64,000 bases of DNA from Luteitalea sp. (GTDB lineage Bacteria; Acidobacteriota; Vicinamibacteria; Vicinamibacterales; Vicinamibacteraceae): assembly GCA_009377605.1 (NCBI GenBank), contig WHTT01000026.1, positions 1 through 64,000 of the forward strand, in the 5' to 3' direction. The notes beneath the pieces were generated by a model. That model was not told the origin of the DNA. It was given only the letters and a program-made list of their open reading frames with translations, and did not search any database. Both the position numbers and the translations under genes were made by a program. Of this stretch, positions 1 through 64,000 are shown in pieces. How positions within the stretch are numbered: position 1 is the stretch's first letter; every line of letters starts with the position of its first letter.

Positions 1-1039
1 CTACCTCACGTTTCCCGATTGGCTGCGTCGTTGTCTGCTCGTTGCCTTCGGCCTGGGCATCGCGATCGTCGCGAACCCCGTGCGGGTGGCGCTCATCGGC
101 GTCTTCTCGCACTTCGGTCTGAGCACGGACCTCCATGGACCGGGACACGTCTTTCAAGGTCTGTTCGTGGCGGGCGTGGGCTACGTCGCCCTTCTGTGCG
201 GCGTGGCGGTCCTGACACGATGGTCTCGTCGTCCAACCGTCCAGCCGGTTTCGGACGTCGTAGCGCAGGCTCTTGGACCTGCCGAGCCGGTTTCGGAGGC
301 CGTAGCGCAGGCCTTTAGGCCTGCCCACGAGGTTGTGGAGGCAGGCAGGCCTAAAGGCCTGCGCTACGCCCTGCGCTACAGCCACAGGTACGACGTCGGT
401 GCGGCGTTGGCAATCGGTCTCCTACTGTCGGCGAGTGCGTTCCAGCCATCGTCGCTTGCGGCCAGGTCCGATCCCGCGGATTGGCTGGAGAAACTGCCGG
501 CCTCCATTGGCACTTGGCAACGGGTCGAGAAGGCAGGCGACCGCCCGAGGAACGCGCCGCGCGTCTACCGCAATCCATTGGGACAGCAGGTCGAGCTTCG
601 CTTCGCGCCAGTCATCCGGAACTACGACACAGGCAGACCTGCCTGGTGGGATCGCGTCATGCTGCAGGCGACGCCGCTCTCACTCGATCTCGCGGGCGCC
701 GAGGTGGTGACAATCAACCGGGCCCACGATGCTGCTGGCATGCGTCGGATCCCTGTCTTGTACTGGTACGACGTCAACGGCCGTGTCTCGAGCGACCGAA
801 TTGCCGCCAAGGTCCACACGATGTGGCATCGTTTCACGGGACGTGGTCGACTACCGGTTGCGGTGTTCGTCAGGCCAACCGGTGAGGGGCACAGCGACCA
901 AGAGGTGATCGGAGTCGCGACGGCGTTTGCACGCGACCTCGTCACCGCGCTACGTGCCCCTCTCGAGCTACAGTCTGCGGCTGTGCAAACGGATTCATCA
1001 CGCTCACCTGAAGGGAACCCGACCGCCCCAGGTCAATGA
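1..1039 (+). CDS. Exosortase fused to EpsI-type domain (5' partial)
   Basis: The reading frame is open from base 2, so the N-terminus lies outside the window. The visible part starts with the last exosortase helices: an NPVRVAL segment carrying the family's catalytic-type Arg and a GPGHVFQG segment carrying the conserved His. Exosortases are membrane cysteine proteases/transpeptidases that process PEP-CTERM proteins and accompany exopolysaccharide loci. After a linker of about 50 residues and one more hydrophobic segment comes an EpsI-like (DUF3485) periplasmic domain with LPASIGTWQ and WYDVNGR motifs. No stop separates the two parts, so they are fused. The linker is encoded by copies of a palindromic repeat. 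The stop overlaps the next start (ATGA). Confidence 0.88.
   Translation, partial: YLTFPDWLRRCLLVAFGLGIAIVANPVRVALIGVFSHFGLSTDLHGPGHVFQGLFVAGVGYVALLCGVAVLTRWSRRPTVQPVSDVVAQALGPAEPVSEAVAQAFRPAHEVVEAGRPKGLRYALRYSHRYDVGAALAIGLLLSASAFQPSSLAARSDPADWLEKLPASIGTWQRVEKAGDRPRNAPRVYRNPLGQQVELRFAPVIRNYDTGRPAWWDRVMLQATPLSLDLAGAEVVTINRAHDAAGMRRIPVLYWYDVNGRVSSDRIAAKVHTMWHRFTGRGRLPVAVFVRPTGEGHSDQEVIGVATAFARDLVTALRAPLELQSAAVQTDSSRSPEGNPTAPGQ
260..367. repeat. GTAGCGCAGGCC-type palindromic repeats inside a gene
   Basis: Three copies of one repeat lie here: a degenerate copy at 260-283, a good copy at 302-325 and an inverted copy at 344-367. The core is GTAGCGCAGGCCTTTAGGCC or its complement. The last two copies can form a long hairpin. 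They are translated in frame as the exosortase/EpsI linker. The same core occurs at 26419-26477. Confidence 0.85.
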
Positions 1040-2475
1040 TGACGACAACCGCCCTCGCACCATCTCGCACTGCTGCTGCACCGCTCGCCCACAAATCTGT
1101 TGAGTCGAGCTTCGTGTTGGAGCTCGCGTTCAAGCTCTATCTGCTCTTCATGGTGAGCTGGTTCATGCACTTGCCAGCACGAGTACCTGCGCTCGGTCCG
1201 CTGCGCATCGACCTGCTGCTGGTCGTCGCAATCGCCGCCGCGATCTTCACCAGCGCTAGAGGATCGATTCAGCTGCTGGACACCCGCATCAATCGGCTGT
1301 TGATTGCTCTTTTCGCCTTTGCCATCGTCACGCTCCCGTTCGTGGAATGGCCGGGCAGCGTGCTCAAGAACGGCATCCCAGAGCTCGTCAAGGCCGTCGT
1401 CTTCTACTACTTCACAGCGCTGCTCGTGACGTCGGAGCAAAAGCTCAAGCGTGTCCTCTTCGTCTTCGTCGTCTGTCAGGCGCTGCGGGTCATCGAACCG
1501 CTCTATCTGCACATAGCACACGGTTACTGGGGCTCGGCCGCTCACATGGGCGGTGCCGATTTCCTCAACCGGCTTTCTGGTGCACCAAGCGACATCATCA
1601 ACCCGAACGGCCTCGCCGCCGTCATCGTCACGGTGGTGCCGTTCCTGCACTACTTGTGGACCCAACGGCTGTCTGGGCGAATCGCGTATGTCGGCTTGAT
1701 GCCACTGCTCCTCTATGCCTTGACGCTCACCGGCTCTCGCTCCGGGTTGGTGGCGCTTGCGGCAACCTTCGTGGTGATCTGGCTCCAGAGTCACCGTAAG
1801 GCTCTCCTCGCGCTCGCCGGCGTCGCGGTCGTCATACTTTCGATTCCCCGCCTTTCGGCGGATCTCCAAGATCGCTACCTGTCGATCGTCGATCAGAACA
1901 CCAGGAATTACTCGACCGCGAATCACCGCGTGGAGGGAATCAAATCTGACTTCCGTGTGGCGATGCGGAGGCCGCTCTTCGGCTACGGACTCGGGACCTC
2001 CCGCGAAGCCAATGCAAACTTTGGCACCCACGATCAGCCGTCTCACAATCTCTTTACCGAGGTTGCACAGGAGCTCGGATTCGTTGGCATGATGTTGTTC
2101 GCGGCGCTGCTCGTTTCAATCGGGATCAGCGTTCGGCGGGCACTCCGCACACTGAGGGCCTCACCATCGGCGAACCTCCTCTTGATTCGCCTGTGCTGCG
2201 CGTTGCAAGTGTGGTTCGTCGTGAACATCCTGTCCAGCATGTTCACGTACGGCCTATCGAGCAACGACTGGTATTTCATGGCCGGTCTCGCGAACGTCAT
2301 GACGTTCCTGCTTTCCAGGTCGGCCGAGACGGAACCGAACGCGCCGGCGATGTCTCCCATCCCATCAGCGCCCTTACGCGTCAACACGGTTTTGTCACCG
2401 CGCCTGGCCAGAGCTGGACGGGCCCAGCCGGTTCGACCGGCACAACGCTTCTTTGCTCGCAGCGCGAGGCCGTAA
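1036..2475 (+). CDS. O-antigen ligase / Wzy-type polymerase family membrane protein
   Basis: A 479-residue polytopic membrane protein with about ten hydrophobic segments. The GSRSGLVAL motif near residue 235 and HNLFTEVAQELG near residue 338 fit the large periplasmic loop of the Wzy_C/O-antigen ligase family, which polymerises or ligates lipid-linked glycans on the outer face of the inner membrane. It overlaps the exosortase gene by four bases, so the two are co-transcribed. Position in an exosortase locus favours exopolysaccharide polymerase over LPS ligase, but sequence alone cannot separate these. Confidence 0.85.
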   Translation: MMTTTALAPSRTAAAPLAHKSVESSFVLELAFKLYLLFMVSWFMHLPARVPALGPLRIDLLLVVAIAAAIFTSARGSIQLLDTRINRLLIALFAFAIVTLPFVEWPGSVLKNGIPELVKAVVFYYFTALLVTSEQKLKRVLFVFVVCQALRVIEPLYLHIAHGYWGSAAHMGGADFLNRLSGAPSDIINPNGLAAVIVTVVPFLHYLWTQRLSGRIAYVGLMPLLLYALTLTGSRSGLVALAATFVVIWLQSHRKALLALAGVAVVILSIPRLSADLQDRYLSIVDQNTRNYSTANHRVEGIKSDFRVAMRRPLFGYGLGTSREANANFGTHDQPSHNLFTEVAQELGFVGMMLFAALLVSIGISVRRALRTLRASPSANLLLIRLCCALQVWFVVNILSSMFTYGLSSNDWYFMAGLANVMTFLLSRSAETEPNAPAMSPIPSAPLRVNTVLSPRLARAGRAQPVRPAQRFFARSARP

Positions 2476-2482
2476 GTCGCCC

Positions 2483-3622
2483 ATGCAACCGGTCTTCTGG
2501 ACCCTCGTCGCCGTTCTCGTCTACATCTACGCGGGCTATCCGCTCGTGGTATGGCTCGTCGGCCGTCTTTTCAGTCAACCGGTCCAGAGGCGTGACCAGC
2601 TGCCAACTGTCTCGATCATCATTGCCGCCCACAACGAAGAGGCGACAATTGAGCGAACGCTCGAGAACAAGCTGGGCCTCGACTACCCGCGCGAGCAGCT
2701 GGAGATCATCGTCGTATCGGACGGCTCGACCGACGAAACCGATGACATTGCGGCCGGCTTCGCGTCGCAAGGCGTTGTCTGCCTGCGGCAGGATCCGAGA
2801 AACGGCAAGACGGCGGCACTCAATCTCGCCGCCCAACGGGCCACCGGCGAGATTCTCGTCTTCGCTGATGCAAACTCGTTGTACGAGCGTGCGGCGGTCC
2901 GTCATCTCGTCGCGAACTTCGCGGATCCCAGCGTGGGCTACGTCACGGGCACGCTGGCGTACCAGAGCAGCGACGGCTCGATGACCGCCAGCGGCTGCGG
3001 TCTGTACATGCGTTACGAGAACTTCATTCGCCGCTCGGAGACTCGCGTGGGGTCGGTGGTCGGCGTCAATGGCGGTATCGACGCGGTGCGTCGCTCGCTG
3101 TACGAGGCGATGCAGCCAGATGATCTGCCCGATCTCGTTCTGCCATTGCAGGTGGTGAAGAGCGGATACCGTGTCGTCTACGAACCGGCCGCGATGCTCG
3201 CCGAGCATGCCTTGGGCACACCGGAGGACGAATATCGGATGCGGGTCCGCGTGTCGCTGCGATCCCTCTGGACCATTGCCGACATGGCGGGCTTGCTGAA
3301 CGTGCGACGGTTCGGCTTCTTCTCGATTCAGCTCTTCTCACACAAGGTGCTCCGATACTTGGCCTTTGTCTTCATCTTGCTGCTCTATGCCTGCACGTTG
3401 CTCCTCTGGAACAGCGGCCCTCTCTACCAGGCGACGTTCGTGGCGCAGACGGTTTGCTTCGTCGCTGCATTCTTCGGGTATCGCGCTGCCAGGCGAGGCG
3501 TATCGAGCCGCTTCTTGGCGATGCCGTTCTACTTCGCGCTCGTCAACTGTGCAGCGCTCCATGCGGCCTGGAAATTCCTCAGAGGCGAGCGCCCGCGTAT
3601 TTGGACGCCGCGCCTTGGATGA
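2483..3622 (+). CDS. Membrane glycosyltransferase, family 2
   Basis: The 379-residue protein has an N-terminal membrane helix, then a GT-A domain beginning PTVSIIIAAHNEEATIE. It has a SDGSTDET motif, a DAN-type variant of the DXD metal site (VFADANS, near residue 127) and a NGGIDAVRRS acceptor-side motif. Two to three helices follow at the C-terminus. This layout is typical of processive or lipid-linked GT2 enzymes. I chose ATG 2483 because MQPVFW leads straight into the first helix; a TTG at 2453 would overlap the upstream gene and add ten residues. It probably acts at the cytoplasmic membrane during chain assembly. Confidence 0.85.
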   Translation: MQPVFWTLVAVLVYIYAGYPLVVWLVGRLFSQPVQRRDQLPTVSIIIAAHNEEATIERTLENKLGLDYPREQLEIIVVSDGSTDETDDIAAGFASQGVVCLRQDPRNGKTAALNLAAQRATGEILVFADANSLYERAAVRHLVANFADPSVGYVTGTLAYQSSDGSMTASGCGLYMRYENFIRRSETRVGSVVGVNGGIDAVRRSLYEAMQPDDLPDLVLPLQVVKSGYRVVYEPAAMLAEHALGTPEDEYRMRVRVSLRSLWTIADMAGLLNVRRFGFFSIQLFSHKVLRYLAFVFILLLYACTLLLWNSGPLYQATFVAQTVCFVAAFFGYRAARRGVSSRFLAMPFYFALVNCAALHAAWKFLRGERPRIWTPRLG

Positions 3623-3626
3623 GTCC

Positions 3627-4796
3627 ATGACAGCCACGGCGCCAGCGAAGGTCGTCTATCTCATGGATTTCTATCAAGGGCCACAGGCCGGCACGGAGAT
3701 GCAGCTCTTGGAGCTGCTGAAGGGCCTGGACCGAGCGCGATTCGATCCGTCGCTGGTGGTCTTTCGACCGACGCCCTTTGTCCAGGCGGCCGAGTCGCTT
3801 CCCTGTCCGGTCAGCGTCCTTGGCGTTCGGCGCCTCGCGTCGCCGCGCACCTGGGTGCGCCTCCCCGCCTTTGCGCGCGGATTGAGGCGATCTGGCGTAC
3901 GGCTAGTCCACATCTTCTTCAACGATGCGTCCATCATCGCTCCTGCGTTCTGCCGGCTGGGCAGCGCCCGTACTGTCGTCGGCCGACGCGACATGGGCTT
4001 CTGGTATACACCATCCAATCTGCGGCTGCTGCGAATCAGCAATCACTTCGTCGACGCCGTTGTCGCCAACAGCGAGGCCGTCAAGGCCAACGTGCACCGC
4101 TATGAGGGCGTTCCCCTCGAGCGGATCGCGGTCCTTCGTAATGGGCACGACCCGGCGCGCTTTCATGTCCAAGCGGAGCCACACTTCCGCGAGCGGCTTG
4201 GTATCGGCTCGAATGACCCCGTGATCGGCATGGTGGCCAATCTCCGCCCAATCAAGCGCCACGAAGATCTGTTGCGTGCGTTCGCTGCCGTCCGCGGGCG
4301 CCACCCGCGCGCACATCTGGTGTTGGTCGGAACGGGTCCTACCGAGCGTCCGCTCCAGGCGCTCGTCGGCGATCTGGCGCTGACCCATTGCGTTCATTTA
4401 CTGGGCGCGGCGACCGATGTCATTCCGATCATCAAGCACTTGGACGTGGGCGTCCTCTCATCGGAGAGTGAAGGCCTCAGCAACGCCATCCTCGAGTATC
4501 TGGCGTGCGGAAGACCCGTCGTCTGCACACGTGTTGGTGGGAACCCGGAGTTGGTGGCCGACGGCTGGAACGGCTTTCTGGTTGAGACAGGAGACGTGAA
4601 GGCCATGGCTGACCGCATCGATCGCCTGTTGTCCGACACCGCTCTGGCGCAAGCAATGGCCAGACGCGCGACGGAGACGTTTCGCTCGCAGTTCACCAGC
4701 GAGAGCATGGTGGCCGCGCACATGGAGCTGTACGACCGGCTTCTTGCCATGCCCGCTCGGATGGCGTCTCGGTTGCCCGTCGGCGCGCCTAGTTAA
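3627..4796 (+). CDS. Glycosyltransferase family 4 (group 1)
   Basis: A 389-residue GT-B enzyme. The N-terminal domain begins VVYLMDFYQGPQAGTEMQ. The C-terminal domain has GMVANLRPIKRHEDLL and the retaining-GT4 donor motif ESEGLSNAILEYLACGRP near residue 280. It probably transfers a sugar from a nucleotide donor to the growing repeat unit in the cytosol. Start ATG 3627 lies four bases after the upstream stop; the frame is open further upstream, but the family N-terminus begins here. Donor and acceptor cannot be told from sequence. Confidence 0.88.
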   Translation: MTATAPAKVVYLMDFYQGPQAGTEMQLLELLKGLDRARFDPSLVVFRPTPFVQAAESLPCPVSVLGVRRLASPRTWVRLPAFARGLRRSGVRLVHIFFNDASIIAPAFCRLGSARTVVGRRDMGFWYTPSNLRLLRISNHFVDAVVANSEAVKANVHRYEGVPLERIAVLRNGHDPARFHVQAEPHFRERLGIGSNDPVIGMVANLRPIKRHEDLLRAFAAVRGRHPRAHLVLVGTGPTERPLQALVGDLALTHCVHLLGAATDVIPIIKHLDVGVLSSESEGLSNAILEYLACGRPVVCTRVGGNPELVADGWNGFLVETGDVKAMADRIDRLLSDTALAQAMARRATETFRSQFTSESMVAAHMELYDRLLAMPARMASRLPVGAPS

Positions 4797-4802
4797 TCTG
4801 GT

Positions 4803-6224
4803 ATGGTCACGAGTAGATTCCTGCGATCGGCTGCGCATGATGTCTTGTCATGGCGCGACGGCATGAGCGGCTGGCGGACGGCACGGCATTCGTTTCGCGC
4901 GCTCCTGGCGGCTTCTCCGGATGAGGTTGCACGACAGCAACAACTGAAGCTCACGCAGCTCTTGCAGCACGCTTACCGCACCGTGCCCTACTATCGGGAA
5001 GCCTGGACTGCTTTGGGCTTTACGCCTACATCCGCCACGACCGCGGCGGAATTGGTCGGCCTACCTCTCCTATCGAAGGAGGTCATCCAACGCGAGCGAG
5101 CGCGTCTCACATCCCAGGCGGTTGCGACCGACCAGCTCGACCTCGACTGCACGAGCGGGACCACGGGGAGCCGTACGTCGTTCTACCGTGACCGCGCGTG
5201 CCGGGTGGCGCGCGTCGGACGCCAGTGGGGCATTCTCGAGCACTGCGGCTACCGGCCGGGCGACCGGCGTGGCCTGATCTGGGGCGTCGCCGCTGATCTC
5301 TCTCCCCGCAACGCCGCCCAGACGCTGAAAGCGCGCTTCAGACGGTTTGCCCGAGCCAACGAGTCCATCTATTGCCGCGTTATGAGCCGCGACGACATGC
5401 TCGATTACCATCGACGGCTCCGTCGGTTCAGGCCAGCCGTGCTCTACGGCTATCCCAACGCCATCGAGCAATTCGCCAGATTCGTCCAGCGCGAGAGCTT
5501 GGCGCGGATTGATGTGAGCCGCATCTTCTGCACCGCCGAGCAGCTGCATGAGAGCCAACGCGCGCTGTTCGAGCAGGTATTTGGCGGCGAGGTCTTCAAC
5601 TTGTATTGCTCTCGCGAGCATGGTTGCGCAGGCTTCGAATGTCGCAGACACCGCGGTTTGCACATCGATGCGGGAAGTGTGTTTGTCGAGATTCTCAAGA
5701 ACGGTCAACCTGCACAGCCGGGCGAGTCCGGCGAGATCGTCATTACAGACCTTCTCAATTTCGGGATGCCCCTCGTTCGCTACGCGACTGGCGACCTGGC
5801 TACCAGAGCGGCGGAGCCCTGCGACTGTGAATGTCCTCTCCCGTTTGTCGCCGCTTTCGATGGCAGGCAATCCGACGTCCTGTATCGACCAGATGGGTCG
5901 GTTGTGGCCGGAGTGCTGCTCTCGCACCTCTTCATGGATCATCCATCGATACGCTTCGCTCAGTTCGTTCAGGAAGAGCGTACTGCCCTCGACATCTATC
6001 TCGTGGTAGAGGATGGTGGACCCACGCATCTTCAGGGTGCGGTGATCGAAGAGACGCGGCCAGTCATGGGACCCGATGTGGTTATTCGTGTTCACTTCGT
6101 GGCGGACATTCCCCGTAATCCCCGGTCAGGCAAGTTCCAGCAGGTGATCTCCAAGGCGGGGCCACCCTCTCGACGGAGCGGCTTACAGGAACGCGCAGCT
6201 CAGGGCGCTATGGTCCGGCGTTGA
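4803..6224 (+). CDS. CapK-like adenylate-forming enzyme (phenylacetate-CoA ligase family)
   Basis: The 473-residue protein belongs to the CapK/PaaK branch of the ANL superfamily. It has a P-loop-like CTSGTTGSRTSFY near residue 117, a YCSREHGCAGFEC segment and ITDLLNFGMPLVRYATGD near residue 315 holding the ribose-binding Asp. A Cys cluster (CDCEC) follows. Family members activate carboxylic acids as adenylates; those in capsule and exopolysaccharide loci are suspected of acylating or aminoacylating glycans, but the substrate is unproven. This is the first of three paralogues here (also 8903-10252 and 11322-12719). Confidence 0.85.
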   Translation: MVTSRFLRSAAHDVLSWRDGMSGWRTARHSFRALLAASPDEVARQQQLKLTQLLQHAYRTVPYYREAWTALGFTPTSATTAAELVGLPLLSKEVIQRERARLTSQAVATDQLDLDCTSGTTGSRTSFYRDRACRVARVGRQWGILEHCGYRPGDRRGLIWGVAADLSPRNAAQTLKARFRRFARANESIYCRVMSRDDMLDYHRRLRRFRPAVLYGYPNAIEQFARFVQRESLARIDVSRIFCTAEQLHESQRALFEQVFGGEVFNLYCSREHGCAGFECRRHRGLHIDAGSVFVEILKNGQPAQPGESGEIVITDLLNFGMPLVRYATGDLATRAAEPCDCECPLPFVAAFDGRQSDVLYRPDGSVVAGVLLSHLFMDHPSIRFAQFVQEERTALDIYLVVEDGGPTHLQGAVIEETRPVMGPDVVIRVHFVADIPRNPRSGKFQQVISKAGPPSRRSGLQERAAQGAMVRR

Positions 6225-6230
6225 TTGGTG

Positions 6231-7379
6231 ATGACGAAACTTGACGCAGACTTTTCCCTAGCGCTGGTTGGCGACCTCAGCTTCGAGGGCCCGCGGGCGG
6301 ACCGGCCTACGCCAGAGTGGTTTGGGGCGATCGCACCAACGCTCCGCAAGGCGGATCTCACCATCGGCAACCTGGAGTCTCCACTCGTCGAGGGCGGCAT
6401 CGCGATCCCCGGGAAGTGCACGCTGCGTGGAACGACCAAGTGGGCGAGCGTCCTTCGGGAAGCAGGCATCGGCCTCGTCACGCTCGCAAACAACCACACG
6501 ATGGACTACGGCCCGGACGGGCTCCGCAGCACGATCCAGGCGCTCACTGAGGCAGGCATTCAATTCGTTGGCGCGGGGCTCGACAGCACGCAGGCATGCG
6601 CGCCTGCGCTGGTCGATGTCCGTGGTCTGCGCGTCGCCTGCCTCGGCAGAACGGCGGTCATCGTCGACGCGCCTACCCGCGCTGGTCGTAGGACACCCGG
6701 CATCGCATGGCTGGACCACGATGAAACCCGCTCCGCAATTCGCCGGTGCCGGCAGCAGGCCGATCTCGTGCTTCTTCTCCTTCATTGGGGCTTGGAGGAG
6801 TACCGCTATCCGTCTCCTGCTCAGCGTCGTCTTGCTCGGGACCTCGCGGGGGTAGGTGCCGACGTCATCGTCGGACACCACCCTCACGTGGTGCAAGGAA
6901 TCGAACGAATAGGCTCATCGGTGGTGGTGTACAGCTTGGGGAACTTCCTCTTCAGCAACTTCGAGTGGCAGTATCGGCTGAAGAATGGACTGCCGGTGAA
7001 GACGACGTCCATCCTGGCCGAGGAAAATCGTCAGGGACTTCTGGTCCAGCTCACCCGCTCACCCGATCGCCGGGTCGCCCTGCAGCTACATCCTACGCGT
7101 ATCGATCCACAACACGGTGTGCAGCTCGATCCCGCCTTGACAAGAACGGACGAGATGCACGCGTTATCAGGTGCGTTGGACAAAGCGTTGTACCGCCCGT
7201 GGTGGTACACGTACGCGGTGCGGCGTGAGTGGGCCCTTCGGCTAGGTCGAACGCTGTCACTCAGACGGCTGCTCACCAGGTTGCACAAATTACGGCTGCA
7301 TCACTTGCTCGAGCTCGTCGCATCCTTACGCCGCTCCACCAAGATCGTGTCCGAAAGGTCGACGAATCCTTATGAGTAA
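6231..7379 (+). CDS. CapA family protein (metallophosphatase fold)
   Basis: A protein of about 382 residues with the CapA/PgsA motif series: LVGDLSFEG near the start, TIGNLESPL, LANNHTMDYG, LLLLHWGLEEY and GHHPHVVQG. These make a calcineurin-like metallophosphoesterase site. CapA proteins are linked to poly-gamma-glutamate and capsule production, but their catalytic role is not settled. I prefer ATG 6231; TTG 6225 and GTG 6228 are just upstream. No signal peptide is evident, unlike membrane-anchored CapA. A second CapA gene lies at 36417-37556. Confidence 0.87.
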   Translation: MTKLDADFSLALVGDLSFEGPRADRPTPEWFGAIAPTLRKADLTIGNLESPLVEGGIAIPGKCTLRGTTKWASVLREAGIGLVTLANNHTMDYGPDGLRSTIQALTEAGIQFVGAGLDSTQACAPALVDVRGLRVACLGRTAVIVDAPTRAGRRTPGIAWLDHDETRSAIRRCRQQADLVLLLLHWGLEEYRYPSPAQRRLARDLAGVGADVIVGHHPHVVQGIERIGSSVVVYSLGNFLFSNFEWQYRLKNGLPVKTTSILAEENRQGLLVQLTRSPDRRVALQLHPTRIDPQHGVQLDPALTRTDEMHALSGALDKALYRPWWYTYAVRREWALRLGRTLSLRRLLTRLHKLRLHHLLELVASLRRSTKIVSERSTNPYE

Positions 7380-8901
7380 TCTCGCCGCGCCACCACCGGC
7401 TGAGCGTGAGCCAGCGCGCGAACGACCGCCTGCGGAGGGCATCGACATGTCTTCGCGCACCGCGGCGCCGGAAGCCATGCATCCAAAGCGTGACGGTCCT
7501 CGTGACGCCGACGCGAAGGGCGTGCTCATGATCTCCTACGCCTTTCCGCCTGCGGCCTACGTCGGAGTACATCGCACACTCAAGTACTGCAAGTATCTCC
7601 GCGAGTCCGGCTGGCGACCGCTCGTCATCACGATTGATCCGAAAGCTGTCCTCGTTCAGGACGGTCGGCTTGCCAACGAGCTACCTCCGGAGATAGAAGT
7701 TTTTCGAACGCGCGACATCGATCCCGCGAAGTGGCTGGTCTCTTGGTCGTCCCGAGCATCGCGCAAGGAGGTCACGGCGTCGCCCGAAGCTCAAGAGCAG
7801 TTTCCTCGGCCGGATTCTTCGGCGGTCACGGGCGTCCTCACCCGAATCAAGCAATTCGTCAGGAAGGCGATCCTCGAGTCGCCTGACTCGCACATCTTCT
7901 GGATCCCGTTTGCGTTCGTCAAAGGGATCCGGGTCCTCTTGACCCGACGCGTCGACGTCATCTATTCGTCTTCGCCGCCCCACTCGAGTCATCTTGCGGC
8001 ATGGTTGCTCTCGAAGTGCTTCCGCAAGCCTCACGTCGCAGACTTTCGCGATCCATGGTTCGTCGAGGGCTCGAAGCGCACGGGACCCTCTAGCGGGGTC
8101 TTCACGGGGCTTCAAGCAACGCTGAAACGGCAGCTCCTGGAAAACGCCGCCAAGATCGTGTCGGTTTCCCCCGGCGAGCGGAACGATCTGCTGGAGGAGC
8201 TCCCGCTCCTTCCTCCGAGCCGCGTCGAGGTCATCACGAACGGATACGATCCGGATGATTTCTCCGATATCCCCACACCCGCGCAGCAAGATCGCCCCTT
8301 CACCATCACGCATGCAGGGACGCTCTATCCGGAAGTCGGGCGCGAGTTCTTCGAGGCCATCGAGCGACTCGTCACGACGCGCCCCGACATCGGCCGACAA
8401 CTGCGCGTGAACCTCCTCGGGAAGACGGCGCCGGAATATCAGAGCGTGATCGAACGTCTCGCACGCCTGGGCGTGGTCAACGCTCTCGGCTTTCAGCCAC
8501 ATCGCACCGCGCTCGCCTGGACGCACAAGAGCGATGTTCTGCTCATCCTTCTTGGCGGCAACTTCTTCCTTCCGTCGCACGTGCCGGCCAAGACCTTCGA
8601 GTACCTGTTTCTCGGGAAGCCGATCCTCGCGGTCGCACAGCCCGGTGACCTCACGGACATCCTGACGAAAAGCGGCCTCGGCATTACGGTGCCACCGCAT
8701 GATGTGGCAGGGCTCGCCGCTACAGTTGAAGGACTCTTGACCAGTTTCCGAACGGGTCGGCTGGGCGTGCAATCCGACCAGGCCTACATCCGTCGCTTCG
8801 AGCGCCGCCGGCTGACGCAAACTCTGGCCGGACTGCTCGATCAAGTGCTCGCCGACCGGCGGCCGAAATACCAAGGCCGCGCCCCGCAAGGAGCACGTTG
8901 A
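7372..8901 (+). CDS. Glycosyltransferase, GT4-like
   Basis: The 509-residue predicted protein begins with about 45 low-complexity residues. The GT-B core starts at VLMISYAFPPAAYVGVHRT, and the C-terminal domain has TITHAGTLYP and a donor-binding HVPAKTFEYLFLGKPILA near residue 410. The start overlaps the CapA stop by eight bases; an alternative ATG at 7447 would remove most of the odd N-terminus. It is probably a cytosolic retaining glycosyltransferase of the pathway; its sugar specificity is unknown. Confidence 0.82.
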   Translation: MSNLAAPPPAEREPARERPPAEGIDMSSRTAAPEAMHPKRDGPRDADAKGVLMISYAFPPAAYVGVHRTLKYCKYLRESGWRPLVITIDPKAVLVQDGRLANELPPEIEVFRTRDIDPAKWLVSWSSRASRKEVTASPEAQEQFPRPDSSAVTGVLTRIKQFVRKAILESPDSHIFWIPFAFVKGIRVLLTRRVDVIYSSSPPHSSHLAAWLLSKCFRKPHVADFRDPWFVEGSKRTGPSSGVFTGLQATLKRQLLENAAKIVSVSPGERNDLLEELPLLPPSRVEVITNGYDPDDFSDIPTPAQQDRPFTITHAGTLYPEVGREFFEAIERLVTTRPDIGRQLRVNLLGKTAPEYQSVIERLARLGVVNALGFQPHRTALAWTHKSDVLLILLGGNFFLPSHVPAKTFEYLFLGKPILAVAQPGDLTDILTKSGLGITVPPHDVAGLAATVEGLLTSFRTGRLGVQSDQAYIRRFERRRLTQTLAGLLDQVLADRRPKYQGRAPQGAR

Positions 8902-8902
8902 C

Positions 8903-10252
8903 ATGGATGCGGCGGCCTTGCTCATTCGACACGTGCTTTTTCCCGCCTGGGTGAAGAGGAATCGGAGTGCGCGTTTGTCGTATCTCCGCGAACTCGAACG
9001 CTCGCAGTTTCAGTCCGCGGACGCGCTGTCCGAGCAGCAGTGGACGCTATTCCACGCTCTTCTCCGTCATGCCTTCGACCACTGCAGCTTCTATCGGAAG
9101 AAGCTCGTCGCCGCGGGAATCACTCCGGATGACATCCGCACGCCGGACGACATCACCAAGGTACCAACGACGTCGAAGCAAGAGATACAGGAGTCACTCG
9201 ATGAGCTTATCGCCGATACGACGCGACGCGATGTCCTCATCAGGGACATGACCGGGGGCTCGACCGGATCTCCCCTTGTCTTCTACTACGACCGCGATCG
9301 CCTCGACACCAGGGTCGCTGCTACGCTGCGGCACAACCGCTGGACGGGCTGGGACATCGGCGACAAGATGGCCGTGCTCTGGGGGGCGCGACGCGACGTG
9401 AGCGGCGCGACGTCGGTCAAGACGCGCGCGCGGACGTGGGTTATCGACCGCCGCATCATGCTCGATGCTTCGGCGATCGACGAGGCGCGGATGCACGCGT
9501 TCTGTCGCGAGCTGCGCGTCCACCGCCCCCGGTTTATACTCGCCTATGCGAATACAATGGCGCTGTTCGCGCGGTTCGTCCGCGACGTCGGCAAAGCGCC
9601 GATACGCCCACAGGCTATCATCTGCTCCGCCGAGGTGCTGACCCCGGAGAACCGTGCCCTCATCGAGTCGACGTTCGGTTGCCCCGTCTACAATCGTTAT
9701 GGATCTAGAGAGTTTGCGGTGATCGCATCGGAATGTCATCTCCACCAGGGTATGCACATCAACGCGGAGAACCTTCTCCTGGAGGTTCTGGCCGGAGGCG
9801 CAGGCTCGGAGGACGGTGAGCTGGTAATCACCGACCTCAGGAACTATGCCATGCCGATGATTCGTTACCGCACGAGGGACGTCGGCCGACTCACGGCGAC
9901 GCCGTGTGGTTGTGGGCGCGGATTACCGCTGCTCCAGCTCTCGGGCGGACGGAGCACCGACTTTCTCACAGCAATTTCCGGCCAGAAGGTTTCCGGCATC
10001 GTCATAGCGACATACGTCATCACCAATATTCCCGGTATCCGCCAGATCCAGTTCGTGCAGCAACGAGCGGATCGCGTGCGAGTGCGGCTTGCACAGGGCC
10101 CCGAGTGGTCAGGTGAAGCGGCGCAACAGCTTACTGCGCGTGTTCGGAGCTTTCTGGGTGAGTCGATGGCAGTCGACGTCGAGTTCGTAAACGATATTCC
10201 GTCGGAACAATCGGGTAAGTATCGCTTTTCCGTGTCAACACTTTCGGCCTGA
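8903..10252 (+). CDS. CapK-like adenylate-forming enzyme
   Basis: A 449-residue paralogue of the 4803-6224 product. Matching motifs are DMTGGSTGSPLVFYYD near residue 115, YGSREFAVIASEC, and ITDLRNYAMPMIRYRTRDVG near residue 312, followed by a CGCG segment. AAGGAG lies about ten bases before ATG 8903, and the start follows the upstream stop by one base, so translation is probably coupled. Its likely role is ATP-dependent activation of a carboxylate used to modify the polysaccharide; this rests on family and context only. Confidence 0.85.
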   Translation: MDAAALLIRHVLFPAWVKRNRSARLSYLRELERSQFQSADALSEQQWTLFHALLRHAFDHCSFYRKKLVAAGITPDDIRTPDDITKVPTTSKQEIQESLDELIADTTRRDVLIRDMTGGSTGSPLVFYYDRDRLDTRVAATLRHNRWTGWDIGDKMAVLWGARRDVSGATSVKTRARTWVIDRRIMLDASAIDEARMHAFCRELRVHRPRFILAYANTMALFARFVRDVGKAPIRPQAIICSAEVLTPENRALIESTFGCPVYNRYGSREFAVIASECHLHQGMHINAENLLLEVLAGGAGSEDGELVITDLRNYAMPMIRYRTRDVGRLTATPCGCGRGLPLLQLSGGRSTDFLTAISGQKVSGIVIATYVITNIPGIRQIQFVQQRADRVRVRLAQGPEWSGEAAQQLTARVRSFLGESMAVDVEFVNDIPSEQSGKYRFSVSTLSA

Positions 10253-10262
10253 ACGCCTGGTT

Positions 10263-11279
10263 ATGAATAACCTCTTCGCCGCGGCTCTTCGCTGCAGTGG
10301 AATCTTTCCTGTCGCGACGCTGCTCGCACGCAGAAGCCCGCGCATTCTCATGTATCACCGGTTCGGTGAGCAGACACGAAGCCCCTGGCCGGACCGCGCT
10401 ATCTTCGAGCGACAGATCCGCTATTTGCGTTCGAAGTTCCAGGTGATCTCACTCGCTGAGCTCACCGAGTCTCTAGCCGCCGGGAGCCCGCGGCAGAACG
10501 CGGTCGTGCTGACCATCGACGATGGGTACGAAGACTTCTATAGCGTGGCGTACCCCATTCTCAGGAAATACGACGTTCCCGCTACGTTGTATGTGGCAAC
10601 CGATTTCATCGATGGACACACCTGGCTATGGCCGGACATCGTCGCCTACATTCTCCAGCGGACGACGCATCGAAGCTGGACCTCCAATGGGCGCGTACCG
10701 AAACAGACCTACGACCTGACGGTTGCAGCCCAGCGTAGGGCCGCATGGAGCAGTATCGGCACGGGATGTGTCGAGATGGGCGTCTGTTCACGAACGGCGC
10801 TGCTCCAAGACTTGGCGATGGAGCTCGGCGTCGACGTGCCACCTCGCCCAACGCCAGAGTTCAAACCGCTCAACTGGACACAACTTCGCGAGATGGCGGC
10901 ACACGGGATTGAAATCGGGTCGCATTCGTGCTCGCACGCGCGCCTCACGCTTTGTTCGCCCCAGGAGCTCGACCACGAGGTGCTCGACTCCAGACGTCGA
11001 ATCGAGGAAATGCTGGACGGGCCCGTGCGGTCGTTCTGCTATCCGTTTGGCAAGCCCGCGGACGTCAACTGGTCAGTGAGGCAGGCCGTCATAGACGCCG
11101 GCTACGGCAACGCCGTCGTCGCTTACTCAGATGCCGACTTGACCGATGACCTCTTTGGCTTGCGACGTTTTGGTATCGGAGCCGATCTCGATCACTTCCG
11201 ACGCATCGCCTCAGGAGCCGCGGTGGTATCGGCAAAGCTTCGTCGGCTGTCCCGCTTCACCAGCCCACAGCCTGGTTAG
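10263..11279 (+). CDS. Polysaccharide deacetylase family protein (NodB fold)
   Basis: A 338-residue carbohydrate esterase family 4-type protein. It has the catalytic/metal motif TIDDGYEDF near residue 84, where the usual Asp-Asp pair is present, and the metal-binding HSCSHARL near residue 222. CYPFGKPADVNW fits the third family motif. It probably removes N- or O-acetyl groups from the glycan; XrtA-type exopolysaccharide loci often carry such a gene. No clear signal peptide is present, so the compartment is uncertain. It is the last gene of the first plus-strand block. Confidence 0.88.
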   Translation: MNNLFAAALRCSGIFPVATLLARRSPRILMYHRFGEQTRSPWPDRAIFERQIRYLRSKFQVISLAELTESLAAGSPRQNAVVLTIDDGYEDFYSVAYPILRKYDVPATLYVATDFIDGHTWLWPDIVAYILQRTTHRSWTSNGRVPKQTYDLTVAAQRRAAWSSIGTGCVEMGVCSRTALLQDLAMELGVDVPPRPTPEFKPLNWTQLREMAAHGIEIGSHSCSHARLTLCSPQELDHEVLDSRRRIEEMLDGPVRSFCYPFGKPADVNWSVRQAVIDAGYGNAVVAYSDADLTDDLFGLRRFGIGADLDHFRRIASGAAVVSAKLRRLSRFTSPQPG

Positions 11280-11321
11280 AGAAGGTCGCTACGTCTCTTC
11301 AGCGCGCGCCCGGCCCGCCCC

Positions 11322-12719
11322 CTACCGGTCGGTCGCACGCAGTAACGAAACGACAGCGCGGAACTTGCCGCTCGATTCCTTGGGAATCTCAGACACGACC
11401 TCCAAGTCGATACGTAGCTCGTTTCCAGTGCGCTTGCGCAACTCGTAGAGCAATTTCTCTCGCCGTACTTCCGAAAATGCGTCGACGAGGACTAGCTTGA
11501 CGACCAGCCGGTCGAGGCTAGGCTGGACGATCTGAGCCTCGCGAATGCCGTCCAGCTGACCGAAGACGGGCGTCAGTCGGCCAAGCGGACGGCCAGACGG
11601 GGTTACCAGGACGTCATCGATCCTGCCCAAGATCTCCGCAACCATCGGGAAATTACGACCGCAGGGACAGGACCCGTCGCGAAGCACCACACGGTCCCCC
11701 AACCTGTACCTGAGCAACGGCATCGCACGATTCACGAAGGTCGTGCAAACAGCATCCCCAGGCGTTCCAGCCGGCACGGGCTCCCCGTCTGGCCCGACGA
11801 CTTCCAGAAGACCGTGTTCTGGATGGACGTGGTAGCTCCCTCTCTCACACTGCGACACGAAGTGAACCATCTCCACTGACCCGTACTGATCGATCACGTT
11901 GGTCCCGAACGCCTGCTCGATCGCTCGTCGCTGGTGCGGAAGCAAGGTCTCGGCGGTCGTAAAGACGGCACGCGGGCGAATGTCGGTGACCCCCCGGTCC
12001 AGCACGTAGACGGCAACGGCATGCAAACTCGATGGGTACCCGATGATCTCGGGCGGCTGCAGGCGCCTCAGCGCGTCGCAATACGACGCCAGGTTCTGAC
12101 GATGGAGATGGTGAGACGAGAAAAGGTAGTTTCGTTGAAAACGGTCGACCCGCCAGAACGGTGGGCGGTCCTGTCCACGTGGACAGACCACCCGACCGAA
12201 GAACGTTGCACGATAAGCTTCAGGCGTGATGCCGAACCATGCGCGGAGGCGCACCCAGAACGCGTAGTGTCGCCGGCGGGATGTGATATCGCAGAACACG
12301 GTCAACGGAGTACCGGTGGTGCCGCTCGTGCTCAACCTGATCAGCCGGTGTTCGCTGTCCTCCCCAGCGGCTACGAAGTCCGTGGGGGCTAGACGGATCG
12401 GCTCCTTCTCCAGGATCGGCAGCTTCGCCAGATCGTGGACGGATTGAACATCGGTCGGCTTCAGCCCGGTGCGCTCGCTCAGACGTCGATAGTACGGCAC
12501 CCGCTCGAACGCGTGAGCGACAATCGTGCGAAGCTGAGCATCGACATGGTCCTGGAGGTCGGACGCGGACCAGCGCTCCGTTTCTGTCAGCGCTCGCAAG
12601 AGCTCGCTGGCTTCTAGGCCCGTGCGCTCACGACGCAGGGTGTAACCCAGTGCACTCACCGCGAGGTTCTGAACCCATACGGGCGATTTGTAGTAGGCGG
12701 CCTCCAACAGATGATGCAT
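11322..12719 (-). CDS. CapK-like adenylate-forming enzyme
   Basis: The third CapK/PaaK-type enzyme of the locus, 465 residues. Motifs are LSTSGTTGTPLTVF near residue 130, DQYGSVEMVHFVSQCE, and TTFVNRAMPLLRYRLGDRV, followed by CPCGRNFP. It closes the six-gene minus-strand operon that begins with the ABC permease and is convergent with the deacetylase gene, 42 bases away. The three CapK sequences differ enough that recent duplication is unlikely, so they may activate different acids. Confidence 0.85.
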   Translation of the reverse strand: MHHLLEAAYYKSPVWVQNLAVSALGYTLRRERTGLEASELLRALTETERWSASDLQDHVDAQLRTIVAHAFERVPYYRRLSERTGLKPTDVQSVHDLAKLPILEKEPIRLAPTDFVAAGEDSEHRLIRLSTSGTTGTPLTVFCDITSRRRHYAFWVRLRAWFGITPEAYRATFFGRVVCPRGQDRPPFWRVDRFQRNYLFSSHHLHRQNLASYCDALRRLQPPEIIGYPSSLHAVAVYVLDRGVTDIRPRAVFTTAETLLPHQRRAIEQAFGTNVIDQYGSVEMVHFVSQCERGSYHVHPEHGLLEVVGPDGEPVPAGTPGDAVCTTFVNRAMPLLRYRLGDRVVLRDGSCPCGRNFPMVAEILGRIDDVLVTPSGRPLGRLTPVFGQLDGIREAQIVQPSLDRLVVKLVLVDAFSEVRREKLLYELRKRTGNELRIDLEVVSEIPKESSGKFRAVVSLLRATDR

Positions 12720-12743
12720 GACCGTGCTCGGTCCCGCGCAGCG

Positions 12744-14021
12744 TCAACGTGCGTGAAGCTTTGGAATGAGGCTCTCCAAACCGACCAAGGTTCGTTGAGT
12801 GATAGCAGACCAGGAAAGCTGTGAAACGTCGGGCCGCACCTCGCGAGGCTTTCGCACGGCATTGTCCGCCGCGCGCAGGGCACCCGCAATCTCATCGGGG
12901 TCTGGACCATTGATCACGGTTGCGAAGGGATAACTGGCCAGGTACTCGCCTGTTCCCCCAGCCGGTGTGGCGATCACGTATTTCTCGAATGTCAGCGCCA
13001 ACAAGAGCACGCCGCTTCCGTAACTCTTCCTATACGGTACCGCCACAACATCGCTCGCCGCCATCAGATCCGACGTCTCCTGGAGGGAGAGCACACCGGG
13101 CACGAAGCGGACCTGACGCTCGACACCGAGTTGATGCGCAAGCGCACGCATTCTCCAGAGCGGGTCGCTTCCAGGCGGACTCGCCTCGGGATAGCCAGCT
13201 TCCTGGCCGCAAATGATCAGCACCACGTTTTCACAGCCGGGCCGGCGGAGGGCTTCGAGCACGTTTTCAACACCCTTGTAAGGTCGCACCAACCCGTAGC
13301 TGATCGCTACCGTTCGGTCTGTTGGAATCTCGAGCTGCTGGCGTGTCGCCTCTCGTAATCGAGCGGCTGGTGGGTACATCGTGTAGATGCCGAGCTTGGA
13401 TACGACCGTCTTGTGGGCCGCCTCCGGTGCGAAGCGCTGCAATTCCTCACGCGCGGCTTCGGAGTGCACAACCAAAGCGGCTGCGTGCCGATAGACGCTT
13501 CGGTGCCGCTGCAACACCACCGCGTCTGAGTCGCCTTCGTGCGGAAGGACATTGTGCACGGTATGGATCGTTGAAATGCTCAGGGCCCGGCAGAGCTCCC
13601 AGAACCGTGTGTCGTGAGCGAAAATGATTGGCCACTGTGTCCACACCGCATCGTACCCTCGAAGCTTGAGCACGAGCACCAATTCCGCCGGAAGTATCAA
13701 ACGCTTGATCGTAGCTCGAAGCTTGCCTGCCCCCGGTCGCCGCGGCTTGGAAGAAGGCTTGAGAGCGAGCCGCCCAGCACCGGGCTGTCCGTTCATACCG
13801 TGGCGAAGTGTCCCCATCTGCTTGACCAGCGGCGAACCCAAGACTGGGAACACCCTATGTCGTCGGGGAAGAGCGATGGTCGGAAGCATCGCGCTGGCAC
13901 TACAGTAAAGGTCGACAGACACCCCGTTGCTGACCAGCCCCTCCGCAAGCTCGTGGCTGTAGCCACCAATCCCAAAGTCGCCAAGCGGATCGATGAGCGC
14001 GATTCTTGAGGATCCGGACAC
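12744..14021 (-). CDS. Glycosyltransferase, GT4-like
   Basis: I place the start at GTG 14021-14019, which overlaps the upstream gene's TAG by one base (TAGTG) and gives 425 residues beginning VSGSSRIALIDPLGDFGIGG. The frame stays open further upstream, but that stretch is antisense-quality sequence inside the GT2 gene. The GT-B fold shows in ISYGLVRPYKGVENVLEA and in the C-terminal VAVPYRKSYGSGVLLLAL, where the usual E-x7-E is weak. It probably adds a sugar during assembly of the ABC-exported glycan. Confidence 0.8.
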   Translation of the reverse strand: MSGSSRIALIDPLGDFGIGGYSHELAEGLVSNGVSVDLYCSASAMLPTIALPRRHRVFPVLGSPLVKQMGTLRHGMNGQPGAGRLALKPSSKPRRPGAGKLRATIKRLILPAELVLVLKLRGYDAVWTQWPIIFAHDTRFWELCRALSISTIHTVHNVLPHEGDSDAVVLQRHRSVYRHAAALVVHSEAAREELQRFAPEAAHKTVVSKLGIYTMYPPAARLREATRQQLEIPTDRTVAISYGLVRPYKGVENVLEALRRPGCENVVLIICGQEAGYPEASPPGSDPLWRMRALAHQLGVERQVRFVPGVLSLQETSDLMAASDVVAVPYRKSYGSGVLLLALTFEKYVIATPAGGTGEYLASYPFATVINGPDPDEIAGALRAADNAVRKPREVRPDVSQLSWSAITQRTLVGLESLIPKLHAR

Positions 14022-15127
14022 TAGAGATCTCTTTCCGCGCGCGATAGGCCCGGCTTGCCCGTATCCACCGTCGCGAGTTGGGCCAGCGACGAGCCCGCAT
14101 CTTGCCCTTCGCTTCCTCGCACGACTACACTCCGCACCATCGACTCTGCGAGCCCGCGTCGTCTCGCGTGTCGCCACACACTGCTCAGGGATTGCCCCGG
14201 GTTGAGGGCGAGATCCAGCACTCTCGAGATGATCGCACGCGTCAATCGCACACGGCTCAATGGATGACCGAGCTCTCTCAGCTTCTCTCGATGGAATGCG
14301 AAGACCTCTCGATCGCGTACCTCGAGGACAAAGCGCGCCAAGAACGCATAGTAGCGTGTGAGGTGCGTCGTGAGGCACTGCTCGCGCTCCGCCTCGGTGA
14401 GATAAACGGGACCATAGCGGACGAGATCATCGAGCCTCGCCGGCCAGTGCGGTATGAATCGTCGATACGAGGAAGTCAGAGAGTCGTTGTCGGTACGCGT
14501 GAAGCTGAGGACCTGATGCACGAAGCCGAAGTCATGATCCTGCAACACGTCCAGGCAGACTTCCTTGTCCGCATGCAGGTTTGCTTCGTTGAAGAACGCC
14601 TGCCGGCTCCGGACGGTGTTCGCACGATACAGCACTGACGTGGGCGTGCCGAACGGATAGACGCCGGCGAGAAGCTTGAGCCGGCACACCTCTCGTCCCG
14701 CAACGACCGTGCTCGGGTAAGGCAGACCATACCACCACACCTCTGCGCCGCGAAGCCCATAGGCGCCGACGATGGCCACCGATGGGTGTGCCTCAGCCAC
14801 CGCCACCATGCGCGACAGGCACTCGGGGAAGAGCCAATCATCCGCCAAGACGAACTTGCAGTACTTGCTCTCGGGCGAAATCTGGCGCGCAGCGATATTG
14901 TGATTGGCCATCACCGGTGCAAATGTCGCGTTGCTCACGACGCGGATGCGCGGGTCACGCGCCACGTACTCGTCTGCGATCTCTCGCGTGCCATCGGTGC
15001 TGCAGTTGTCGACGATTGTGTAATCCCAATTGGGATAGTCCTGAGCCAGCACGCTCTCGATACACTCTCGCAGATACGGCGCGCCGTTGTAGACCGGTGT
15101 GACCACACTCACCCGCGGATTCTTCAT
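14021..15127 (-). CDS. Glycosyltransferase family 2
   Basis: A 368-residue GT-A enzyme beginning MKNPRVSVVTPVYNGAPYL. It has IVDNCSTDGTREIA and an FVLADDWLFPECL segment near residue 92, where an Asp pair replaces the usual DXD. ATG 15127 overlaps the TGA of the upstream gene (ATGA). No membrane helices are evident, so it is probably a soluble inverting transferase of the polysaccharide pathway. A GTG at 15274 would extend it into the neighbour and is unlikely. Confidence 0.87.
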   Translation of the reverse strand: MKNPRVSVVTPVYNGAPYLRECIESVLAQDYPNWDYTIVDNCSTDGTREIADEYVARDPRIRVVSNATFAPVMANHNIAARQISPESKYCKFVLADDWLFPECLSRMVAVAEAHPSVAIVGAYGLRGAEVWWYGLPYPSTVVAGREVCRLKLLAGVYPFGTPTSVLYRANTVRSRQAFFNEANLHADKEVCLDVLQDHDFGFVHQVLSFTRTDNDSLTSSYRRFIPHWPARLDDLVRYGPVYLTEAEREQCLTTHLTRYYAFLARFVLEVRDREVFAFHREKLRELGHPLSRVRLTRAIISRVLDLALNPGQSLSSVWRHARRRGLAESMVRSVVVRGSEGQDAGSSLAQLATVDTGKPGLSRAERDL

Positions 15128-16140
15128 GGGGTTGGTCCTTCGCTTTCCCTCCGCCCCCCTACTCGTTCCAGCCAGATCTCTCGCCAGAAGGAATGGATGC
15201 TGCGCGGGCAGAAAAGACGATTCGGGTGGATGCTGAGATCCCCCACGCAGGTCGCCCCGTCGAGGACGATGCACTCCGTGGGAAGCGTCAACATCCTGCC
15301 GGTTCTCTCATCGATGATGCGCTCGGGCCGCGCGAGCACCTTGAACGTCCGGCCGCAGTAGCGCACCATTTCCGGATCGAAATACAAGCCGCGATTGCGA
15401 CGCCGTACATCGAGCGTCTCGAGGATCTCCTCCTTTGGCTTGACCCGCACCTCGTCACCAGGGCGAAGCCCGAGGACCGCAACCGGCGTCTTGGTCAGCG
15501 TGCCTCGAATGTGTGGATACCTTCGTCCGCCGCGGCGCCGCTGAATGGTGTTGAAGATAGCGATTGCGATGCCGCGCACGATGTCTCCGAGCCGCACGTT
15601 CTTCGAACGAACGTCGCGGATGTACTGGCGAACATCCCACCACTTCAAGATCCATGTGGCCCGCAGGAGCTCCGTGGCCTGGCAGGCATATCGCTCCCCC
15701 TTTGAGCCAGGATCAGCACCCGAAACGTGCACCGCGCGATGCAGCGCCTCCTCCGTGCATCCTTCAGCTCCCTGCGGAGCCGCCACCTCAAAAGGCCGCA
15801 CCGCTGGACCTGGCGCCGCGCGTTTCAGCCATGCCTCTTTCCAAAACAGCAGGCACCGCATCTGACATCCACCGTGCGCCTGCCCGTCACAGCGGAGGCC
15901 ATCGAGGTGAACCGTGTGGTACATCCGCCGCGTGCCGGTTTGCTCGATCGTGTCACACGTCTTGTCGGCCCGCTTGAACACGCGAAAACGCTGCCCGCAG
16001 AATTGCAGCATCTCCGGCAGCGCCTCGAGGCGGCCCTGCTCGTCCAGCGTCGCGAGAATCTCGTCGCGGCTTCGCACCTCGACGAGCTCGCCGGCTCGCA
16101 GGTTCAGGGCCAATGTCTTCAGCGGACGCCGCCCGGTCAT
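15124..16140 (-). CDS. Uncharacterised Cys-rich protein with tandem-duplicated domain
   Basis: A 338-residue protein I cannot assign to a characterised family. It contains two copies of one domain, near residues 10-110 and 215-325. Shared features in order are an LR-x-G-(D/E)-x-V-x-V start, EIL-x-TLD, PEM with a following (F/Y)CG, TGR, LDG-x-x-C-x-G, a further Cys, and FW-x-E-x-WL-x-R at the end. The first copy adds C-x3-C after HGG. The conserved Cys and Trp residues suggest metal binding or a structural role. It sits between the ABC export pair and two glycosyltransferases, with an ATGA overlap downstream. ATG 16140 is preferred over TTG 16143. Confidence 0.75.
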   Translation of the reverse strand: MTGRRPLKTLALNLRAGELVEVRSRDEILATLDEQGRLEALPEMLQFCGQRFRVFKRADKTCDTIEQTGTRRMYHTVHLDGLRCDGQAHGGCQMRCLLFWKEAWLKRAAPGPAVRPFEVAAPQGAEGCTEEALHRAVHVSGADPGSKGERYACQATELLRATWILKWWDVRQYIRDVRSKNVRLGDIVRGIAIAIFNTIQRRRGGRRYPHIRGTLTKTPVAVLGLRPGDEVRVKPKEEILETLDVRRRNRGLYFDPEMVRYCGRTFKVLARPERIIDERTGRMLTLPTECIVLDGATCVGDLSIHPNRLFCPRSIHSFWREIWLERVGGRRESEGPTP

Positions 16141-16185
16141 CAATCAGCCTGTCGCGGTCTCCGTCGCCGGCGGCCCCAGCGTGCG

Positions 16186-17559
16186 CTACGATGCCCGAGA
16201 GCCCGACGCTTGCTCCAGAGCGCCCGCTTCCGCCGCAGGGGCCGTCGTGTCGTCGCGGCTCGCGGGCGCCGGGGAAGAGAGGTCGGTCAGGTTCGAGTGC
16301 TTCGTGACGTGTGTGCCATTGAGCCGCCACCGTTGAGGGATGTACAGGATCCCGAAGCGAGGGCCAATCACGCGGCCGGACCCGTAGATGTCCGACACGT
16401 CGACCTCGATCACCGCACAGTGGGAGAGCGAGTCGTAGACCCTGTGATCCGGTCCTGTAATCCACAGCGACAGGTTGTACCGGTCTGGCAGCAGGTTCAG
16501 CGCGTCGATCTCCAGCTCGACGAATCCATCGCCGGCCGGAAGCCACGGGATCTCGACGCCGTGAAGCCAGGTGCTCGTGTCGGTCACGAGCGTGCCGAGC
16601 TCGGTGAGGAGCTTGAAGCCGAAACTGGGGCGGCGAACCGGCTTCTCCGCCCGATAGTGAAACCTCAACTTCAGCGCGTCGCCACACCGAATCAGGCTCT
16701 TCGGCTGTCCATCCAGTCCAAGGATCTCGAGCCGGGTGTACCTGACGTCACCCTTGCCCCGGCGGCCACCTGTCCAATCGGCCAGGTCGCGCGTGGTCTC
16801 CCGGGCTTCCGCGAACACCGACAGATAGGCGTCGATGGCTTCCTTTGCCGTACCGTCCAACCGCACGGCGCCATCCTCTATCCAAATCCCGCGCGTACAG
16901 AGGTTTTCTACGGCCGCCATGTTGTGCGACACGAAGAGCACTGTGCGTCCGCCGCTGCGCAGGTCTTGCATCGTATCCAGACACTTCTTCTGGAACGCTG
17001 CATCACCGACCGCCAATACCTCGTCCACGATCAACACGTCGGGGTCGAGGTGCGCTGCCACAGCAAAGCCGAGCCGCAGGCGCATCCCGGACGAATAGCG
17101 CTTGATAGGCGTGTCGATGAAGCGCTCGACACCGGAGAACGCCACGATCTCATCGAACTTCCTCTCGACCTCCGCCTTGCCCATGCCCAAGATCGACCCG
17201 TTCAGGTAGATGTTCTCGCGGCCTGTCAGCTCGTCGTGAAAGCCGGTCCCGACTTCGAGGAGAGCAGCGACACGCCCACGCACGGAGACACTGCCGGCTG
17301 TTGGATACGAAATTTTGGAGAGCACCTTCAACAACGTGCTCTTTCCGGCGCCGTTGCGACCGATGATGCCGACCACCTCACCCTCATTCACGCTGAAGGA
17401 CACATCCTTCAACGCCCAGATGGTTTCGATCTTGGCATTCCGGCGGGGGAACGGCTGTTTGACCATCTTGACCAGCCGATCTCTGAGCGTCGTATCCCGC
17501 TGCAGCTTGCCGATCCGGTATTGCTTGGAGAGTCCGTCAACAACGATCTGAGGTGCCAT
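16186..17559 (-). CDS. Polysaccharide ABC transporter ATP-binding protein (Wzt type)
   Basis: The 457-residue protein has an ATPase domain with Walker A GRNGAGKST near residue 67, signature YSSGMRLRLGFA near 154 and Walker B DVLIVDEVLAVGD near 173. A C-terminal domain of about 200 residues resembles the Wzt carbohydrate-binding beta-sandwich. That extension normally recognises the modified end of a finished glycan. With the adjacent permease it should export a polysaccharide across the inner membrane. The gap to the permease gene is 17 bases. Confidence 0.92.
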   Translation of the reverse strand: MAPQIVVDGLSKQYRIGKLQRDTTLRDRLVKMVKQPFPRRNAKIETIWALKDVSFSVNEGEVVGIIGRNGAGKSTLLKVLSKISYPTAGSVSVRGRVAALLEVGTGFHDELTGRENIYLNGSILGMGKAEVERKFDEIVAFSGVERFIDTPIKRYSSGMRLRLGFAVAAHLDPDVLIVDEVLAVGDAAFQKKCLDTMQDLRSGGRTVLFVSHNMAAVENLCTRGIWIEDGAVRLDGTAKEAIDAYLSVFAEARETTRDLADWTGGRRGKGDVRYTRLEILGLDGQPKSLIRCGDALKLRFHYRAEKPVRRPSFGFKLLTELGTLVTDTSTWLHGVEIPWLPAGDGFVELEIDALNLLPDRYNLSLWITGPDHRVYDSLSHCAVIEVDVSDIYGSGRVIGPRFGILYIPQRWRLNGTHVTKHSNLTDLSSPAPASRDDTTAPAAEAGALEQASGSRAS

Positions 17560-17576
17560 AATGACAATTGCACACG

Positions 17577-18350
17577 TTAAACAACATCCGCGAAGGTCCG
17601 CTCGGCCTTGCGAAAGTAGGTGAGGCCGGCGAGGAACACGGCGACGCCGATCACCAGCGACAGGCTCACGGCTGGCCAGTTCATGTCGCGCCAGGGGTTA
17701 ACGGCAAACCGGAACGCCTCGACCAGGCCGCTCATTGGATTCAAGGCAAGCAGGAAGTGAAACCGCTCAGGGACGAGGCGTACAGGGTAGATAACCGGCG
17801 TCACGAATATGCCGATTTGAACCATGAACGGGATCGCATGCTTGACGTCCCGGTATTTGACATTCAGCGCGGCCAGGAACATGCCGATCCCGAGGGTCAT
17901 GACAACCAACGGAAGCGCCAACAGGGGCCACAACAGCAGCGACCAACTGAGCGCGATCCCGTGATAGAGGAGTAGCAGGCCGAGCAAGACCGACCCGATG
18001 GATAAATCGACGACGCCGGCCAGCGCGACCGCCCCCGGGAGAATGACGCGAGGGAAGTACACCTTCTTCACCAGGCCGACGTTGCTCACCAGGCTGTTGC
18101 CGACCTGGCTCAACGTCGACGCGAAGTAGATCCAGGGCAGCAGCCCGCTGAAATAAAAGACTGTAGGCGGTACGCCGGGGTCGATTTCAAGCCTGACCAG
18201 TCTCCCGAAGAGAACGGTGAAGACCGCCATCGTGAACAGCGGCTGGATGACCGCCCAAAACACGCCCAACACGGTCTGCTTGTAGCGGACCTTCACGTCA
18301 CGCCAGGCGAGAAAGTAAAAGAGCTCGCGATACTTCCAGAGTTCTTGCAA
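17577..18350 (-). CDS. Polysaccharide ABC transporter permease (Wzm type)
   Basis: A 257-residue ABC-2 permease with six hydrophobic segments. It has the family N-terminal amphipathic stretch (WKYRELFYFLAWRDVKVRYK), SGLLPWIYFASTL and the C-terminal LNPMSGLVEAFRFAV. The start is TTG 18350, supported by AGGAG eight bases upstream. It is the first gene of the minus-strand operon 18350-11322 and pairs with the Wzt-like ATPase. A sigma-54 promoter match lies about 120 bases upstream. Confidence 0.92.
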   Translation of the reverse strand: MQELWKYRELFYFLAWRDVKVRYKQTVLGVFWAVIQPLFTMAVFTVLFGRLVRLEIDPGVPPTVFYFSGLLPWIYFASTLSQVGNSLVSNVGLVKKVYFPRVILPGAVALAGVVDLSIGSVLLGLLLLYHGIALSWSLLLWPLLALPLVVMTLGIGMFLAALNVKYRDVKHAIPFMVQIGIFVTPVIYPVRLVPERFHFLLALNPMSGLVEAFRFAVNPWRDMNWPAVSLSLVIGVAVFLAGLTYFRKAERTFADVV

Positions 18351-18472
18351 TCCGACGTCTCCTCGAGGTTTCTCAGGGACTCGCTCCCAATCGCGCCGCC
18401 TCCGTCACGTCAGCTCGGCCGGGAGGCCGATCGGAGAGTACTCGGCCAAAGGAGCAGCGACAAATGAGGATA

Positions 18473-18487
18473 GCACGCGGCGTGCCA
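18473..18487 (-). promoter_or_regulatory. Candidate sigma-54 promoter for the export operon
   Basis: On the minus strand this reads TGGCACGCCGCGTGC, preceded by C. The -24 element is perfect and the GG-N10-GC spacing is exact; only the first T of the -12 TTGC is changed to G. Transcription would start about 110 bases before the permease TTG. Confidence 0.55.
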
Positions 18488-18715
18488 GCCTTCGTCGCCC
18501 TGGTTGGCGGTTTCCAGCCAGCAGATAGCTCTCTACCAACGTACGACTTATGAACAACTCGCCCTGCGTTCTCTGAGGCCGAATGGGCGTCCCACTGATG
18601 ACAAAAGTACTCATATGAGGCGACAATTAACAGGCACATGTGTAGGACCCTAGACAACCGCCGGGGCTCTGGCCGCAAACACTCGCCGGCAGTCACGGCG
18701 TTCAGTACTGCCGTT

Positions 18716-18730
18716 TGGCACTCTGCTTGC
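18716..18730 (+). promoter_or_regulatory. Candidate sigma-54 promoter for the nucleotide-sugar operon
   Basis: The site TGGCACTCTGCTTGC matches the TGGCAC-N5-TTGC consensus at every position, with GG and GC separated by ten bases. The predicted start point is near 18742, giving a leader of about 33 bases before ATG 18775. An AAGGA ribosome-binding site lies in that leader. Confidence 0.72.
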
Positions 18731-18774
18731 GTAGAGAGGAGGGGCGAGGGGCGCCTGTCTGAGAAGGAATGTGC

Positions 18775-19803
18775 ATGAGGGTGCTAGTCACCGGACACCT
18801 CGGTTATCTCGGCGCCGTTGCGGTCCCAATCCTGCGGAGCGCTGGGCACGAGGTCGTCGGTCTCGATACAGGATTCTTCAGCGAGTGCCATTTCGGCGAC
18901 TCGAATGGTGAGATTCCATCGCTTTCGCTCGATCTTCGTGACGTCACGCCGCACCACCTCGAGGGGTTCGATGCGGTGGTTCACCTTGCCGCACTGTCGA
19001 ACGACCCGCTCGGCGATCTGAACCCGGCATGCACCTATGCCATCAATCACCAGGCCTCGGTTGGGTTGGCCCAAGCCGCAAAGGCCGCTGGTGTTGAGCG
19101 GTTCCTCTTCTCGTCCTCGTGCAGCAACTACGGCGCCGGCGGAGCCGGGTTCCTGGACGAGGAGGCGCCGCTCCGGCCGCTGACCCCGTACGGTGAGAGC
19201 AAGGTGCGCGTGGAGCGGGATGTGGCGGCGCTCGCCAGCAGCCGCTTCAGCCCGACGTTTCTGCGTAGCGCCACCGCCTACGGCGTCTCGCCCATGCTGC
19301 GCGTCGACTTGGTGGTCAACAGCCTCGTGGGCTATGCCTGTGCCACCGGCGAGGTGCTCATCAAGAGCGACGGCACACCCTGGCGCCCGCTGATCCACGT
19401 CGAGGACATCGCCCGGGCCTTCCTGGCCGTCCTCGAGGCGCCACTCGACATCGTCCACAACGCGTCGTTCAACGTGGGCCAGACGAGCGAGAATTACACA
19501 GTGCGGCAGCTGGCAGACATGGTGCAGCAAGCAGTACCTGGGAGCCGGATCGCGTTTGGCGAAGGCGCCGGGCCGGACCAGCGCAACTACCGCGTCGACT
19601 GTAGCCGCATCAGTCGCCTCCTGCCGGCGTTCAGGCCGCGCTGGACCGTTGGAGATGGTATCGCCCAGCTCCGGGACGCGTATCGCGCCCATGGGCTGAC
19701 GCGCGAGGAGCTCCTCGGCGCGAGATACCTCCGCATCTTGCGCATTCAAGAGCTCCTCCAGAACGGCCAGCTCGACACGCAACTCCGGTGGCAACGCCAA
19801 TGA
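18775..19803 (+). CDS. NAD-dependent epimerase/dehydratase (nucleotide-sugar SDR)
   Basis: The 342-residue extended SDR has the NAD-binding TGHLGYLG at the N-terminus, [15 protein letters not shown], a catalytic SSCSNYG and PYGESK (the Tyr-x3-Lys pair). Substrates of this group are nucleotide hexoses. I chose ATG 18775, not 18769, because AAGGA at 18764-18768 is correctly spaced only for the former. The stop overlaps the next start (ATGA). With the cytidylyltransferase and C-methyltransferase downstream it probably belongs to a CDP- or dTDP-branched or deoxy sugar pathway; whether it acts as a dehydratase, epimerase or reductase is not clear. Confidence 0.86.
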
Positions 19804-21041
19804 ACGCCAACCACCACGCGTGTCGCTTTTGTGGCGAGGGGTTGAAGCACAGCTTCGTCGACTTGGGCATGTCGCCGCTCTGCGAAAGCTACGTCACGGG
19901 GGATCGGCTGGACCACATGGAGCCCTTCTATCCGCTCCACGTGCTCGTGTGCCACCATTGCCTCCTCGTGCAGCTCGGCGAATACGTCGCACCTGACGAG
20001 ATCTTCTCCGAGTACGCGTATTTCTCCTCATATTCCGATAGCTGGCTCGAGCACGCGCGCTGCTACGCGCGTGCCATGACGAACCGTGTCGGCCTGGGGC
20101 CGCACAGCCTGGTCGTGGAGGTCGCCAGCAACGACGGCTATCTCTTGCAGCACTTCGTCGACCAGCAGATCCCCGTGCTCGGCATCGAGCCCGCGGCCAA
20201 CGTCGCCGCGGCAGCTGCCAGCAAAGGGGTGCGGACCGTCGTGCGCTTCTTCGGACGCCAGCTGGCAGAGGAGCTCCTCGAAGAGGGCGTCCAGGCGGAC
20301 CTCCTCGTGGGCAACAACGTCCTGGCGCACGTCCCCGACCTCAACGACTTCGTCTCGGGGCTCGCGACGTTGCTCAAGCCAACGGGGATGCTGACGCTAG
20401 AGCTCCCGCACCTGCTCCGCCTCATCGAAGGCAACCAGTTCGACACCATTTATCACGAGCATTTTTCCTATTTCTCGCTCCATGCCGTCGAGCGGGTGCT
20501 CGGTGCGCACGGGCTGGTGCTCGTCGACGTCGAGGAGCTGCCGACGCACGGCGGCTCCCTCCGTGTCTACGCCCAACGCGCGGATGGCGCCCCTTCGCCG
20601 GCGACGGCACGCGTGGCCGCGCTGCGCCGATCCGAAGAGGAGGCCGGTCTGACGAGCCTCGAGACGTACGGCGGCTTCGCGCGGCGGGTCGAGGAGACGA
20701 AGTGGCGGCTGGTCGAGTTCCTGATTGCCGCGCGGCGCTCGGGACGCAGCGTGGCCGGCTACGGCGCACCCGGCAAGGGGAACACGCTCCTGAACTATTG
20801 CGGCATTCGGACCGACCTCGTCGACTTCGTGGTCGATCGCAACCCGTACAAGCAGGGCAAGTTCTTGCCCGGCACGCACATCCCCATCCACGCGCCAGAA
20901 CGTCTCGCGGACGAGCGGCCAGACTATGTGCTGATCCTGCCCTGGAACCTCAGGGAAGAGATTGTCGAGCAGCTCGGCTACGTCCGCGCGTGGGGGGGAC
21001 GGTTCGTCGTACCCATTCCGAGCGTTGAGGTCATAAACTGA
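19800..21041 (+). CDS. Sugar C-methyltransferase-like SAM enzyme with zinc-binding N-domain
   Basis: A 413-residue protein with the three-part layout of NDP-hexose C-methyltransferases such as TylC3/NovU. An N-terminal zinc-type domain has CRFCG and VCHHC Cys pairs. A SAM-binding core has [11 protein letters not shown] and [16 protein letters not shown]. The C-terminal domain has [15 protein letters not shown] and [13 protein letters not shown]. These enzymes add a methyl branch to a 4-keto sugar nucleotide. ATG 19800 overlaps the upstream TGA; a GTG at 19788 is in frame but less likely. Confidence 0.87.
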
Positions 21042-21051
21042 TGGAGTCGAG

Positions 21052-21837
21052 ATGAAGGTCGTTCTCTTTTGTGGTGGAGAGGGATTACGGCTGCGCGAGA
21101 GCGCCGAGACGCTGCCCAAGCCGATGGCGCCCATCGGGTACCGGCCGATCTTGTGGCACGTGATGAAGTATTACGCCCACTATGGGCACAAGGAGTTCCT
21201 CCTGTGCTTGGGCTATCGCGGCGACATCATCAAGAACTATTTTCGGAACTACGACGAGACGCTCACCAACAACTTCGTGATTCGATCCGGCCAGGACATC
21301 GAGCTGCTCGGCAGGGACACCCACGACTGGAAGATCACGATGCTCGAGACAGGTGCGCGGGCGACGATCGGCCAGCGCCTGCTCGCCGCTCGACCGTACA
21401 TCGAGCCGGACGAGATGTTCCTGGCCAACTATAGCGACGGGCTCACCGATGCCCCCCTGGATCAGATGATTCGCACGCTGGAGGGCTCTGATGACACGGC
21501 GTGCTTCCTCGCGGTGCGGCCGAATCTGTCGTATCACTTCGTCCAAATGGACGAGACCGGCCACGTGCGTGACATCCGCAACGTGAGCGAGTCGGAGATG
21601 CGAATCAATGGCGGCTACTTCGTGTTCCGCCGCCAGATCTTCGACTACATCCGTCCAGGAGAAGACCTCGTGCCGGAGCCGTTCAAGCGCGTGCTCGCGG
21701 CAGGCAAGCTGATGTCGTACGAGCACAACGGCTTCTGGGCCTCGATGGATACCTTCAAGGATCGGCAGCGGCTCTGGGAGTTCTACGACCGCGGCGAGGC
21801 GCCGTGGCAGGTCTGGCGCAACGGGTCACCGGTATGA
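21052..21837 (+). CDS. rfbF: Glucose-1-phosphate cytidylyltransferase family protein (RfbF-like)
   Basis: A 261-residue nucleotidyltransferase. Its glycine-rich loop is GGEGLRLRESAETLPKPM, close to the RfbF pattern, followed by PILWHVMKYYAHYGHKEFLL, YSDGLTDAPLD and a C-terminal ASMDTFKDRQRLWE. It should make CDP-glucose (or a related NDP-sugar) from sugar-1-phosphate and CTP, feeding the SDR and C-methyltransferase upstream. The gap from the methyltransferase stop is ten bases. An obvious CDP-glucose 4,6-dehydratase is not adjacent, unless the 18775 SDR fills that role. Confidence 0.87.
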   Translation: MKVVLFCGGEGLRLRESAETLPKPMAPIGYRPILWHVMKYYAHYGHKEFLLCLGYRGDIIKNYFRNYDETLTNNFVIRSGQDIELLGRDTHDWKITMLETGARATIGQRLLAARPYIEPDEMFLANYSDGLTDAPLDQMIRTLEGSDDTACFLAVRPNLSYHFVQMDETGHVRDIRNVSESEMRINGGYFVFRRQIFDYIRPGEDLVPEPFKRVLAAGKLMSYEHNGFWASMDTFKDRQRLWEFYDRGEAPWQVWRNGSPV

Positions 21838-21886
21838 ATGCTTCAGGGACTGGAGGCAATGTCCAGCGCGCGGGAAGTGAGCCGCG

Positions 21887-22582
21887 ATGCCTCTGAGCTG
21901 GACGCCGCGCGTGACAGACCGCGCACTGCGCGTGCTCGCCATTGGCGCACATGCAGACGATATCGAGATCGGGTGTGGCGGCACCCTCCTCGCCTGGCTG
22001 AGCGACGATGTACCGCTGGACGTCACGTGGGTGGTGTGTGGTGCCAGCGGCAACCGCGAAGCGGAAGCGCGCCGGAGCGCCGATTACTTCCTGCGGCGCG
22101 CCTCTCAGCGGAAGATCATCGTGCATGGCTTCAAAGACGGGTACTTTCCGTACGACGGCGCGCGGCTCAAGGACGAGTTCGAGCGCTTGAAGGGCGACAT
22201 CGAGCCCGACCTCCTGTTCACTCACTACCGCGACGACCGGCATCAGGATCACCGCATGGTTTCGGACCTCACGTGGAACACGTTTCGCCACCACACGATC
22301 CTCGAGTACGAAGTGCCCAAGTACGACGGAGACCTCGGGGCGCCCAACGTGTTCGTGCCGTTCGCGCGCGCGGTTGCCGAAGCCAAGGCGCATGCGCTGC
22401 TGACACACTTCCCCAGCCAGGCGGTCAAGCACTGGTTCACGGCCGAGACGTTTCTTGGGCTGGCCCGGCTCCGGGGCGTCGAGGCGGCGGCATCCGCCGA
22501 GTATGCGGAGGCCTTTTATGTGCGGAAGCTGCGGCTCGAATGTCCTGAAGGGCGTCACCGGCCCGCCGTGCGCGCAGGATAG
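21887..22582 (+). CDS. PIG-L family deacetylase (LmbE-like)
   Basis: A 231-residue zinc deacetylase with GAHADDIEIGCGG near residue 20 (the AHPDD metal motif with Pro changed to Ala) and HYRDDRHQDHR near residue 110 carrying the second His cluster. Members remove acetyl groups from GlcNAc-type amino sugars. ATG 21887 has a weak GGAAGTGA upstream; GTG 21911 is an alternative. Placed between nucleotide-sugar genes and an acyl-carrier pathway, it could free an amine for re-acylation. Confidence 0.85.
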   Translation: MPLSWTPRVTDRALRVLAIGAHADDIEIGCGGTLLAWLSDDVPLDVTWVVCGASGNREAEARRSADYFLRRASQRKIIVHGFKDGYFPYDGARLKDEFERLKGDIEPDLLFTHYRDDRHQDHRMVSDLTWNTFRHHTILEYEVPKYDGDLGAPNVFVPFARAVAEAKAHALLTHFPSQAVKHWFTAETFLGLARLRGVEAAASAEYAEAFYVRKLRLECPEGRHRPAVRAG

Positions 22583-22702
22583 AGGCTGGCGAAAGCGGGT
22601 AATGGCGAAGGGACGTGGCGGGATGCTCAGAGTGCTGCAAGTGAAGGACGGCGGAGCTGACGGATCTCGACATGCGCCCGATGATGAAGGCTTGATTGTC
22701 TC

Positions 22703-23227
22703 ATGCGATTCGTGGACACTCCTCTGCCCGGCGCGTACGTGATCGAGCTCGAGCCGAGTCACGATGAGCGGGGCTTCTTTGCCCGTGCGTTTTCCGAGTG
22801 CGAGTTCGAGTCTCGCCGGCTCGTGACCCACTACCCGCAGTGCAATGTCTCGTACAGTGAGGCGGCGTTCACGTTGCGCGGCCTACACTACGCAGCGCTT
22901 CCGCATCGCGAGGAAAAGCTCGTTCGCTGCACTCGTGGCGTGATTTACGATGTCATTGTCGATCTGCGGGCCGACTCGCCCTGCCGCTTCCGGTGGTTCG
23001 CCTCCGAGCTCAGCGAGCACAACCACCGCATGCTGTACGTGCCGGCCGGTTGCGCGCACGGTTTCCTGACCCTCGCGCCGTCGACAGAGGTCTTTTACCA
23101 GATGGGGGCACACTATGTGCCAGAGGTCCAACGCGGTGTTCGGTGGAACGACCCGCGCTTCGGGATAAGCTGGCCGCATGAACCGTTGGTCATGTCGGCG
23201 CGTGACCGGGACTTCCCTGACTATTGA
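22703..23227 (+). CDS. dTDP-4-dehydrorhamnose 3,5-epimerase family protein
   Basis: A 174-residue cupin of the RmlC family. It has DERGFFARAF, a CNVSYSEAAFTLRGLHYAA segment with the catalytic-type His, and VPAGCAHGFLTL, where the second family motif is intact. It is more diverged from canonical RmlC than the 49215 product and probably epimerises the sugar made by this operon, not ordinary dTDP-rhamnose. About 120 bases without a gene precede it. The stop directly abuts the next start. Confidence 0.86.
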   Translation: MRFVDTPLPGAYVIELEPSHDERGFFARAFSECEFESRRLVTHYPQCNVSYSEAAFTLRGLHYAALPHREEKLVRCTRGVIYDVIVDLRADSPCRFRWFASELSEHNHRMLYVPAGCAHGFLTLAPSTEVFYQMGAHYVPEVQRGVRWNDPRFGISWPHEPLVMSARDRDFPDY

Positions 23228-24517
23228 ATGGACGTGAAAGCAGATCTCGACCCGTCGGAGATGTATGCGCTCATCGAGGGTCTGTACCCGTTGTGCCGCA
23301 GCATCACTGGCAATGGCGTGCGAAAGACGTTGCGCAAGGTTCAGGAGCTCCTGCCGATCGAGATCCACGAAGTTGCGTCCGGTACGCAGGTGTTCGACTG
23401 GACGGTGCCTGAAGAATGGAATATCCGAGACGCCTGGATCGCGACGCTGGATGGCCGGCGTGTCGTGGACTTCCAGGATTCGAATCTTCATGTGGTCGGA
23501 TACAGCGTGCCGGTCCGCGAGCGATTTCCCGTCGAGGAGCTGAAGCGCCACTTGCACGTGCTGGAGGATCATCCGGATTGGATACCGTACCGGACGTCCT
23601 ACTACCACCGGGACTGGGGATTCTGCTTGACCAAGTGGCAGTACGACGCGCTGGTCGAGCCGGAGTACGAGGTGTCGATCGACACGAGCTTGACGGCTGG
23701 GGCGCTGACCTACGGCGAGTTGAAGCTCCCGGGCCGTGTCTCGGACGAGATCGTGATCTCGGCGCACGTCTGCCATCCGTCCATGTGCAACGACAATCTC
23801 TCCGGGATCGCCGTTGCTACATTTCTCGGCCGCGAGCTCTCCACCTGGGACAGGCGCTTCTCCTATCGCCTGCTCTTCATCCCTGGCACCATTGGCTCGC
23901 TGACGTGGCTGGCAACTCATCGCGACGACTCCTTGAACATTCGCGGCGGCCTGAGCCTCGTGTGCTTGGGCGATGCACGTCCGTTGACCTACAAGAAGAG
24001 CCTTGCGGGCGATGGTCCCGTCGACCGCGCCGCTACCCGCGTCCTTCATGATCGCGGTCGGGAGGAGACCGTCATCGACTTCTTCCCGTTCGGCTATGAC
24101 GAGCGGCAGTTCAACGCGCCTGGGTTTCGCATCCCATTCGGATCGCTCATGCGCGGGCGCCACGACCGGTTTCCCGAGTACCACACGTCTGCCGACGATC
24201 TGAGCTTCATCTCGGCGGCGCAGCTCGACGATGCGCTCGACGCCTGTCTGGCGATGCTGTCGCGGCTCGAGACCGACGCGATGTTTCAGAATCTGGCGCC
24301 GTACGGCGAGCCGCAACTCGGACGACGCGGTGTGTACCGAGCGATGGGCGGCGGCGGCGACCCGGACGACCTCAGCACCGCCATGTTCTGGGTGCTCGCC
24401 TTGTCCGATGGGAGCTGGTCGTTGACCGATATTGCCGAGCGTGCCGAGCTGCCGTTGGCGACCATCGAGCGTGCCGCTGACGTGTTGGCGGGCCAGCAGC
24501 TTCTTCGGAAGATATAG
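23228..24517 (+). CDS. DUF4910/DUF2172 aminopeptidase-like protein
   Basis: A 429-residue protein of the DUF4910/DUF2172 type, which has an M28-like zinc peptidase fold. The hallmark HVCHPSMCNDNLSG near residue 180 holds likely metal ligands; FGSLMRGRHDRFPEYHTSAD near residue 300 carries further His and Glu candidates. The last 45 residues form a winged-helix-like segment (WSLTDIAERAEL). The family recurs in surface-polysaccharide clusters without a proven substrate. It abuts the epimerase gene directly, so a role on a sugar-linked amide or peptide is a guess from context. Confidence 0.82.
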   Translation: MDVKADLDPSEMYALIEGLYPLCRSITGNGVRKTLRKVQELLPIEIHEVASGTQVFDWTVPEEWNIRDAWIATLDGRRVVDFQDSNLHVVGYSVPVRERFPVEELKRHLHVLEDHPDWIPYRTSYYHRDWGFCLTKWQYDALVEPEYEVSIDTSLTAGALTYGELKLPGRVSDEIVISAHVCHPSMCNDNLSGIAVATFLGRELSTWDRRFSYRLLFIPGTIGSLTWLATHRDDSLNIRGGLSLVCLGDARPLTYKKSLAGDGPVDRAATRVLHDRGREETVIDFFPFGYDERQFNAPGFRIPFGSLMRGRHDRFPEYHTSADDLSFISAAQLDDALDACLAMLSRLETDAMFQNLAPYGEPQLGRRGVYRAMGGGGDPDDLSTAMFWVLALSDGSWSLTDIAERAELPLATIERAADVLAGQQLLRKI

Positions 24518-24551
24518 GGGGTGCCCCCTGGCTGGGCGTAGGATGTAGACC

Positions 24552-25652
24552 ATGGCGCAATCGATCATCACGGCACCGTCGCTGCAGGGTCTCGCCACGT
24601 GCGTGCCCGAACGCCGGTTCAACAATCTGACCGACACGACGGCCTTCGCCAAGAATGAAGTGCGCAAGGTGGTCGCCATGGCCGGCGTCACGGAGCGCCG
24701 CATCGTCGACGACCGCACGTGCAGTACGGATCTCTGCTTCGGGGCGGCCGAGGCGCTCCTGGAGGATCTGGCCTGGGAGCGAGACTCGATCGACGGGCTG
24801 ATCATGGTGACCCAGACGCCCGACTATTTCATGCCTTCGTCGAGCTGCCTGCTACACAAGCGTCTCCGGCTGGCGGAGCACTGTGCAGCGTTCGACCTCG
24901 GGCTTGGCTGTTCCGGGTACGTCTACGGCCTGTGGCTGGCCTCGATGATGTTGCAGAACGGCGGCCTGCGGCGCGTGCTGCTGCTCCATGGTGAGACGCC
25001 GACGCTCTACGCGAACGAAAGTGACCGGGCCGTGTCTCTACTCTTTGGTGACGCCGGCTCGGCGACGGCGCTCGAGCGAAGCGACGCCACCGACGGTAAT
25101 TGGTACTTCACGCTCCATACCGATGGCACTGGCTACGACGATCTGATTGTCGAAGCTGGTGGCTTTCGCGATCGCTTCTGCGCCAACGAAGAATCGCACT
25201 ACGTGAAGATGAACGGGGCCAACGTCTTCAACTTCACGATTAAGGTGATTCCCCCGCTCATCGAAGACACACTGCGGTTGGCGGATCGATCCCGGGACGA
25301 GGTCGACTACTACATCTTCCATCAGTCGAATCGCTTCATCATGAAGCACCTCATGACCAAGTGCGATCTACCGGTCGCGAAGGTGCCGATCATCTTGGAC
25401 AGCTATGGAAATCCAGGGGGGCCATCGGTTCCACTGACCATCACGCAGGGTCTGACGTTGGGCGACCGAACCGCCCCACTCTGGTTGATGCTGCTCGGCT
25501 ACGGCGTGGGCTTGTCCTGGGGCGCGGCGCTCCTCCCTTTGGAGCCGGCGACAATCGTGCGGCACGTCGAGTGGCCGTCCGCCGATACGACCTCGCCCGA
25601 ATCACAGTTGCCTCGCCGAAGCCACGCGAAGGCGGGAGCCAATACGATATGA
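24552..25652 (+). CDS. 3-oxoacyl-ACP synthase III family protein (KAS III)
   Basis: A 366-residue thiolase-fold condensing enzyme. The nucleophile Cys120 sits in LGLGCSGYVYG; the His is in YIFHQSNRFIMKH and the Asn in YGNPGGPSVPL, completing the KAS III triad. It probably condenses a short acyl starter with malonyl-ACP. In this polysaccharide operon it is more likely part of a dedicated acyl-decoration pathway than housekeeping FabH. AGGATG lies a few bases before the ATG. The stop overlaps the SDR start (ATGA). Confidence 0.88.
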   Translation: MAQSIITAPSLQGLATCVPERRFNNLTDTTAFAKNEVRKVVAMAGVTERRIVDDRTCSTDLCFGAAEALLEDLAWERDSIDGLIMVTQTPDYFMPSSSCLLHKRLRLAEHCAAFDLGLGCSGYVYGLWLASMMLQNGGLRRVLLLHGETPTLYANESDRAVSLLFGDAGSATALERSDATDGNWYFTLHTDGTGYDDLIVEAGGFRDRFCANEESHYVKMNGANVFNFTIKVIPPLIEDTLRLADRSRDEVDYYIFHQSNRFIMKHLMTKCDLPVAKVPIILDSYGNPGGPSVPLTITQGLTLGDRTAPLWLMLLGYGVGLSWGAALLPLEPATIVRHVEWPSADTTSPESQLPRRSHAKAGANTI

Positions 25653-26422
25653 CACTGGGCGCCGCCTCTTTCCTCGATTTCGGTGGGAAGTGGGTCATCA
25701 TCACGGGCGCCTCGTCTGGGATTGGCCGCGCGTCGGCCGTAGAGCTCAGCCGACACGGCGCCCGCCTGGTGCTGGTCGGACGCAATGGTCCAACGCTCGA
25801 CGACACCCGCCAATCGCTCGACGGTGACCGACACGAGACCCTTGCGCTCGATCTTTGTGACCTGTCAGCGATCGGTCCGGCGATCGCCCGTATGGCAAAG
25901 CAGGTAGGCCGGATCTACGGGCTGTGTCATGCCGCCGGGATCGTCGTGACCAGCCCGCTCAGGACGAGCACGGCTGACGTCGTGCAGTCCATGATGACAG
26001 TCAATGTCCAGGCTGGATTAGAGCTCGCGCGTCATGTGACGCGCCGCGATGTCATGGAGCCGGATGCCGGCAGTCTCCTGTTCCTGTCATCGATCTACGG
26101 CAAGGTAGGGGCCGCTGGTGAGACTGGTTACTCTGCCACCAAGGGAGCGATCGCCGCGGCGGTACGCGCCATGGCCATCGAGCTTGCCCGCCGCAGGATC
26201 CGCGTGAACGCGATCTCGCCGGGACTGGTGAGGACGCCAATGACGGACCATGCGTTGGGGGCTCTCACTAGGGAGCAGGTATCGGCTCTCGAGCAGAAGC
26301 ATCCGCTGGGCCCCGGCTCGCCCATCGATGTCGCGCGCGCCGTGGTGTTCCTGCTCGCCCCAACGACGACCTGGATTACGGGCACTGACCTGGCAGTGGA
26401 TGGAGGCTATTCCGCCCAGTAG
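25649..26422 (+). CDS. SDR-family oxidoreductase, FabG-like
   Basis: A 257-residue classical SDR with TGASSGIG near residue 20, CHAAGIV, a catalytic SSIYGK and YSATKGA (Tyr-x3-Lys), and the C-terminal DLAVDGGY of ketoreductase-type SDRs. ATG 25649 overlaps the KAS III stop, so the two are coupled and it probably reduces the beta-ketoacyl-ACP made by that enzyme. The TAG stop at 26420-26422 is part of the palindromic repeat that starts at 26419, so the extreme C-terminus was set by the repeat. Confidence 0.87.
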   Translation: MTLGAASFLDFGGKWVIITGASSGIGRASAVELSRHGARLVLVGRNGPTLDDTRQSLDGDRHETLALDLCDLSAIGPAIARMAKQVGRIYGLCHAAGIVVTSPLRTSTADVVQSMMTVNVQAGLELARHVTRRDVMEPDAGSLLFLSSIYGKVGAAGETGYSATKGAIAAAVRAMAIELARRRIRVNAISPGLVRTPMTDHALGALTREQVSALEQKHPLGPGSPIDVARAVVFLLAPTTTWITGTDLAVDGGYSAQ

Positions 26423-26477
26423 CGCAGGCCTTCAGGCCTGCCTGCCCGCCGCCGGGCAGGCCTAAAGGCCTGCGCTA
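26419..26477. repeat. GTAGCGCAGGCC palindromic repeat pair
   Basis: Two head-to-head copies of the repeat also found at 260-367, with arms GTAGCGCAGGCCTTCAGG and its near complement around a GC-rich centre. The whole unit can fold into a stem of more than 20 bp. It starts inside the SDR gene and supplies its TAG stop. No poly-T run follows, so it is not a standard intrinsic terminator. Confidence 0.88.
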
Positions 26478-26524
26478 CGACTGTCGATGGTAATAACTTT
26501 CGGGCTGAAGGAGGATCGTTACGT

Positions 26525-26818
26525 ATGAGCATGGAGCAGGACAGCTCACCAAACGCGGTGTCACAAGACGAGGCGCTCGCGTGGGTGGCAGAGATGTTCG
26601 AGGAGTCGAGGGAAAACATACAGCCGGCAACAGCTCGGGACGCCATCCCTGCCTGGGATTCACTCGGCCAGCTCGTCCTGATGGCGCAGCTCGACGAACG
26701 GTTTGGGATTCGTCTCACCGAATCCGAGTTGCCCGGGCTCCAGTCCGTTCAGGATATCCTGGACGTGTTGCATAGGCACGGTCGCCTTGCGAATGACTCC
26801 GTCCGTACGTCTGCGTGA
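26525..26818 (+). CDS. Acyl carrier protein
   Basis: A 97-residue acidic ACP/PCP-like protein. The 4'-phosphopantetheine Ser lies in WDSLGQLVLM near residue 48; the usual second helix follows (FGIRLTESELPGLQSV). A strong GAAGGAGG lies about ten bases before ATG 26525. Between KAS III/SDR and a GNAT acyltransferase, it is probably the dedicated carrier for an acyl group built in this operon. It must be activated by a phosphopantetheinyl transferase encoded elsewhere. Confidence 0.9.
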   Translation: MSMEQDSSPNAVSQDEALAWVAEMFEESRENIQPATARDAIPAWDSLGQLVLMAQLDERFGIRLTESELPGLQSVQDILDVLHRHGRLANDSVRTSA

Positions 26819-26842
26819 TACGGCTGTCGCGCCGCAATCTCA

Positions 26843-27976
26843 GTGTCCTGGTCCCTTCAACAGCTCGGCCCGTACGTGAGTCAGAGTCTGGGCGTTCCGT
26901 ACGAGCGCCTCCTCGAGGCCTTCCGCCCTGCTACCGAGGCCGATCTCCCGCGCATCCTCGAGCTGCGCCGCCTCGTGTCCGGCGGCGGTATGTGGTGGGA
27001 TGACGAGTCGTTCGTCCGGTGGCGTTATTTCAATTCACAGCTCGCCACACACCCGACGCCCTACTGGGTGTTCGAGAGGGAGAACGAGATCATCGGTGGC
27101 ATGGGGCTCGAGCCCGTCGTGCTCGTGGTCGATGGCGAGGCGCAACCGGCAACGCGCACGCTCGACATCATGGTACGTCCCGATTTCGACGGCCGCGGGT
27201 TGGGGGCCCTCATGAACCTCGTGATCTTCGAGCACTACCCGATCACGTTGGTCACGGGCAGCAACGCACGATCGCACAAGCTCATCTCGCGAATGTTCGA
27301 GCAGGCCCTCGATCTTCGCGTCTGGAAGACGCTCGTCCGCAGCCGTGACTTCATCGAGCGGCAGGCGAAGCTGGGGCCGCTTACCCGTGTGGCGGCCACG
27401 GCAGGCGACGCCCTGCTCGCGCTCGAGCGCGCGCGACGCCGCCGGCGGCCGCCGCCGTCCCTGGAGTTGCGTGAGCTGAATGAGTTCGACGATGACGTGA
27501 CGGCACTCAGTCGCGCGTCCGAGGGCCAGGGTCGGATCCTGGTGCGGCGCAGCCCCGAGTACTTGAACTGGCGCTTCGTGCGAAATCCGCGATGCCGCTA
27601 CCGTATTCACGGAGGCTTCGTGAGCGGCCGTCTCGTAGGCTATGTCGTCACCAGGCTGAATCTCGCGCGACCGAATAGTCGCAAGGAAGGAGACATTGCC
27701 GATTGGCTCGCCCTGCCCAGCATCGAGGATGGGGTCTCACCCCTTTTCTTCATCATGCACGCCGCAGTGGACCAGCTCATCCACGATGGCGCCCGACTGG
27801 TACGGTGCCTCGCGTATGGCACCACTGTTGCTCCCATGATCGAAGCGGCCGGGTTTCGCCCTCGCGCCGACGAGCGGCTACCCTTCTTCGTCCGGGCGAG
27901 CACCGGCACGCTGCACAAGCGTTTGGCATCGGGCGAAGGGTGGTTCTTGACAGGTTGCGACTTCGACGTGGAATAG
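26843..27976 (+). CDS. GNAT family acyltransferase
   Basis: A 377-residue protein starting at GTG 26843. The N-terminal half has GNAT features: FRPATEADLPRILELRRL, a beta-bulge region VVLVVDGEAQPATRTLDIMV and the acyl-CoA-type loop RPDFDGRGLGALMN. A related C-terminal half (YLNWRFVRNPRCRY) suggests a two-domain enzyme. Position directly after the ACP suggests an acyl-ACP or acyl-CoA-dependent N-acyltransferase acting on an amino sugar; this is inference. Confidence 0.8.
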   Translation: MSWSLQQLGPYVSQSLGVPYERLLEAFRPATEADLPRILELRRLVSGGGMWWDDESFVRWRYFNSQLATHPTPYWVFERENEIIGGMGLEPVVLVVDGEAQPATRTLDIMVRPDFDGRGLGALMNLVIFEHYPITLVTGSNARSHKLISRMFEQALDLRVWKTLVRSRDFIERQAKLGPLTRVAATAGDALLALERARRRRRPPPSLELRELNEFDDDVTALSRASEGQGRILVRRSPEYLNWRFVRNPRCRYRIHGGFVSGRLVGYVVTRLNLARPNSRKEGDIADWLALPSIEDGVSPLFFIMHAAVDQLIHDGARLVRCLAYGTTVAPMIEAAGFRPRADERLPFFVRASTGTLHKRLASGEGWFLTGCDFDVE

Positions 27977-28065
27977 CAGCGACACGACATTGCCTCGCAG
28001 CCACCCATGTCACTACGAAGCTTCACCGTGCTAGGATTCTGGGTCCTCAGGGAGGCGACGCCCAG

Positions 28066-29055
28066 ATGACCTTCGGACTGAGGCGGACTGAACGACCATT
28101 CTCCGCAGGAGATCCACTTGTGGAACACCGCGCAAGACGGCGCCTTGAGCCCCTCGCGACGCTCACTCAAAAGTTGGTAGACGCTGGGAACCTGATACGG
28201 TCACGGTCGGTTGACACACGAAGCTGCAAAACGGTCTGCCTCACTCTCGGTCCCTATCGAAACCTGACTACGTTAACGGCGTCCGTGATATTCCTACATC
28301 CCAACTGTCAAGTCCTGAATCACGCAGGCAGCAGGATATTCGGCAACAGACATGTCGACTTCATCGCCGCTTACTCCGACCTTCGGTTCAATCGCTTCGT
28401 CCAGTACGCGATTTTCGTGTCCAAGGGTGGGACCAGAGGCAACTATGGCGGCTCCCTGATACATTCGCATGCCTTCGATCCTTCGCATCCGCTGGCTGCG
28501 CTGCATCGCAGTCGGGGAGGCCAGATCCTCAAGGATGACATCCGGTGTCTGTTCTGGAAGGAGTCTCTCAGGACCTCGAACGCTATCCGGCGCAGTCACT
28601 TTGATTTTGAAGACGTCCTTGCCCGCAACGATCGGTTGCGGTTTCTCCTGCCGATTAGGAATCCCCTCGATTGTGCCGCATCAAATCTCAAGACCGGCCA
28701 TGTCGCGATCTTTGACGGCCTGAACCGGCACGCGTCCTTGCTGGAGTGCACGCAGGCTGTGTTGGACGAAATTCAGTGGGTTGGTGAGCTTCAACGTCGC
28801 TTTCCCGACCGTTTCTTCCATTATTTCGAGCACGAGATATCTCGCGAGATGCTTATCAAACTCGCGGCATTCTTACGTGTCGAGGCAGACACACAGTGGC
28901 TCGACGACGCGTTGACGGCTATGGACCTAAAGGATGGCTATGGCTACGACGACCACGTATTGAGGTCGTATGAGCAGTACGTGCGGGATAACTTCAGCGA
29001 TTTGCCGACTCTTCAAGCTGGGCTACTCACGTTCCTAGACAATGGGCGTCAATAG
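28066..29055 (+). CDS. Sulfotransferase-like protein
   Basis: A protein of about 329 residues from ATG 28066, which has AGGGAGG ten bases upstream; the frame is open further back inside the GNAT gene but looks non-coding there. The motif LPIRNPLDCAASNLK fits the 3'-phosphate-binding loop of PAPS-dependent sulfotransferases. The N-terminal phosphosulfate loop is atypical (LGPYRNLTTLTASV), so activity is less certain than for its neighbours. It overlaps the next sulfotransferase gene by 14 bases. Confidence 0.68.
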   Translation: MTFGLRRTERPFSAGDPLVEHRARRRLEPLATLTQKLVDAGNLIRSRSVDTRSCKTVCLTLGPYRNLTTLTASVIFLHPNCQVLNHAGSRIFGNRHVDFIAAYSDLRFNRFVQYAIFVSKGGTRGNYGGSLIHSHAFDPSHPLAALHRSRGGQILKDDIRCLFWKESLRTSNAIRRSHFDFEDVLARNDRLRFLLPIRNPLDCAASNLKTGHVAIFDGLNRHASLLECTQAVLDEIQWVGELQRRFPDRFFHYFEHEISREMLIKLAAFLRVEADTQWLDDALTAMDLKDGYGYDDHVLRSYEQYVRDNFSDLPTLQAGLLTFLDNGRQ

Positions 29056-29836
29056 TTCAGAGCCGATCGCGACACGCCCTCTCAGGCCAGTCGTCAAGAG
29101 GCTGATCAACCGTTTGCCCGAAGCGCAGCAATGCGCGCTTTGGCATTGGACCAACCGCAGTGCGTGTGACGCCAGGCGCCGGGAAGTGGTGCACGTGGGA
29201 GAGGGCGCAAACGCCGTGACGTACTCGTTGAGCCCCTTCGACGAGCACCGCTGTATCTTCGTGCATGTCCCCAAAGCCGCCGGTGTGAGTGTCGCTATGG
29301 CACTCTTCGGCAACCTCGCTGGGGGACACGATGACGCGTCTGACTATTGCAGGCTCTTCGGCCGAGACTTCTGGCGATACTTCAAGTTCACCTTTGTCCG
29401 CAACCCATACACACGCCTTGTCTCGGCCTACGAATTCCTCAGAGCAGGCGGACACCCTGCGTGGCCCAGCAATCGCGAATTCAGAGACCAGGTTCTCAGT
29501 GAATACGCCGATTTCCAGGATTTCGTCCTGCGGTGGCTAAAGCCCGAGCCCAAGTGGCCCGAGCATTTCCGCCCGCAACACGAGTTCCTCGAGCTTGGCG
29601 GCAAGCTCGTGATGGATTTCGTTGGGCGCGTTGAGCGGATCGAGGAGGATTTTGCCAAGGTGTGTGAGCGACTTGGCGTTCACGCGCAGCTCCCCCATGC
29701 CAATGAGACGCGCGGAGACCGGGCACGCTTGGAGAGCTACTATGCCAACGAGGCAATCCAGCGGCGTGTTCAGGACGTCTACGCGAAGGATTTCGAGCTC
29801 TTCGGCTATTCGGTTCGACCTCCGGCTGAGCCTTGA
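29042..29836 (+). CDS. Sulfotransferase (Sulfotransfer_2-like)
   Basis: A 264-residue protein of the carbohydrate sulfotransferase type. The 5'-phosphosulfate loop is FVHVPKAAGVSVAMAL near residue 75 and the 3'-phosphate loop is FVRNPYTRLVSAYEFL near residue 120. It should transfer sulfate from PAPS to a glycan hydroxyl. It is the second of three consecutive sulfotransferase-like genes. Whether the acceptor is a lipid-linked unit in the cytosol or another substrate is not visible. Confidence 0.85.
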   Translation: MGVNSSEPIATRPLRPVVKRLINRLPEAQQCALWHWTNRSACDARRREVVHVGEGANAVTYSLSPFDEHRCIFVHVPKAAGVSVAMALFGNLAGGHDDASDYCRLFGRDFWRYFKFTFVRNPYTRLVSAYEFLRAGGHPAWPSNREFRDQVLSEYADFQDFVLRWLKPEPKWPEHFRPQHEFLELGGKLVMDFVGRVERIEEDFAKVCERLGVHAQLPHANETRGDRARLESYYANEAIQRRVQDVYAKDFELFGYSVRPPAEP

Positions 29837-29898
29837 CATGGTTCCGCCTCGCCAGATGGGACCTCGTCAGTCCATGAGTCTTTGTACGGACGGTCCAA

Positions 29899-30699
29899 AT
29901 GCTGATTACCCCACAATTTACCTACATTCATCAGCCAAAAACAGGCGGTACGTTCGTCACGGCTACTCTGGTGAAGATCCACGAGGCTCGTGGAGATCGT
30001 ATAGAAACCGTCCGCATCGATCCGGCGAGCCTCACTCAACTGCCGAACGTCGAGACCGGTCTTGTCCTCAAACTGCAGCTAACCACGCGCGACCAGCATG
30101 GAAGATACCGTGACATCCCGGTGCAGTACCGCAATAGACCGGTAGTGGCGACTATTCGCAACCCCTATGATCGATACGTCTCTCAGTACGAGTTCGCGTG
30201 GTGGCGCACCCACCCAGAAATGTTCGGTCCCGTGGACGAGGTGACGCAAGCCTACCCGCGCTATCCCGACATCACCTTCGCCGATTTCGTTCACCTCTCG
30301 AATAAGAGGTTGATCCGCTATCACCATCCAACCGAACCCGAGCAGACGCCGGGCTTTCACACTCAGCAGTTCGTCGACTTTTACTTTCGGGATCCGGGGA
30401 CCGTCTATCCGCTGCTCACTGAAGCGTATATCGAATCGAGCGCCTACCGAAATGACATGTGCAACCTGCGGCTCTTGGATCAAACGAATCTCAATCAAGA
30501 GCTCCATGAGTTTCTGTTGAGCGCAAGCTACGCACCTGCAGAGATCGAGTTCGTGCGAACTGCCGAAAAAGTATTTCCGCCTGAAGGAGGACGCACTCCC
30601 GAACAGCGCTGGGAGCGGTACTATACGCCCGAGCTCAAGGCGTTCGTCCGTCAGAGGGAGGGCCTGTTGTTTGCGTTGTTTCCTCGATTCGATGTGTAG
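29899..30699 (+). CDS. Sulfotransferase family protein
   Basis: A 266-residue protein with YIHQPKTGGTFVTATL near the N-terminus (5'-phosphosulfate loop) and TIRNPYDRYVSQYEFAWW near residue 90 (3'-phosphate loop). It is related to the 29042 product but clearly distinct, so it may sulfate a different position. It starts 62 bases after the previous gene. Base composition in this trio looks somewhat less GC-rich than in flanking genes, which may hint at acquisition. Confidence 0.84.
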   Translation: MLITPQFTYIHQPKTGGTFVTATLVKIHEARGDRIETVRIDPASLTQLPNVETGLVLKLQLTTRDQHGRYRDIPVQYRNRPVVATIRNPYDRYVSQYEFAWWRTHPEMFGPVDEVTQAYPRYPDITFADFVHLSNKRLIRYHHPTEPEQTPGFHTQQFVDFYFRDPGTVYPLLTEAYIESSAYRNDMCNLRLLDQTNLNQELHEFLLSASYAPAEIEFVRTAEKVFPPEGGRTPEQRWERYYTPELKAFVRQREGLLFALFPRFDV

Positions 30700-30747
30700 C
30701 CGGATACCTATCGAGCGGTTCTGTCATTCGTCAAGCTGAGGCAGCTC

Positions 30748-31695
30748 ATGGGAGCCGACAGCTCGGACAATCTTCACGGTGAGAGTCGGCTCGAATCGCC
30801 GAGGTCAGCCGTGACGACCGTGCAGGAGCCATATGTAGCAGCAAGCGCAGGAGTCACGCTGTCCGTTGTGGTCTGCACACGCAATCGTGCCGAACAGCTA
30901 CAGCGATGCCTCGATACATTCAGCAATCTCCAATCGCCTGTGCCATGGGAGCTGATTGTCGTCGACAACGGCTCAACGGATGACACTGTCGGGCTTCTCG
31001 AGCGCTTCAAGCGAGACGCGTCCTTTCCTGTCCATGTGGTCCTAGAGGGCCGTCCAGGATTGGGACGCGCCAGGAATGCCGGCTGGCGGAGGACCTCTGG
31101 CGCCATCGTCGCGTTCACGGACGATGACTGCTATCCCGCCCCAGATTACCTCTCGAAGCTTGTCGAGTGTTTCGGCGAGCAGGACGTGGCGTTCCTGGGT
31201 GGCAGGATCCTTCTTTACGATGCAGCAGACTATCCCATCACCATCCGTCCCGTAAGGTCACGACTCGACATCAAACCGTACTCGTTCGTGCCAACAGGCG
31301 TCATCCAAGGCGCAAACTGTGCCTTCCGGAGGGAGGCGCTGGCAACCGTTGACGGGTTCGATGATGAGATGGGGGCGGGAACCCCTTTTGCATGCGAGGA
31401 TGTGGAGATCCTCGCGAGGCTGACGTTCGCCGGCTTTGCCGGGATGTACGACCCACGCCCTCTCGTCTACCACCATCATGGGAGACGTGAGGAGGCTGCA
31501 GTTGAGTTGCGGAAAGGATACGACTTTGGCCGCGGCGCTTACTTTGCCAAGTGCCTATTGGATCGACAGATGCGGCTGAGCTATCTCAAGCGCTGGTACT
31601 GGCAGACGAAGCAGCGTCAGTTTCGAAGGACGGCAAGAGAGGTTGTGGGTGCAATGAGCTATCTTTCGTGGCGGGTACGCTTCCGCCATCGGTAG
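30748..31695 (+). CDS. Glycosyltransferase family 2
   Basis: A 315-residue GT-A enzyme. The catalytic core has TLSVVVCTRNRAEQLQRCLD, IVVDNGSTDDTV, and the metal site AFTDDDCYPAPDYL near residue 128. A NCAFRREALATVDGFDDEMG acceptor segment follows. It is a close relative of the product at 31737-32672, and the two probably arose by tandem duplication. The substrate is unknown. Confidence 0.88.
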   Translation: MGADSSDNLHGESRLESPRSAVTTVQEPYVAASAGVTLSVVVCTRNRAEQLQRCLDTFSNLQSPVPWELIVVDNGSTDDTVGLLERFKRDASFPVHVVLEGRPGLGRARNAGWRRTSGAIVAFTDDDCYPAPDYLSKLVECFGEQDVAFLGGRILLYDAADYPITIRPVRSRLDIKPYSFVPTGVIQGANCAFRREALATVDGFDDEMGAGTPFACEDVEILARLTFAGFAGMYDPRPLVYHHHGRREEAAVELRKGYDFGRGAYFAKCLLDRQMRLSYLKRWYWQTKQRQFRRTAREVVGAMSYLSWRVRFRHR

Positions 31696-31736
31696 AATGG
31701 AGTCGTGTCCCGTAAAGCCGACACCGAGAGGAGTAC

Positions 31737-32672
31737 GTGCTGTCCGACGAGCCAAAGGTCTCGCTGATCGTCTGTACGCGAAATCGGGGGTCTCGGTTGT
31801 TGGAGTTCCTCACGCGGCTCGGGCAACTGGAGTCGCCGCCAGGCGGATGGGAGCTGATTCTGGTCGACAACGCGTCGACCGACTCGACACCGGCGATCCT
31901 CGACGAGTTCGCGCGGTCGGCGACTGTTCCGGTCCATTGCGTTCTGGCGCCCGTTGCCGGACTGTCTCGAGCGCGTAACGTTGGCATTGCAGAGTCGTCC
32001 GGTGAGCTCTTGGCGTTTACCGACGATGACTGCTATCCGGCACGTGACTATCTCCGGGCCCTCGTTGAGATCTTCGAAGAGCACAAGCCGGGGTTCGTCG
32101 GTGGCCTCGTCGTCGTGCACGATCCCACCGATGCGCCAACGCTGTCGTCCATCAGGACGCCGTCGGAGATTCGCCCACGGACCTTCTTGGCGGCCGGCAC
32201 CATGCATGGGGCCAACATGGCGATCTCCCGCGAGGTGGTCCGGGCCATCGGGGGCTTCGATCCGCACCTCGGCGCCGGCACGACGTGCGTCGCCGGGGAG
32301 GACATCGAGTATCTGGCCCGCGCCGCCTGGGCCGGCTGGTCCGGACGTTACGATCCTCGGCTTGTCGTCGCTCATCACCATGGCCGGAAACCCGGGTCTG
32401 ACGCCATCCGTCAATCGCGAGGCTACGACTACGGTCGAGGCGCCTACTACGTCAAGCTCATCCTCCATCCTCGTGCCCGGCGCACCTACCTGAGAGAATG
32501 GTGCAGGCGCGCCTGGTGGCAGCTCGAGGCGGCGATGTTCGGCCGGCCGTGGCGAGAGTTGGTGGGCGGGTTTCGGTATCTGACGAGCCGCCTCCTGCGA
32601 CCGGAGCCTGTGCCGCGCTTCGATCGGGCACACATGCCATCGCCTGGACACCCAGCGCGGCAACAAGGGTGA
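31737..32672 (+). CDS. Glycosyltransferase family 2
   Basis: A 311-residue paralogue of the preceding GT2. Shared blocks are VSLIVCTRNRGSRLLEFL, LVDNASTDSTPAIL, LAFTDDDCYPARDYLRAL and the HHHGRKPGSDAIRQSRGYDY region. The start is GTG 31737, supported by GAGAGGAG about five bases upstream. The tandem pair probably adds two successive residues, or acts on alternative acceptors. Confidence 0.88.
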   Translation: MLSDEPKVSLIVCTRNRGSRLLEFLTRLGQLESPPGGWELILVDNASTDSTPAILDEFARSATVPVHCVLAPVAGLSRARNVGIAESSGELLAFTDDDCYPARDYLRALVEIFEEHKPGFVGGLVVVHDPTDAPTLSSIRTPSEIRPRTFLAAGTMHGANMAISREVVRAIGGFDPHLGAGTTCVAGEDIEYLARAAWAGWSGRYDPRLVVAHHHGRKPGSDAIRQSRGYDYGRGAYYVKLILHPRARRTYLREWCRRAWWQLEAAMFGRPWRELVGGFRYLTSRLLRPEPVPRFDRAHMPSPGHPARQQG

Positions 32673-32723
32673 TTCAACAGCCCGATAGCAGCCGCACTCT
32701 TTGTAACCCTTCGCACGCTCGCC

Positions 32724-33896
32724 ATGACGTTGACCGTTGGCTATCTACACGTTGGAGCCGTAGACCACGGCATACGCCGATATAGTCAGTACCTTGCCCA
32801 GGAAGCCGCCCGTACGCCGACCGTCCGCGTTCGGGAGCATTGTCATGTCTTTGCCTCAGGCCAGACGCTGCAGCCTGATGAAGCCAAAGACATAGCCAAG
32901 GCATTCGGCGACTGCCATCTGGCGCACGTTCACTACAACAAGACGATCTGGGGGGGCCGAGCAGCCGTTCACAACGTCGAGCGCTTCGTTGAGCACCTCG
33001 CTTGTCCCTTGGTGGTCACGATCCACGACATCTATGTTCCTCCACGCATGGCTCACCTTCGCCAAATAGTGAAACCCTGGCTAAGGCAGACCATGCGCAT
33101 TGCTACTCTCGACACACGACAGAGGAGCGTCGTGCTTGCCCGTGGTGACGAGTATCGACACCTTTCCAAGATTGCCGCGATGCTCGTTGTTTGCAGCCGC
33201 GAGGAACAGAGGCGTCTCGTGTCGGTCGTTCCGGAGTCCAAGGTACACGTCGTTCCTCACTTCGTCGAGTCGATGCCCCTCTTGCCCGATCCAGCGGCCG
33301 CCAAGCGAGAGCTGGGTCTCGTCAACAAAAAGGTAGTGACCCTGCTTGGGTTCATTCATCAGCGCAAGGGTCACGCATTGGTGGTGGAAGCCCTCAAGCT
33401 CTTGCCAGAAGAATATGTCGCTGTCTTCTTGGGGGCTCCAGGGGCGGGTCCTGGTTGCGATGAATTCGTCGCTGACCTGCGTGACCGCGCAACAACACTT
33501 GGCGTAGAGGGGCGGCTTCGGATCACGGGTTATGTTGATGAGTCCGATCTCGCAACTTACTTGGCCGCCACCGATTTGGCCCTCTGTCCCTTTTCGCGCA
33601 TGTCGGCGTCGTCATCGTTGTCCACGTGGATTGCATGCCGAAAGCCCATCCTCGGCTCCAACATACCGCAGATCGTCGACTACAATGAGATGGCCCCTGG
33701 GGCGATCCACCTCTTTTGGCAATTCACCCCGAGGGGTCTCGCACAACGAATCGAACAAATCACCACAGCAGCGATCGATTCGTCGAGGGACGCGCTCGAC
33801 AGTCTGGCGGAACGCTTGGCTATTACAGCAGTTTATCGACAGCATGTGGAGCTCTACGAGCGAATCGCCAGAGCTCGCCATGCCAGCGCGGGCTAG
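32724..33896 (+). CDS. Glycosyltransferase family 4
   Basis: A 390-residue GT-B protein. It begins with TVGYLHVGAVDHGIRRYSQY, has VVTIHDIYVPPRM in the N-domain, and VTLLGFIHQRKGHALVVEAL plus LCPFSRMSASSSLSTWIACR in the C-domain. The usual E-x7-E is replaced by a Ser-rich loop. It is probably a retaining glycosyltransferase of the repeat unit. Confidence 0.85.
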   Translation: MTLTVGYLHVGAVDHGIRRYSQYLAQEAARTPTVRVREHCHVFASGQTLQPDEAKDIAKAFGDCHLAHVHYNKTIWGGRAAVHNVERFVEHLACPLVVTIHDIYVPPRMAHLRQIVKPWLRQTMRIATLDTRQRSVVLARGDEYRHLSKIAAMLVVCSREEQRRLVSVVPESKVHVVPHFVESMPLLPDPAAAKRELGLVNKKVVTLLGFIHQRKGHALVVEALKLLPEEYVAVFLGAPGAGPGCDEFVADLRDRATTLGVEGRLRITGYVDESDLATYLAATDLALCPFSRMSASSSLSTWIACRKPILGSNIPQIVDYNEMAPGAIHLFWQFTPRGLAQRIEQITTAAIDSSRDALDSLAERLAITAVYRQHVELYERIARARHASAG

Positions 33897-33960
33897 TGTC
33901 GATGTGTGGTCGGACTCATGAGCACTTCTGGTTGGCTCTGCGGCTGGTGGGAGTGACGGC

Positions 33961-34431
33961 GTGCGGTTCATCCTCGTAGACGAAATCCTGGCCATGGAGC
34001 CAGGGAAGCATGTTCATGGCATCAAGACGATGCCGCCTCACGAAGATGTGTTTCGAGATCACTTTCCTGGCTTTCCGGTCGTCCCTGGCGTCCTGCTGGT
34101 CGAGATGATGGCGCAAACCGCTGGCAAGTGCCTCGATGCGGAAAGCCCTGAGCGCGGCAAGGCGATGCTCGTTCAGATCCGGAAGGCCTCATTTCGCCAG
34201 TGGGTCTCGCCAGGGCACAGAGCCGACATCTACGCCGAGATCAAGGCAAGCGCCCCGGCATTTGCGACCGCGACCTGCCGCGTTGCTGTCGAGGAGCGTG
34301 ACGTCGCCGAGGCGGAGCTGTTCTTTTCCTTCGTTGCGCGCACCGCACTTGCCGCCGACTATCGCGATGAGGTGCTGGAGCGATATCTCCTGCGGCGGAA
34401 CACGGGCGGCTCGTCGAACGCCACGCCATGA
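33961..34431 (+). CDS. 3-hydroxyacyl-ACP dehydratase, FabZ-like
   Basis: A 156-residue hot-dog-fold protein from GTG 33961. The FabZ catalytic His is in FRDHFPGFPVVPGVLLVEMM near residue 40, followed by AQTAGKCL, where a Gln occupies the region near the usual acidic catalytic residue. It should dehydrate beta-hydroxyacyl-ACP. It overlaps a FabG gene by four bases. Together with the KAS III, SDR and ACP of the same operon it would complete a short acyl chain-building set. Confidence 0.85.
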   Translation: MRFILVDEILAMEPGKHVHGIKTMPPHEDVFRDHFPGFPVVPGVLLVEMMAQTAGKCLDAESPERGKAMLVQIRKASFRQWVSPGHRADIYAEIKASAPAFATATCRVAVEERDVAEAELFFSFVARTALAADYRDEVLERYLLRRNTGGSSNATP

Positions 34432-35183
34432 GCGACACGTTCTCCCTCGCGGGCAAGCGCTTCCTGGTGACCGGCGGCACGCGCGGCATCGGTCGCGCCA
34501 TCTCGGCGTGTTTCTCGCAGGCTGGCGCCAACGTCATTGCCAATTACGCCCACAACGAGGAGGCTGCGCAGTCGCTTGCCACGGGAACGAGCGGAAGTGG
34601 AGCGCCCATCGAGCTCTGTCGAGCGGACGTGACATCGCCAGAGGGCAAGAGACGCGTGCTCGAAGCGGTGGGCACCGCTCCGCTCTCTGGCTTGGTCCAT
34701 TGTGCCGCCACCGGCATACACCGCCCGTTCGATGATCTGACGTTGCGGCACTGGGACTTCACCTTTGCCCTGAACGTGCGGGCCTTCTTCGATCTGGTTC
34801 AAGCGCTTCTTCCAAGGTTTGGTCCGGGCTCCAGCATCCTCGGGCTGTCGTCAGAAGGCGCGGTCCACGCATTTCCACACTACACGCTGATCGGTGCGTC
34901 CAAAGGAGGGCTGGAGGCGCTTTGCCGCCACCTGGCACTCGAGCTCGCGCCGCGGGGCATTCGTGTCAACCTGCTATCACCTGGCAGTGTTCTGACGGAG
35001 GCATGGGATGCGTTCCCCGACAAAGAGCGTCGTCTCCAGGATGCGATTAGTCGCTCACCCCGAGGCCGCCTGACGACTCTCGAGGAGGTCGCATTGGCGG
35101 CCCAGTTTCTGTGCAGCGACGGCGCTGCCGGTATCAACGGGCACACGCTCGTGGTCGACGGCGGGCAGCGAGTGCGGGGCTAG
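34428..35183 (+). CDS. 3-oxoacyl-ACP reductase-like SDR (FabG)
   Basis: A 251-residue classical SDR with TGGTRGIGRAIS near residue 15, VHCAATG, the active-site LSSEGAV and YTLIGASKG (Tyr with Lys four residues after a one-residue-longer loop than usual), and a C-terminal GHTLVVDGGQR. The catalytic Tyr-Lys spacing is slightly odd and should be checked by alignment. It is coupled to the FabZ-like gene by an ATGA overlap and ends the eighteen-gene plus-strand block. Confidence 0.84.
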   Translation: MSDTFSLAGKRFLVTGGTRGIGRAISACFSQAGANVIANYAHNEEAAQSLATGTSGSGAPIELCRADVTSPEGKRRVLEAVGTAPLSGLVHCAATGIHRPFDDLTLRHWDFTFALNVRAFFDLVQALLPRFGPGSSILGLSSEGAVHAFPHYTLIGASKGGLEALCRHLALELAPRGIRVNLLSPGSVLTEAWDAFPDKERRLQDAISRSPRGRLTTLEEVALAAQFLCSDGAAGINGHTLVVDGGQRVRG

Positions 35184-35208
35184 GACGAGGGCGTTGCCCG
35201 ACACCCTC

Positions 35209-36420
35209 TCATCCGAGAGCATCTTCTGGACGCCGTGGGGCTAACCTCTCCACCACGTCAGTCAATCGCATGCTGTCGGTTTCCCAGTTATAGCGAGCCC
35301 GGATGGCCTCGAATCCACGCCGGCCCATGTCCGCGCGTACGTCGGAGTCGGTTAGCCGCAACAGACACTCAGCGAAGGAGGCGGCGTCGTTGTCAGCGCA
35401 GACCAGGCCGCAGCCGACCTCGTCGACAATCCGCTGGATGGGCCGCACGTTTGTACACAGCACCGGGATACCTGAAGCCATGTAATCAAAGAGCTTGTTT
35501 GGAATCGTGTGGTTCCAGTGGCTGCATACATGGTACGGCAGTACACCAATATCACTCTCGGCGTACAGCTCCTTCACGAAGTCGTGCTCGAGCCAACCGT
35601 GAAACTGCACCAGCGGGCCGAGGCCAAGCCGGTCTGCCAGCGCGCGGCATTCTGCCAAGGCCGCGCCCGTCCCCACAACGTGAAGCACGACGCTTGGCCG
35701 AGGAACATCGGCGGCAGCGTACGCAGCCAGACCGTGGAGGGCGTTGTCGATTCCTCGAAGGCGCGTGACGAACCCAACGTAGATGATCTTCAGAACGTCC
35801 TTGCGGAGGTGGGTTCTCGGCGTTGCAGCCGCTGTGGTGCGAGGCGTATTGGAAACGATGGTGATCTTGGCTGCGTCGAAGCCTAACTGGAGAAGTCGGT
35901 CGCGGGACTCTTCGATCATGACCAGCACGTGGTCGGCATAGCGGACCGATATGCGCTCCAACAGCGCCGCAAAGTGCGGATTCTTCAGCATGTAATTGCC
36001 GGCCTTCTGATCGCTGAAGCGCAGAGCCGAGGCGTACATCGCAGGATAACACTCGGCCATATCGAAGACGATGCGGCGCCCGAGGATCCGACCGATGAGG
36101 AGGGCAGCCGGCATCAAGGGCAGATCTCGCACGATCACAACGGGCGCACCGGTCCGGCGCAGGGTTCGGAAGATTGCGAATAACCACAGCGGATTAAAAA
36201 AGACGGGGAGGCTGACGGCGTCATTCAGGCGGCCGAAAATCCCGGGCAGCGCTTGAAGTCGCCTGATCGTGATGGCGTCTAAGCGTTCGTGACGGGCGCG
36301 ACGTGCCGTATTGTTCGCTACAAGCGTGACACTATGGCCCCGCTCTGCGAGAGTCTTGACGATTTTTTCGACGCGAACATCCCATGGATAGTCTTCCTTG
36401 TAAACAAAACATACGTTCAA
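35209..36420 (-). CDS. Glycosyltransferase family 4
   Basis: A 403-residue GT-B enzyme beginning MNVCFVYKEDYPWDVRVEKI, as in many exopolysaccharide GT4 proteins, with ITIVSNTPR, IIYVGFVTRLRGIDNAL and the donor-side NKLFDYMASGIPVLCTN. It overlaps the upstream CapA gene by four bases (ATGA) and is convergent with the FabG gene. It is probably a cytosolic retaining transferase. Confidence 0.88.
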   Translation of the reverse strand: MNVCFVYKEDYPWDVRVEKIVKTLAERGHSVTLVANNTARRARHERLDAITIRRLQALPGIFGRLNDAVSLPVFFNPLWLFAIFRTLRRTGAPVVIVRDLPLMPAALLIGRILGRRIVFDMAECYPAMYASALRFSDQKAGNYMLKNPHFAALLERISVRYADHVLVMIEESRDRLLQLGFDAAKITIVSNTPRTTAAATPRTHLRKDVLKIIYVGFVTRLRGIDNALHGLAAYAAADVPRPSVVLHVVGTGAALAECRALADRLGLGPLVQFHGWLEHDFVKELYAESDIGVLPYHVCSHWNHTIPNKLFDYMASGIPVLCTNVRPIQRIVDEVGCGLVCADNDAASFAECLLRLTDSDVRADMGRRGFEAIRARYNWETDSMRLTDVVERLAPRRPEDALG

Positions 36421-37556
36421 TGCCGCATCTCCAGGCGTTTCGAGGCGAGCGGTCGCCTCGAGGCGAAACGCAACAACTTCTTCAAGATCAAATGTCGTCG
36501 CACATGGGGTTCATACCGGCGAATATTTAGCACGATGTGCGCGAACTTGAGCACAACCAACAGCACCAACCTGAGCTTCTGCGCACGGGCATACGTCAGC
36601 GGTCCGCGACCTAGATCCCGATTGATCGCATCCCTCAGCCGTGCGTGCGCAGCGAGCTCGCGCTGGGCAGTCTGTCCATCGACTGGGGCCGGTTGGTAGT
36701 TTCGTCTGACACGCACTGGAATCAGCGCATGGGACACCCCGACACGGCGGTCGCGTGCGAACGTAATTTGCACCACGACCGTGCGCAGGCAGGTCTGCCA
36801 CCATGTTTTGTCGAAGACGAAGTTCCCGAGACTGTACGCGATCAAGCCGTGCTTGTATCGCTCACAGCCCTGCACGACGTGGGGATGGTGGCCGAGCACG
36901 ACGTCGCAACCATGGTCGATCAGGATGCGTCCGAGATGAGTCATGTCCCGTGAGGGATACGTCATGTACTCGAGGCCCCAGTGCATCGAGACCACAACGT
37001 AGTGGACCGATCTCCTGAGGCGCGTGAGGTCTGCCAAGATACCCTCTCTGCGAGTCGCGGCGTACAGCGGGTCACCGTCAAAGTACTGCTCCCACTCGTG
37101 GGAATAACCCAGGAATCCAATCGAGATTCCGTTTCGTTCCAGAATGACTGGCTCAGAGTGATACTCGCCGCCGCTCGCGATGCCTAGGGGTGCGATGCCG
37201 TTGTTCCTGAGAAGCCGAGTCGTATCTCGGAATGCTTCTGCACCGTACTGGAGCGTGTGATTGTTAGCGATGTTCATCACATGAAAGCCGGCGTCCACGC
37301 ACGCCTCGACTGCCTCCGGAGCGCCCCGCAGATAGACCGATTGGGGATCCCGGCGCTCGAGTCCTCTGTCGGAGAGCACGCACTCCAGGTTACCGAAGAG
37401 AAGGTCGCCGTTCTTCAAGACATCACGGATTGCATCGAAGATGAAATGTGGACCGCAGGCTTCGATCGCGCTTCGGGTGCCAAAACCTAGACTGATCAGG
37501 CTGTCGCCCAGACACACATCGCCTACCGCGTTCAAAACTAGTTCATCCTTGCTCAT
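36417..37556 (-). CDS. CapA family protein
   Basis: A 379-residue CapA/PgsA-type protein: LNAVGDVCLGD near the start, LLFGNLECVLSD, NIANNHTLQYG, VVSMHWGLEYMTYPS and LGHHPHVVQGCERYKHGL. It is the second CapA in the locus (also 6231-7379), about equal in length but diverged. Family members carry a metallophosphatase fold and are linked to capsule or poly-gamma-glutamate assembly. It lies between two glycosyltransferases on the minus strand, coupled to the downstream one. Confidence 0.88.
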   Translation of the reverse strand: MSKDELVLNAVGDVCLGDSLISLGFGTRSAIEACGPHFIFDAIRDVLKNGDLLFGNLECVLSDRGLERRDPQSVYLRGAPEAVEACVDAGFHVMNIANNHTLQYGAEAFRDTTRLLRNNGIAPLGIASGGEYHSEPVILERNGISIGFLGYSHEWEQYFDGDPLYAATRREGILADLTRLRRSVHYVVVSMHWGLEYMTYPSRDMTHLGRILIDHGCDVVLGHHPHVVQGCERYKHGLIAYSLGNFVFDKTWWQTCLRTVVVQITFARDRRVGVSHALIPVRVRRNYQPAPVDGQTAQRELAAHARLRDAINRDLGRGPLTYARAQKLRLVLLVVLKFAHIVLNIRRYEPHVRRHLILKKLLRFASRRPLASKRLEMRH

Positions 37557-37637
37557 TGGCTTTCCCTCTAGCTCTCCACCTCTCGAGCGTCATGACCGTG
37601 CCTCGAGATAGCAGCATCGTCACAACGATCTTCGATG

Positions 37638-38828
37638 TCAGCCCGCAGCCGCGACCTCGCGATAAAGCTCCAGGTAGAGCTCCAGGTAGAGCTCCGCCAT
37701 GACTCGACTACTGAACCGAGACGACGACTGGGTCAGCGAGTACTCCGCCAGTTGTGAGGCAAGCGCACGGTCGTCTATGCAGCGCAGAATCGCCCTCGCC
37801 AGAGCGCTCGAATCACCAGGTTCGACCAATAGGCCGCCTCGCCCCTCGTCGAGCACGTTTGGAACGCCGCCTACGCGGCTCGCCACGATTGGTACGGCCG
37901 CTTGCATCGCCTCCAATAGAACGATCGGAAGCCCCTCCGTCAATGACGGTAGAACGAAGACATCGAACAGGCGCAGATAATCCTTCGCGTTGCTCCGATA
38001 TCCTGGCATCAAGACTCGGTCGCCGAGTCCGAGATCGCGGGCATGTCGCTCGAGCGGCGCGCGTTGCCTGCCCTCGCCCAGGATCAGCACCACGACGTCG
38101 TCTCGATCGCGCGCGATCTGTCCGACGGCGCGCAACATGAGGTCGAAACCTTTCTCTCGCGACAGCCGCCCGATCGCACCAATCACAACTGACCCGCTCT
38201 TACAGAACCGAACAATATCGTCGTCTACGAATGAGGATGTATCGGCGGACGACGCGGAGGACACAGGCGCAGCTTGAGGGATCCCGTTCTCGATGACGCG
38301 CCAACGCCGGTCGTGCAGGCGATTCAACCCGCGTGTAGCCGTCATACCGCGATGAACCAGCACGACGCGATCGGCACATCGCAATGCAAGGCGGTCGACG
38401 CGATGATACAGCCACATTCGGCTCAGGCCGCTAACGTCCGTGTACCCATGCACGGTCGCAACCAATGGAATCGATCGCAGTCGCCTGGGCAGGAACCCAA
38501 GGAGGATGTCGCCTTTGTAGCCATGGCTGTGCAGAACGTCGGCCGCCTCGTCGCGGGCTAGATGAAGAACTTGCAATGCCCCTCTGAGGTTCGGTCCAGG
38601 TAACATTCGGACGATCCGTACTGGCAGCCCGCGCTCTCGAGCGGCTCGTTCCACCGGTTTCTCACCGCAACCAGGCGAGCCGATGGACACAATCGTGGGT
38701 ATGTGGTTGAGCTTCTGCTGCTCGACGGCTAGCTCTAGTAGCACTCGTTCGGCACCGTAGAGACCGGCGCTATCGATTATGTGAAGCACCCGTAGCGCAG
38801 TCGTCCGATTTTTGGCGAGGGATTGCAA
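37638..38828 (-). CDS. Glycosyltransferase family 4
   Basis: A 396-residue GT-B protein with LRVLHIIDSAGLYGAERVLL, IGAIGRLSREKGFDLML and the donor motif LPSLTEGLPIVLLEAMQAAV. The start is TTG 38828, supported by TAGGAGA about nine bases upstream. The C-terminal tail contains a perfect in-frame LYLE duplication from a 12-bp tandem repeat at 37666-37695. It is the first gene of a three-gene minus-strand group. Confidence 0.87.
   Translation of the reverse strand: MQSLAKNRTTALRVLHIIDSAGLYGAERVLLELAVEQQKLNHIPTIVSIGSPGCGEKPVERAARERGLPVRIVRMLPGPNLRGALQVLHLARDEAADVLHSHGYKGDILLGFLPRRLRSIPLVATVHGYTDVSGLSRMWLYHRVDRLALRCADRVVLVHRGMTATRGLNRLHDRRWRVIENGIPQAAPVSSASSADTSSFVDDDIVRFCKSGSVVIGAIGRLSREKGFDLMLRAVGQIARDRDDVVVLILGEGRQRAPLERHARDLGLGDRVLMPGYRSNAKDYLRLFDVFVLPSLTEGLPIVLLEAMQAAVPIVASRVGGVPNVLDEGRGGLLVEPGDSSALARAILRCIDDRALASQLAEYSLTQSSSRFSSRVMAELYLELYLELYREVAAAG
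37666..37695. repeat. 12-bp tandem repeat in the 3' end of a GT4 gene
   Basis: Two and a half copies of AGCTCCAGGTAG on the plus strand. They encode the LYLE LYLE tail of the glycosyltransferase. The unit length is a multiple of three, so slippage would change length without frameshift. Confidence 0.85.
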
Positions 38829-38943
38829 AATCGTAAATCTCCTACGGAACTGTCACATCGCGTATCTCTGGAACGTCGCAGGCCGAACAGATTTCGGGCA
38901 GGATCGGAGCTATGGCCGGCGCACGAAGCCGCGTACGGTATCA

Positions 38944-38958
38944 TGGCCCGTGCCTTGC
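38944..38958 (+). promoter_or_regulatory. Candidate sigma-54 promoter for the secreted protein gene
   Basis: The site TGGCCCGTGCCTTGC followed by T matches TGGCAC-N5-TTGC with one change (A to C) and exact GG-N10-GC spacing. Predicted transcription start is near 38970, about 34 bases before ATG 39004. Confidence 0.6.
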
Positions 38959-39003
38959 TATTCTACGAGTCATCGTCACCGTCGTGCCACGAAAGGGTTC
39001 GTA

Positions 39004-40185
39004 ATGGCCGCCGTTGAAATCATGAATTCTCTTCCAACGAAATCCGCCATCGCCGGGGCATTGCTCCTCACCCTCGGCAGTATTAGTGTCGCTCAAGCTC
39101 AGCCAGTGATCACTGCGAGTTCTGGAGAGTGGTCGCACAAGGCGAACGTGACGATCACGGGCGCGCGGTTTGGGTCCAAGCCCAACCCTGCGCCAATCGT
39201 GTGGGACGATGCGTCAGGCACGAACCTTCGTGACAAGTGGGATGGCGGCTGGCCGGACCGGGCGAAGAATTCCGACTTCAACATTGGCTATCGACGGCCT
39301 ATTCGTGGCGTCTCTCCACCTCACAACCGCGTGGGCCGCTACCTCGCGGGTGCACACGGCGAGTCCACGGCCAACGCAGGCTACAACGTCATGGTCTGGA
39401 AAGCGTACGAGAACACCGGATCTATGTATCTTTCCTACTGGTACCAGATGGATCCCGCTTGGACATTCGGTGGAGACAACAACCACAAGCTTGCAATCCA
39501 CTCGGTTGGAACCCCGCCGTACGTACCGGACCATTTCAACTATGAATACAACGTAAGACCTACGAGCCCGAGCTCTGACGTGAAGTGGCACGTCTACACG
39601 AACAGTCCTGAGTCGTTTTTGGGCCCGAATCCGCGGTTGAAGGACAACCACACGTGGTTTGGCGCTGAGGGAACCAACCCGGTCGGTCGTTGGGCCAAGC
39701 ACGAGATCATCGCCAAGTGGAGCGCCGGCAGCGACGGCATGCTGGTCATCTACGACAACGGCAAGAAAGTGCTCGAATATCAGGGACGCACCGATGGTGC
39801 CCCGGGAACGAAGCGCGTCGAGGCCATCGGCGGTTTTGGTCGGCCGTACGGGAAGCCAAACAACTGGCGGTATTTTGCCGACCTCTACTTCGACACCACG
39901 CTCGCCCGGGTCATGCTCGGCAACGCTTCTTCGTTGGAGAGATCCACCAAGCGCGAAGTCCAGATCGCCACGCAGTGGGCCGACTCGTCCATTACGCTCT
40001 CGGTCAATCTGGGCGTGTTCAATCAAGGAGAGACCGCGTATCTCTATGTGGTCGACTCCGATGGAAACGTCAACGAGGAAGGCTATCCGATAAAGGTCGG
40101 CGGCTCTGGCGGAGGCGATCCGGGACCGGGACCGGACCCGACTACTCCCAAGGCACCAGTGGGCCTGCGCGTCGTAGGTCCCTGA
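39004..40185 (+). CDS. Secreted protein with IPT/TIG-like and lectin-like regions
   Basis: A 393-residue exported protein. A signal peptide (SAIAGALLLTLGSISVAQA) is followed by an IPT/TIG-like strand pattern (HKANVTITGARFGSKP). A long beta-rich, Trp-rich region then resembles concanavalin-type lyase/lectin folds (YLSYWYQMDPAWTFGG, WRYFADLYFDTTLARVML). The tail is Gly/Pro-rich. ATG 39004 has AAAGGG six bases upstream; ATG 39025 would give a tighter signal peptide. There is no PEP-CTERM or other sorting motif. It may bind or cleave the locus polysaccharide; I do not recognise a specific family. Confidence 0.75.
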   Translation: MAAVEIMNSLPTKSAIAGALLLTLGSISVAQAQPVITASSGEWSHKANVTITGARFGSKPNPAPIVWDDASGTNLRDKWDGGWPDRAKNSDFNIGYRRPIRGVSPPHNRVGRYLAGAHGESTANAGYNVMVWKAYENTGSMYLSYWYQMDPAWTFGGDNNHKLAIHSVGTPPYVPDHFNYEYNVRPTSPSSDVKWHVYTNSPESFLGPNPRLKDNHTWFGAEGTNPVGRWAKHEIIAKWSAGSDGMLVIYDNGKKVLEYQGRTDGAPGTKRVEAIGGFGRPYGKPNNWRYFADLYFDTTLARVMLGNASSLERSTKREVQIATQWADSSITLSVNLGVFNQGETAYLYVVDSDGNVNEEGYPIKVGGSGGGDPGPGPDPTTPKAPVGLRVVGP

Positions 40186-40231
40186 CACGTCTCTTGTCTC
40201 TCGAGCCGTCCAGTTATTCCAGGACATTTCC

Positions 40232-41014
40232 CTACTTCTGTAGGACAAGGATGCTGTACCAAGCCCACCTGCCCGCCCGTGGCACGAGGCGCAGGAGAAC
40301 GTCATCCACACGCATGAGCGAGTGCTGCACGACTGGTGCGAAGCGCGCGAGGCCTGGGAGGTAACAGAGTCCCATTGCGGCTGACGCGAGCAGAAGCTGG
40401 TCGTGATGCTCGAATCGAGCGAATCCTCCTAGCCCCTTCGAGAGAGCGTTGAGGTCCAGCGGCGCCTCGTCCGGTGTGCGGTACTGCGGCGTCAGGTGTC
40501 GATACAACCTGATCGCCGGATTCGACGCCAGTGGTTCGGCAAATATGGCCCTGCCACCCGCTTTCAGGACCCGGCGCAACTCTGCCAGGGCGCGGTACTG
40601 ATCTAGATGGTGTAGGATCGCGAACCCGACAGCTAGATCGAAGCTGTCATCCCGATACTTCAGTTCTTCGCCGCCCATCACGTCGACCGCACAGTGGTCC
40701 AGAAGATGCGCCGCCTTGAGCACCTCGCGCGTGTTCTCGACCGCCTCTGACGAGATATCGAAGGCAGAAACCCTTGCACCGCGGCGGGCCAGTTCCTTCG
40801 TGACCCACCCGCGTCCGCATCCGTACTCGACAATCTGCTTGTTGGCCAGATCGTCACCAAGGAACAGCATCATCCGCTGGAAGATTGGGTACGTAGGATG
40901 GGCCCGATAGTGGCGAGGCCCCGAGTCTCGCATCGCCCACTTGTGGTCGTGGAAGAGCGCCTCCACTCGATGCCGATCGGTCAAATTCGTGTGAGGGTGA
41001 TTCTCAGCCATCAT
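40232..41014 (-). CDS. Class I SAM-dependent methyltransferase
   Basis: A 260-residue methyltransferase from ATG 41014 (a second ATG is at 41011). The SAM loop is IVEYGCGRGWVTKELARRGA near residue 55; motif II is DSFDLAVGFAILHHLDQ, and the post-motif helix is LRRVLKAGGRAIFAEPLA. It probably O-methylates a sugar or lipid in the pathway. It is the last gene of the minus-strand AsnB group, 37 bases after the asnB stop. The upstream open frame is not credible coding sequence. Confidence 0.85.
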   Translation of the reverse strand: MMAENHPHTNLTDRHRVEALFHDHKWAMRDSGPRHYRAHPTYPIFQRMMLFLGDDLANKQIVEYGCGRGWVTKELARRGARVSAFDISSEAVENTREVLKAAHLLDHCAVDVMGGEELKYRDDSFDLAVGFAILHHLDQYRALAELRRVLKAGGRAIFAEPLASNPAIRLYRHLTPQYRTPDEAPLDLNALSKGLGGFARFEHHDQLLLASAAMGLCYLPGLARFAPVVQHSLMRVDDVLLRLVPRAGRWAWYSILVLQK

Positions 41015-41051
41015 GAACTTTCCGGAACAGCATTGACGTAGCCTTGGCACC

Positions 41052-43052
41052 TCAGTAAATGGCCGCCTTGTCCACGACGGTTCGCGGCGTGACGCGCGCA
41101 CCTGCAACCGGGCGGCGTCGAACGAAGCGGTCGTGGAGAACCTGCGTCGAGAGGACCGCGACAACAGCCATGTTGTCGGCATTGGAGAACTGACCGGCCG
41201 CTCCGCGCGCCCGGCACTTCGCGAGCAACTGACGCGCGGCGGGCGGATTGAAGATGCCAGCTTCTGCGAGCGCGCGCTCGCTTGCAACCTCGTCAATCCA
41301 TTCCGGCCGCCGAGGTCCTACGAACGATAAAGCATCCGGAGCCCGATAGGGCTGTTTCGGGCGAGCCAGGATCTCATTCGGCACGAGGTCGCGCGCCGCG
41401 CGCTTCAACACGTGCTTCTCGTCAAGCACACGGAGCTTGTAAGACGGAGGCAGCGAATCGGCGAGCGCTGCCACCTGGCGGTCGAGAAACGGAAAGCGCC
41501 CCTCAACCGAGTGGGCCATGAGCATGCGGTCGCCCTGCGACGAGAGAATGTACCCGGACAAGAGAGTGCGAATCTCGAGGTACTGGTCCTGCGCCAGCGA
41601 CGACCAACGCGGAAAATCGTCCGGCAAATCGGTCAGCAGGTCCCGCCGCACGTCGCAACCAGCAGTGGCCGCGCGATGCTCGGCCGACAGCAAGCGCCGG
41701 AGCGCGCTTGCAGCACGCCATCGAACGTCGTGACCAAACCCGGCCTCGCGCCACGCACCAAGATCCTGTCCAAAGAACTGCTGCGTGAGCGCCCGCTGCG
41801 ACACGGGCGAGCGGGCCAGGTACGGATAGAGCCGCTCGAGCAGTTGAGGCCGGCGCGTCGAACCTGGCTGGCGGGCCCAGAAGCGGCGCACCTTCGCCTC
41901 GCGAAAGAGATCGTATCCGGCAAACAGCTCGTCGGCGCCCTCTCCCGTCAACACGACCTTGATGCCAGCGTCACGCACCAGCTTCGAGAGCAGATACAAC
42001 GGCGCCGGAGCCGTGCGGAGAATCGGCCGCTCCGTGTGCTCGATGACTTCGGGAAAGAGCCGGGCGATGTCCTCGCGCGACACCAGCACCTCGCGATGGT
42101 CGCTGCCCAGATGCTGCGCCATCAGACGCTGATAATGCGTCTCGTCGTATTCGGCATCCTCGAAGCGCAGCGAGAAGGTACAGAACTTTTCCCCCTTGGC
42201 TTTGAGACCGAGCGCCGCGACGAGCGAGCTGTCCAAGCCGCCCGAGAGATAGCTGCCCACCGGGACGTCGGCGCGCAGCATCCGGAGCTCCGTTGCCTGC
42301 TCGAGCGCCCCGCGAACCGCCTCCACCGCCTCGTCTCGTGACCCGGAAAACTCTCCCTCACCATCAACCGGATACCGCTGCTCCACCGCCCAGGAGGTCG
42401 ACGCTCCGCCCCGCCGGTAGATGCGCGTGACTCCAGGCTCGACCTCGCTGACGCCGCGAAACACGCTCTGCGGCGCGATCGTTGTCCAGAACGTGAAGAG
42501 CTGCTCGATGCCGAGCGGGTCCAGCTCACGCGGTATCGTACGGTCTGCTGCGAAGATGGCTTTGACCTCACTTGCGAAATAGAAGCGACCGCCGTGCTCA
42601 CAGACGTACAAGGGGCGAACGCCGAACGGATCGCGCGCCAGCACCAGCGCACGCTCACGGCTGTCCCAGAGCGCGACCGCCCATTGGCCGTTGAAGCGCT
42701 CGAACGCCCGCGGACCCCACGCCTCGTACGCGTGGACAATCACCTCGGTATCGCTGCGCGTGCGGAATTGGTGCCCGAGCCCCCGGAGCTCGTCGCCGAG
42801 CTCGATGTAATTGAAGATCTCGCCGTTGAAGACGACCCAGAGCGTGCCATCTTCGTTCGAAAGCGGCTGTTGGCCAGTCGCGACGTCGATGATCGAGAGG
42901 CGTGCGTGGCCGAGACCGGCGCTCTCGTCGCGGTAGACGCCGAGCTCGTCTGGACCGCGGTGCCTGAGCGCGCTCGCCATCTCGATGAGCCGCTCCGTCG
43001 ATGGCGGCGCCAGGTCATCTCGCAGCGTGACGATGCCGGCAATTCCGCACAT
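41052..43052 (-). CDS. Asparagine synthase-type glutamine amidotransferase (AsnB-like)
   Basis: A 666-residue class II amidotransferase. Cys2 begins the glutaminase domain (MCGIAGIVTL), with later NGEIFNYIEL and RSDTEVIVHAYE. The ATP-dependent synthase domain has GSYLSGGLDSSLVAALG near residue 265 and LTGEGADELFAGYD. XrtA-type loci carry related amidotransferases, so the probable job is making an amide on a glycan uronic acid or other carboxylate, not free asparagine. It starts a few bases after the sulfotransferase stop. Confidence 0.88.
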   Translation of the reverse strand: MCGIAGIVTLRDDLAPPSTERLIEMASALRHRGPDELGVYRDESAGLGHARLSIIDVATGQQPLSNEDGTLWVVFNGEIFNYIELGDELRGLGHQFRTRSDTEVIVHAYEAWGPRAFERFNGQWAVALWDSRERALVLARDPFGVRPLYVCEHGGRFYFASEVKAIFAADRTIPRELDPLGIEQLFTFWTTIAPQSVFRGVSEVEPGVTRIYRRGGASTSWAVEQRYPVDGEGEFSGSRDEAVEAVRGALEQATELRMLRADVPVGSYLSGGLDSSLVAALGLKAKGEKFCTFSLRFEDAEYDETHYQRLMAQHLGSDHREVLVSREDIARLFPEVIEHTERPILRTAPAPLYLLSKLVRDAGIKVVLTGEGADELFAGYDLFREAKVRRFWARQPGSTRRPQLLERLYPYLARSPVSQRALTQQFFGQDLGAWREAGFGHDVRWRAASALRRLLSAEHRAATAGCDVRRDLLTDLPDDFPRWSSLAQDQYLEIRTLLSGYILSSQGDRMLMAHSVEGRFPFLDRQVAALADSLPPSYKLRVLDEKHVLKRAARDLVPNEILARPKQPYRAPDALSFVGPRRPEWIDEVASERALAEAGIFNPPAARQLLAKCRARGAAGQFSNADNMAVVAVLSTQVLHDRFVRRRPVAGARVTPRTVVDKAAIY

Positions 43053-43055
43053 GAC

Positions 43056-44084
43056 TCATTCCCTGGGTAGGGACGCCTCGCCGAGGCGTCCAGATTGTGC
43101 CTCGCCGCGGCGTGCGGAAGGCGTCTCGCCGGGGCGTCGAGACGACGCGTTGTTCGGCGAACGCGCCCGACCATGGCGCTTCCACCGCCAGGCGACCCCT
43201 TCCCGTACGCGGTGATACCCCTTGCGTAGGATGCGGAACGGATGCCCGGTCACTCCCGGCGGGTAGCCAAGGTCCGCGAGTGCCCGCCCGGCCAGCTCAT
43301 GGGCAACGGCCTGGTCGGCGGCCGACAGCGTGCGCATCCACTTCAACGCCTGCGTGGCGAGCGGCCGGTCGCTCAGGTGCCCATGAATCGGCGTACGAAT
43401 GTTCCCGCCCACCTTGGTCTCGGCCCCTTCCGAGTACTGCAGCATCTTCTCTTCGAACTCCACGCCGATGAAATCCGTCAGCCGGCGCAGCTCGGCCTCC
43501 GGTTGCGCAACCAAGTCCTCGAACCGCAGCTCCACACACCTGTCGGCCGGGAGCATCCCGAGCATCTTCCGGGTCCAGGTCACATCCTCGGCCCAGGAGC
43601 GGACCGCCGTGACGAAGTCGTTCGGTCCCCACTTCTGCTGAATGATGGAGAGCGCGACATCGCGCCCGTCCCGGATGAGATGGATGAAGCGCGCGTCCGG
43701 AAACAACCGGTTCAGGATGTGGGCCTCGGTCGCATATTCCGGCGTCTTGTCGCCCCACAGATCCTTCCCAAAAGTACGCGCGTAGGCCAGGTAGAGCTGG
43801 CGAATCGTCTCCTCCAGGCTCGTACACCGGTCCAGGTCGATGTCACTCGGCGTCAGCTTGCGATCCCAGAGCTGGACGTAGCGCTCAGCCAAGATCTCCT
43901 GGACGAGCGCCAGACGCCGTTCGGGCTCTCCAAGATCACCGAGCGCTGCTCGGCGCTCGTAGTAACGAATGAAGAAGTGCGACTCGTTGGGGATGGCAAT
44001 CCGCGAGTGCGCATCGAGCATCAACCTCAGAAGGGTCGTGCCCGAGCGGTTGAGGCCAATGATGAAGATTGGAGCTGTGCTCAT
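43056..44084 (-). CDS. Sulfotransferase (Sulfotransfer_3-like)
   Basis: A 342-residue PAPS-dependent sulfotransferase. The 5'-phosphosulfate loop is IIGLNRSGTTLLRLMLDAH near the N-terminus and the 3'-phosphate loop is FIHLIRDGRDVALSIIQ near residue 140. The last 35-40 residues are encoded by palindromic repeats at 43067-43168, giving an Arg/Gly/Pro/Ser-rich tail unlike the family. ATG 44084 is preferred over TTG 44093, which overlaps the NAD synthase-like gene. It is the fourth sulfotransferase of the locus. Confidence 0.87.
   Translation of the reverse strand: MSTAPIFIIGLNRSGTTLLRLMLDAHSRIAIPNESHFFIRYYERRAALGDLGEPERRLALVQEILAERYVQLWDRKLTPSDIDLDRCTSLEETIRQLYLAYARTFGKDLWGDKTPEYATEAHILNRLFPDARFIHLIRDGRDVALSIIQQKWGPNDFVTAVRSWAEDVTWTRKMLGMLPADRCVELRFEDLVAQPEAELRRLTDFIGVEFEEKMLQYSEGAETKVGGNIRTPIHGHLSDRPLATQALKWMRTLSAADQAVAHELAGRALADLGYPPGVTGHPFRILRKGYHRVREGVAWRWKRHGRARSPNNASSRRPGETPSARRGEAQSGRLGEASLPRE
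43067..43168. repeat. GTAGGGACGCC-type palindromic repeat cluster inside a gene
   Basis: Successive GC palindromes: GTAG at 43067 followed by GGACGCCTCGCCGAGGCGTC, then two degenerate relatives ending near 43168 (TTCGGCGAACGCGCCC). The cluster covers the 3' end of the sulfotransferase gene and is translated. Related units lie at 47967-48036, 48251-48273 and 60319-60393. Confidence 0.82.
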
Positions 44085-44089
44085 TTCTA

Positions 44090-45088
44090 TCAATCGATCT
44101 CCGGTACGGTCTGGACGAGGCGCGGGCTGGCGTGAAGATAGCGCGTCGCGCGCCGCTTGCGCTCGATGTCTCGATAGACGCGCGCCACCTGCTCCTCCGA
44201 ACGCCCGAGCACTGCGGCGACCTCGACTACCGGCACACCATGATTGAGCCCGTACAGGCAGAGATCCATCTCATCGTAGGGCAACGTGAAGTAGAACTCC
44301 TCCTGCGTCTGCGGCAGCGAGAACGTATCGGTGGTCGGCGTACGGCTGCGGATACGCTCCGGCACACCGAGGTACGCTGCCAAGGCGTAGACTTGTGTTT
44401 TGTAAAGATGCGCGATCGGCTTGAGGTCTGCCGCCGCGTCTCCCTGCTTGACGAAGAACCCTTGGTCGTACTCGAGGCGGTTTGGCGTACCAGCCACGAC
44501 GTAGTTCAGCCGATCCGCGTGGTGGTACTCCATCATCTTCCGGACACGTTGCTTGAAGTTCGTCGCCGCCACGAGCTGGAGGTATGCTGCCGCGGACAGG
44601 CGGACCTTCGTCTGACGCCCCGCCGGGTCTTCTGCCGTCAACTGCGAAACGTTGAGACGCTCCTCGTCTGCAAGTGATGGCAGCGTGATCTTCGAGCGCC
44701 AACCTTCGCCATACTCGGGAATCGCCTGACGAATTGCGTCGACCTGCCTTTGATAGCAACCCACGGCCTCGAGGGCGGGCGTGATGTCCTCGACGAGGTG
44801 CGCGATCCCCAGATGGGATGCCAATTGCTCTCCAAGGAGCGTCGACTCCGGCGAGGAGTCTCGCTCGGGCATCAAGATCGCCACGACGCGGCCAGCGCCC
44901 AAGGCGCGCGCACAGAGAGCAGCCACGACGGCGCTGTCGACGCCGCCGGATACGCCGACGACCGCGCCACGCCGTCGAAAGCCGCGGACCTCGTTGCGAA
45001 TCGCCTCCTCGATCGCCGCCGAGACAGCGGCCGGATCGATGGTGAGCACGTCTCTGGACAGCTTCGGGTTGTGGACCACACCAGGCAT
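44090..45088 (-). CDS. NAD synthase-like ATP-dependent amide ligase
   Basis: A 332-residue protein of the NadE/N-type ATP pyrophosphatase family, with the P-loop VGVSGGVDSAVVAALCARA near residue 45 and VVAGTPNRLEYDQGFF with the family Thr/Glu region. It lacks the N-terminal nitrilase domain, so it would use ammonia. It is longer than usual NH3-dependent NadE (about 275 residues), with a C-terminal extension ending RKRRATRYLHASPRLVQ. Its place beside asnB and a sulfotransferase suggests a pathway-specific ligase, not the housekeeping NAD synthase. ATG 45088 is the first credible start. Confidence 0.8.
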   Translation of the reverse strand: MPGVVHNPKLSRDVLTIDPAAVSAAIEEAIRNEVRGFRRRGAVVGVSGGVDSAVVAALCARALGAGRVVAILMPERDSSPESTLLGEQLASHLGIAHLVEDITPALEAVGCYQRQVDAIRQAIPEYGEGWRSKITLPSLADEERLNVSQLTAEDPAGRQTKVRLSAAAYLQLVAATNFKQRVRKMMEYHHADRLNYVVAGTPNRLEYDQGFFVKQGDAAADLKPIAHLYKTQVYALAAYLGVPERIRSRTPTTDTFSLPQTQEEFYFTLPYDEMDLCLYGLNHGVPVVEVAAVLGRSEEQVARVYRDIERKRRATRYLHASPRLVQTVPEID

Positions 45089-45117
45089 CGTTGTCGCGTC
45101 GCACGCGAGCGGAAGAC

Positions 45118-47397
45118 TCACGACTGCGCGCGTAGGAGCGCGCGGGCGTCCTCGGCACCCGCGAAGTCGGCCTGAATCTCGAGCGCCTGCTCGAGCTCGC
45201 GCCGCGCGGCGCTGTCGTCGCCTGCCTTCGAGTACGCGAGGCCCAAGCGATACCTGAACTCCGGCCGGTTCGGCGCCCGCTTGACCGCTTCTCGGAGCGG
45301 CGCAATCGCCAGCGTCGGCTGGCTCTTCTGCAGATACACGTAGCCGAGCGTATCGTCGACCTCCGCCAGTTCCGGCAAGGCCGCCTTGGCGTTGCGGGCG
45401 AGCTCCAACGCCATATCCAGGTTCGTTCCCTGCTCCGCGTACAGCCACGCGAGATTGTTGGCGGCGACGGCCGCCCGCGGATTCACGTCCACGATCCGTT
45501 CATACCGCTTCTGCGCCTCTGCCCTCTTACCTTGCGTCTGCACGATGATGGCGGCCATCGTCCGGGCCGCTACGGGCTGCGGCTGGCGAGCCGCCAGCGC
45601 GTCGAACTCGCGCAGCGCCTGGTCCAACTTGCTCTGAGAGAGATAGAGCCGACCCAACAGCTCGTAGGCGTCGAACGTCTCCGGGGCAACCTTCAGACAG
45701 GCGCGGAGGATCTCCTCGGCACGGTCCGCATCACGCGCCGCCAGGTGCGTACGGGCGGCGACCAGCAGGACGCGTGCATCTTCTGGCGATTCCTTCAGAC
45801 GCGCATCGACGCGCGCCAGCGCAGCCTCTTGGCGGCCGTCGGCCAGGTCGAGCGAGGCCAACGCCGCCGTGGCATCGATAGACGCGGCGTCGAGCTGAAG
45901 CGCCCGCTGGAACGCTGCGCGGGCGTCGCGCCGGTTGCGCTGCTGCACCCGCAGCCTTCCGAGCTCGGTGTGCACGGCCGCCACCTTCGGATGCGCCTTC
46001 AAGAGCGCGTTCAGCTCGGTCTCTGCCTGGTCGAATCGGCGCTGCGCCATGTAGCCGCGCACGAGCAACATGCGCGCCGTTGGATCGTGTGGATCGGTCT
46101 CGATGGCCTGGCGGGCGAGCTGGACGGAGGCGGCCGGCGCGCCACGCGCGAGCTCCAACTGTGCGAGCTGCACTTGTGCAGCCGTCGCCCGTGGGTTGAG
46201 GCGCAGCACCTCGTTGAATGCCTCGACAGCCGCCTTGGTGCGGCCCTGGGCGGCGAGGATGGTGCCAAGCTGATATCGCGCCGACACGCTGCGCGCATCC
46301 ACCTTCACCGCTCGCGCGCTCACCTCACGCGCCTCATCGAGCTTGCCGTCGGATCGAAGGAAGCCCGCCTTCACGACGAGCGCTTCCACGTTCTGAGGGC
46401 TGACGGCGAGCGCCTTGTCGATTTTCTTGTACGCGTCTTGGGGCTGCTCTTCCGTGTATGCGAGGAAGGCCAGCCTGATGAGCGCCGGCGCCGCAGTCGC
46501 TTGCTCGCCGCTCAGCACCTCCAGCAGCTTTCGGCCCTCACCCTCTCGGTCGCTGCGCAAGTAGTAGTCGGCCAGCTGCAACCGGGCCCCCGCGTGGCCA
46601 CTGAGCTCGGCCACCGCCTTCAAGTGCGGCTCCGCCTTCGCCGCACGGTCGGTGCTCACGTACAAGCTCGCCAGCGCTCGATGTGCGAGCTGGTTCTGCT
46701 CGTCCAGCTCGAGCGCGCGCTCCAGCGATTCCTCCGCCTCCGGCATGCGCCCGGCCGACCAGAAGAAGTTGGCGAGCGCCAGCTGCGCATCAGCCGACTT
46801 CGGCTCCACTTCGACGGCCCGCCTGAATGCCGCCTCAGCATCAGCAGGCTTCCCCTGCGCCGCATGGACCGCCCCAAGCGAGGCATAGCCACGCGCCTGT
46901 GAGGGATCGAGCTCGATGGCTTGCTCGATCTGCTCGACGGCCACTTCGAAGTTCTCGAGGCCGGCAATGGCGTTGCCGAGCAGGATGTGGGCATCGACCA
47001 GATCAGGATCGACCTCGAGGGCCCGCTCCGCGCGCGCCTTCGCATCCTCGAAGCGCCCGGCCATCAGCATCAGCGTGCCAACCTCCACCTGCAGTTTGGT
47101 ATCACGCGGCAGCAAATCCGCCGCACGCACGTACTGCTGGACGCTCGCGCGCAGGTTGCCCACCTCCGAGTACGCTTTCGCCAGGTTGACGCGCGCCTCG
47201 GCGAACTTCGCGTCCTGCTTCAGGGCGTTCTGGTACTGGATGATGGCTTCGCGATACTTACCCTGAGCGACGTATTGATCGCCGCTCTCCAGATACTCTC
47301 GCTTGGCCTGTTCCGGATTCGAGCAACCAGCGGCGATCGCCGTCAACGCGACCGTGACCGCGACAGCTGCTCGCCACCTCGTTGCGTACGGAGTCAT
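45118..47397 (-). CDS. TPR-repeat lipoprotein (PrsT-like, exosortase system)
   Basis: A 759-residue protein with a lipoprotein signal peptide; the lipobox is IAAGC with Cys25. The rest is about twenty tetratricopeptide repeats, for example GKYREAIIQYQNALKQDAKF. Length, lipobox and repeat structure match PrsT, the TPR lipoprotein of XrtA/PEP-CTERM exopolysaccharide systems, which probably helps periplasmic assembly or export. ATG 47397 is chosen; a TTG at 47412 lies too close to its AGGA. It heads the minus-strand group that runs through nadE-like, sulfotransferase, asnB and methyltransferase genes. Confidence 0.87.
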   Translation of the reverse strand: MTPYATRWRAAVAVTVALTAIAAGCSNPEQAKREYLESGDQYVAQGKYREAIIQYQNALKQDAKFAEARVNLAKAYSEVGNLRASVQQYVRAADLLPRDTKLQVEVGTLMLMAGRFEDAKARAERALEVDPDLVDAHILLGNAIAGLENFEVAVEQIEQAIELDPSQARGYASLGAVHAAQGKPADAEAAFRRAVEVEPKSADAQLALANFFWSAGRMPEAEESLERALELDEQNQLAHRALASLYVSTDRAAKAEPHLKAVAELSGHAGARLQLADYYLRSDREGEGRKLLEVLSGEQATAAPALIRLAFLAYTEEQPQDAYKKIDKALAVSPQNVEALVVKAGFLRSDGKLDEAREVSARAVKVDARSVSARYQLGTILAAQGRTKAAVEAFNEVLRLNPRATAAQVQLAQLELARGAPAASVQLARQAIETDPHDPTARMLLVRGYMAQRRFDQAETELNALLKAHPKVAAVHTELGRLRVQQRNRRDARAAFQRALQLDAASIDATAALASLDLADGRQEAALARVDARLKESPEDARVLLVAARTHLAARDADRAEEILRACLKVAPETFDAYELLGRLYLSQSKLDQALREFDALAARQPQPVAARTMAAIIVQTQGKRAEAQKRYERIVDVNPRAAVAANNLAWLYAEQGTNLDMALELARNAKAALPELAEVDDTLGYVYLQKSQPTLAIAPLREAVKRAPNRPEFRYRLGLAYSKAGDDSAARRELEQALEIQADFAGAEDARALLRAQS

Positions 47398-47673
47398 AGT
47401 GTCTGCTTTCAAGTCCTCTTGATTAACGACAGATGATTGTCACCTGTGTCTTGCTCTACACCGACAGCCGCTCCGCCTACCACGGTCGGCGCCAATCACG
47501 GCCCGGCACGCACGACCACTGGCTTCGACCAGCAGCCGGGTGAGCCTGCGCTGCCCGACATCGAACCAGCGGCCACCGACGGAGTCAGCCCCGAACGCTG
47601 CGCACGTGCGGTGAGCCAGAGGTCCGGCTCATAATGTGCTAGCGGAGCTGGTGACGAGCAGTCAGCCGCGAGA
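47398..47673. other. Intergenic region upstream of the TPR gene
   Basis: About 275 bases with no convincing gene, sigma-54 site or repeat. It should hold the promoter of the TPR-to-methyltransferase group, but I could not pick a confident -10/-35 pair. Confidence 0.5.
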
Positions 47674-47928
47674 CTAGTCAAATGAGGGCCGGGAAGCCAG
47701 GGGCAGGCTGAAGCCGTCCGCCACGGCTTCCTCCTGTGGGGCCGCCTCCTGTCGGGCCGCCGGCACGTCGGCTCGCGAGTGCTGCAGCACTTGTCCCGTC
47801 GCCGTGCGAATCTGTAGCGTATAGGCAATCGGCAACCGATCGAGCAAGGGGCGCAGCGCCTGCAGCAGCATCGGCGCGAACCGATCCTCGTCGTCTGGGT
47901 TGGCGGAAGAGACGAAATGAATGTCCAT
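47674..47928 (-). CDS. Small hypothetical protein
   Basis: An 84-residue frame beginning MDIHFVSSANPDDEDRFAP, with AGGA seven bases before the ATG. The first 55 residues have a balanced composition suggesting an alpha/beta domain; the tail is Ala/Glu-rich. I do not recognise a characterised family. It stands alone between repeat-rich DNA and the TPR gene promoter region. Confidence 0.5.
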   Translation of the reverse strand: MDIHFVSSANPDDEDRFAPMLLQALRPLLDRLPIAYTLQIRTATGQVLQHSRADVPAARQEAAPQEEAVADGFSLPLASRPSFD

Positions 47929-47966
47929 GAGCGAATCCTGCGACCTGACGAACCTCTCATCGAATA

Positions 47967-48036
47967 AGGGACGCCTCGGGGAGGCGCCCTCCCTTCCGCC
48001 TCTGGTAGGGCGCGTTCGCCGAACGCGCCGTGCTAG
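47967..48036. repeat. GTAG-headed GC palindromes
   Basis: Two adjacent palindromes: GGGACGCCTCGGGGAGGCGC (imperfect) at 47967-47990, and GTAGGGCGCGTTCGCCGAAC with its completing arm at 48004-48036. They belong to the same family as 43067-43168 and 60319-60393. Confidence 0.8.
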
Positions 48037-48125
48037 ACGTTGCTGCCCCGGCCCATGTCGTCAGGAGCAAAATGCATTCCCGACGAATGAGGACTAAACT
48101 GCGGGAATCGACCCGGGTGGGCGGA

Positions 48126-48238
48126 GGTAGGGCAAAATGGCGGCGACTTTATACCGCCTCATCAGTGATGTCCGCACTCTGTTTGCCTTCCCAGAGCCGG
48201 GAGGGCAAACAGGTGACGTTCGGCAAACCCGCCCTACC
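48126..48238. repeat. Inverted-repeat unit bounded by GTAGGGC/GCCCTAC with inner stem-loop
   Basis: A 113-bp unit with GGTAGGGC at the left and GCCCTACC at the right. At 48179-48212 it contains a 14-bp stem with one mismatch (left arm CTGTTTGCCTTCCC) around a 6-base loop. No transposase is present. It could be a MITE-like or REP-like element; a terminator role is unlikely without a T-run. Confidence 0.65.
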
Positions 48239-48335
48239 AGGGCTGAGGCAGGGACGCCTCGCCGAGACGTCCCGTTGACTTGACGGCGGCGCATTGCGCG
48301 GGGATCATCGTGCGCGGTGTCCGGGAGGGCTGTTC

Positions 48336-49208
48336 GTGAAAGGCATTATTCTCGCTGGCGGGTCTGGCACGCGCTTGTATCCACTCACGCGCGTGGTTTC
48401 GAAGCAGCTGGTTCCCGTCTACAACAAGCCGATGATCTACTATCCCTTGTCCACGCTGATGCTGGCAGGGATTCGCGAGATTCTCATCATTACCACCCCT
48501 GAGGACCAGCCTAGCTTCAAGCGCCTGCTCGGCTCCGGCGACAGCGTGGGATTGAGGCTCAGTTATGCGGTGCAGCCACGCCCCGAGGGATTGGCCCAGG
48601 CGTTCATCATCGGCCGCGAGTTCGTCGGCTCGGACCGCGTGGCGTTGGCGCTGGGTGACAACATCTTCTTCGGACATGGCTTGCCGGAGCTCCTCACGCG
48701 TGCCTGCGACCGCGCCCACGGGGCGACGGTCTTCGGATACCTCGTGCGCGACCCGGAGCGCTACGGCGTTGTCGAGTTCGAACACGATGGGCGCGCCATC
48801 AGCATTGAAGAAAAGCCAAAGGAGCCGCGCTCCGCTTGGGCGGTGACGGGGCTCTACTTCTTCGACAACCACGTGCTCGACATCGCCGCCGCCCTCAAAC
48901 CCTCGGTCCGCGGCGAGCTCGAGATCACGGACGTCAATCGCGCGTATCTCGATCAGGGCCTGCTGGCCGTCGAGAAGCTCGGCCGCGGCTTCGCCTGGCT
49001 CGACACCGGCACTCACGAGTCGCTGCTCAACGCGGCGACCTTCGTGCAAACCATCGAAGAGCGGCAGGGCTTGATGATGGCCTGCATCGAGGAGATCGCC
49101 TGGCGTATGGGCTACATCACGCGAGAGAACGTTCTGAGCTTGGCCGAAGCCATGAAGCACAATTCGTACGGACAGTACCTGATCCGACTCGCGCATCAGG
49201 AGGGCTGA
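48336..49208 (+). CDS. rfbA: Glucose-1-phosphate thymidylyltransferase RfbA/RmlA
   Basis: A 290-residue enzyme starting at GTG 48336 with GGGAGGG six bases upstream. Motifs are [52 protein letters not shown] and VTGLYFFDN. It makes dTDP-glucose from glucose-1-phosphate and dTTP, the first step to dTDP-rhamnose and other dTDP-sugars. It is followed after six bases by rfbC; rfbB and rfbD are not in the window. Confidence 0.95.
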
Positions 49209-49214
49209 CCAAAG

Positions 49215-49748
49215 ATGCACGTCGGCCGGACGGCACTCGCTGGTGTCCTCATCATCGATCCCACGGTGCACCGTGACGAGCGTGGGTTCTTCCTCGAGAC
49301 GTATAATGCCGCCCGGTTCGCCCAACAGGGCATCACCGCCACGTTCGTCCAGGACAACCACTCCCGATCGCGGCGAGGCACGCTGCGTGGCCTGCACTGG
49401 CAGCAGGAGCGGCCGCAAGGCAAGCTGGTGCGTGTCATCGAGGGCGCGATCTACGATGTCGCCGTCGACATCCAGCCGGCATCACCGACCTTCGGCCGCT
49501 GGATTGGCGTGACGATTTCCGCCGACGACTTTCGTCAGATTTATGTCCCGCCAGGCTTCGCGCACGGATTCTGTGTCGTGAGCGACGTGGCGCAGGTCGA
49601 GTACAAGTGCACGGCGCTCTATGATCCCGCCAGCGAGCGTGGCCTGATTTGGAACGACCCAGACGTCGGTATCACCTGGCCCGTCACCGACCCTATTCTC
49701 TCGGAGCGGGACAAGCGCCACCCGCGGCTGGCGCAACTTGGCAGGTGA
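49215..49748 (+). CDS. rfbC: dTDP-4-dehydrorhamnose 3,5-epimerase RfbC/RmlC
   Basis: A 177-residue cupin with canonical RmlC motifs: [37 protein letters not shown] with the catalytic His, [12 protein letters not shown] and [11 protein letters not shown]. It epimerises dTDP-4-keto-6-deoxyglucose at C3 and C5. It is operonic with rfbA and closer to housekeeping RmlC than the 22703 paralogue. Confidence 0.94.
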
Positions 49749-49823
49749 CCGGCACGCGGAATCGCTCATGGTAGCGCGCAGACAGCATGCCGAGCTCGTT
49801 GGCTGCCTCATAGGAGGGTACCG

Positions 49824-50633
49824 GTGTCACAGTCCCCGTTGGTCGCCCACCCGTCATCACCCGTCACTGCCTCCGCCCTCGACCGGCGTGGCGTGATGCG
49901 CGCGCTGCTCGGCCTGCCGCTGGCGGCAGGCATCACACGCGACGCGGACGCCGCGGCGCAGTCGAATGCCGCCGCCGGCGGCGGCTTGCGGTTGGCGCCC
50001 AAGAGCAAGCTGGTGATGATCGGCGATTCAATCACCGATACCGGGCGGGCGCGCCCGGTCGGCGAGGGCCGCGGCGACGCCATCGGCAACGGCTACGTGA
50101 TGATGGTGAACGCGCTCATCGGCGCCACGCAGCCTCAGCTCGGGATACGCATTGTCAACATGGGGATCAGTGGCAACACCGTGCGCGATCTGGCCGAGCG
50201 CTGGCAAACCGACGTGTTCGACCTGCAGCCGGACTACGTGTCGGTGATGATTGGCGCGAACGATGTTTGGCGGCAGTTCGACGCCCCGTTGCGTACGGAG
50301 CTTCACGTTCCGATCGACGAGTTCGAGCGTACGTACGACCAGCTCATTGCCACCACACGGCCGCGCGTGAAGGAGATGATTCTCATCACGCCGTTCTATC
50401 TGGAGCCGAATCGCGAGGATGCCATGCGCGCCAAGATGGACGCGTACGGCGATGTCGTCCGCCGCCTCGCGAAGAAGCACGGCACCCCGATGATCGACTC
50501 GCAGGCGGCGTTCGACGAGATCCTCGAGGCGGTCTATCCTGCCGCGATCAACGCAGACCGCGTGCATCCAGACCAGGTCGGGGCGATGGTGTTGGCGCGC
50601 GCGTTCGTCAATGCCATCGGGTTTCAGTGGTAA
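49824..50633 (+). CDS. SGNH/GDSL-family hydrolase
   Basis: A 269-residue protein from GTG 49824. A twin-arginine-like leader (DRRGVMRALLGLPLAAG) suggests export by Tat. The SGNH blocks are MIGDSITD with the Ser nucleophile, NMGISGNTVRD, MIGANDVW and ADRVHPDQ with the Asp-x2-His pair. It is probably a periplasmic esterase that could deacetylate a glycan, fitting its place after rfbC, though it may be independent of the locus. Confidence 0.87.
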   Translation: MSQSPLVAHPSSPVTASALDRRGVMRALLGLPLAAGITRDADAAAQSNAAAGGGLRLAPKSKLVMIGDSITDTGRARPVGEGRGDAIGNGYVMMVNALIGATQPQLGIRIVNMGISGNTVRDLAERWQTDVFDLQPDYVSVMIGANDVWRQFDAPLRTELHVPIDEFERTYDQLIATTRPRVKEMILITPFYLEPNREDAMRAKMDAYGDVVRRLAKKHGTPMIDSQAAFDEILEAVYPAAINADRVHPDQVGAMVLARAFVNAIGFQW

Positions 50634-50653
50634 CACTCACTCTGGTCGCGCCC

Positions 50654-50828
50654 AACCACGAAGACACGAAGAGCTCACCACGAAGGGCACGAAGCAAACC
50701 ACTTGGATTTTCTTCTTCGTGAATTTCGTGTTCTTCGTGGTTCAAAACCTTCGTGTCCTTCGTGTCCTTCGTGGTTGAATGTCTTCGCGATCTTTGTGAT
50801 CTACCCTTCGAGGCTTCGTGGTGTCACC
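50654..50828. repeat. CACGAAG / CTTCGTG inverted repeat array
   Basis: Left arm units (CCACGAAG, ACACGAAG, GGCACGAAG) are followed after about 20 bases by complementary units (CTTCGTG, TTCGTGTCC, TTCGTGG). The right end runs into the fahA gene and forms its last codons and stop. No open frame or transposase is inside. Confidence 0.8.
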
Positions 50829-52120
50829 ACGCCACGGCACTGCCCCAACCCAATCCGAGCTGCACCCGGACGAGCCGCGTAACCACGCAGGATGACTTCA
50901 TCCTCGTCTTCGAGGAAGCGGCGCGACTCACCTGTGGGCAGCGTGATCGGCTCTGTGCCGCGCCACGCAATCTCGAGGAGACAGCCACGGGATGCTTTAT
51001 CCGCGCCTGATATCGTCCCGCTCGCGAGGAGGTCGCCCGGCCTGAGGTTGCAGCCGTTGCTCGTGTGATGCGCGATGAGCTGCGCGGGCGTCCAATACAT
51101 GTCCGCAACCTGGCCACGGCTCAAGCCAAACGGTGGCATGCCAGCGCGGCGCATGGCGGCGCTACTGAGAAACACCTCGAGCGTCAGCGCGACGCCACCT
51201 TGCTCCATGTCTCGCGCGTCGGAGAGGTACGGCAGCGGCGCGGGATCACCTGCCGGGCGGGCGAAGGCGGGCACACGATACGGCTCCAGCGCTTCGAGCG
51301 TCACGATCCAGGGTGATATCGACGTGAGAAAGCTCTTGCCCAAGAAAGGACCGAGCGGCTGGTACTCCCACCGCTGCACGTCACGCGCAGACCAGTCGTT
51401 GACCAAGCAGACACCGAAGAGGTGCCGATGCGCTTGGCCGATGGGAATGGGCTCGCCGATTCCGTTCCCGCCGCCGACAACGAAACCGAGCTCGACCTCG
51501 TAGTCCAGGGCGTTGGTAGGGCCAAAGGTCGGGCACCCATCAGGGTTCGGCATGGCCTGGCCATGCGGACGCGCGACCGGCGTGCCGCTCACGACCACAG
51601 ACGAGGCGCGCGCGTTGTAGCCAACCGGCACGAACTTGTAGTTTGGCAGCAGCGGGTTGTCGGGACGCCACATGCGACCGAGGTTCATCGCGTGAAAGTG
51701 TGACGCGTAGAAATCCGTATAGTCGCCGATCGCGATTGGCAGGTGGACCGTTGCTTCGCGCATGGGCACGAGCGCCTGTTCCATCAGTGCCTGGTCGCGC
51801 GCAGGCCGATCCGCTCGAAGCAGCAGGTGCAGCGCATGCCGCAGCGCGGACCACTCTTCGGGCTCGCGCGCCAGCAGCGCATTCAGTGACGCGCCGATGC
51901 ACGCCCCGGCGGCGGCCGCCGAGCGGCCGGCGAAGAGCTCGGCCCGGTGACACGCCGCCACGTCGAGGATTTGATCCCCAATGGCGATGCCGACACCTGG
52001 TGGTTCGTCGCCGTGGCGGCTGAACACACCAAAGGGCAGGTTCTGAATCGGGAAGTCGCTGGCCGGATCGTTGGCCGAGCTCACCCAGCTCCGCGCGGCG
52101 GGATCGTGCGTTTCGTTCAC
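50801..52120 (-). CDS. fahA: Fumarylacetoacetase
   Basis: A 439-residue enzyme from GTG 52120. The FAH N-domain starts WVSSANDPASDFPIQNLPFG; the catalytic domain has YTDFYASHFHAMNLG, DYEVELGFVVGGGN with metal-binding acids, and LVNDWSARDVQRWEYQPLG. It cleaves 4-fumarylacetoacetate to fumarate and acetoacetate, the last step of tyrosine catabolism. It ends the hppD-hmgA-unknown-fahA operon. No maleylacetoacetate isomerase gene is in the window. Its TAG stop lies in the CACGAAG repeat array. Confidence 0.94.
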   Translation of the reverse strand: MNETHDPAARSWVSSANDPASDFPIQNLPFGVFSRHGDEPPGVGIAIGDQILDVAACHRAELFAGRSAAAAGACIGASLNALLAREPEEWSALRHALHLLLRADRPARDQALMEQALVPMREATVHLPIAIGDYTDFYASHFHAMNLGRMWRPDNPLLPNYKFVPVGYNARASSVVVSGTPVARPHGQAMPNPDGCPTFGPTNALDYEVELGFVVGGGNGIGEPIPIGQAHRHLFGVCLVNDWSARDVQRWEYQPLGPFLGKSFLTSISPWIVTLEALEPYRVPAFARPAGDPAPLPYLSDARDMEQGGVALTLEVFLSSAAMRRAGMPPFGLSRGQVADMYWTPAQLIAHHTSNGCNLRPGDLLASGTISGADKASRGCLLEIAWRGTEPITLPTGESRRFLEDEDEVILRGYAARPGAARIGLGQCRGVVTPRSLEG

Positions 52121-52133
52121 GGTGGACTGATGT

Positions 52134-53066
52134 CTACATCCACCCGAGGGCTTGAAGCTCCTCGACTGGCTCTTCGAAAGAACAGGATCCAAAGGCAGTC
52201 GCAAAACGTTGGCGCGCCGCTTCCAGCCGGTCGACCGGTAGCGCCACGGCGCGTCCCCATGCCACGCGCTGGTCGTCGACCACCAGCAGCCGCGGATCGT
52301 CCAACTCGAGAATCTGCTCCACCTCATGTCGCATCCGCTCAGCCTCCGCACCTCGGCTGGTGGCCTCCCAGGCAAACGCCGCCGCGAGAATGAGGTTCAG
52401 GAAGCCATGCGTGAGGCTCGTGACGCCTTCCGCCTCGTAGGTCAAGCGGTGCGGGCCGCGCACGGCATGGTGGAGGCCCGCTGTCGCTTTCATCGGAGCG
52501 CCTGCTGCGGCACAGGTGACGAGAGCGCCGGCGAGGGCAGACGGTGATGGAAACGCGTCTGGCACGACCCCGCCGGTCCGGAGCTTCACACCGGCACCCA
52601 CGGCACGCGAGGCATCGACCAGCGCCGGCAGCTCGTCGCCGATCGGCAGCTCGCAAAAACAGGCGAGCCCCGCAGCCACGAACGGCCGTGCGCGCTCGAC
52701 GTCTGCAAGGCGCGACGCCTTGATGTCGACGACATCGATCCGCGCCGCGCCGGCCTGATGCTCGTTGAATGCCTCGACGCGCGCCACCTCGCGCCTCGGA
52801 TCGACGCTCCCCAGCACAGTGATGTGCCATGGGACCGCGCCTACGCCGCGCGGCAAGATCTCGCGGACGCCCGTCTCGAAGCGATCGAGGTGATCCAGCG
52901 GCACGACGAACCGCCCCAGCATCCACCCCTGCGGGCCCCCTGTGAACGCCGCGTAACGCTCGATCGCTTCCTCCATCGAAAGACCAGCCGGCGGGAAGAG
53001 CCCGGCGAAATCGATGAGGTGCGCGAGCAGCGCGCGTGCGGCTCGAGTGACGGTCGTCTCTGACAT
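52134..53066 (-). CDS. Uncharacterised conserved-looking protein in tyrosine catabolic operon
   Basis: A 310-residue protein I cannot name. It begins LLAHLIDFAGLFPPAGLSME, then GWMLGRFVVPLDHLDRFE, alternating beta/alpha stretches with ACFCELPIGDE, GAGVKLRTGG and KATAGLHHAVRGPHRLTYE, and HGFLNLILAA. The pattern resembles a TIM-barrel-like enzyme. No signal peptide or membrane helix is present. It lies 13 bases before fahA and after hmgA, so a role near homogentisate or fumarylacetoacetate metabolism is likely by context; it might fill the missing isomerase step, but nothing in the sequence shows this. Confidence 0.78.
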   Translation of the reverse strand: MSETTVTRAARALLAHLIDFAGLFPPAGLSMEEAIERYAAFTGGPQGWMLGRFVVPLDHLDRFETGVREILPRGVGAVPWHITVLGSVDPRREVARVEAFNEHQAGAARIDVVDIKASRLADVERARPFVAAGLACFCELPIGDELPALVDASRAVGAGVKLRTGGVVPDAFPSPSALAGALVTCAAAGAPMKATAGLHHAVRGPHRLTYEAEGVTSLTHGFLNLILAAAFAWEATSRGAEAERMRHEVEQILELDDPRLLVVDDQRVAWGRAVALPVDRLEAARQRFATAFGSCSFEEPVEELQALGWM

Positions 53067-53110
53067 GTGCGCTCACCATACGACGCAGCCCAGCGGGCCT
53101 GGCCTCTTCC

Positions 53111-53144
53111 GAAAACGGGGACAGCCCGGACAGTCCCCGTTTTC
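53111..53144. repeat. AAAACGGGGAC palindrome
   Basis: A 12-bp perfect inverted repeat (GAAAACGGGGAC and complement) around a 10-base loop, between hmgA and the unknown gene. The right arm is followed by pyrimidines. It may slow transcription or be a dispersed repeat; only this copy is in the window. Confidence 0.75.
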
Positions 53145-53158
53145 CTCCTCCCTCACTT

Positions 53159-54319
53159 CTAATCGTGATCGACCCAGGAGCGGTAGTAGTTTTTGTCTTC
53201 GATGGCAAGCGCCTGGCGGCTCACGCGCAACGGATGGAACGTGTCGACCATCACGGCGAGCTCGTCGGTGCGTGCTTGGCCGAGCGATTGCTCGACGCGG
53301 CCGGGATGCGGGCCGTGCGGCACACCGTCCGGGTGCAGCGTCACGGAGCCGTGCTTGATGCCCTTCCGGCTCATGAACTCGGCACTCGCATAGTAGAGCA
53401 CCTCGTCCGACATCACATTCGAGTGATTGTAAGGCACCGGCACGGCATCAGCGCCGAAGTCGTACGGGCGCGGGCAGAACGAACAGACGACGAAGTTGTC
53501 GCCTTCGAAGGTCTGGTGTGTGGGGGGCGGCAAGTGCACGCGGCCGACCCGCGGCTCGAAGTCGTGAATATTGAGCGCCCACGGATAGTAGTAGCCGTCC
53601 CATCCCACCACGTCGAACGGGTGGTGGTCGAGCACGAACTCCGTGAGGCGGTGGTCCTTCTTGACGACGAGACTGAACTCTCCTCGCTCGTCGTAGGTTT
53701 CGAGCGCCGCCGGCCGCCGGATATCGCGCTCCGAGTACGGCGCATTCTCGGTGAGCTGGCCATGCTCGTTGCGATACCGCTTCGGCGTACGAATGTACCC
53801 CGCGCTCTCGATGACGAGACCGCGCACCGGCATCTTCGTGAACCGGAACCTGTGCAGGATGCTTCGCGGGATAACCAGATAGTCACCGGGGCCAAACGAG
53901 ATGTTGCCCACCACGCTCTCCAGCACGCCCTCCCCTTCCGTCACGTACACGAGCTCGTCGCCCTGCGCGTTCCGGTAGAAGTAGTCGTCTTCGCGCTGAG
54001 GCGACACCACGTCGATGGCAACGTCCGCGTTGAAGAGCAGCGGCAAGCGATCGCTGGTGATGCTCGCCGTCGCGGGGAGCTCTGCGGTCAGGAAGTGGCG
54101 ATGCTTGAACTGGCGCGGCTCCTCTTCAGTCCAGGGCAGTGGCTTGAGCGGCCGTACCTCGCGGATCTGCGTTGGGTGCTGGAGGTGGTACAGCAGCGAT
54201 GCCGGACCGGTGAACCCCTTGTTCCCCATCAGCTCTTCGTAATAGAGCCCGCCCTCGTCCCGCCGAAACGCCACGTGCCGTTTGTGTGGGACGCGTCCAA
54301 GCTGGTGATAAATGGGCAT
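53159..54319 (-). CDS. hmgA: Homogentisate 1,2-dioxygenase
   Basis: A 386-residue cupin-fold dioxygenase. It has NADVAIDVVSPQREDDYFYR, GDYLVIPRSILHRF, GWDGYYYPWALNIHDFEP, and PYNHSNVMSDEVLYY and HPDGVPHGPHPG with the iron-binding His/Glu cluster. It opens homogentisate to 4-maleylacetoacetate. ATG 54319 is preceded by GGGAGGTG; the longer frame upstream overlaps hppD and is not credible. It is 31 bases downstream of hppD. Confidence 0.94.
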   Translation of the reverse strand: MPIYHQLGRVPHKRHVAFRRDEGGLYYEELMGNKGFTGPASLLYHLQHPTQIREVRPLKPLPWTEEEPRQFKHRHFLTAELPATASITSDRLPLLFNADVAIDVVSPQREDDYFYRNAQGDELVYVTEGEGVLESVVGNISFGPGDYLVIPRSILHRFRFTKMPVRGLVIESAGYIRTPKRYRNEHGQLTENAPYSERDIRRPAALETYDERGEFSLVVKKDHRLTEFVLDHHPFDVVGWDGYYYPWALNIHDFEPRVGRVHLPPPTHQTFEGDNFVVCSFCPRPYDFGADAVPVPYNHSNVMSDEVLYYASAEFMSRKGIKHGSVTLHPDGVPHGPHPGRVEQSLGQARTDELAVMVDTFHPLRVSRQALAIEDKNYYRSWVDHD

Positions 54320-54350
54320 GCGGCACCTCCCTGTCGGCCCGGGCGGATCT

Positions 54351-55439
54351 TCAGAGGTTGCCCCTGAGTGCTTGCTCCTGCTCGATCGCTTCGAACAGGG
54401 CCTTGAAGTTGCCCTTCCCGAAGCCGCGGCTCCCCTTGCGCTGGATGATCTCGTAGAAGAGCGTGGGTCTGTCCTCGACCGGGCGTGTGAAGAGCTGCAG
54501 CAGATAGCCCTCCTCGTCACGGTCGACGAGGATGCCGAGCTGCCGAATCATGTCCGCTGCTTCATCGATCCGACCAACCCGCGATGGAAGCAGATCGTAG
54601 TAAGCGTCAGGGACACGCAGGAACTCGACGCCGTTGTCCCGCAGGTGGCTCACGGTCACCGCGATGTCCTGGCTCAGAAGCGCAATGTGCTGTACACCGG
54701 GACCGCGGTAGTAGTCGAGATACTCATCGATCTGACTCTTTCGCTTCCCCGCCGCCGGCTCGTTGATGGGAAACTTAATCGCGTAGGAGTCATCCGACAT
54801 CACGATGCTCATGAGCGCGCTGTAGTCGGTCGAGATGTCCTTGTCATCGAAGCTGATATACCGCTTGAACCCGAGCACGCGGCTATACCATTCGGCCCAC
54901 TCGTCCATCTTCCCGAGCTCGACGTTCCCGACGATGTGGTCGACGCGAAGGAGACCGACACCCGGAACGGCCAACGTCTGCGCGCGAAACCCAGGCAGAA
55001 AGGGCCCCTCGTAATCCAAGTACGAGACGAACGAGTGCAGGGTGTCACCGTAGGCGTGAATTGCGGCATATCGCACGGCCCCGTGCTCGTCGCGCAGCTC
55101 GCGCGGCGCGGCCGCCGGCTCGGCACCACGCCGGCACGCCTCGTCGAAGGCCTGGTCGGCATCCTCGACGTGGAAACTGATGTCGCGCACACCGTCACCA
55201 TGCCGGCAGATGTGCGCTGCCTCGGCCGTGTCGGGGCTCAGCGGCGTGGTGAGCATGAACCGGATCTTGCCTTGCTCCAGCAGATACGACGCAGCATCCC
55301 GCCGCTTGGTCTCGAGCCCGGCGTACGCCACCTGGGAGAACCCGAACATCTGGCGGTAGTAGCAGGCCGCCTGTTTGGCATTGCCCACGAGAAACTCCAC
55401 ATGATGAATGCTCTTCAGCCGGAGCGGATTCTCATGCAT
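54351..55439 (-). CDS. hppD: 4-hydroxyphenylpyruvate dioxygenase
   Basis: A 362-residue enzyme from ATG 55439 (GGGGG five bases upstream). It is a two-domain vicinal-oxygen-chelate fold with iron ligands in [27 protein letters not shown] and [10 protein letters not shown]. It converts 4-hydroxyphenylpyruvate to homogentisate and heads the operon. The promoter should lie in 55440-55630, shared with the divergent HD-GYP gene; no clear box was found. Confidence 0.95.
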
Positions 55440-55459
55440 GCGTTCCCCCAATGGTTACG

Positions 55460-55535
55460 ATCTGGGATCATCATAATCCGGGAAACAGGATTCGGGATCC
55501 GGGATTCGCCCTTCGACTCGCTTCCCTCGCTCAGG
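55460..55535. repeat. GGGATTCG-type and CTTCGACTCGC repeat fragments
   Basis: Short intergenic repeats between hppD and the HD-GYP gene: GGGATTCG/GGGATCC units at about 55491-55508, followed by CTTCGACTCGCTTCCCTCGC. The latter resembles dispersed repeats I recall from related genomes. Confidence 0.55.
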
Positions 55536-55536
55536 G

Positions 55537-55614
55537 CATTCGACTCGCCTGAACGGGCTTGCCATGAGCGAGCCTGGCGGCATGCCGAAGGCGCGCCGTC
55601 AGGCGAGTCGAATG
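55537..55614. repeat. 16-bp perfect inverted repeat flanking 46 bases
   Basis: Left arm CATTCGACTCGCCTGA at 55537-55552 and its exact complement at 55599-55614. The unit ends 16 bases before the HD-GYP GTG start. It could be a small mobile-element remnant or a regulatory hairpin in the leader. Confidence 0.75.
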
Positions 55615-55630
55615 GTATCCTGATTCTGAC

Positions 55631-56695
55631 GTGTCTGCATCCATCGAGCCGCTCACCCGTGCGCGCATTCTGATCGTCGACGATCAGACCTCGACCGTTC
55701 GGCTCCTGGAACGTCTCCTCACCACCGGCGGCTACACCAACGTGTACGCCACGACCGACCCGCGCCTCACTGCCGAGATGGTGGAGCGGCTCGCGCCAGA
55801 TCTCGTCCTGCTCGACCTCCACATGCCAGGCGTGGACGGCTTCGAGGTCATGCAATCGCTCGCGCCCCGGGTAGCCGTGGACCGCTTCCTGCCCGTCCTC
55901 GTCGTGACGGCCGACACCACGCTCGAGAGTCGGCAGCAGGCGCTGAGCGCCGGCGCGCGCGACTTTCTGCAAAAGCCGTTCGACGCCGTGGAGGCACTGC
56001 TTCGCATCCGGAACCTCCTCCTCACGCGGTTTCTCTATTTACAGCTCGAGCGTGAGAAGGATGGCCTGGAGCAGAGCGTGAGAGAGCGAACACGCAAGCT
56101 CGAGGCGGTGCCCAACGAGATCCTGGATCGCTTGGCGCGCGCCGCCGAGTACCGTGACGACAACACCGGTGAGCACGCCCGCCGTGTGGGTCACTTGGCT
56201 GGGTACATCGCGGAGGCGCTGGGCCGCCCGCGGAGCGAGTGCGAGCTAATCGCGCGCGCCGCCACGCTGCACGACGTCGGCAAGATTGGCATCCCGGACG
56301 CCGTGCTCCTCAAAGATGGAGCGCTCGACCCGGACGACATGGCGGTCATCAAGGAACACACCACGATTGGAGCGCGCATCCTTTCAGGCAGCCACAGCGA
56401 GCTGCTCCGCGTGGCTCAGACAATTGCCTTGAGCCACCACGAGCGCTGGATCGGCGGCGGCTACCCGAACGGTCTTGCCGGCGCGGCGATCCCGACGGCT
56501 GCGCGCGTGACACACGTGGCGGACGCGTTCGACGCGATGACCCACGCGCGGCGCTACAGACGGATGCTCACGCAAGAGGAAGCGTGTACGGTGATTCATG
56601 ACGACGCCGGCCGCGAGTTCGATCCGGCTGTCGTCGAAGCGTTCCTCGCCGCGCGTAAGCGGGGGCAACCCTCGTTCGGAGGGATCAAGGGGTAA
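55631..56695 (+). CDS. Response regulator with HD-GYP domain
   Basis: A 354-residue protein from GTG 55631. The receiver domain has ILIVDDQ, the phospho-acceptor Asp in LVLLDLHMPG and the Lys in LQKPFD. After a coiled-coil linker, the HD-GYP domain has TLHDVGKIGIPD and SHHERWIGGGYPNGL. The usual DG before GYP is changed (Ile-Gly-Gly). HD-GYP proteins hydrolyse cyclic di-GMP, a likely controller of exopolysaccharide, so a link to the locus upstream is possible. The TAA stop lies inside the octamer repeat array. Confidence 0.88.
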   Translation: MSASIEPLTRARILIVDDQTSTVRLLERLLTTGGYTNVYATTDPRLTAEMVERLAPDLVLLDLHMPGVDGFEVMQSLAPRVAVDRFLPVLVVTADTTLESRQQALSAGARDFLQKPFDAVEALLRIRNLLLTRFLYLQLEREKDGLEQSVRERTRKLEAVPNEILDRLARAAEYRDDNTGEHARRVGHLAGYIAEALGRPRSECELIARAATLHDVGKIGIPDAVLLKDGALDPDDMAVIKEHTTIGARILSGSHSELLRVAQTIALSHHERWIGGGYPNGLAGAAIPTAARVTHVADAFDAMTHARRYRRMLTQEEACTVIHDDAGREFDPAVVEAFLAARKRGQPSFGGIKG

Positions 56696-56886
56696 AGGGA
56701 TCAAGGGATCTAGGGATCAAGGGGTCAAGGAGTCTAGGGATCTAGGGGTCAAGGGATCAAGGGATCGGTTGGCCCAGCGCACAATGGCCCACGTCGGAAG
56801 AAGCTGCAACGCCGACACGGTCGCATGAGTAGGAGCCGCCTCCCTAGATCCCTAGATCCCTAGACCCCTAGACCCCTTGATCCCTT
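56681..56886. repeat. Inverted octamer array (GGGRTCWA units) between convergent genes
   Basis: About eleven 8-bp units such as GGGATCAA, GGGATCTA and GGGGTCAA occupy 56681-56767. A non-repetitive core of about 75 bases follows, then about five complementary units at 56842-56886. The stops of both convergent neighbours (HD-GYP gene and symporter) fall inside the arms. Confidence 0.88.
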
Positions 56887-58260
56887 AGTAAGCAACACCA
56901 CCCCCAAACCAACGCCGCTTGCGACCAATCCGACCATCTCCGGCTGGAGGAAGCCCACGCCTCGGCCACCGGTGCCGATGAAGAACGCCGCCCACGCGCA
57001 CAAACCTGCCCCAATGGCCGAGAGCGCTTCGAACGTGCCGGCGCGCCTAACGTGCAGGCCGGCAACGATTGGCACGAACAAGCAAACCGTCATCACGCTG
57101 TAGAAGATCTTGAGCGTGCCAATGATCGAGGCGGCCGAAGCGGCCAGCAGCACACCGAGCGCGCCTCCAACCACGGCGGACCAGCGGGCCACGCGCAGCA
57201 CCTCTGCATCACTCGCGCCGGGCCGCAGGAAGCGGCGATAGAGATCTTGCGACATCGACGTGGAGAGCATGAACAGGATGGCGTCGGCTGTGCTGACCTC
57301 TGCCGAGAAGAGCGCCGCGAGGCCAAGGCTGCCCAGCCACACCGGCACGTGATGCATCAGGAGCGTTGGAAGCGCGAGCTCGCTGTCGCTCAGCATCGGC
57401 TCCGCGCCCCGGGCGACAATGCCGAGAAGCGCCGGGACGAGCGCGTAGATCAGGAGCACCGCGGCGTTGAGACCGACGCCCCGCCGCACGGTGGCAGCGT
57501 CGCGCGCCCCGTACGCCTTCTGCAGCAGCCCGGGTGAGATCATGAAGGCAGGCGCAAGCATCGGGACGAGCAGCCAGCCGGCTCCGGCACCCTGCCAGAA
57601 GTCCCAGTAGCCCTCGATGGCTCTCGTCGGCGCTGTCGCAGCGTCCCATCCGCCGAGGCCCGTCACCGCCACCGGGAGCACGGCGCACAGGCCTGCAAGC
57701 AGTACGACCAGCTGTACCAGATTCACCCACGCAGATGAGAGCAGACCGCCGGCGACGAAGTACGTTGTCATCACCACGCCGCCAATGAGGCAGCCGGCCA
57801 GCCTGGGGATCCCCGCGACCACTTCCAAGACCAGCGACAACGCCACGAGCTGGGCCGCCAGAATCACGAGGGTGTTCAGCCAGAGGAGAACTGCTACCAC
57901 GCCGCGGACCGAGCGACCGTATCGCAACTCGAGATAGTCGCCGACCGTGCGCAGATCGTGCTGCGCCGCCATCCGCCACAGTCGCGGCCCGATCCAGAAG
58001 GCCAACGCGACCGAGCCAAGACCGGCAGACCCGACCCACCACCAGGCGCTCAGCCCTGCGCTGTAGCCAAGGCCCGCGGCGCCCACGGTGGTGCCAGCCC
58101 CAATGTTGGCGGCCAGCAGCGTCGCGGAAAGCAATCCAGGCCCGAGGCGCCGGCCGGCGACGAAGAAGTCGGCAGCCGAGTGAACCTTCCGGCTCGTATA
58201 GATGCCCAGTAGGACGAGGAGGGCGGAGTAACCGAGGATGAGCGCGAGCTGCGGGCTCAT
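56860..58260 (-). CDS. Sodium:solute symporter family protein
   Basis: A 466-residue membrane transporter with about 12-13 hydrophobic segments. Family features include the GAGTTVGAAGLGYSAGLSAWW region and FSAEVSTADAILFMLSTSMSQDLYRRF. The substrate is not visible; pairing with a peptidase gene (ATGA overlap) suggests amino acid or peptide-derived solute uptake. The last residues (KGSRGLGV) are encoded by octamer repeats, so the native C-terminus may have been replaced. Confidence 0.88.
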   Translation of the reverse strand: MSPQLALILGYSALLVLLGIYTSRKVHSAADFFVAGRRLGPGLLSATLLAANIGAGTTVGAAGLGYSAGLSAWWWVGSAGLGSVALAFWIGPRLWRMAAQHDLRTVGDYLELRYGRSVRGVVAVLLWLNTLVILAAQLVALSLVLEVVAGIPRLAGCLIGGVVMTTYFVAGGLLSSAWVNLVQLVVLLAGLCAVLPVAVTGLGGWDAATAPTRAIEGYWDFWQGAGAGWLLVPMLAPAFMISPGLLQKAYGARDAATVRRGVGLNAAVLLIYALVPALLGIVARGAEPMLSDSELALPTLLMHHVPVWLGSLGLAALFSAEVSTADAILFMLSTSMSQDLYRRFLRPGASDAEVLRVARWSAVVGGALGVLLAASAASIIGTLKIFYSVMTVCLFVPIVAGLHVRRAGTFEALSAIGAGLCAWAAFFIGTGGRGVGFLQPEMVGLVASGVGLGVVLLTKGSRGLGV

Positions 58261-59324
58261 TCGCGCTTGCCAGCCGTCAGATCGCGCGCAGCCGGCAGCT
58301 GGGGCAAGCCATGCGACTGCTCCGCCGCACGAACGATCGCAGTGGTCATGACGTCGGCCGCGAGAGCGCCAATCGTGAGGAGATCCGGGGCGTCGCTCCA
58401 GCGCCCGGTCGCCAGCGCAAACACTGTCTCCCCGTCGTAGGGCGTGTGGGCTGGATAGATACTGCGTGCCAGACCGTCCTGCGCCATCTGGGCCATCTTC
58501 GTTGCCTGCGCTTTGGTCAGGCGGGCGTTGGTGGCGACCACGCCCAGGGTTGTGTTGGCTCCAACGGACGGCCGCATGATCGCGCCTTGCCGCAAGAGCT
58601 GCCGCGCGTCGGCGAGCTGCCGCCCATCCTCGCTCCGAACGCCGGAGACGAGGCGCCCCGTCGAGGGATCCACCACGTCGCCGTAGGCATTGACGGCCGC
58701 CAGCGCAGAGACGATCAACCCGTTCTCGAGACGGACGGACGCCGTCCCTACACCAGCCTTCATGGCCAAGCGGAGGCCACGCATCTTCCCAACGGTCGCC
58801 CCCGCCCCCACGCCCACGTCACCTTCGCGAACCGGTCCGGGAGTGGCGGCGCGGGCCGCGGCGTAGCCGCATTCAGCATCCGGCCGCACACGCGGATCGT
58901 CTCCCACGCCGAGATCGAACAGGATCGCTGCGGGGACGATCGGCACCTTGGCGACACGTGTTTCGAAGCCGATACCGCGCTCCTCCAAATACCGCATGGC
59001 GCCCGTTGCCGCGTCCAGACCAAACGCGCTGCCACCGGCGAGCTCGATCGCGTGCACCTGCTGAACGGTGTTCACCGGATCGAGCAGATCGGTCTCGCGT
59101 GTGCCGGGGGCGGCGCCGCGTACGTCGACACCGGCCACGGCACCCTCCTCGGTGAGCACCACCGTGCAACCGGTCGGCCGGCCGGCCATCGTGTGGTGGC
59201 CCACCTTCACGCCCGGCACGTCCGTCAGGCTGCCAGAGGGTGAGCCCGACGCGCTCCCTTGCTGCGACGCTCCAGTCAGTACCGCCATCGCCCCCATCAA
59301 CAACGCAGGAATTCCGCTTGGCAT
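58257..59324 (-). CDS. P1 family peptidase (DmpA/S58-like)
   Basis: A 355-residue Ntn-type aminopeptidase of the DmpA/P1 family. Motifs are LTDVPGVKVGHHT, GGSAFGLDAATGAMRYLEER, GVGAGATVGKMRG and VGANTTLGVVATNARL, where self-cleavage would expose the nucleophile; here the candidate is Thr, not the Ser of DmpA. A hydrophobic N-terminus may be a signal peptide. It overlaps the symporter gene by four bases, so hydrolysis and uptake are probably coupled. Confidence 0.87.
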   Translation of the reverse strand: MPSGIPALLMGAMAVLTGASQQGSASGSPSGSLTDVPGVKVGHHTMAGRPTGCTVVLTEEGAVAGVDVRGAAPGTRETDLLDPVNTVQQVHAIELAGGSAFGLDAATGAMRYLEERGIGFETRVAKVPIVPAAILFDLGVGDDPRVRPDAECGYAAARAATPGPVREGDVGVGAGATVGKMRGLRLAMKAGVGTASVRLENGLIVSALAAVNAYGDVVDPSTGRLVSGVRSEDGRQLADARQLLRQGAIMRPSVGANTTLGVVATNARLTKAQATKMAQMAQDGLARSIYPAHTPYDGETVFALATGRWSDAPDLLTIGALAADVMTTAIVRAAEQSHGLPQLPAARDLTAGKRE

Positions 59325-59356
59325 TCTCGTCGAATCGTATCAGCCCCGGCGAGCGC

Positions 59357-59380
59357 GGCGGCCCTAAAAGGCCGCCCTAC
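59357..59380. repeat. GTAGGGCGGCC palindrome supplying a stop codon
   Basis: On the minus strand this reads GTAGGGCGGCC, then a short loop, then the complementary arm. Its TAG is the stop of the fructokinase gene (59377-59379). It is the same architecture as 26419-26477. Confidence 0.8.
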
Positions 59381-60300
59381 CCTCGTCCAGGCGGCCAGAG
59401 CCACGCCGCGCCACGAACGCCGCTCGAATCACCGTGCCGAGCAGGCACGAGCCGTGTGTCCGTGCGATCGGAGAAGACCCACCGTCCCCAGATCCGTGGC
59501 ACCCGATCGTACAGCCGTTCGATGTTCGAGAGCCCGCCGCCGGCGACGATCACATCGGGATCGATCAGATTGATGATGCTCGCGAGCCCGCGGGCCAGCC
59601 GCTCCTCGTAGCGGCACCAGGCGCGCTCCGCCTCCTCGTCTCCATCGCGCGCAGCCGCCAGGATGGCGGGCACATCGAGCTCCCGGCCCGTGCGCCTCTC
59701 CAGATCCTGCGCCATCCCGGGGCCCGACAACCAGGTTTCCATGCAGCCTCGCCTGCCGCAGTAGCACGGCGGTCCCGGCTGCTCGTCGTCCTCGGGCCAT
59801 GGCAGCGCGTTGTGCCCCCACTCCCCTGCAATGGCATTGCCGCCCTGCACGACGTTTCCATGGACGACGAGACCGCCGCCGACGCCCGTGCCGAGGATGA
59901 TGGCAAAGACCACGGGGCTACCGGCCGCCGCGCCATCGGTTGCTTCGGAGAGCGCCAAGCAGTTTGCGTCGTTGGCAAAGCGAGCCTCGCGTCTCAACGT
60001 CCGCTGCACGTCTTCGGCAAACGGCTGTCCGTTGAGCCAGGTGGAGTTCGCGTTCTTGACGAGGCCGGTCGCGGGCGAGATGGCGCCCGGCATGCCGATG
60101 CCCACCGAAGCGTGGCCGCCAAGCCTCGCTTCGAAGCGCGTCACCAGATCTGCCAGGCTAGCGATCGTCGCCGCGTAGTCGTGTCGCGGCGTCGGCACTC
60201 GCTCGCGCAGGAGCTCAGTGCCATCCTCGCCGAGCGCAATGCCTTCGATCTTCGTCCCGCCGAGGTCAATCCCGATTCGTGTACCCCTCACGTTGCCCAT
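59377..60300 (-). CDS. mak: Fructokinase, ROK family (Mak-like)
   Basis: A 307-residue ROK kinase: IGIDLGGTKIEGIALGEDG at the N-terminus, KNANSTWLNGQPF, AGEWGHNALPWPEDD with the catalytic region, zinc motif CYCGRRGCMETWLSG, and the C-terminal HGDSSGVRGAAWLWP. This order and wording closely match E. coli Mak (YajF) as I recall it, so ATP-dependent fructose phosphorylation is the best call. It has no operon partner. The stop codon belongs to a palindromic repeat. Confidence 0.9.
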   Translation of the reverse strand: MGNVRGTRIGIDLGGTKIEGIALGEDGTELLRERVPTPRHDYAATIASLADLVTRFEARLGGHASVGIGMPGAISPATGLVKNANSTWLNGQPFAEDVQRTLRREARFANDANCLALSEATDGAAAGSPVVFAIILGTGVGGGLVVHGNVVQGGNAIAGEWGHNALPWPEDDEQPGPPCYCGRRGCMETWLSGPGMAQDLERRTGRELDVPAILAAARDGDEEAERAWCRYEERLARGLASIINLIDPDVIVAGGGLSNIERLYDRVPRIWGRWVFSDRTDTRLVPARHGDSSGVRGAAWLWPPGRG

Positions 60301-60318
60301 ATGCTAATAGCATGTGAG

Positions 60319-60393
60319 GTAGGGCGCGCTCGCCGAGCGCGCCGTCGGACGCCTCGGCGAGACGCGCCGGACGCCTCGGCGAGGCGTCCCTAC
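60319..60393. repeat. GTAG...CTAC-bounded palindrome cluster
   Basis: GTAG at 60319, palindrome GGCGCGCTCGCCGAGCGCGC at 60323, two GGACGCCTCGGCGAG-type units, and CTAC at the right end. It lies in the leader between divergent fructokinase and DCC-family genes. Confidence 0.82.
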
Positions 60394-60406
60394 CTAGCTA
60401 GGCATC

Positions 60407-60823
60407 ATGAAGCCGAACCGCCATCCCATCGTGCTCTACGACGGCGTGTGCGGCCTGTGCCATCGCACCGTGCGCTTCCTGCTGCGGCATGATCGGCAAG
60501 GGCACCTCCGCTTTGCCGCTCTGCAATCGTCACTCGGTCGTACGCTCCTCGTGCACCATCGTCTGTCACCGGACGGGCTGGACACGCTCGTCCTGGTCGA
60601 GGACGAGCGAGCCTCGACACGATCCGCGGCGGTACTCGGCGCTACGCGGTATCTGGCTGCCCCCTGGCGCTACCTGGCGCTCTTCCGCTTCCTGCCGCGC
60701 CTCGTCCGAGATCGGCTGTACGACTGGGTTGCACGGTCTCGGTATCGCTGGTTCGGCCGGCTCGACGCCTGTCCCCTTCCCAGCCCCGGCGAGCGCGAGC
60801 GCTTCCTCGACGGCGGACAATAG
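60407..60823 (+). CDS. DCC family thiol-disulfide oxidoreductase-like protein (DUF393)
   Basis: A 138-residue protein with the DCC motif YDGVCGLCHRTVRFLLR near the N-terminus (Cys-x2-Cys) and the conserved AALQSSLG, RSAAVL and WRYLALFRFLPRLVRDRLYD stretches. DCC proteins have a thioredoxin-like fold of unclear physiological role. It stands alone, with repeat islands on both sides. Confidence 0.9.
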   Translation: MKPNRHPIVLYDGVCGLCHRTVRFLLRHDRQGHLRFAALQSSLGRTLLVHHRLSPDGLDTLVLVEDERASTRSAAVLGATRYLAAPWRYLALFRFLPRLVRDRLYDWVARSRYRWFGRLDACPLPSPGERERFLDGGQ

Positions 60824-61224
60824 CGGCGTCCATATCTTGCACTCAACCTAAGGGGCTCGGTTCTCGTCTAACGGTGCGAGGTAGTGTGGGCCCGTGACGG
60901 GTGACGGGGTGACAGGGCGACAAGGTGAGGGGGTGATGGAGTGACGGGTGCCTGCGTGAGATCGGGGTGGCGGTCGAGCTCCGGTTCCCCTTCCCTCGAC
61001 GCGGGGCCTGAAGGCCCCGCGCTACCGACGCTCGAACAATCGCGTCACCTTGTCACCTTGTCACCCTGTCACCCTGTCACCCTACTGTCCGGATCTGGGA
61101 CGAGGCGTGCCACATGCGGTCAGGGCGCGGGCTGGCGTTGGCGACCGGGTCGAGATAACATGCCGGTATACAGCAACATTCACCGACGCCATTGCTGGCA
61201 CGTTCTTTGGTAGTTGTATAGGCA
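60824..61224. other. Repeat-rich intergenic region before the efflux adaptor gene
   Basis: A gap of 401 bases. Most is the GTGACARG octamer element (60881-61085). The remaining 140 bases before ATG 61225 hold a partial sigma-54-like match near 61194 that lacks the -12 GC and lies too near the start codon. Confidence 0.65.
60881..61085. repeat. Inverted octamer array (GTGACARG units) bounded by GTAG/CTAC
   Basis: GTAG at 60881, then about seven 8-bp units such as GTGACGGG and GTGACAGG (60894-60950). A core follows with palindrome GCGGGGCCTGAAGGCCCCGC at 61001, then about five complementary units ending in CTAC at 61085. The architecture equals that at 56681-56886 with a different unit. Confidence 0.85.
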
Positions 61225-62532
61225 ATGGTTGATATTGCTCGTCCCCCGGAAGTCATACGGCGGCGCAAGATCCGCCGCATCATATACGGCGTTATTGCTC
61301 TCGCAGCCGTCTTGCTCATCACGGTGGCCGTGTCGCGGCTGAAGCCCGCCGCTCCACCGGTCGAGCGAGGTACGGTGTGGATCCAGGAAGTCACGCGCGG
61401 GCGCATGGTGCGCAATGTTCGCGGAACCGGTACACTGGTGCCACTGGACATCAGTTGGGTCGCGGCGCCCTATGCCGGGCGCATCGATCGCGTCTTGCTG
61501 CGGCCAGGCGTCAACGTCAAACCGGACACGGTCGTCGTCGAGTTGAGCAATCCGGAGCTCACTCAAGCCGTGGACGAAGCGCAGTTGGCGCTTGAAGGTG
61601 CCGAAGCGGCGCTCGCGAAAGCCCGCGCGGACCTCAGGGGCACCTTGCTCACGCAGCAAGCGACGATCGCGGACGTGGACGGCCGTTCACAGACAGCGAA
61701 CGCGCAAGCGAAGGGGTATCAGTCGCTACACAAAGAGGGCCTGGTCTCGGATGTCCAAGCGCTCGAGTACACATCCGCGGCAAAGGGCCTTTCGGCCCAG
61801 CTCGAGGCCGAGCGTAGACGGCTCGCGATCACCAAGGAGACGGAGGCCGACCAACTCGGCCAGCAGGAAGCGGAAGTCAAGCGACTCCGCACGATTTACG
61901 TGCTGCGGCGACAACAGCTCGACAACCTCCGTGTTCGCGCAGGCGTCGACGGCGTGCTCCAGGCGTTCGCTAGAGTCACCACGACCGACTCATCGACTGT
62001 TGAGATCCAGCGGGGCACCCAGGTCCTGCAAGGAGCAAACCTCTTTCGTGTGGCCGACCCTCGACGCCTCAAGGCGGAGCTGAGGATTCCGGAGACGCAG
62101 GTGAGGGATGTGGAGATAGGCCAGCAGGCTGAGGTCGACACGCGAAATGGCATCGTGAAGGGAGTCGTCTCTGGAGTTGCCGGCGCCGCGCAGGAAGGCA
62201 CGGTCACCATTGACGTGTCGCTGGAAGGGGACCTGCCTCGCGGTGCACGACCGAATCTTACCGTGGACGGCACGATCACGCTCGAGCGTCTCCCGGACGT
62301 CGTCAAAGTCGGCCGGCCCGCGTTCGGCCAAGAAGGTGGCAGCATCCAACTGTTCAAGCTGCTGGCGAAACGGCCGGTTCAAACCGGCGACGCTGTCCGC
62401 ACGACGGTGCAGATCGGACGCAGCTCGGTCAACGAGGTGGAAGTTTTGGACGGACTTCAACCTGGCGATCAGGTTATCCTCTCGGACATGACGCAATTTG
62501 ACGACGCGGACCGCGTCCGGGTCGTCAACTAG
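61225..62532 (+). CDS. Periplasmic adaptor protein (HlyD/MacA family)
   Basis: A 435-residue membrane fusion protein. An N-terminal membrane helix (residues about 15-35, after RRRKIRR) is followed by a barrel/lipoyl half (GTLVPLDISWVAAPYAGRID), a helical hairpin of about 110 residues rich in Ala, Gln and Glu, and the second lipoyl and barrel halves (GVDGVLQAF, LFRVADPRRLKAELRIPET). It should link an inner-membrane ABC transporter to an outer-membrane channel. The ATPase gene follows after 87 bases. Confidence 0.87.
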   Translation: MVDIARPPEVIRRRKIRRIIYGVIALAAVLLITVAVSRLKPAAPPVERGTVWIQEVTRGRMVRNVRGTGTLVPLDISWVAAPYAGRIDRVLLRPGVNVKPDTVVVELSNPELTQAVDEAQLALEGAEAALAKARADLRGTLLTQQATIADVDGRSQTANAQAKGYQSLHKEGLVSDVQALEYTSAAKGLSAQLEAERRRLAITKETEADQLGQQEAEVKRLRTIYVLRRQQLDNLRVRAGVDGVLQAFARVTTTDSSTVEIQRGTQVLQGANLFRVADPRRLKAELRIPETQVRDVEIGQQAEVDTRNGIVKGVVSGVAGAAQEGTVTIDVSLEGDLPRGARPNLTVDGTITLERLPDVVKVGRPAFGQEGGSIQLFKLLAKRPVQTGDAVRTTVQIGRSSVNEVEVLDGLQPGDQVILSDMTQFDDADRVRVVN

Positions 62533-62619
62533 GGATCAGGGAGTAGGGGCAGGGCGCAAGAGCCGCGGGGCCCACGGGACGTTGGTCACGGAAAGATTAA
62601 CAGGAGACCGGAGAGTGAC

Positions 62620-63318
62620 ATGGGCGATCAGCCGCTAATCAACCTCGAAGGCGTCAGGAAAGTCTTCTTCACCGACGAGGTCGAGACGCACGCGCTCGAC
62701 CACATCCAACTGGCGATCGATCCGGGCGAGTACATCGCCATTGCCGGCCCGTCCGGGTGTGGCAAGTCGACCATGCTTTCCATCCTGGGCCTGCTCGACA
62801 CACCCACGGAAGGCCGGTACTGGTTGAACGGGCGGCCGGTCGAGGACCTCTCGCTGTCCGAGCGGGCACGCGTCCGCAACCGCGAGATCGGGTTCATCTT
62901 CCAGAGCTTCAACTTGATTGGTGATCTCACGGTCTTCGAGAACGTGGAGCTGCCGCTCACCTACCGCGGCATGCGCGCCTCCGAGCGGCGCCAGCGCACG
63001 ACCGAGTCGCTCGAGCGCGTCGGCATGGCTCATCGCGCGAAGCATCTGCCCAGTCAGCTCTCCGGCGGTCAACAGCAGCGCGTCGCCGTCGCACGCGCCG
63101 TCGTGGGTCAGCCGCTGATCCTGCTTGCCGACGAGCCGACCGGCAACCTCGACTCGAAGAACGGCGAGATGGTGATGGATTTGCTCCACGAGCTGCACAA
63201 TGGCGGCGCGACGATCTGCATGGTGACGCACGACCCGCGCTACGCGGCACACGCCACCCGCGCCATCCACCTCTTCGACGGCCGCGTCGTCGAGGAGAGT
63301 GTCGAGAGCACCGTTTAG
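62620..63318 (+). CDS. ABC transporter ATP-binding protein (MacB/LolD type)
   Basis: A 232-residue ATPase: Walker A GPSGCGKST near residue 46, Q-loop FIFQSFNLIGDLTVFENVEL, signature LSGGQQQRVAVARA, Walker B LILLADEPTGNLDSKNG and H-loop MVTHDPRY. This is the MacB/LolD/FtsE group, which drives mechanotransmission with an FtsX-like permease. No permease gene follows in the window. It probably partners the adaptor encoded just upstream. Confidence 0.92.
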   Translation: MGDQPLINLEGVRKVFFTDEVETHALDHIQLAIDPGEYIAIAGPSGCGKSTMLSILGLLDTPTEGRYWLNGRPVEDLSLSERARVRNREIGFIFQSFNLIGDLTVFENVELPLTYRGMRASERRQRTTESLERVGMAHRAKHLPSQLSGGQQQRVAVARAVVGQPLILLADEPTGNLDSKNGEMVMDLLHELHNGGATICMVTHDPRYAAHATRAIHLFDGRVVEESVESTV

Positions 63319-63320
63319 CA

Positions 63321-63445
63321 GGGGTCAAGGAACCAAGGGATCAAGGGGTCAAGGGAAGATCCCGTCAAGAGGATGGTCTCATTTGCTGTGCCAACCCTGT
63401 CACCTACTCCTTGCCCCTTTGACTCCTTGGCCCCTTGACCCCTTT
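63321..63445. repeat. Inverted octamer array (GGGGTCAA units)
   Basis: Left arm units GGGGTCAA, GGAACCAA, GGGATCAA, GGGGTCAA (63321-63355), a core of about 55 bases, then complementary units to 63445. It uses the same unit family as 56681-56886 and begins two bases after the ATPase stop. Confidence 0.83.
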
Positions 63446-63479
63446 TGCTTGGCGAGCGACGCGAGCCAGGCAAACGCAC

Positions 63480-64000
63480 ATGGCAAGCCAACCCGCTCCC
63501 TCCGCTCCTCCGATTGAGCGACCGGCCGGCGCCGGGCTCGTGTCGCACGAGGCGCGCGTGCTCGTCGCCGACGACCAGCTGGACATCCTCGAAGCGTTAC
63601 GCCTCCTCCTGAAGGGCGAAGGGTTTCACGTCGAGACCGTCTCGTCACCAGCCGGGCTCCTGGCCTCTGTCGACGCACGCGAGTACGACGTCGTCTTGAT
63701 GGACCTCAATTACACGCGGGATACGACGTCGGGCGAGGAAGGTCTCGACCTGTTGACGAAGCTGCGTCAGATCGATGAGACGCTCCCGGTCGTGGTGATG
63801 ACCGCGTGGGGGACGGTCGACATCGCCGTGGATGCCATGCGGCGAGGCGCACGCGACTTCGTGCAGAAGCCGTGGGACAACGCACGTCTCCTCGCCATCG
63901 TGCGCACGCAGGTGGAGCTGAGCCAGGCGCTCCGGCGCGGCCGGCGGCTGGAGGCGGAAAATCTCGCGCTCCGCAATGAGGGCGGCGCGCCGGTTCTCAT
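63480..64000 (+). CDS. NtrC-type response regulator (3' partial)
   Basis: At least 173 residues from ATG 63480; the gene runs off the window. After about 25 disordered residues comes a receiver domain: ARVLVADDQLDILEALRLLL, the phospho-acceptor Asp75 in VVLMDLNY, VVVMTAWGTVDIAVDAM, and the Lys in FVQKPWDN. The insertion after the phospho-site (YTRDTTSGEEGLDLL) and the helical linker match sigma-54 activator (NtrC-family) regulators, whose AAA+ and HTH domains would follow outside. Whether it controls the neighbouring efflux genes or the sigma-54 sites near 18.6 kb is unknown. Confidence 0.8.
   Translation, partial: MASQPAPSAPPIERPAGAGLVSHEARVLVADDQLDILEALRLLLKGEGFHVETVSSPAGLLASVDAREYDVVLMDLNYTRDTTSGEEGLDLLTKLRQIDETLPVVVMTAWGTVDIAVDAMRRGARDFVQKPWDNARLLAIVRTQVELSQALRRGRRLEAENLALRNEGGAPVL

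Follow-up and report, generated by a model that had tools for sequence, protein, structure and literature searches.

Within an exosortase-type exopolysaccharide locus of Luteitalea, a member of the Vicinamibacteria (Acidobacteriota), the intergenic region separating an export operon from a sugar operon carries two -24/-12 sites on opposite strands. We consider it probable that both are real, divergent sigma-54 promoters preceding these two operons, and this likelihood applies to the favoured explanation as a whole, including its predicted activator. The window, i.e. the whole 64-kb stretch of DNA that was analysed, belongs to contig C26 of a 6.79-Mb genome. This genome encodes a single intact copy of rpoN, which scores 454 bits (cut-off 277) and comprises all three sigma-54 Pfam domains.

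Two sigma-54 sites face the export and sugar operons

The first-pass annotation of this DNA had described a perfect TGGCAC-N5-TTGC on the plus strand and a site with one mismatch on the minus strand. Rereading of the sequence and a pattern scan confirmed both descriptions. The plus site (18716-18730, TGGCACTCTGCTTGC) has no mismatch, while the minus site (18473-18487, TGGCACGCCGCGTGC) has exact GG-N10-GC spacing and a G replacing the first T of TTGC in the -12 element. The two sites are separated by 228 bp within the intergenic region 18351-18768, which extends from the TTG start of an ABC permease gene on the minus strand to the ATG of an epimerase gene at 18769 (alternatively 18775). As had also been claimed, each site faces the first gene of an operon. 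The plus site, with a predicted start at about 18742, ends about 40 bp upstream of the epimerase start, which is immediately preceded by a GAAGG ribosome-binding site. The minus site, with a predicted start at about 18461, lies about 120 bp upstream of the permease start. No known RNA family was found in the intergenic region.

On the minus strand, the operon begins with an ABC-2 polysaccharide export permease of the Wzm/KpsM type (17577-18350), followed by an export ATPase with a Wzt C-terminal domain (16186-17559) and, at 11322-16113, by two glycosyltransferases, an unassigned gene at 15124 and an AMP-dependent CoA ligase-like gene. On the plus strand, an NAD-dependent sugar epimerase/dehydratase (18769-19803) is followed at 19788-35183 by the rest of the sugar operon or operons, encoding a C-methyltransferase, a nucleotidylyltransferase, a PIG-L deacetylase, RmlC, a FabH-like protein, an SDR and glycosyltransferases. 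Wzm/Wzt export and glycosyltransferases are thus encoded on one side, sugar-nucleotide and decoration enzymes on the other. The minus operon spans about 7 kb, and the plus operon no more than 16 kb, so that the earlier proposal of a whole 35-kb set controlled from a 424-base region was overstated. Internal gaps of up to about 300 bp make further promoters within the sugar operon possible.

The left end of the window starts in an exosortase/EpsI gene, whose EpsI domain (80-1036) scores 42.8 bits, at its cut-off, and also carries an O-ligase-like gene. In the core operon of a congener, TIGR03013 scores 458 bits, above its cut-off of 393; matches to TIGR03015 and TIGR03027 are both below their cut-offs. 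With an exosortase/EpsI, a PEP-CTERM-associated ATPase, an export protein and an EpsB-type sugar transferase, the locus belongs to the exosortase-type exopolysaccharide loci, an assignment made at the level of the type and not of a subtype.

Conservation of the sites

Genome-wide, 21 perfect matches to TGGCAC-N5-TTGC were counted, compared to 22 for the reversed control pattern, and many of them fall within genes. The motif string alone is therefore no evidence of a promoter, and cross-species conservation constitutes the stronger test. Within the window, 10 matches with at most one mismatch were found where 4.3 are expected; at the genome rate, about 424 bp should contain some 0.001 perfect matches and 0.03 matches with at most one mismatch. 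The only other perfect match in the window (27817-27831) lies within a coding region and is probably due to chance.

We compared the locus with that of Luteitalea sp. Dino_bin50, one genome of the same genus. The two loci are syntenic, the epimerase ortholog is at 79%, and the intergenic regions share 64% identity. In the congener, the plus site reads TGGCACCCGGCTTGC within the conserved block ACTGCCGTTTGGCAC.C.GCTTGCGTA: its elements are constant and its spacer has changed, which is the classical pattern. The minus site reads TGGCACGCCGCATGC, and the gap from site to site is again 228 bp. No other 15-bp block of the intergenic region is as well conserved as the two sites, which keep 10/10 (plus) and 9/10 (minus) consensus columns and all 8 GG/GC positions; only 0.7% of all possible placements of a site pair equal this conservation. 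A scan of the contig for intergenic sites with intact GG-N10-GC, at most two mismatches and a gene within 400 bp returned four sites. Three of them could be compared with the congener, namely the plus and minus sites and a third at 38944, and all three are conserved. That both sites are chance matches without function, as the count equal to the reversed control might suggest, is highly improbable given that these sites, the third one and a fourth before the core operon are all conserved across species.

A different possibility is that the plus site alone acts as a sigma-54 promoter, whereas the minus site represents an operator or a chance palindrome and the export operon is read from another promoter. 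The minus site is indeed nearly palindromic (GCACGC-G-GCGTGC) and its mismatch is in the -12 element, so that an operator is conceivable. Full conservation of the spacer, as observed at the minus site, is unusual for sigma-54, and no comparable conserved sigma-54 site was found upstream of permease homologs in the class outside the genus. We nevertheless regard this possibility as unlikely: GG-N10-GC is intact in both species, the sole consensus column that differs is the one already mismatched (GTGC/ATGC), the congener breaks the palindrome yet keeps the -24/-12 elements, and the orientation and distance of the site suit the permease gene.

The promoter reading of both sites had earlier been made to depend on conservation of the motif upstream of orthologous operons. 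This conservation holds for both sites in the congener; for the minus site it does not reach beyond the genus, the divergent arrangement being seen in the window genome and Dino_bin50 only. A genome of another family (G051) has an epimerase ortholog (56%, locus L148) preceded by a sigma-54 site, TGGCTGGTTCCTTGC, and most of the distant epimerase homologs have none. A set of 80 named epimerase homologs, mostly from other phyla, was set aside as a wider test of the site pair, because hardly any of them has the divergent permease or the sites.

A receiverless activator heads the core operon

The first-pass annotation had pointed to PrsK/PrsR-type regulators, which the domain scores do not support. 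With the PrsK model (TIGR02916, cut-off 300 bits), the window genome reaches at best 99.9 bits and the congener 102 bits, and the best PrsR score (TIGR02915) is 428.8 bits for a cut-off of 502.6. PrsT is present although PrsK and PrsR remain below their cut-offs: a PrsT-type TPR lipoprotein is encoded at 45118-47412 on the minus strand (TIGR02917, 341.2 bits, cut-off 312.2). At the right edge of the window (C26:63540-66519), an NtrC-type response regulator and a histidine kinase, which are not PrsR and PrsK by score, are encoded next to an ABC transporter.

In the congener, the core operon lies 30 kb to the left of the divergent region, and its first gene encodes an enhancer-binding protein of 356 residues with an AAA+ sigma-54 interaction domain (Sigma54_activat) and a GSFTGA loop, lacking a receiver. 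Its ortholog in the window genome, 91% identical, heads the same core operon on another contig (C57:31528-32595). As C57 breaks off within a ligase gene whose counterpart in the congener lies before the exosortase, C57 and C26 are most likely neighbouring contigs, an adjacency deduced from synteny rather than from an observed join. Upstream of the activator gene, both species share the conserved sigma-54 site TGGCGAC[TC]TTTTTGC, with a dyad 136 bp further upstream.

Orthologs of the activator occur in 73 of the 193 genomes of the class, and a polysaccharide export gene adjoins the activator in 21 of 30 loci checked. TGGC-N7-TTGC, nearly always followed by A, is present in 24 of 63 activator upstream regions, compared to about 0.9 expected (0.31 and 0.56 in two batches). 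The C-terminal part of the protein is strongly conserved across the class; neither a Pfam DNA-binding domain nor, by comparison with solved structures, a clear homolog of this domain was recognised. PspF is likewise an AAA+ sigma-54 activator without a receiver. The activator described here differs from PspF in its association with exopolysaccharide genes and in having a C-terminal domain of its own, and its score against the PspF family is 265 bits for a cut-off of 443.55.

We regard this receiverless protein as the most likely activator and as a better candidate than PrsK/PrsR, and we predict that it binds in the intergenic region of the window. Since the genome encodes many other sigma-54 activators, another one could be responsible. 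In particular, the two promoters might be under ordinary two-component activation, for instance by the NtrC-type pair at C26:63540-66519, which is on the same contig as the promoters in a genome rich in NtrC-type regulators. We give this alternative a small share of the probability: the pair lies 45 kb away, past genes that have no relation to exopolysaccharide. The receiverless activator, in contrast, is encoded by the first gene of the core operon and frequently has export genes as neighbours. Moreover, the dyad found upstream of activator genes recurs at the epimerase promoter of G051.

A candidate shared enhancer

A motif learned from the activator upstream regions is the palindrome G-N2-GAC-WWWW-GTC-N2-C, similar to AGACTTTAGTCT; enumeration of exact dyads on a few sequences had been uninformative. 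Dyads with a score of at least 11 are found in 20 of the 24 activator regions having a sigma-54 site. They number 26 in the 4,185 positions within 180 bp upstream of this site, compared to 2 in 11,157 positions elsewhere. They cluster in a range of about -108 to -162, with a second cluster precisely at -28. The latter position, just upstream of the -24 element, was observed in L194, L197, L204, L221, L228 and L238 (among activator loci L178-L238) and suggests self-repression or an activator site close to the promoter. When the dyad-plus-promoter pattern was searched over 193 genomes, about twice the control count was obtained, and most matches are probably due to chance. This search led to the epimerase promoter of G051, where two dyads lie upstream, a strong one at -124 and another at -102.

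The best dyad match between the two promoters of the window is GATGACAAAAGTACTC (18597-18612). It is weak, with a score of 9.4 compared to a 95th percentile of 9.2 per 228 bp, and its counterpart in the congener, GCTGACAAAAGTGCTA, scores 7.3. Its centre lies 124 bp upstream of the -12 G of the plus site and 131 bp upstream of that of the minus site. The match overlaps a sigma-70-like sequence, ATGACA-N18-GACAAT (18598-18627), the dyad bases being those of the first hexamer; the second hexamer is conserved. The position and conservation of 18597-18612 speak for a shared enhancer, but these bases may just as well belong to a sigma-70 promoter.

The operons might indeed be read mainly by sigma-70. 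In that case, 18598-18627 would be a housekeeping promoter from which the sugar operon is read, and the role of the sigma-54 sites would be conditional or minor. One such sequence was found where 0.1 is expected, and the congener has CTGACA-N18-GATAAT at the same place. This explanation would leave unaccounted for the conservation of two -24/-12 blocks and their recurrence before activator genes and the G051 epimerase, and the conserved AAAAGT adjoining TGACA fits a dyad better than a spacer. We judge sigma-70 to be a doubtful main reader of these operons and favour the two sigma-54 promoters.

Proposed mechanism and comparison with known systems

In the mechanism that we propose, RNA polymerase-sigma-54 would wait in a closed state at each of the two -24/-12 elements until the DNA is melted by an AAA+ activator, which binds further upstream and reaches the promoters through a loop. 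The plus promoter would then drive the sugar-nucleotide and decoration genes and the minus promoter the Wzm/Wzt export operon. The activator would be the receiverless protein of the core operon, placed about 30 kb to the left by synteny and apparently under its own sigma-54 promoter and AGACTTTAGTCT-like dyad; the degenerate dyad of the window, placed midway, could act on both promoters. That the cell uses these promoters, that the activator binds to the dyad and in the window, and that the enhancer is shared are all predictions drawn from sequence. On a larger scale, we tentatively suggest, at somewhat less than even odds, a regulon of exosortase/exopolysaccharide genes across the Vicinamibacteria in which a receiverless, self-activating activator acting on the AGACTTTAGTCT dyad replaces PrsK/PrsR, and in which the single midway dyad of the window switches the export and sugar operons together.

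Sigma-54 sites and an activator motif were described by Haft and colleagues before PEP-CTERM genes (PMC1569441); in a phylogenetic profile, this sigma-54 motif matches PrsK, PrsR and PrsT, and it was found in Proteobacteria only (PMC1569441). The Luteitalea locus shares with these systems PrsT, the exosortase locus and long intergenic regions in which sigma-54 sites lie downstream of an activator motif, here a candidate one. It differs by a likely activator without a receiver, by the absence of PrsK and a PrsR score below cut-off, and by its host, an acidobacterium. Its promoters precede export and sugar operons instead of single PEP-CTERM genes, and its dyad is AGACTTTAGTCT-like, whereas motif 1 of the PrsK/PrsR systems ends in TTTACA (PMC1569441). 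Inspected by eye for this end only of the 17-base motif, the sequence between the two gene starts contains neither TTTACA nor its complement. The arrangement thus likely works as Prs-controlled systems do without being one of them, as a variant in which both the activator and the enhancer are likely to be different.

An RpoN-dependent promoter with TGGCAC at -24 was mapped for pepA in the exosortase/floc system of Aquincola tertiaricarbonis (PMC9850573). That case is experimental and concerns a single PEP-CTERM gene of a proteobacterium, whereas the window sites are known from their sequence. Exopolysaccharide genes behind sigma-54 promoters are common to the window and to a paper on general sigma-54 control of the cell exterior, where they comprise transport and synthesis genes (PMC3162934); the text of that paper mentions neither Acidobacteria nor Solibacter or Koribacter.

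The literature that we found on sigma-54 control of exosortase/exopolysaccharide systems covers Proteobacteria only, and our data point to a second solution, with another activator and another enhancer, in the Acidobacteriota, which are major soil bacteria with little regulatory genetics. If this is true, the dyad and the -24/-12 pair would offer a sequence handle on the exopolysaccharide regulon of the whole class, and the activator and its dyad would form a defined protein-DNA pair, amenable to in vitro tests that require no genetic system.

A third sigma-54 site and variable features of the locus

The third conserved site (38944-38958, plus strand, TGGCCCGTGCCTTGC) reads TGGCGCGTGCTTTGC at the orthologous place in the congener, within a long conserved block. 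It precedes a single gene (39004-40185, plus strand) encoding a secreted, weakly polysaccharide-lyase-like protein (PF14099 below cut-off; ortholog at 71.6%). No clear dyad accompanies this site: at 38827, some 122 bp upstream, a conserved block matches the dyad only poorly. The first-pass annotation had envisaged a single switch. Since the core operon and the gene at 39004 have conserved sigma-54 sites of their own, co-control would mean a multi-promoter regulon.

Within the genus, the decoration genes of the sugar operon are subject to turnover. An RmlC gene, a peptidase-like gene and three further genes, two of them with sulfotransferase-like sequence (22703-24517 and 28285-30699), have no ortholog in the congener locus. 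Runs of GGTCAGGGGTCAGG / GGCCAGTGGTCAGTGG-like repeats are inserted in the leader of the congener sugar operon (L032, 1276-1480), and similar repeats are also present upstream of the activator gene in the window genome (L171).
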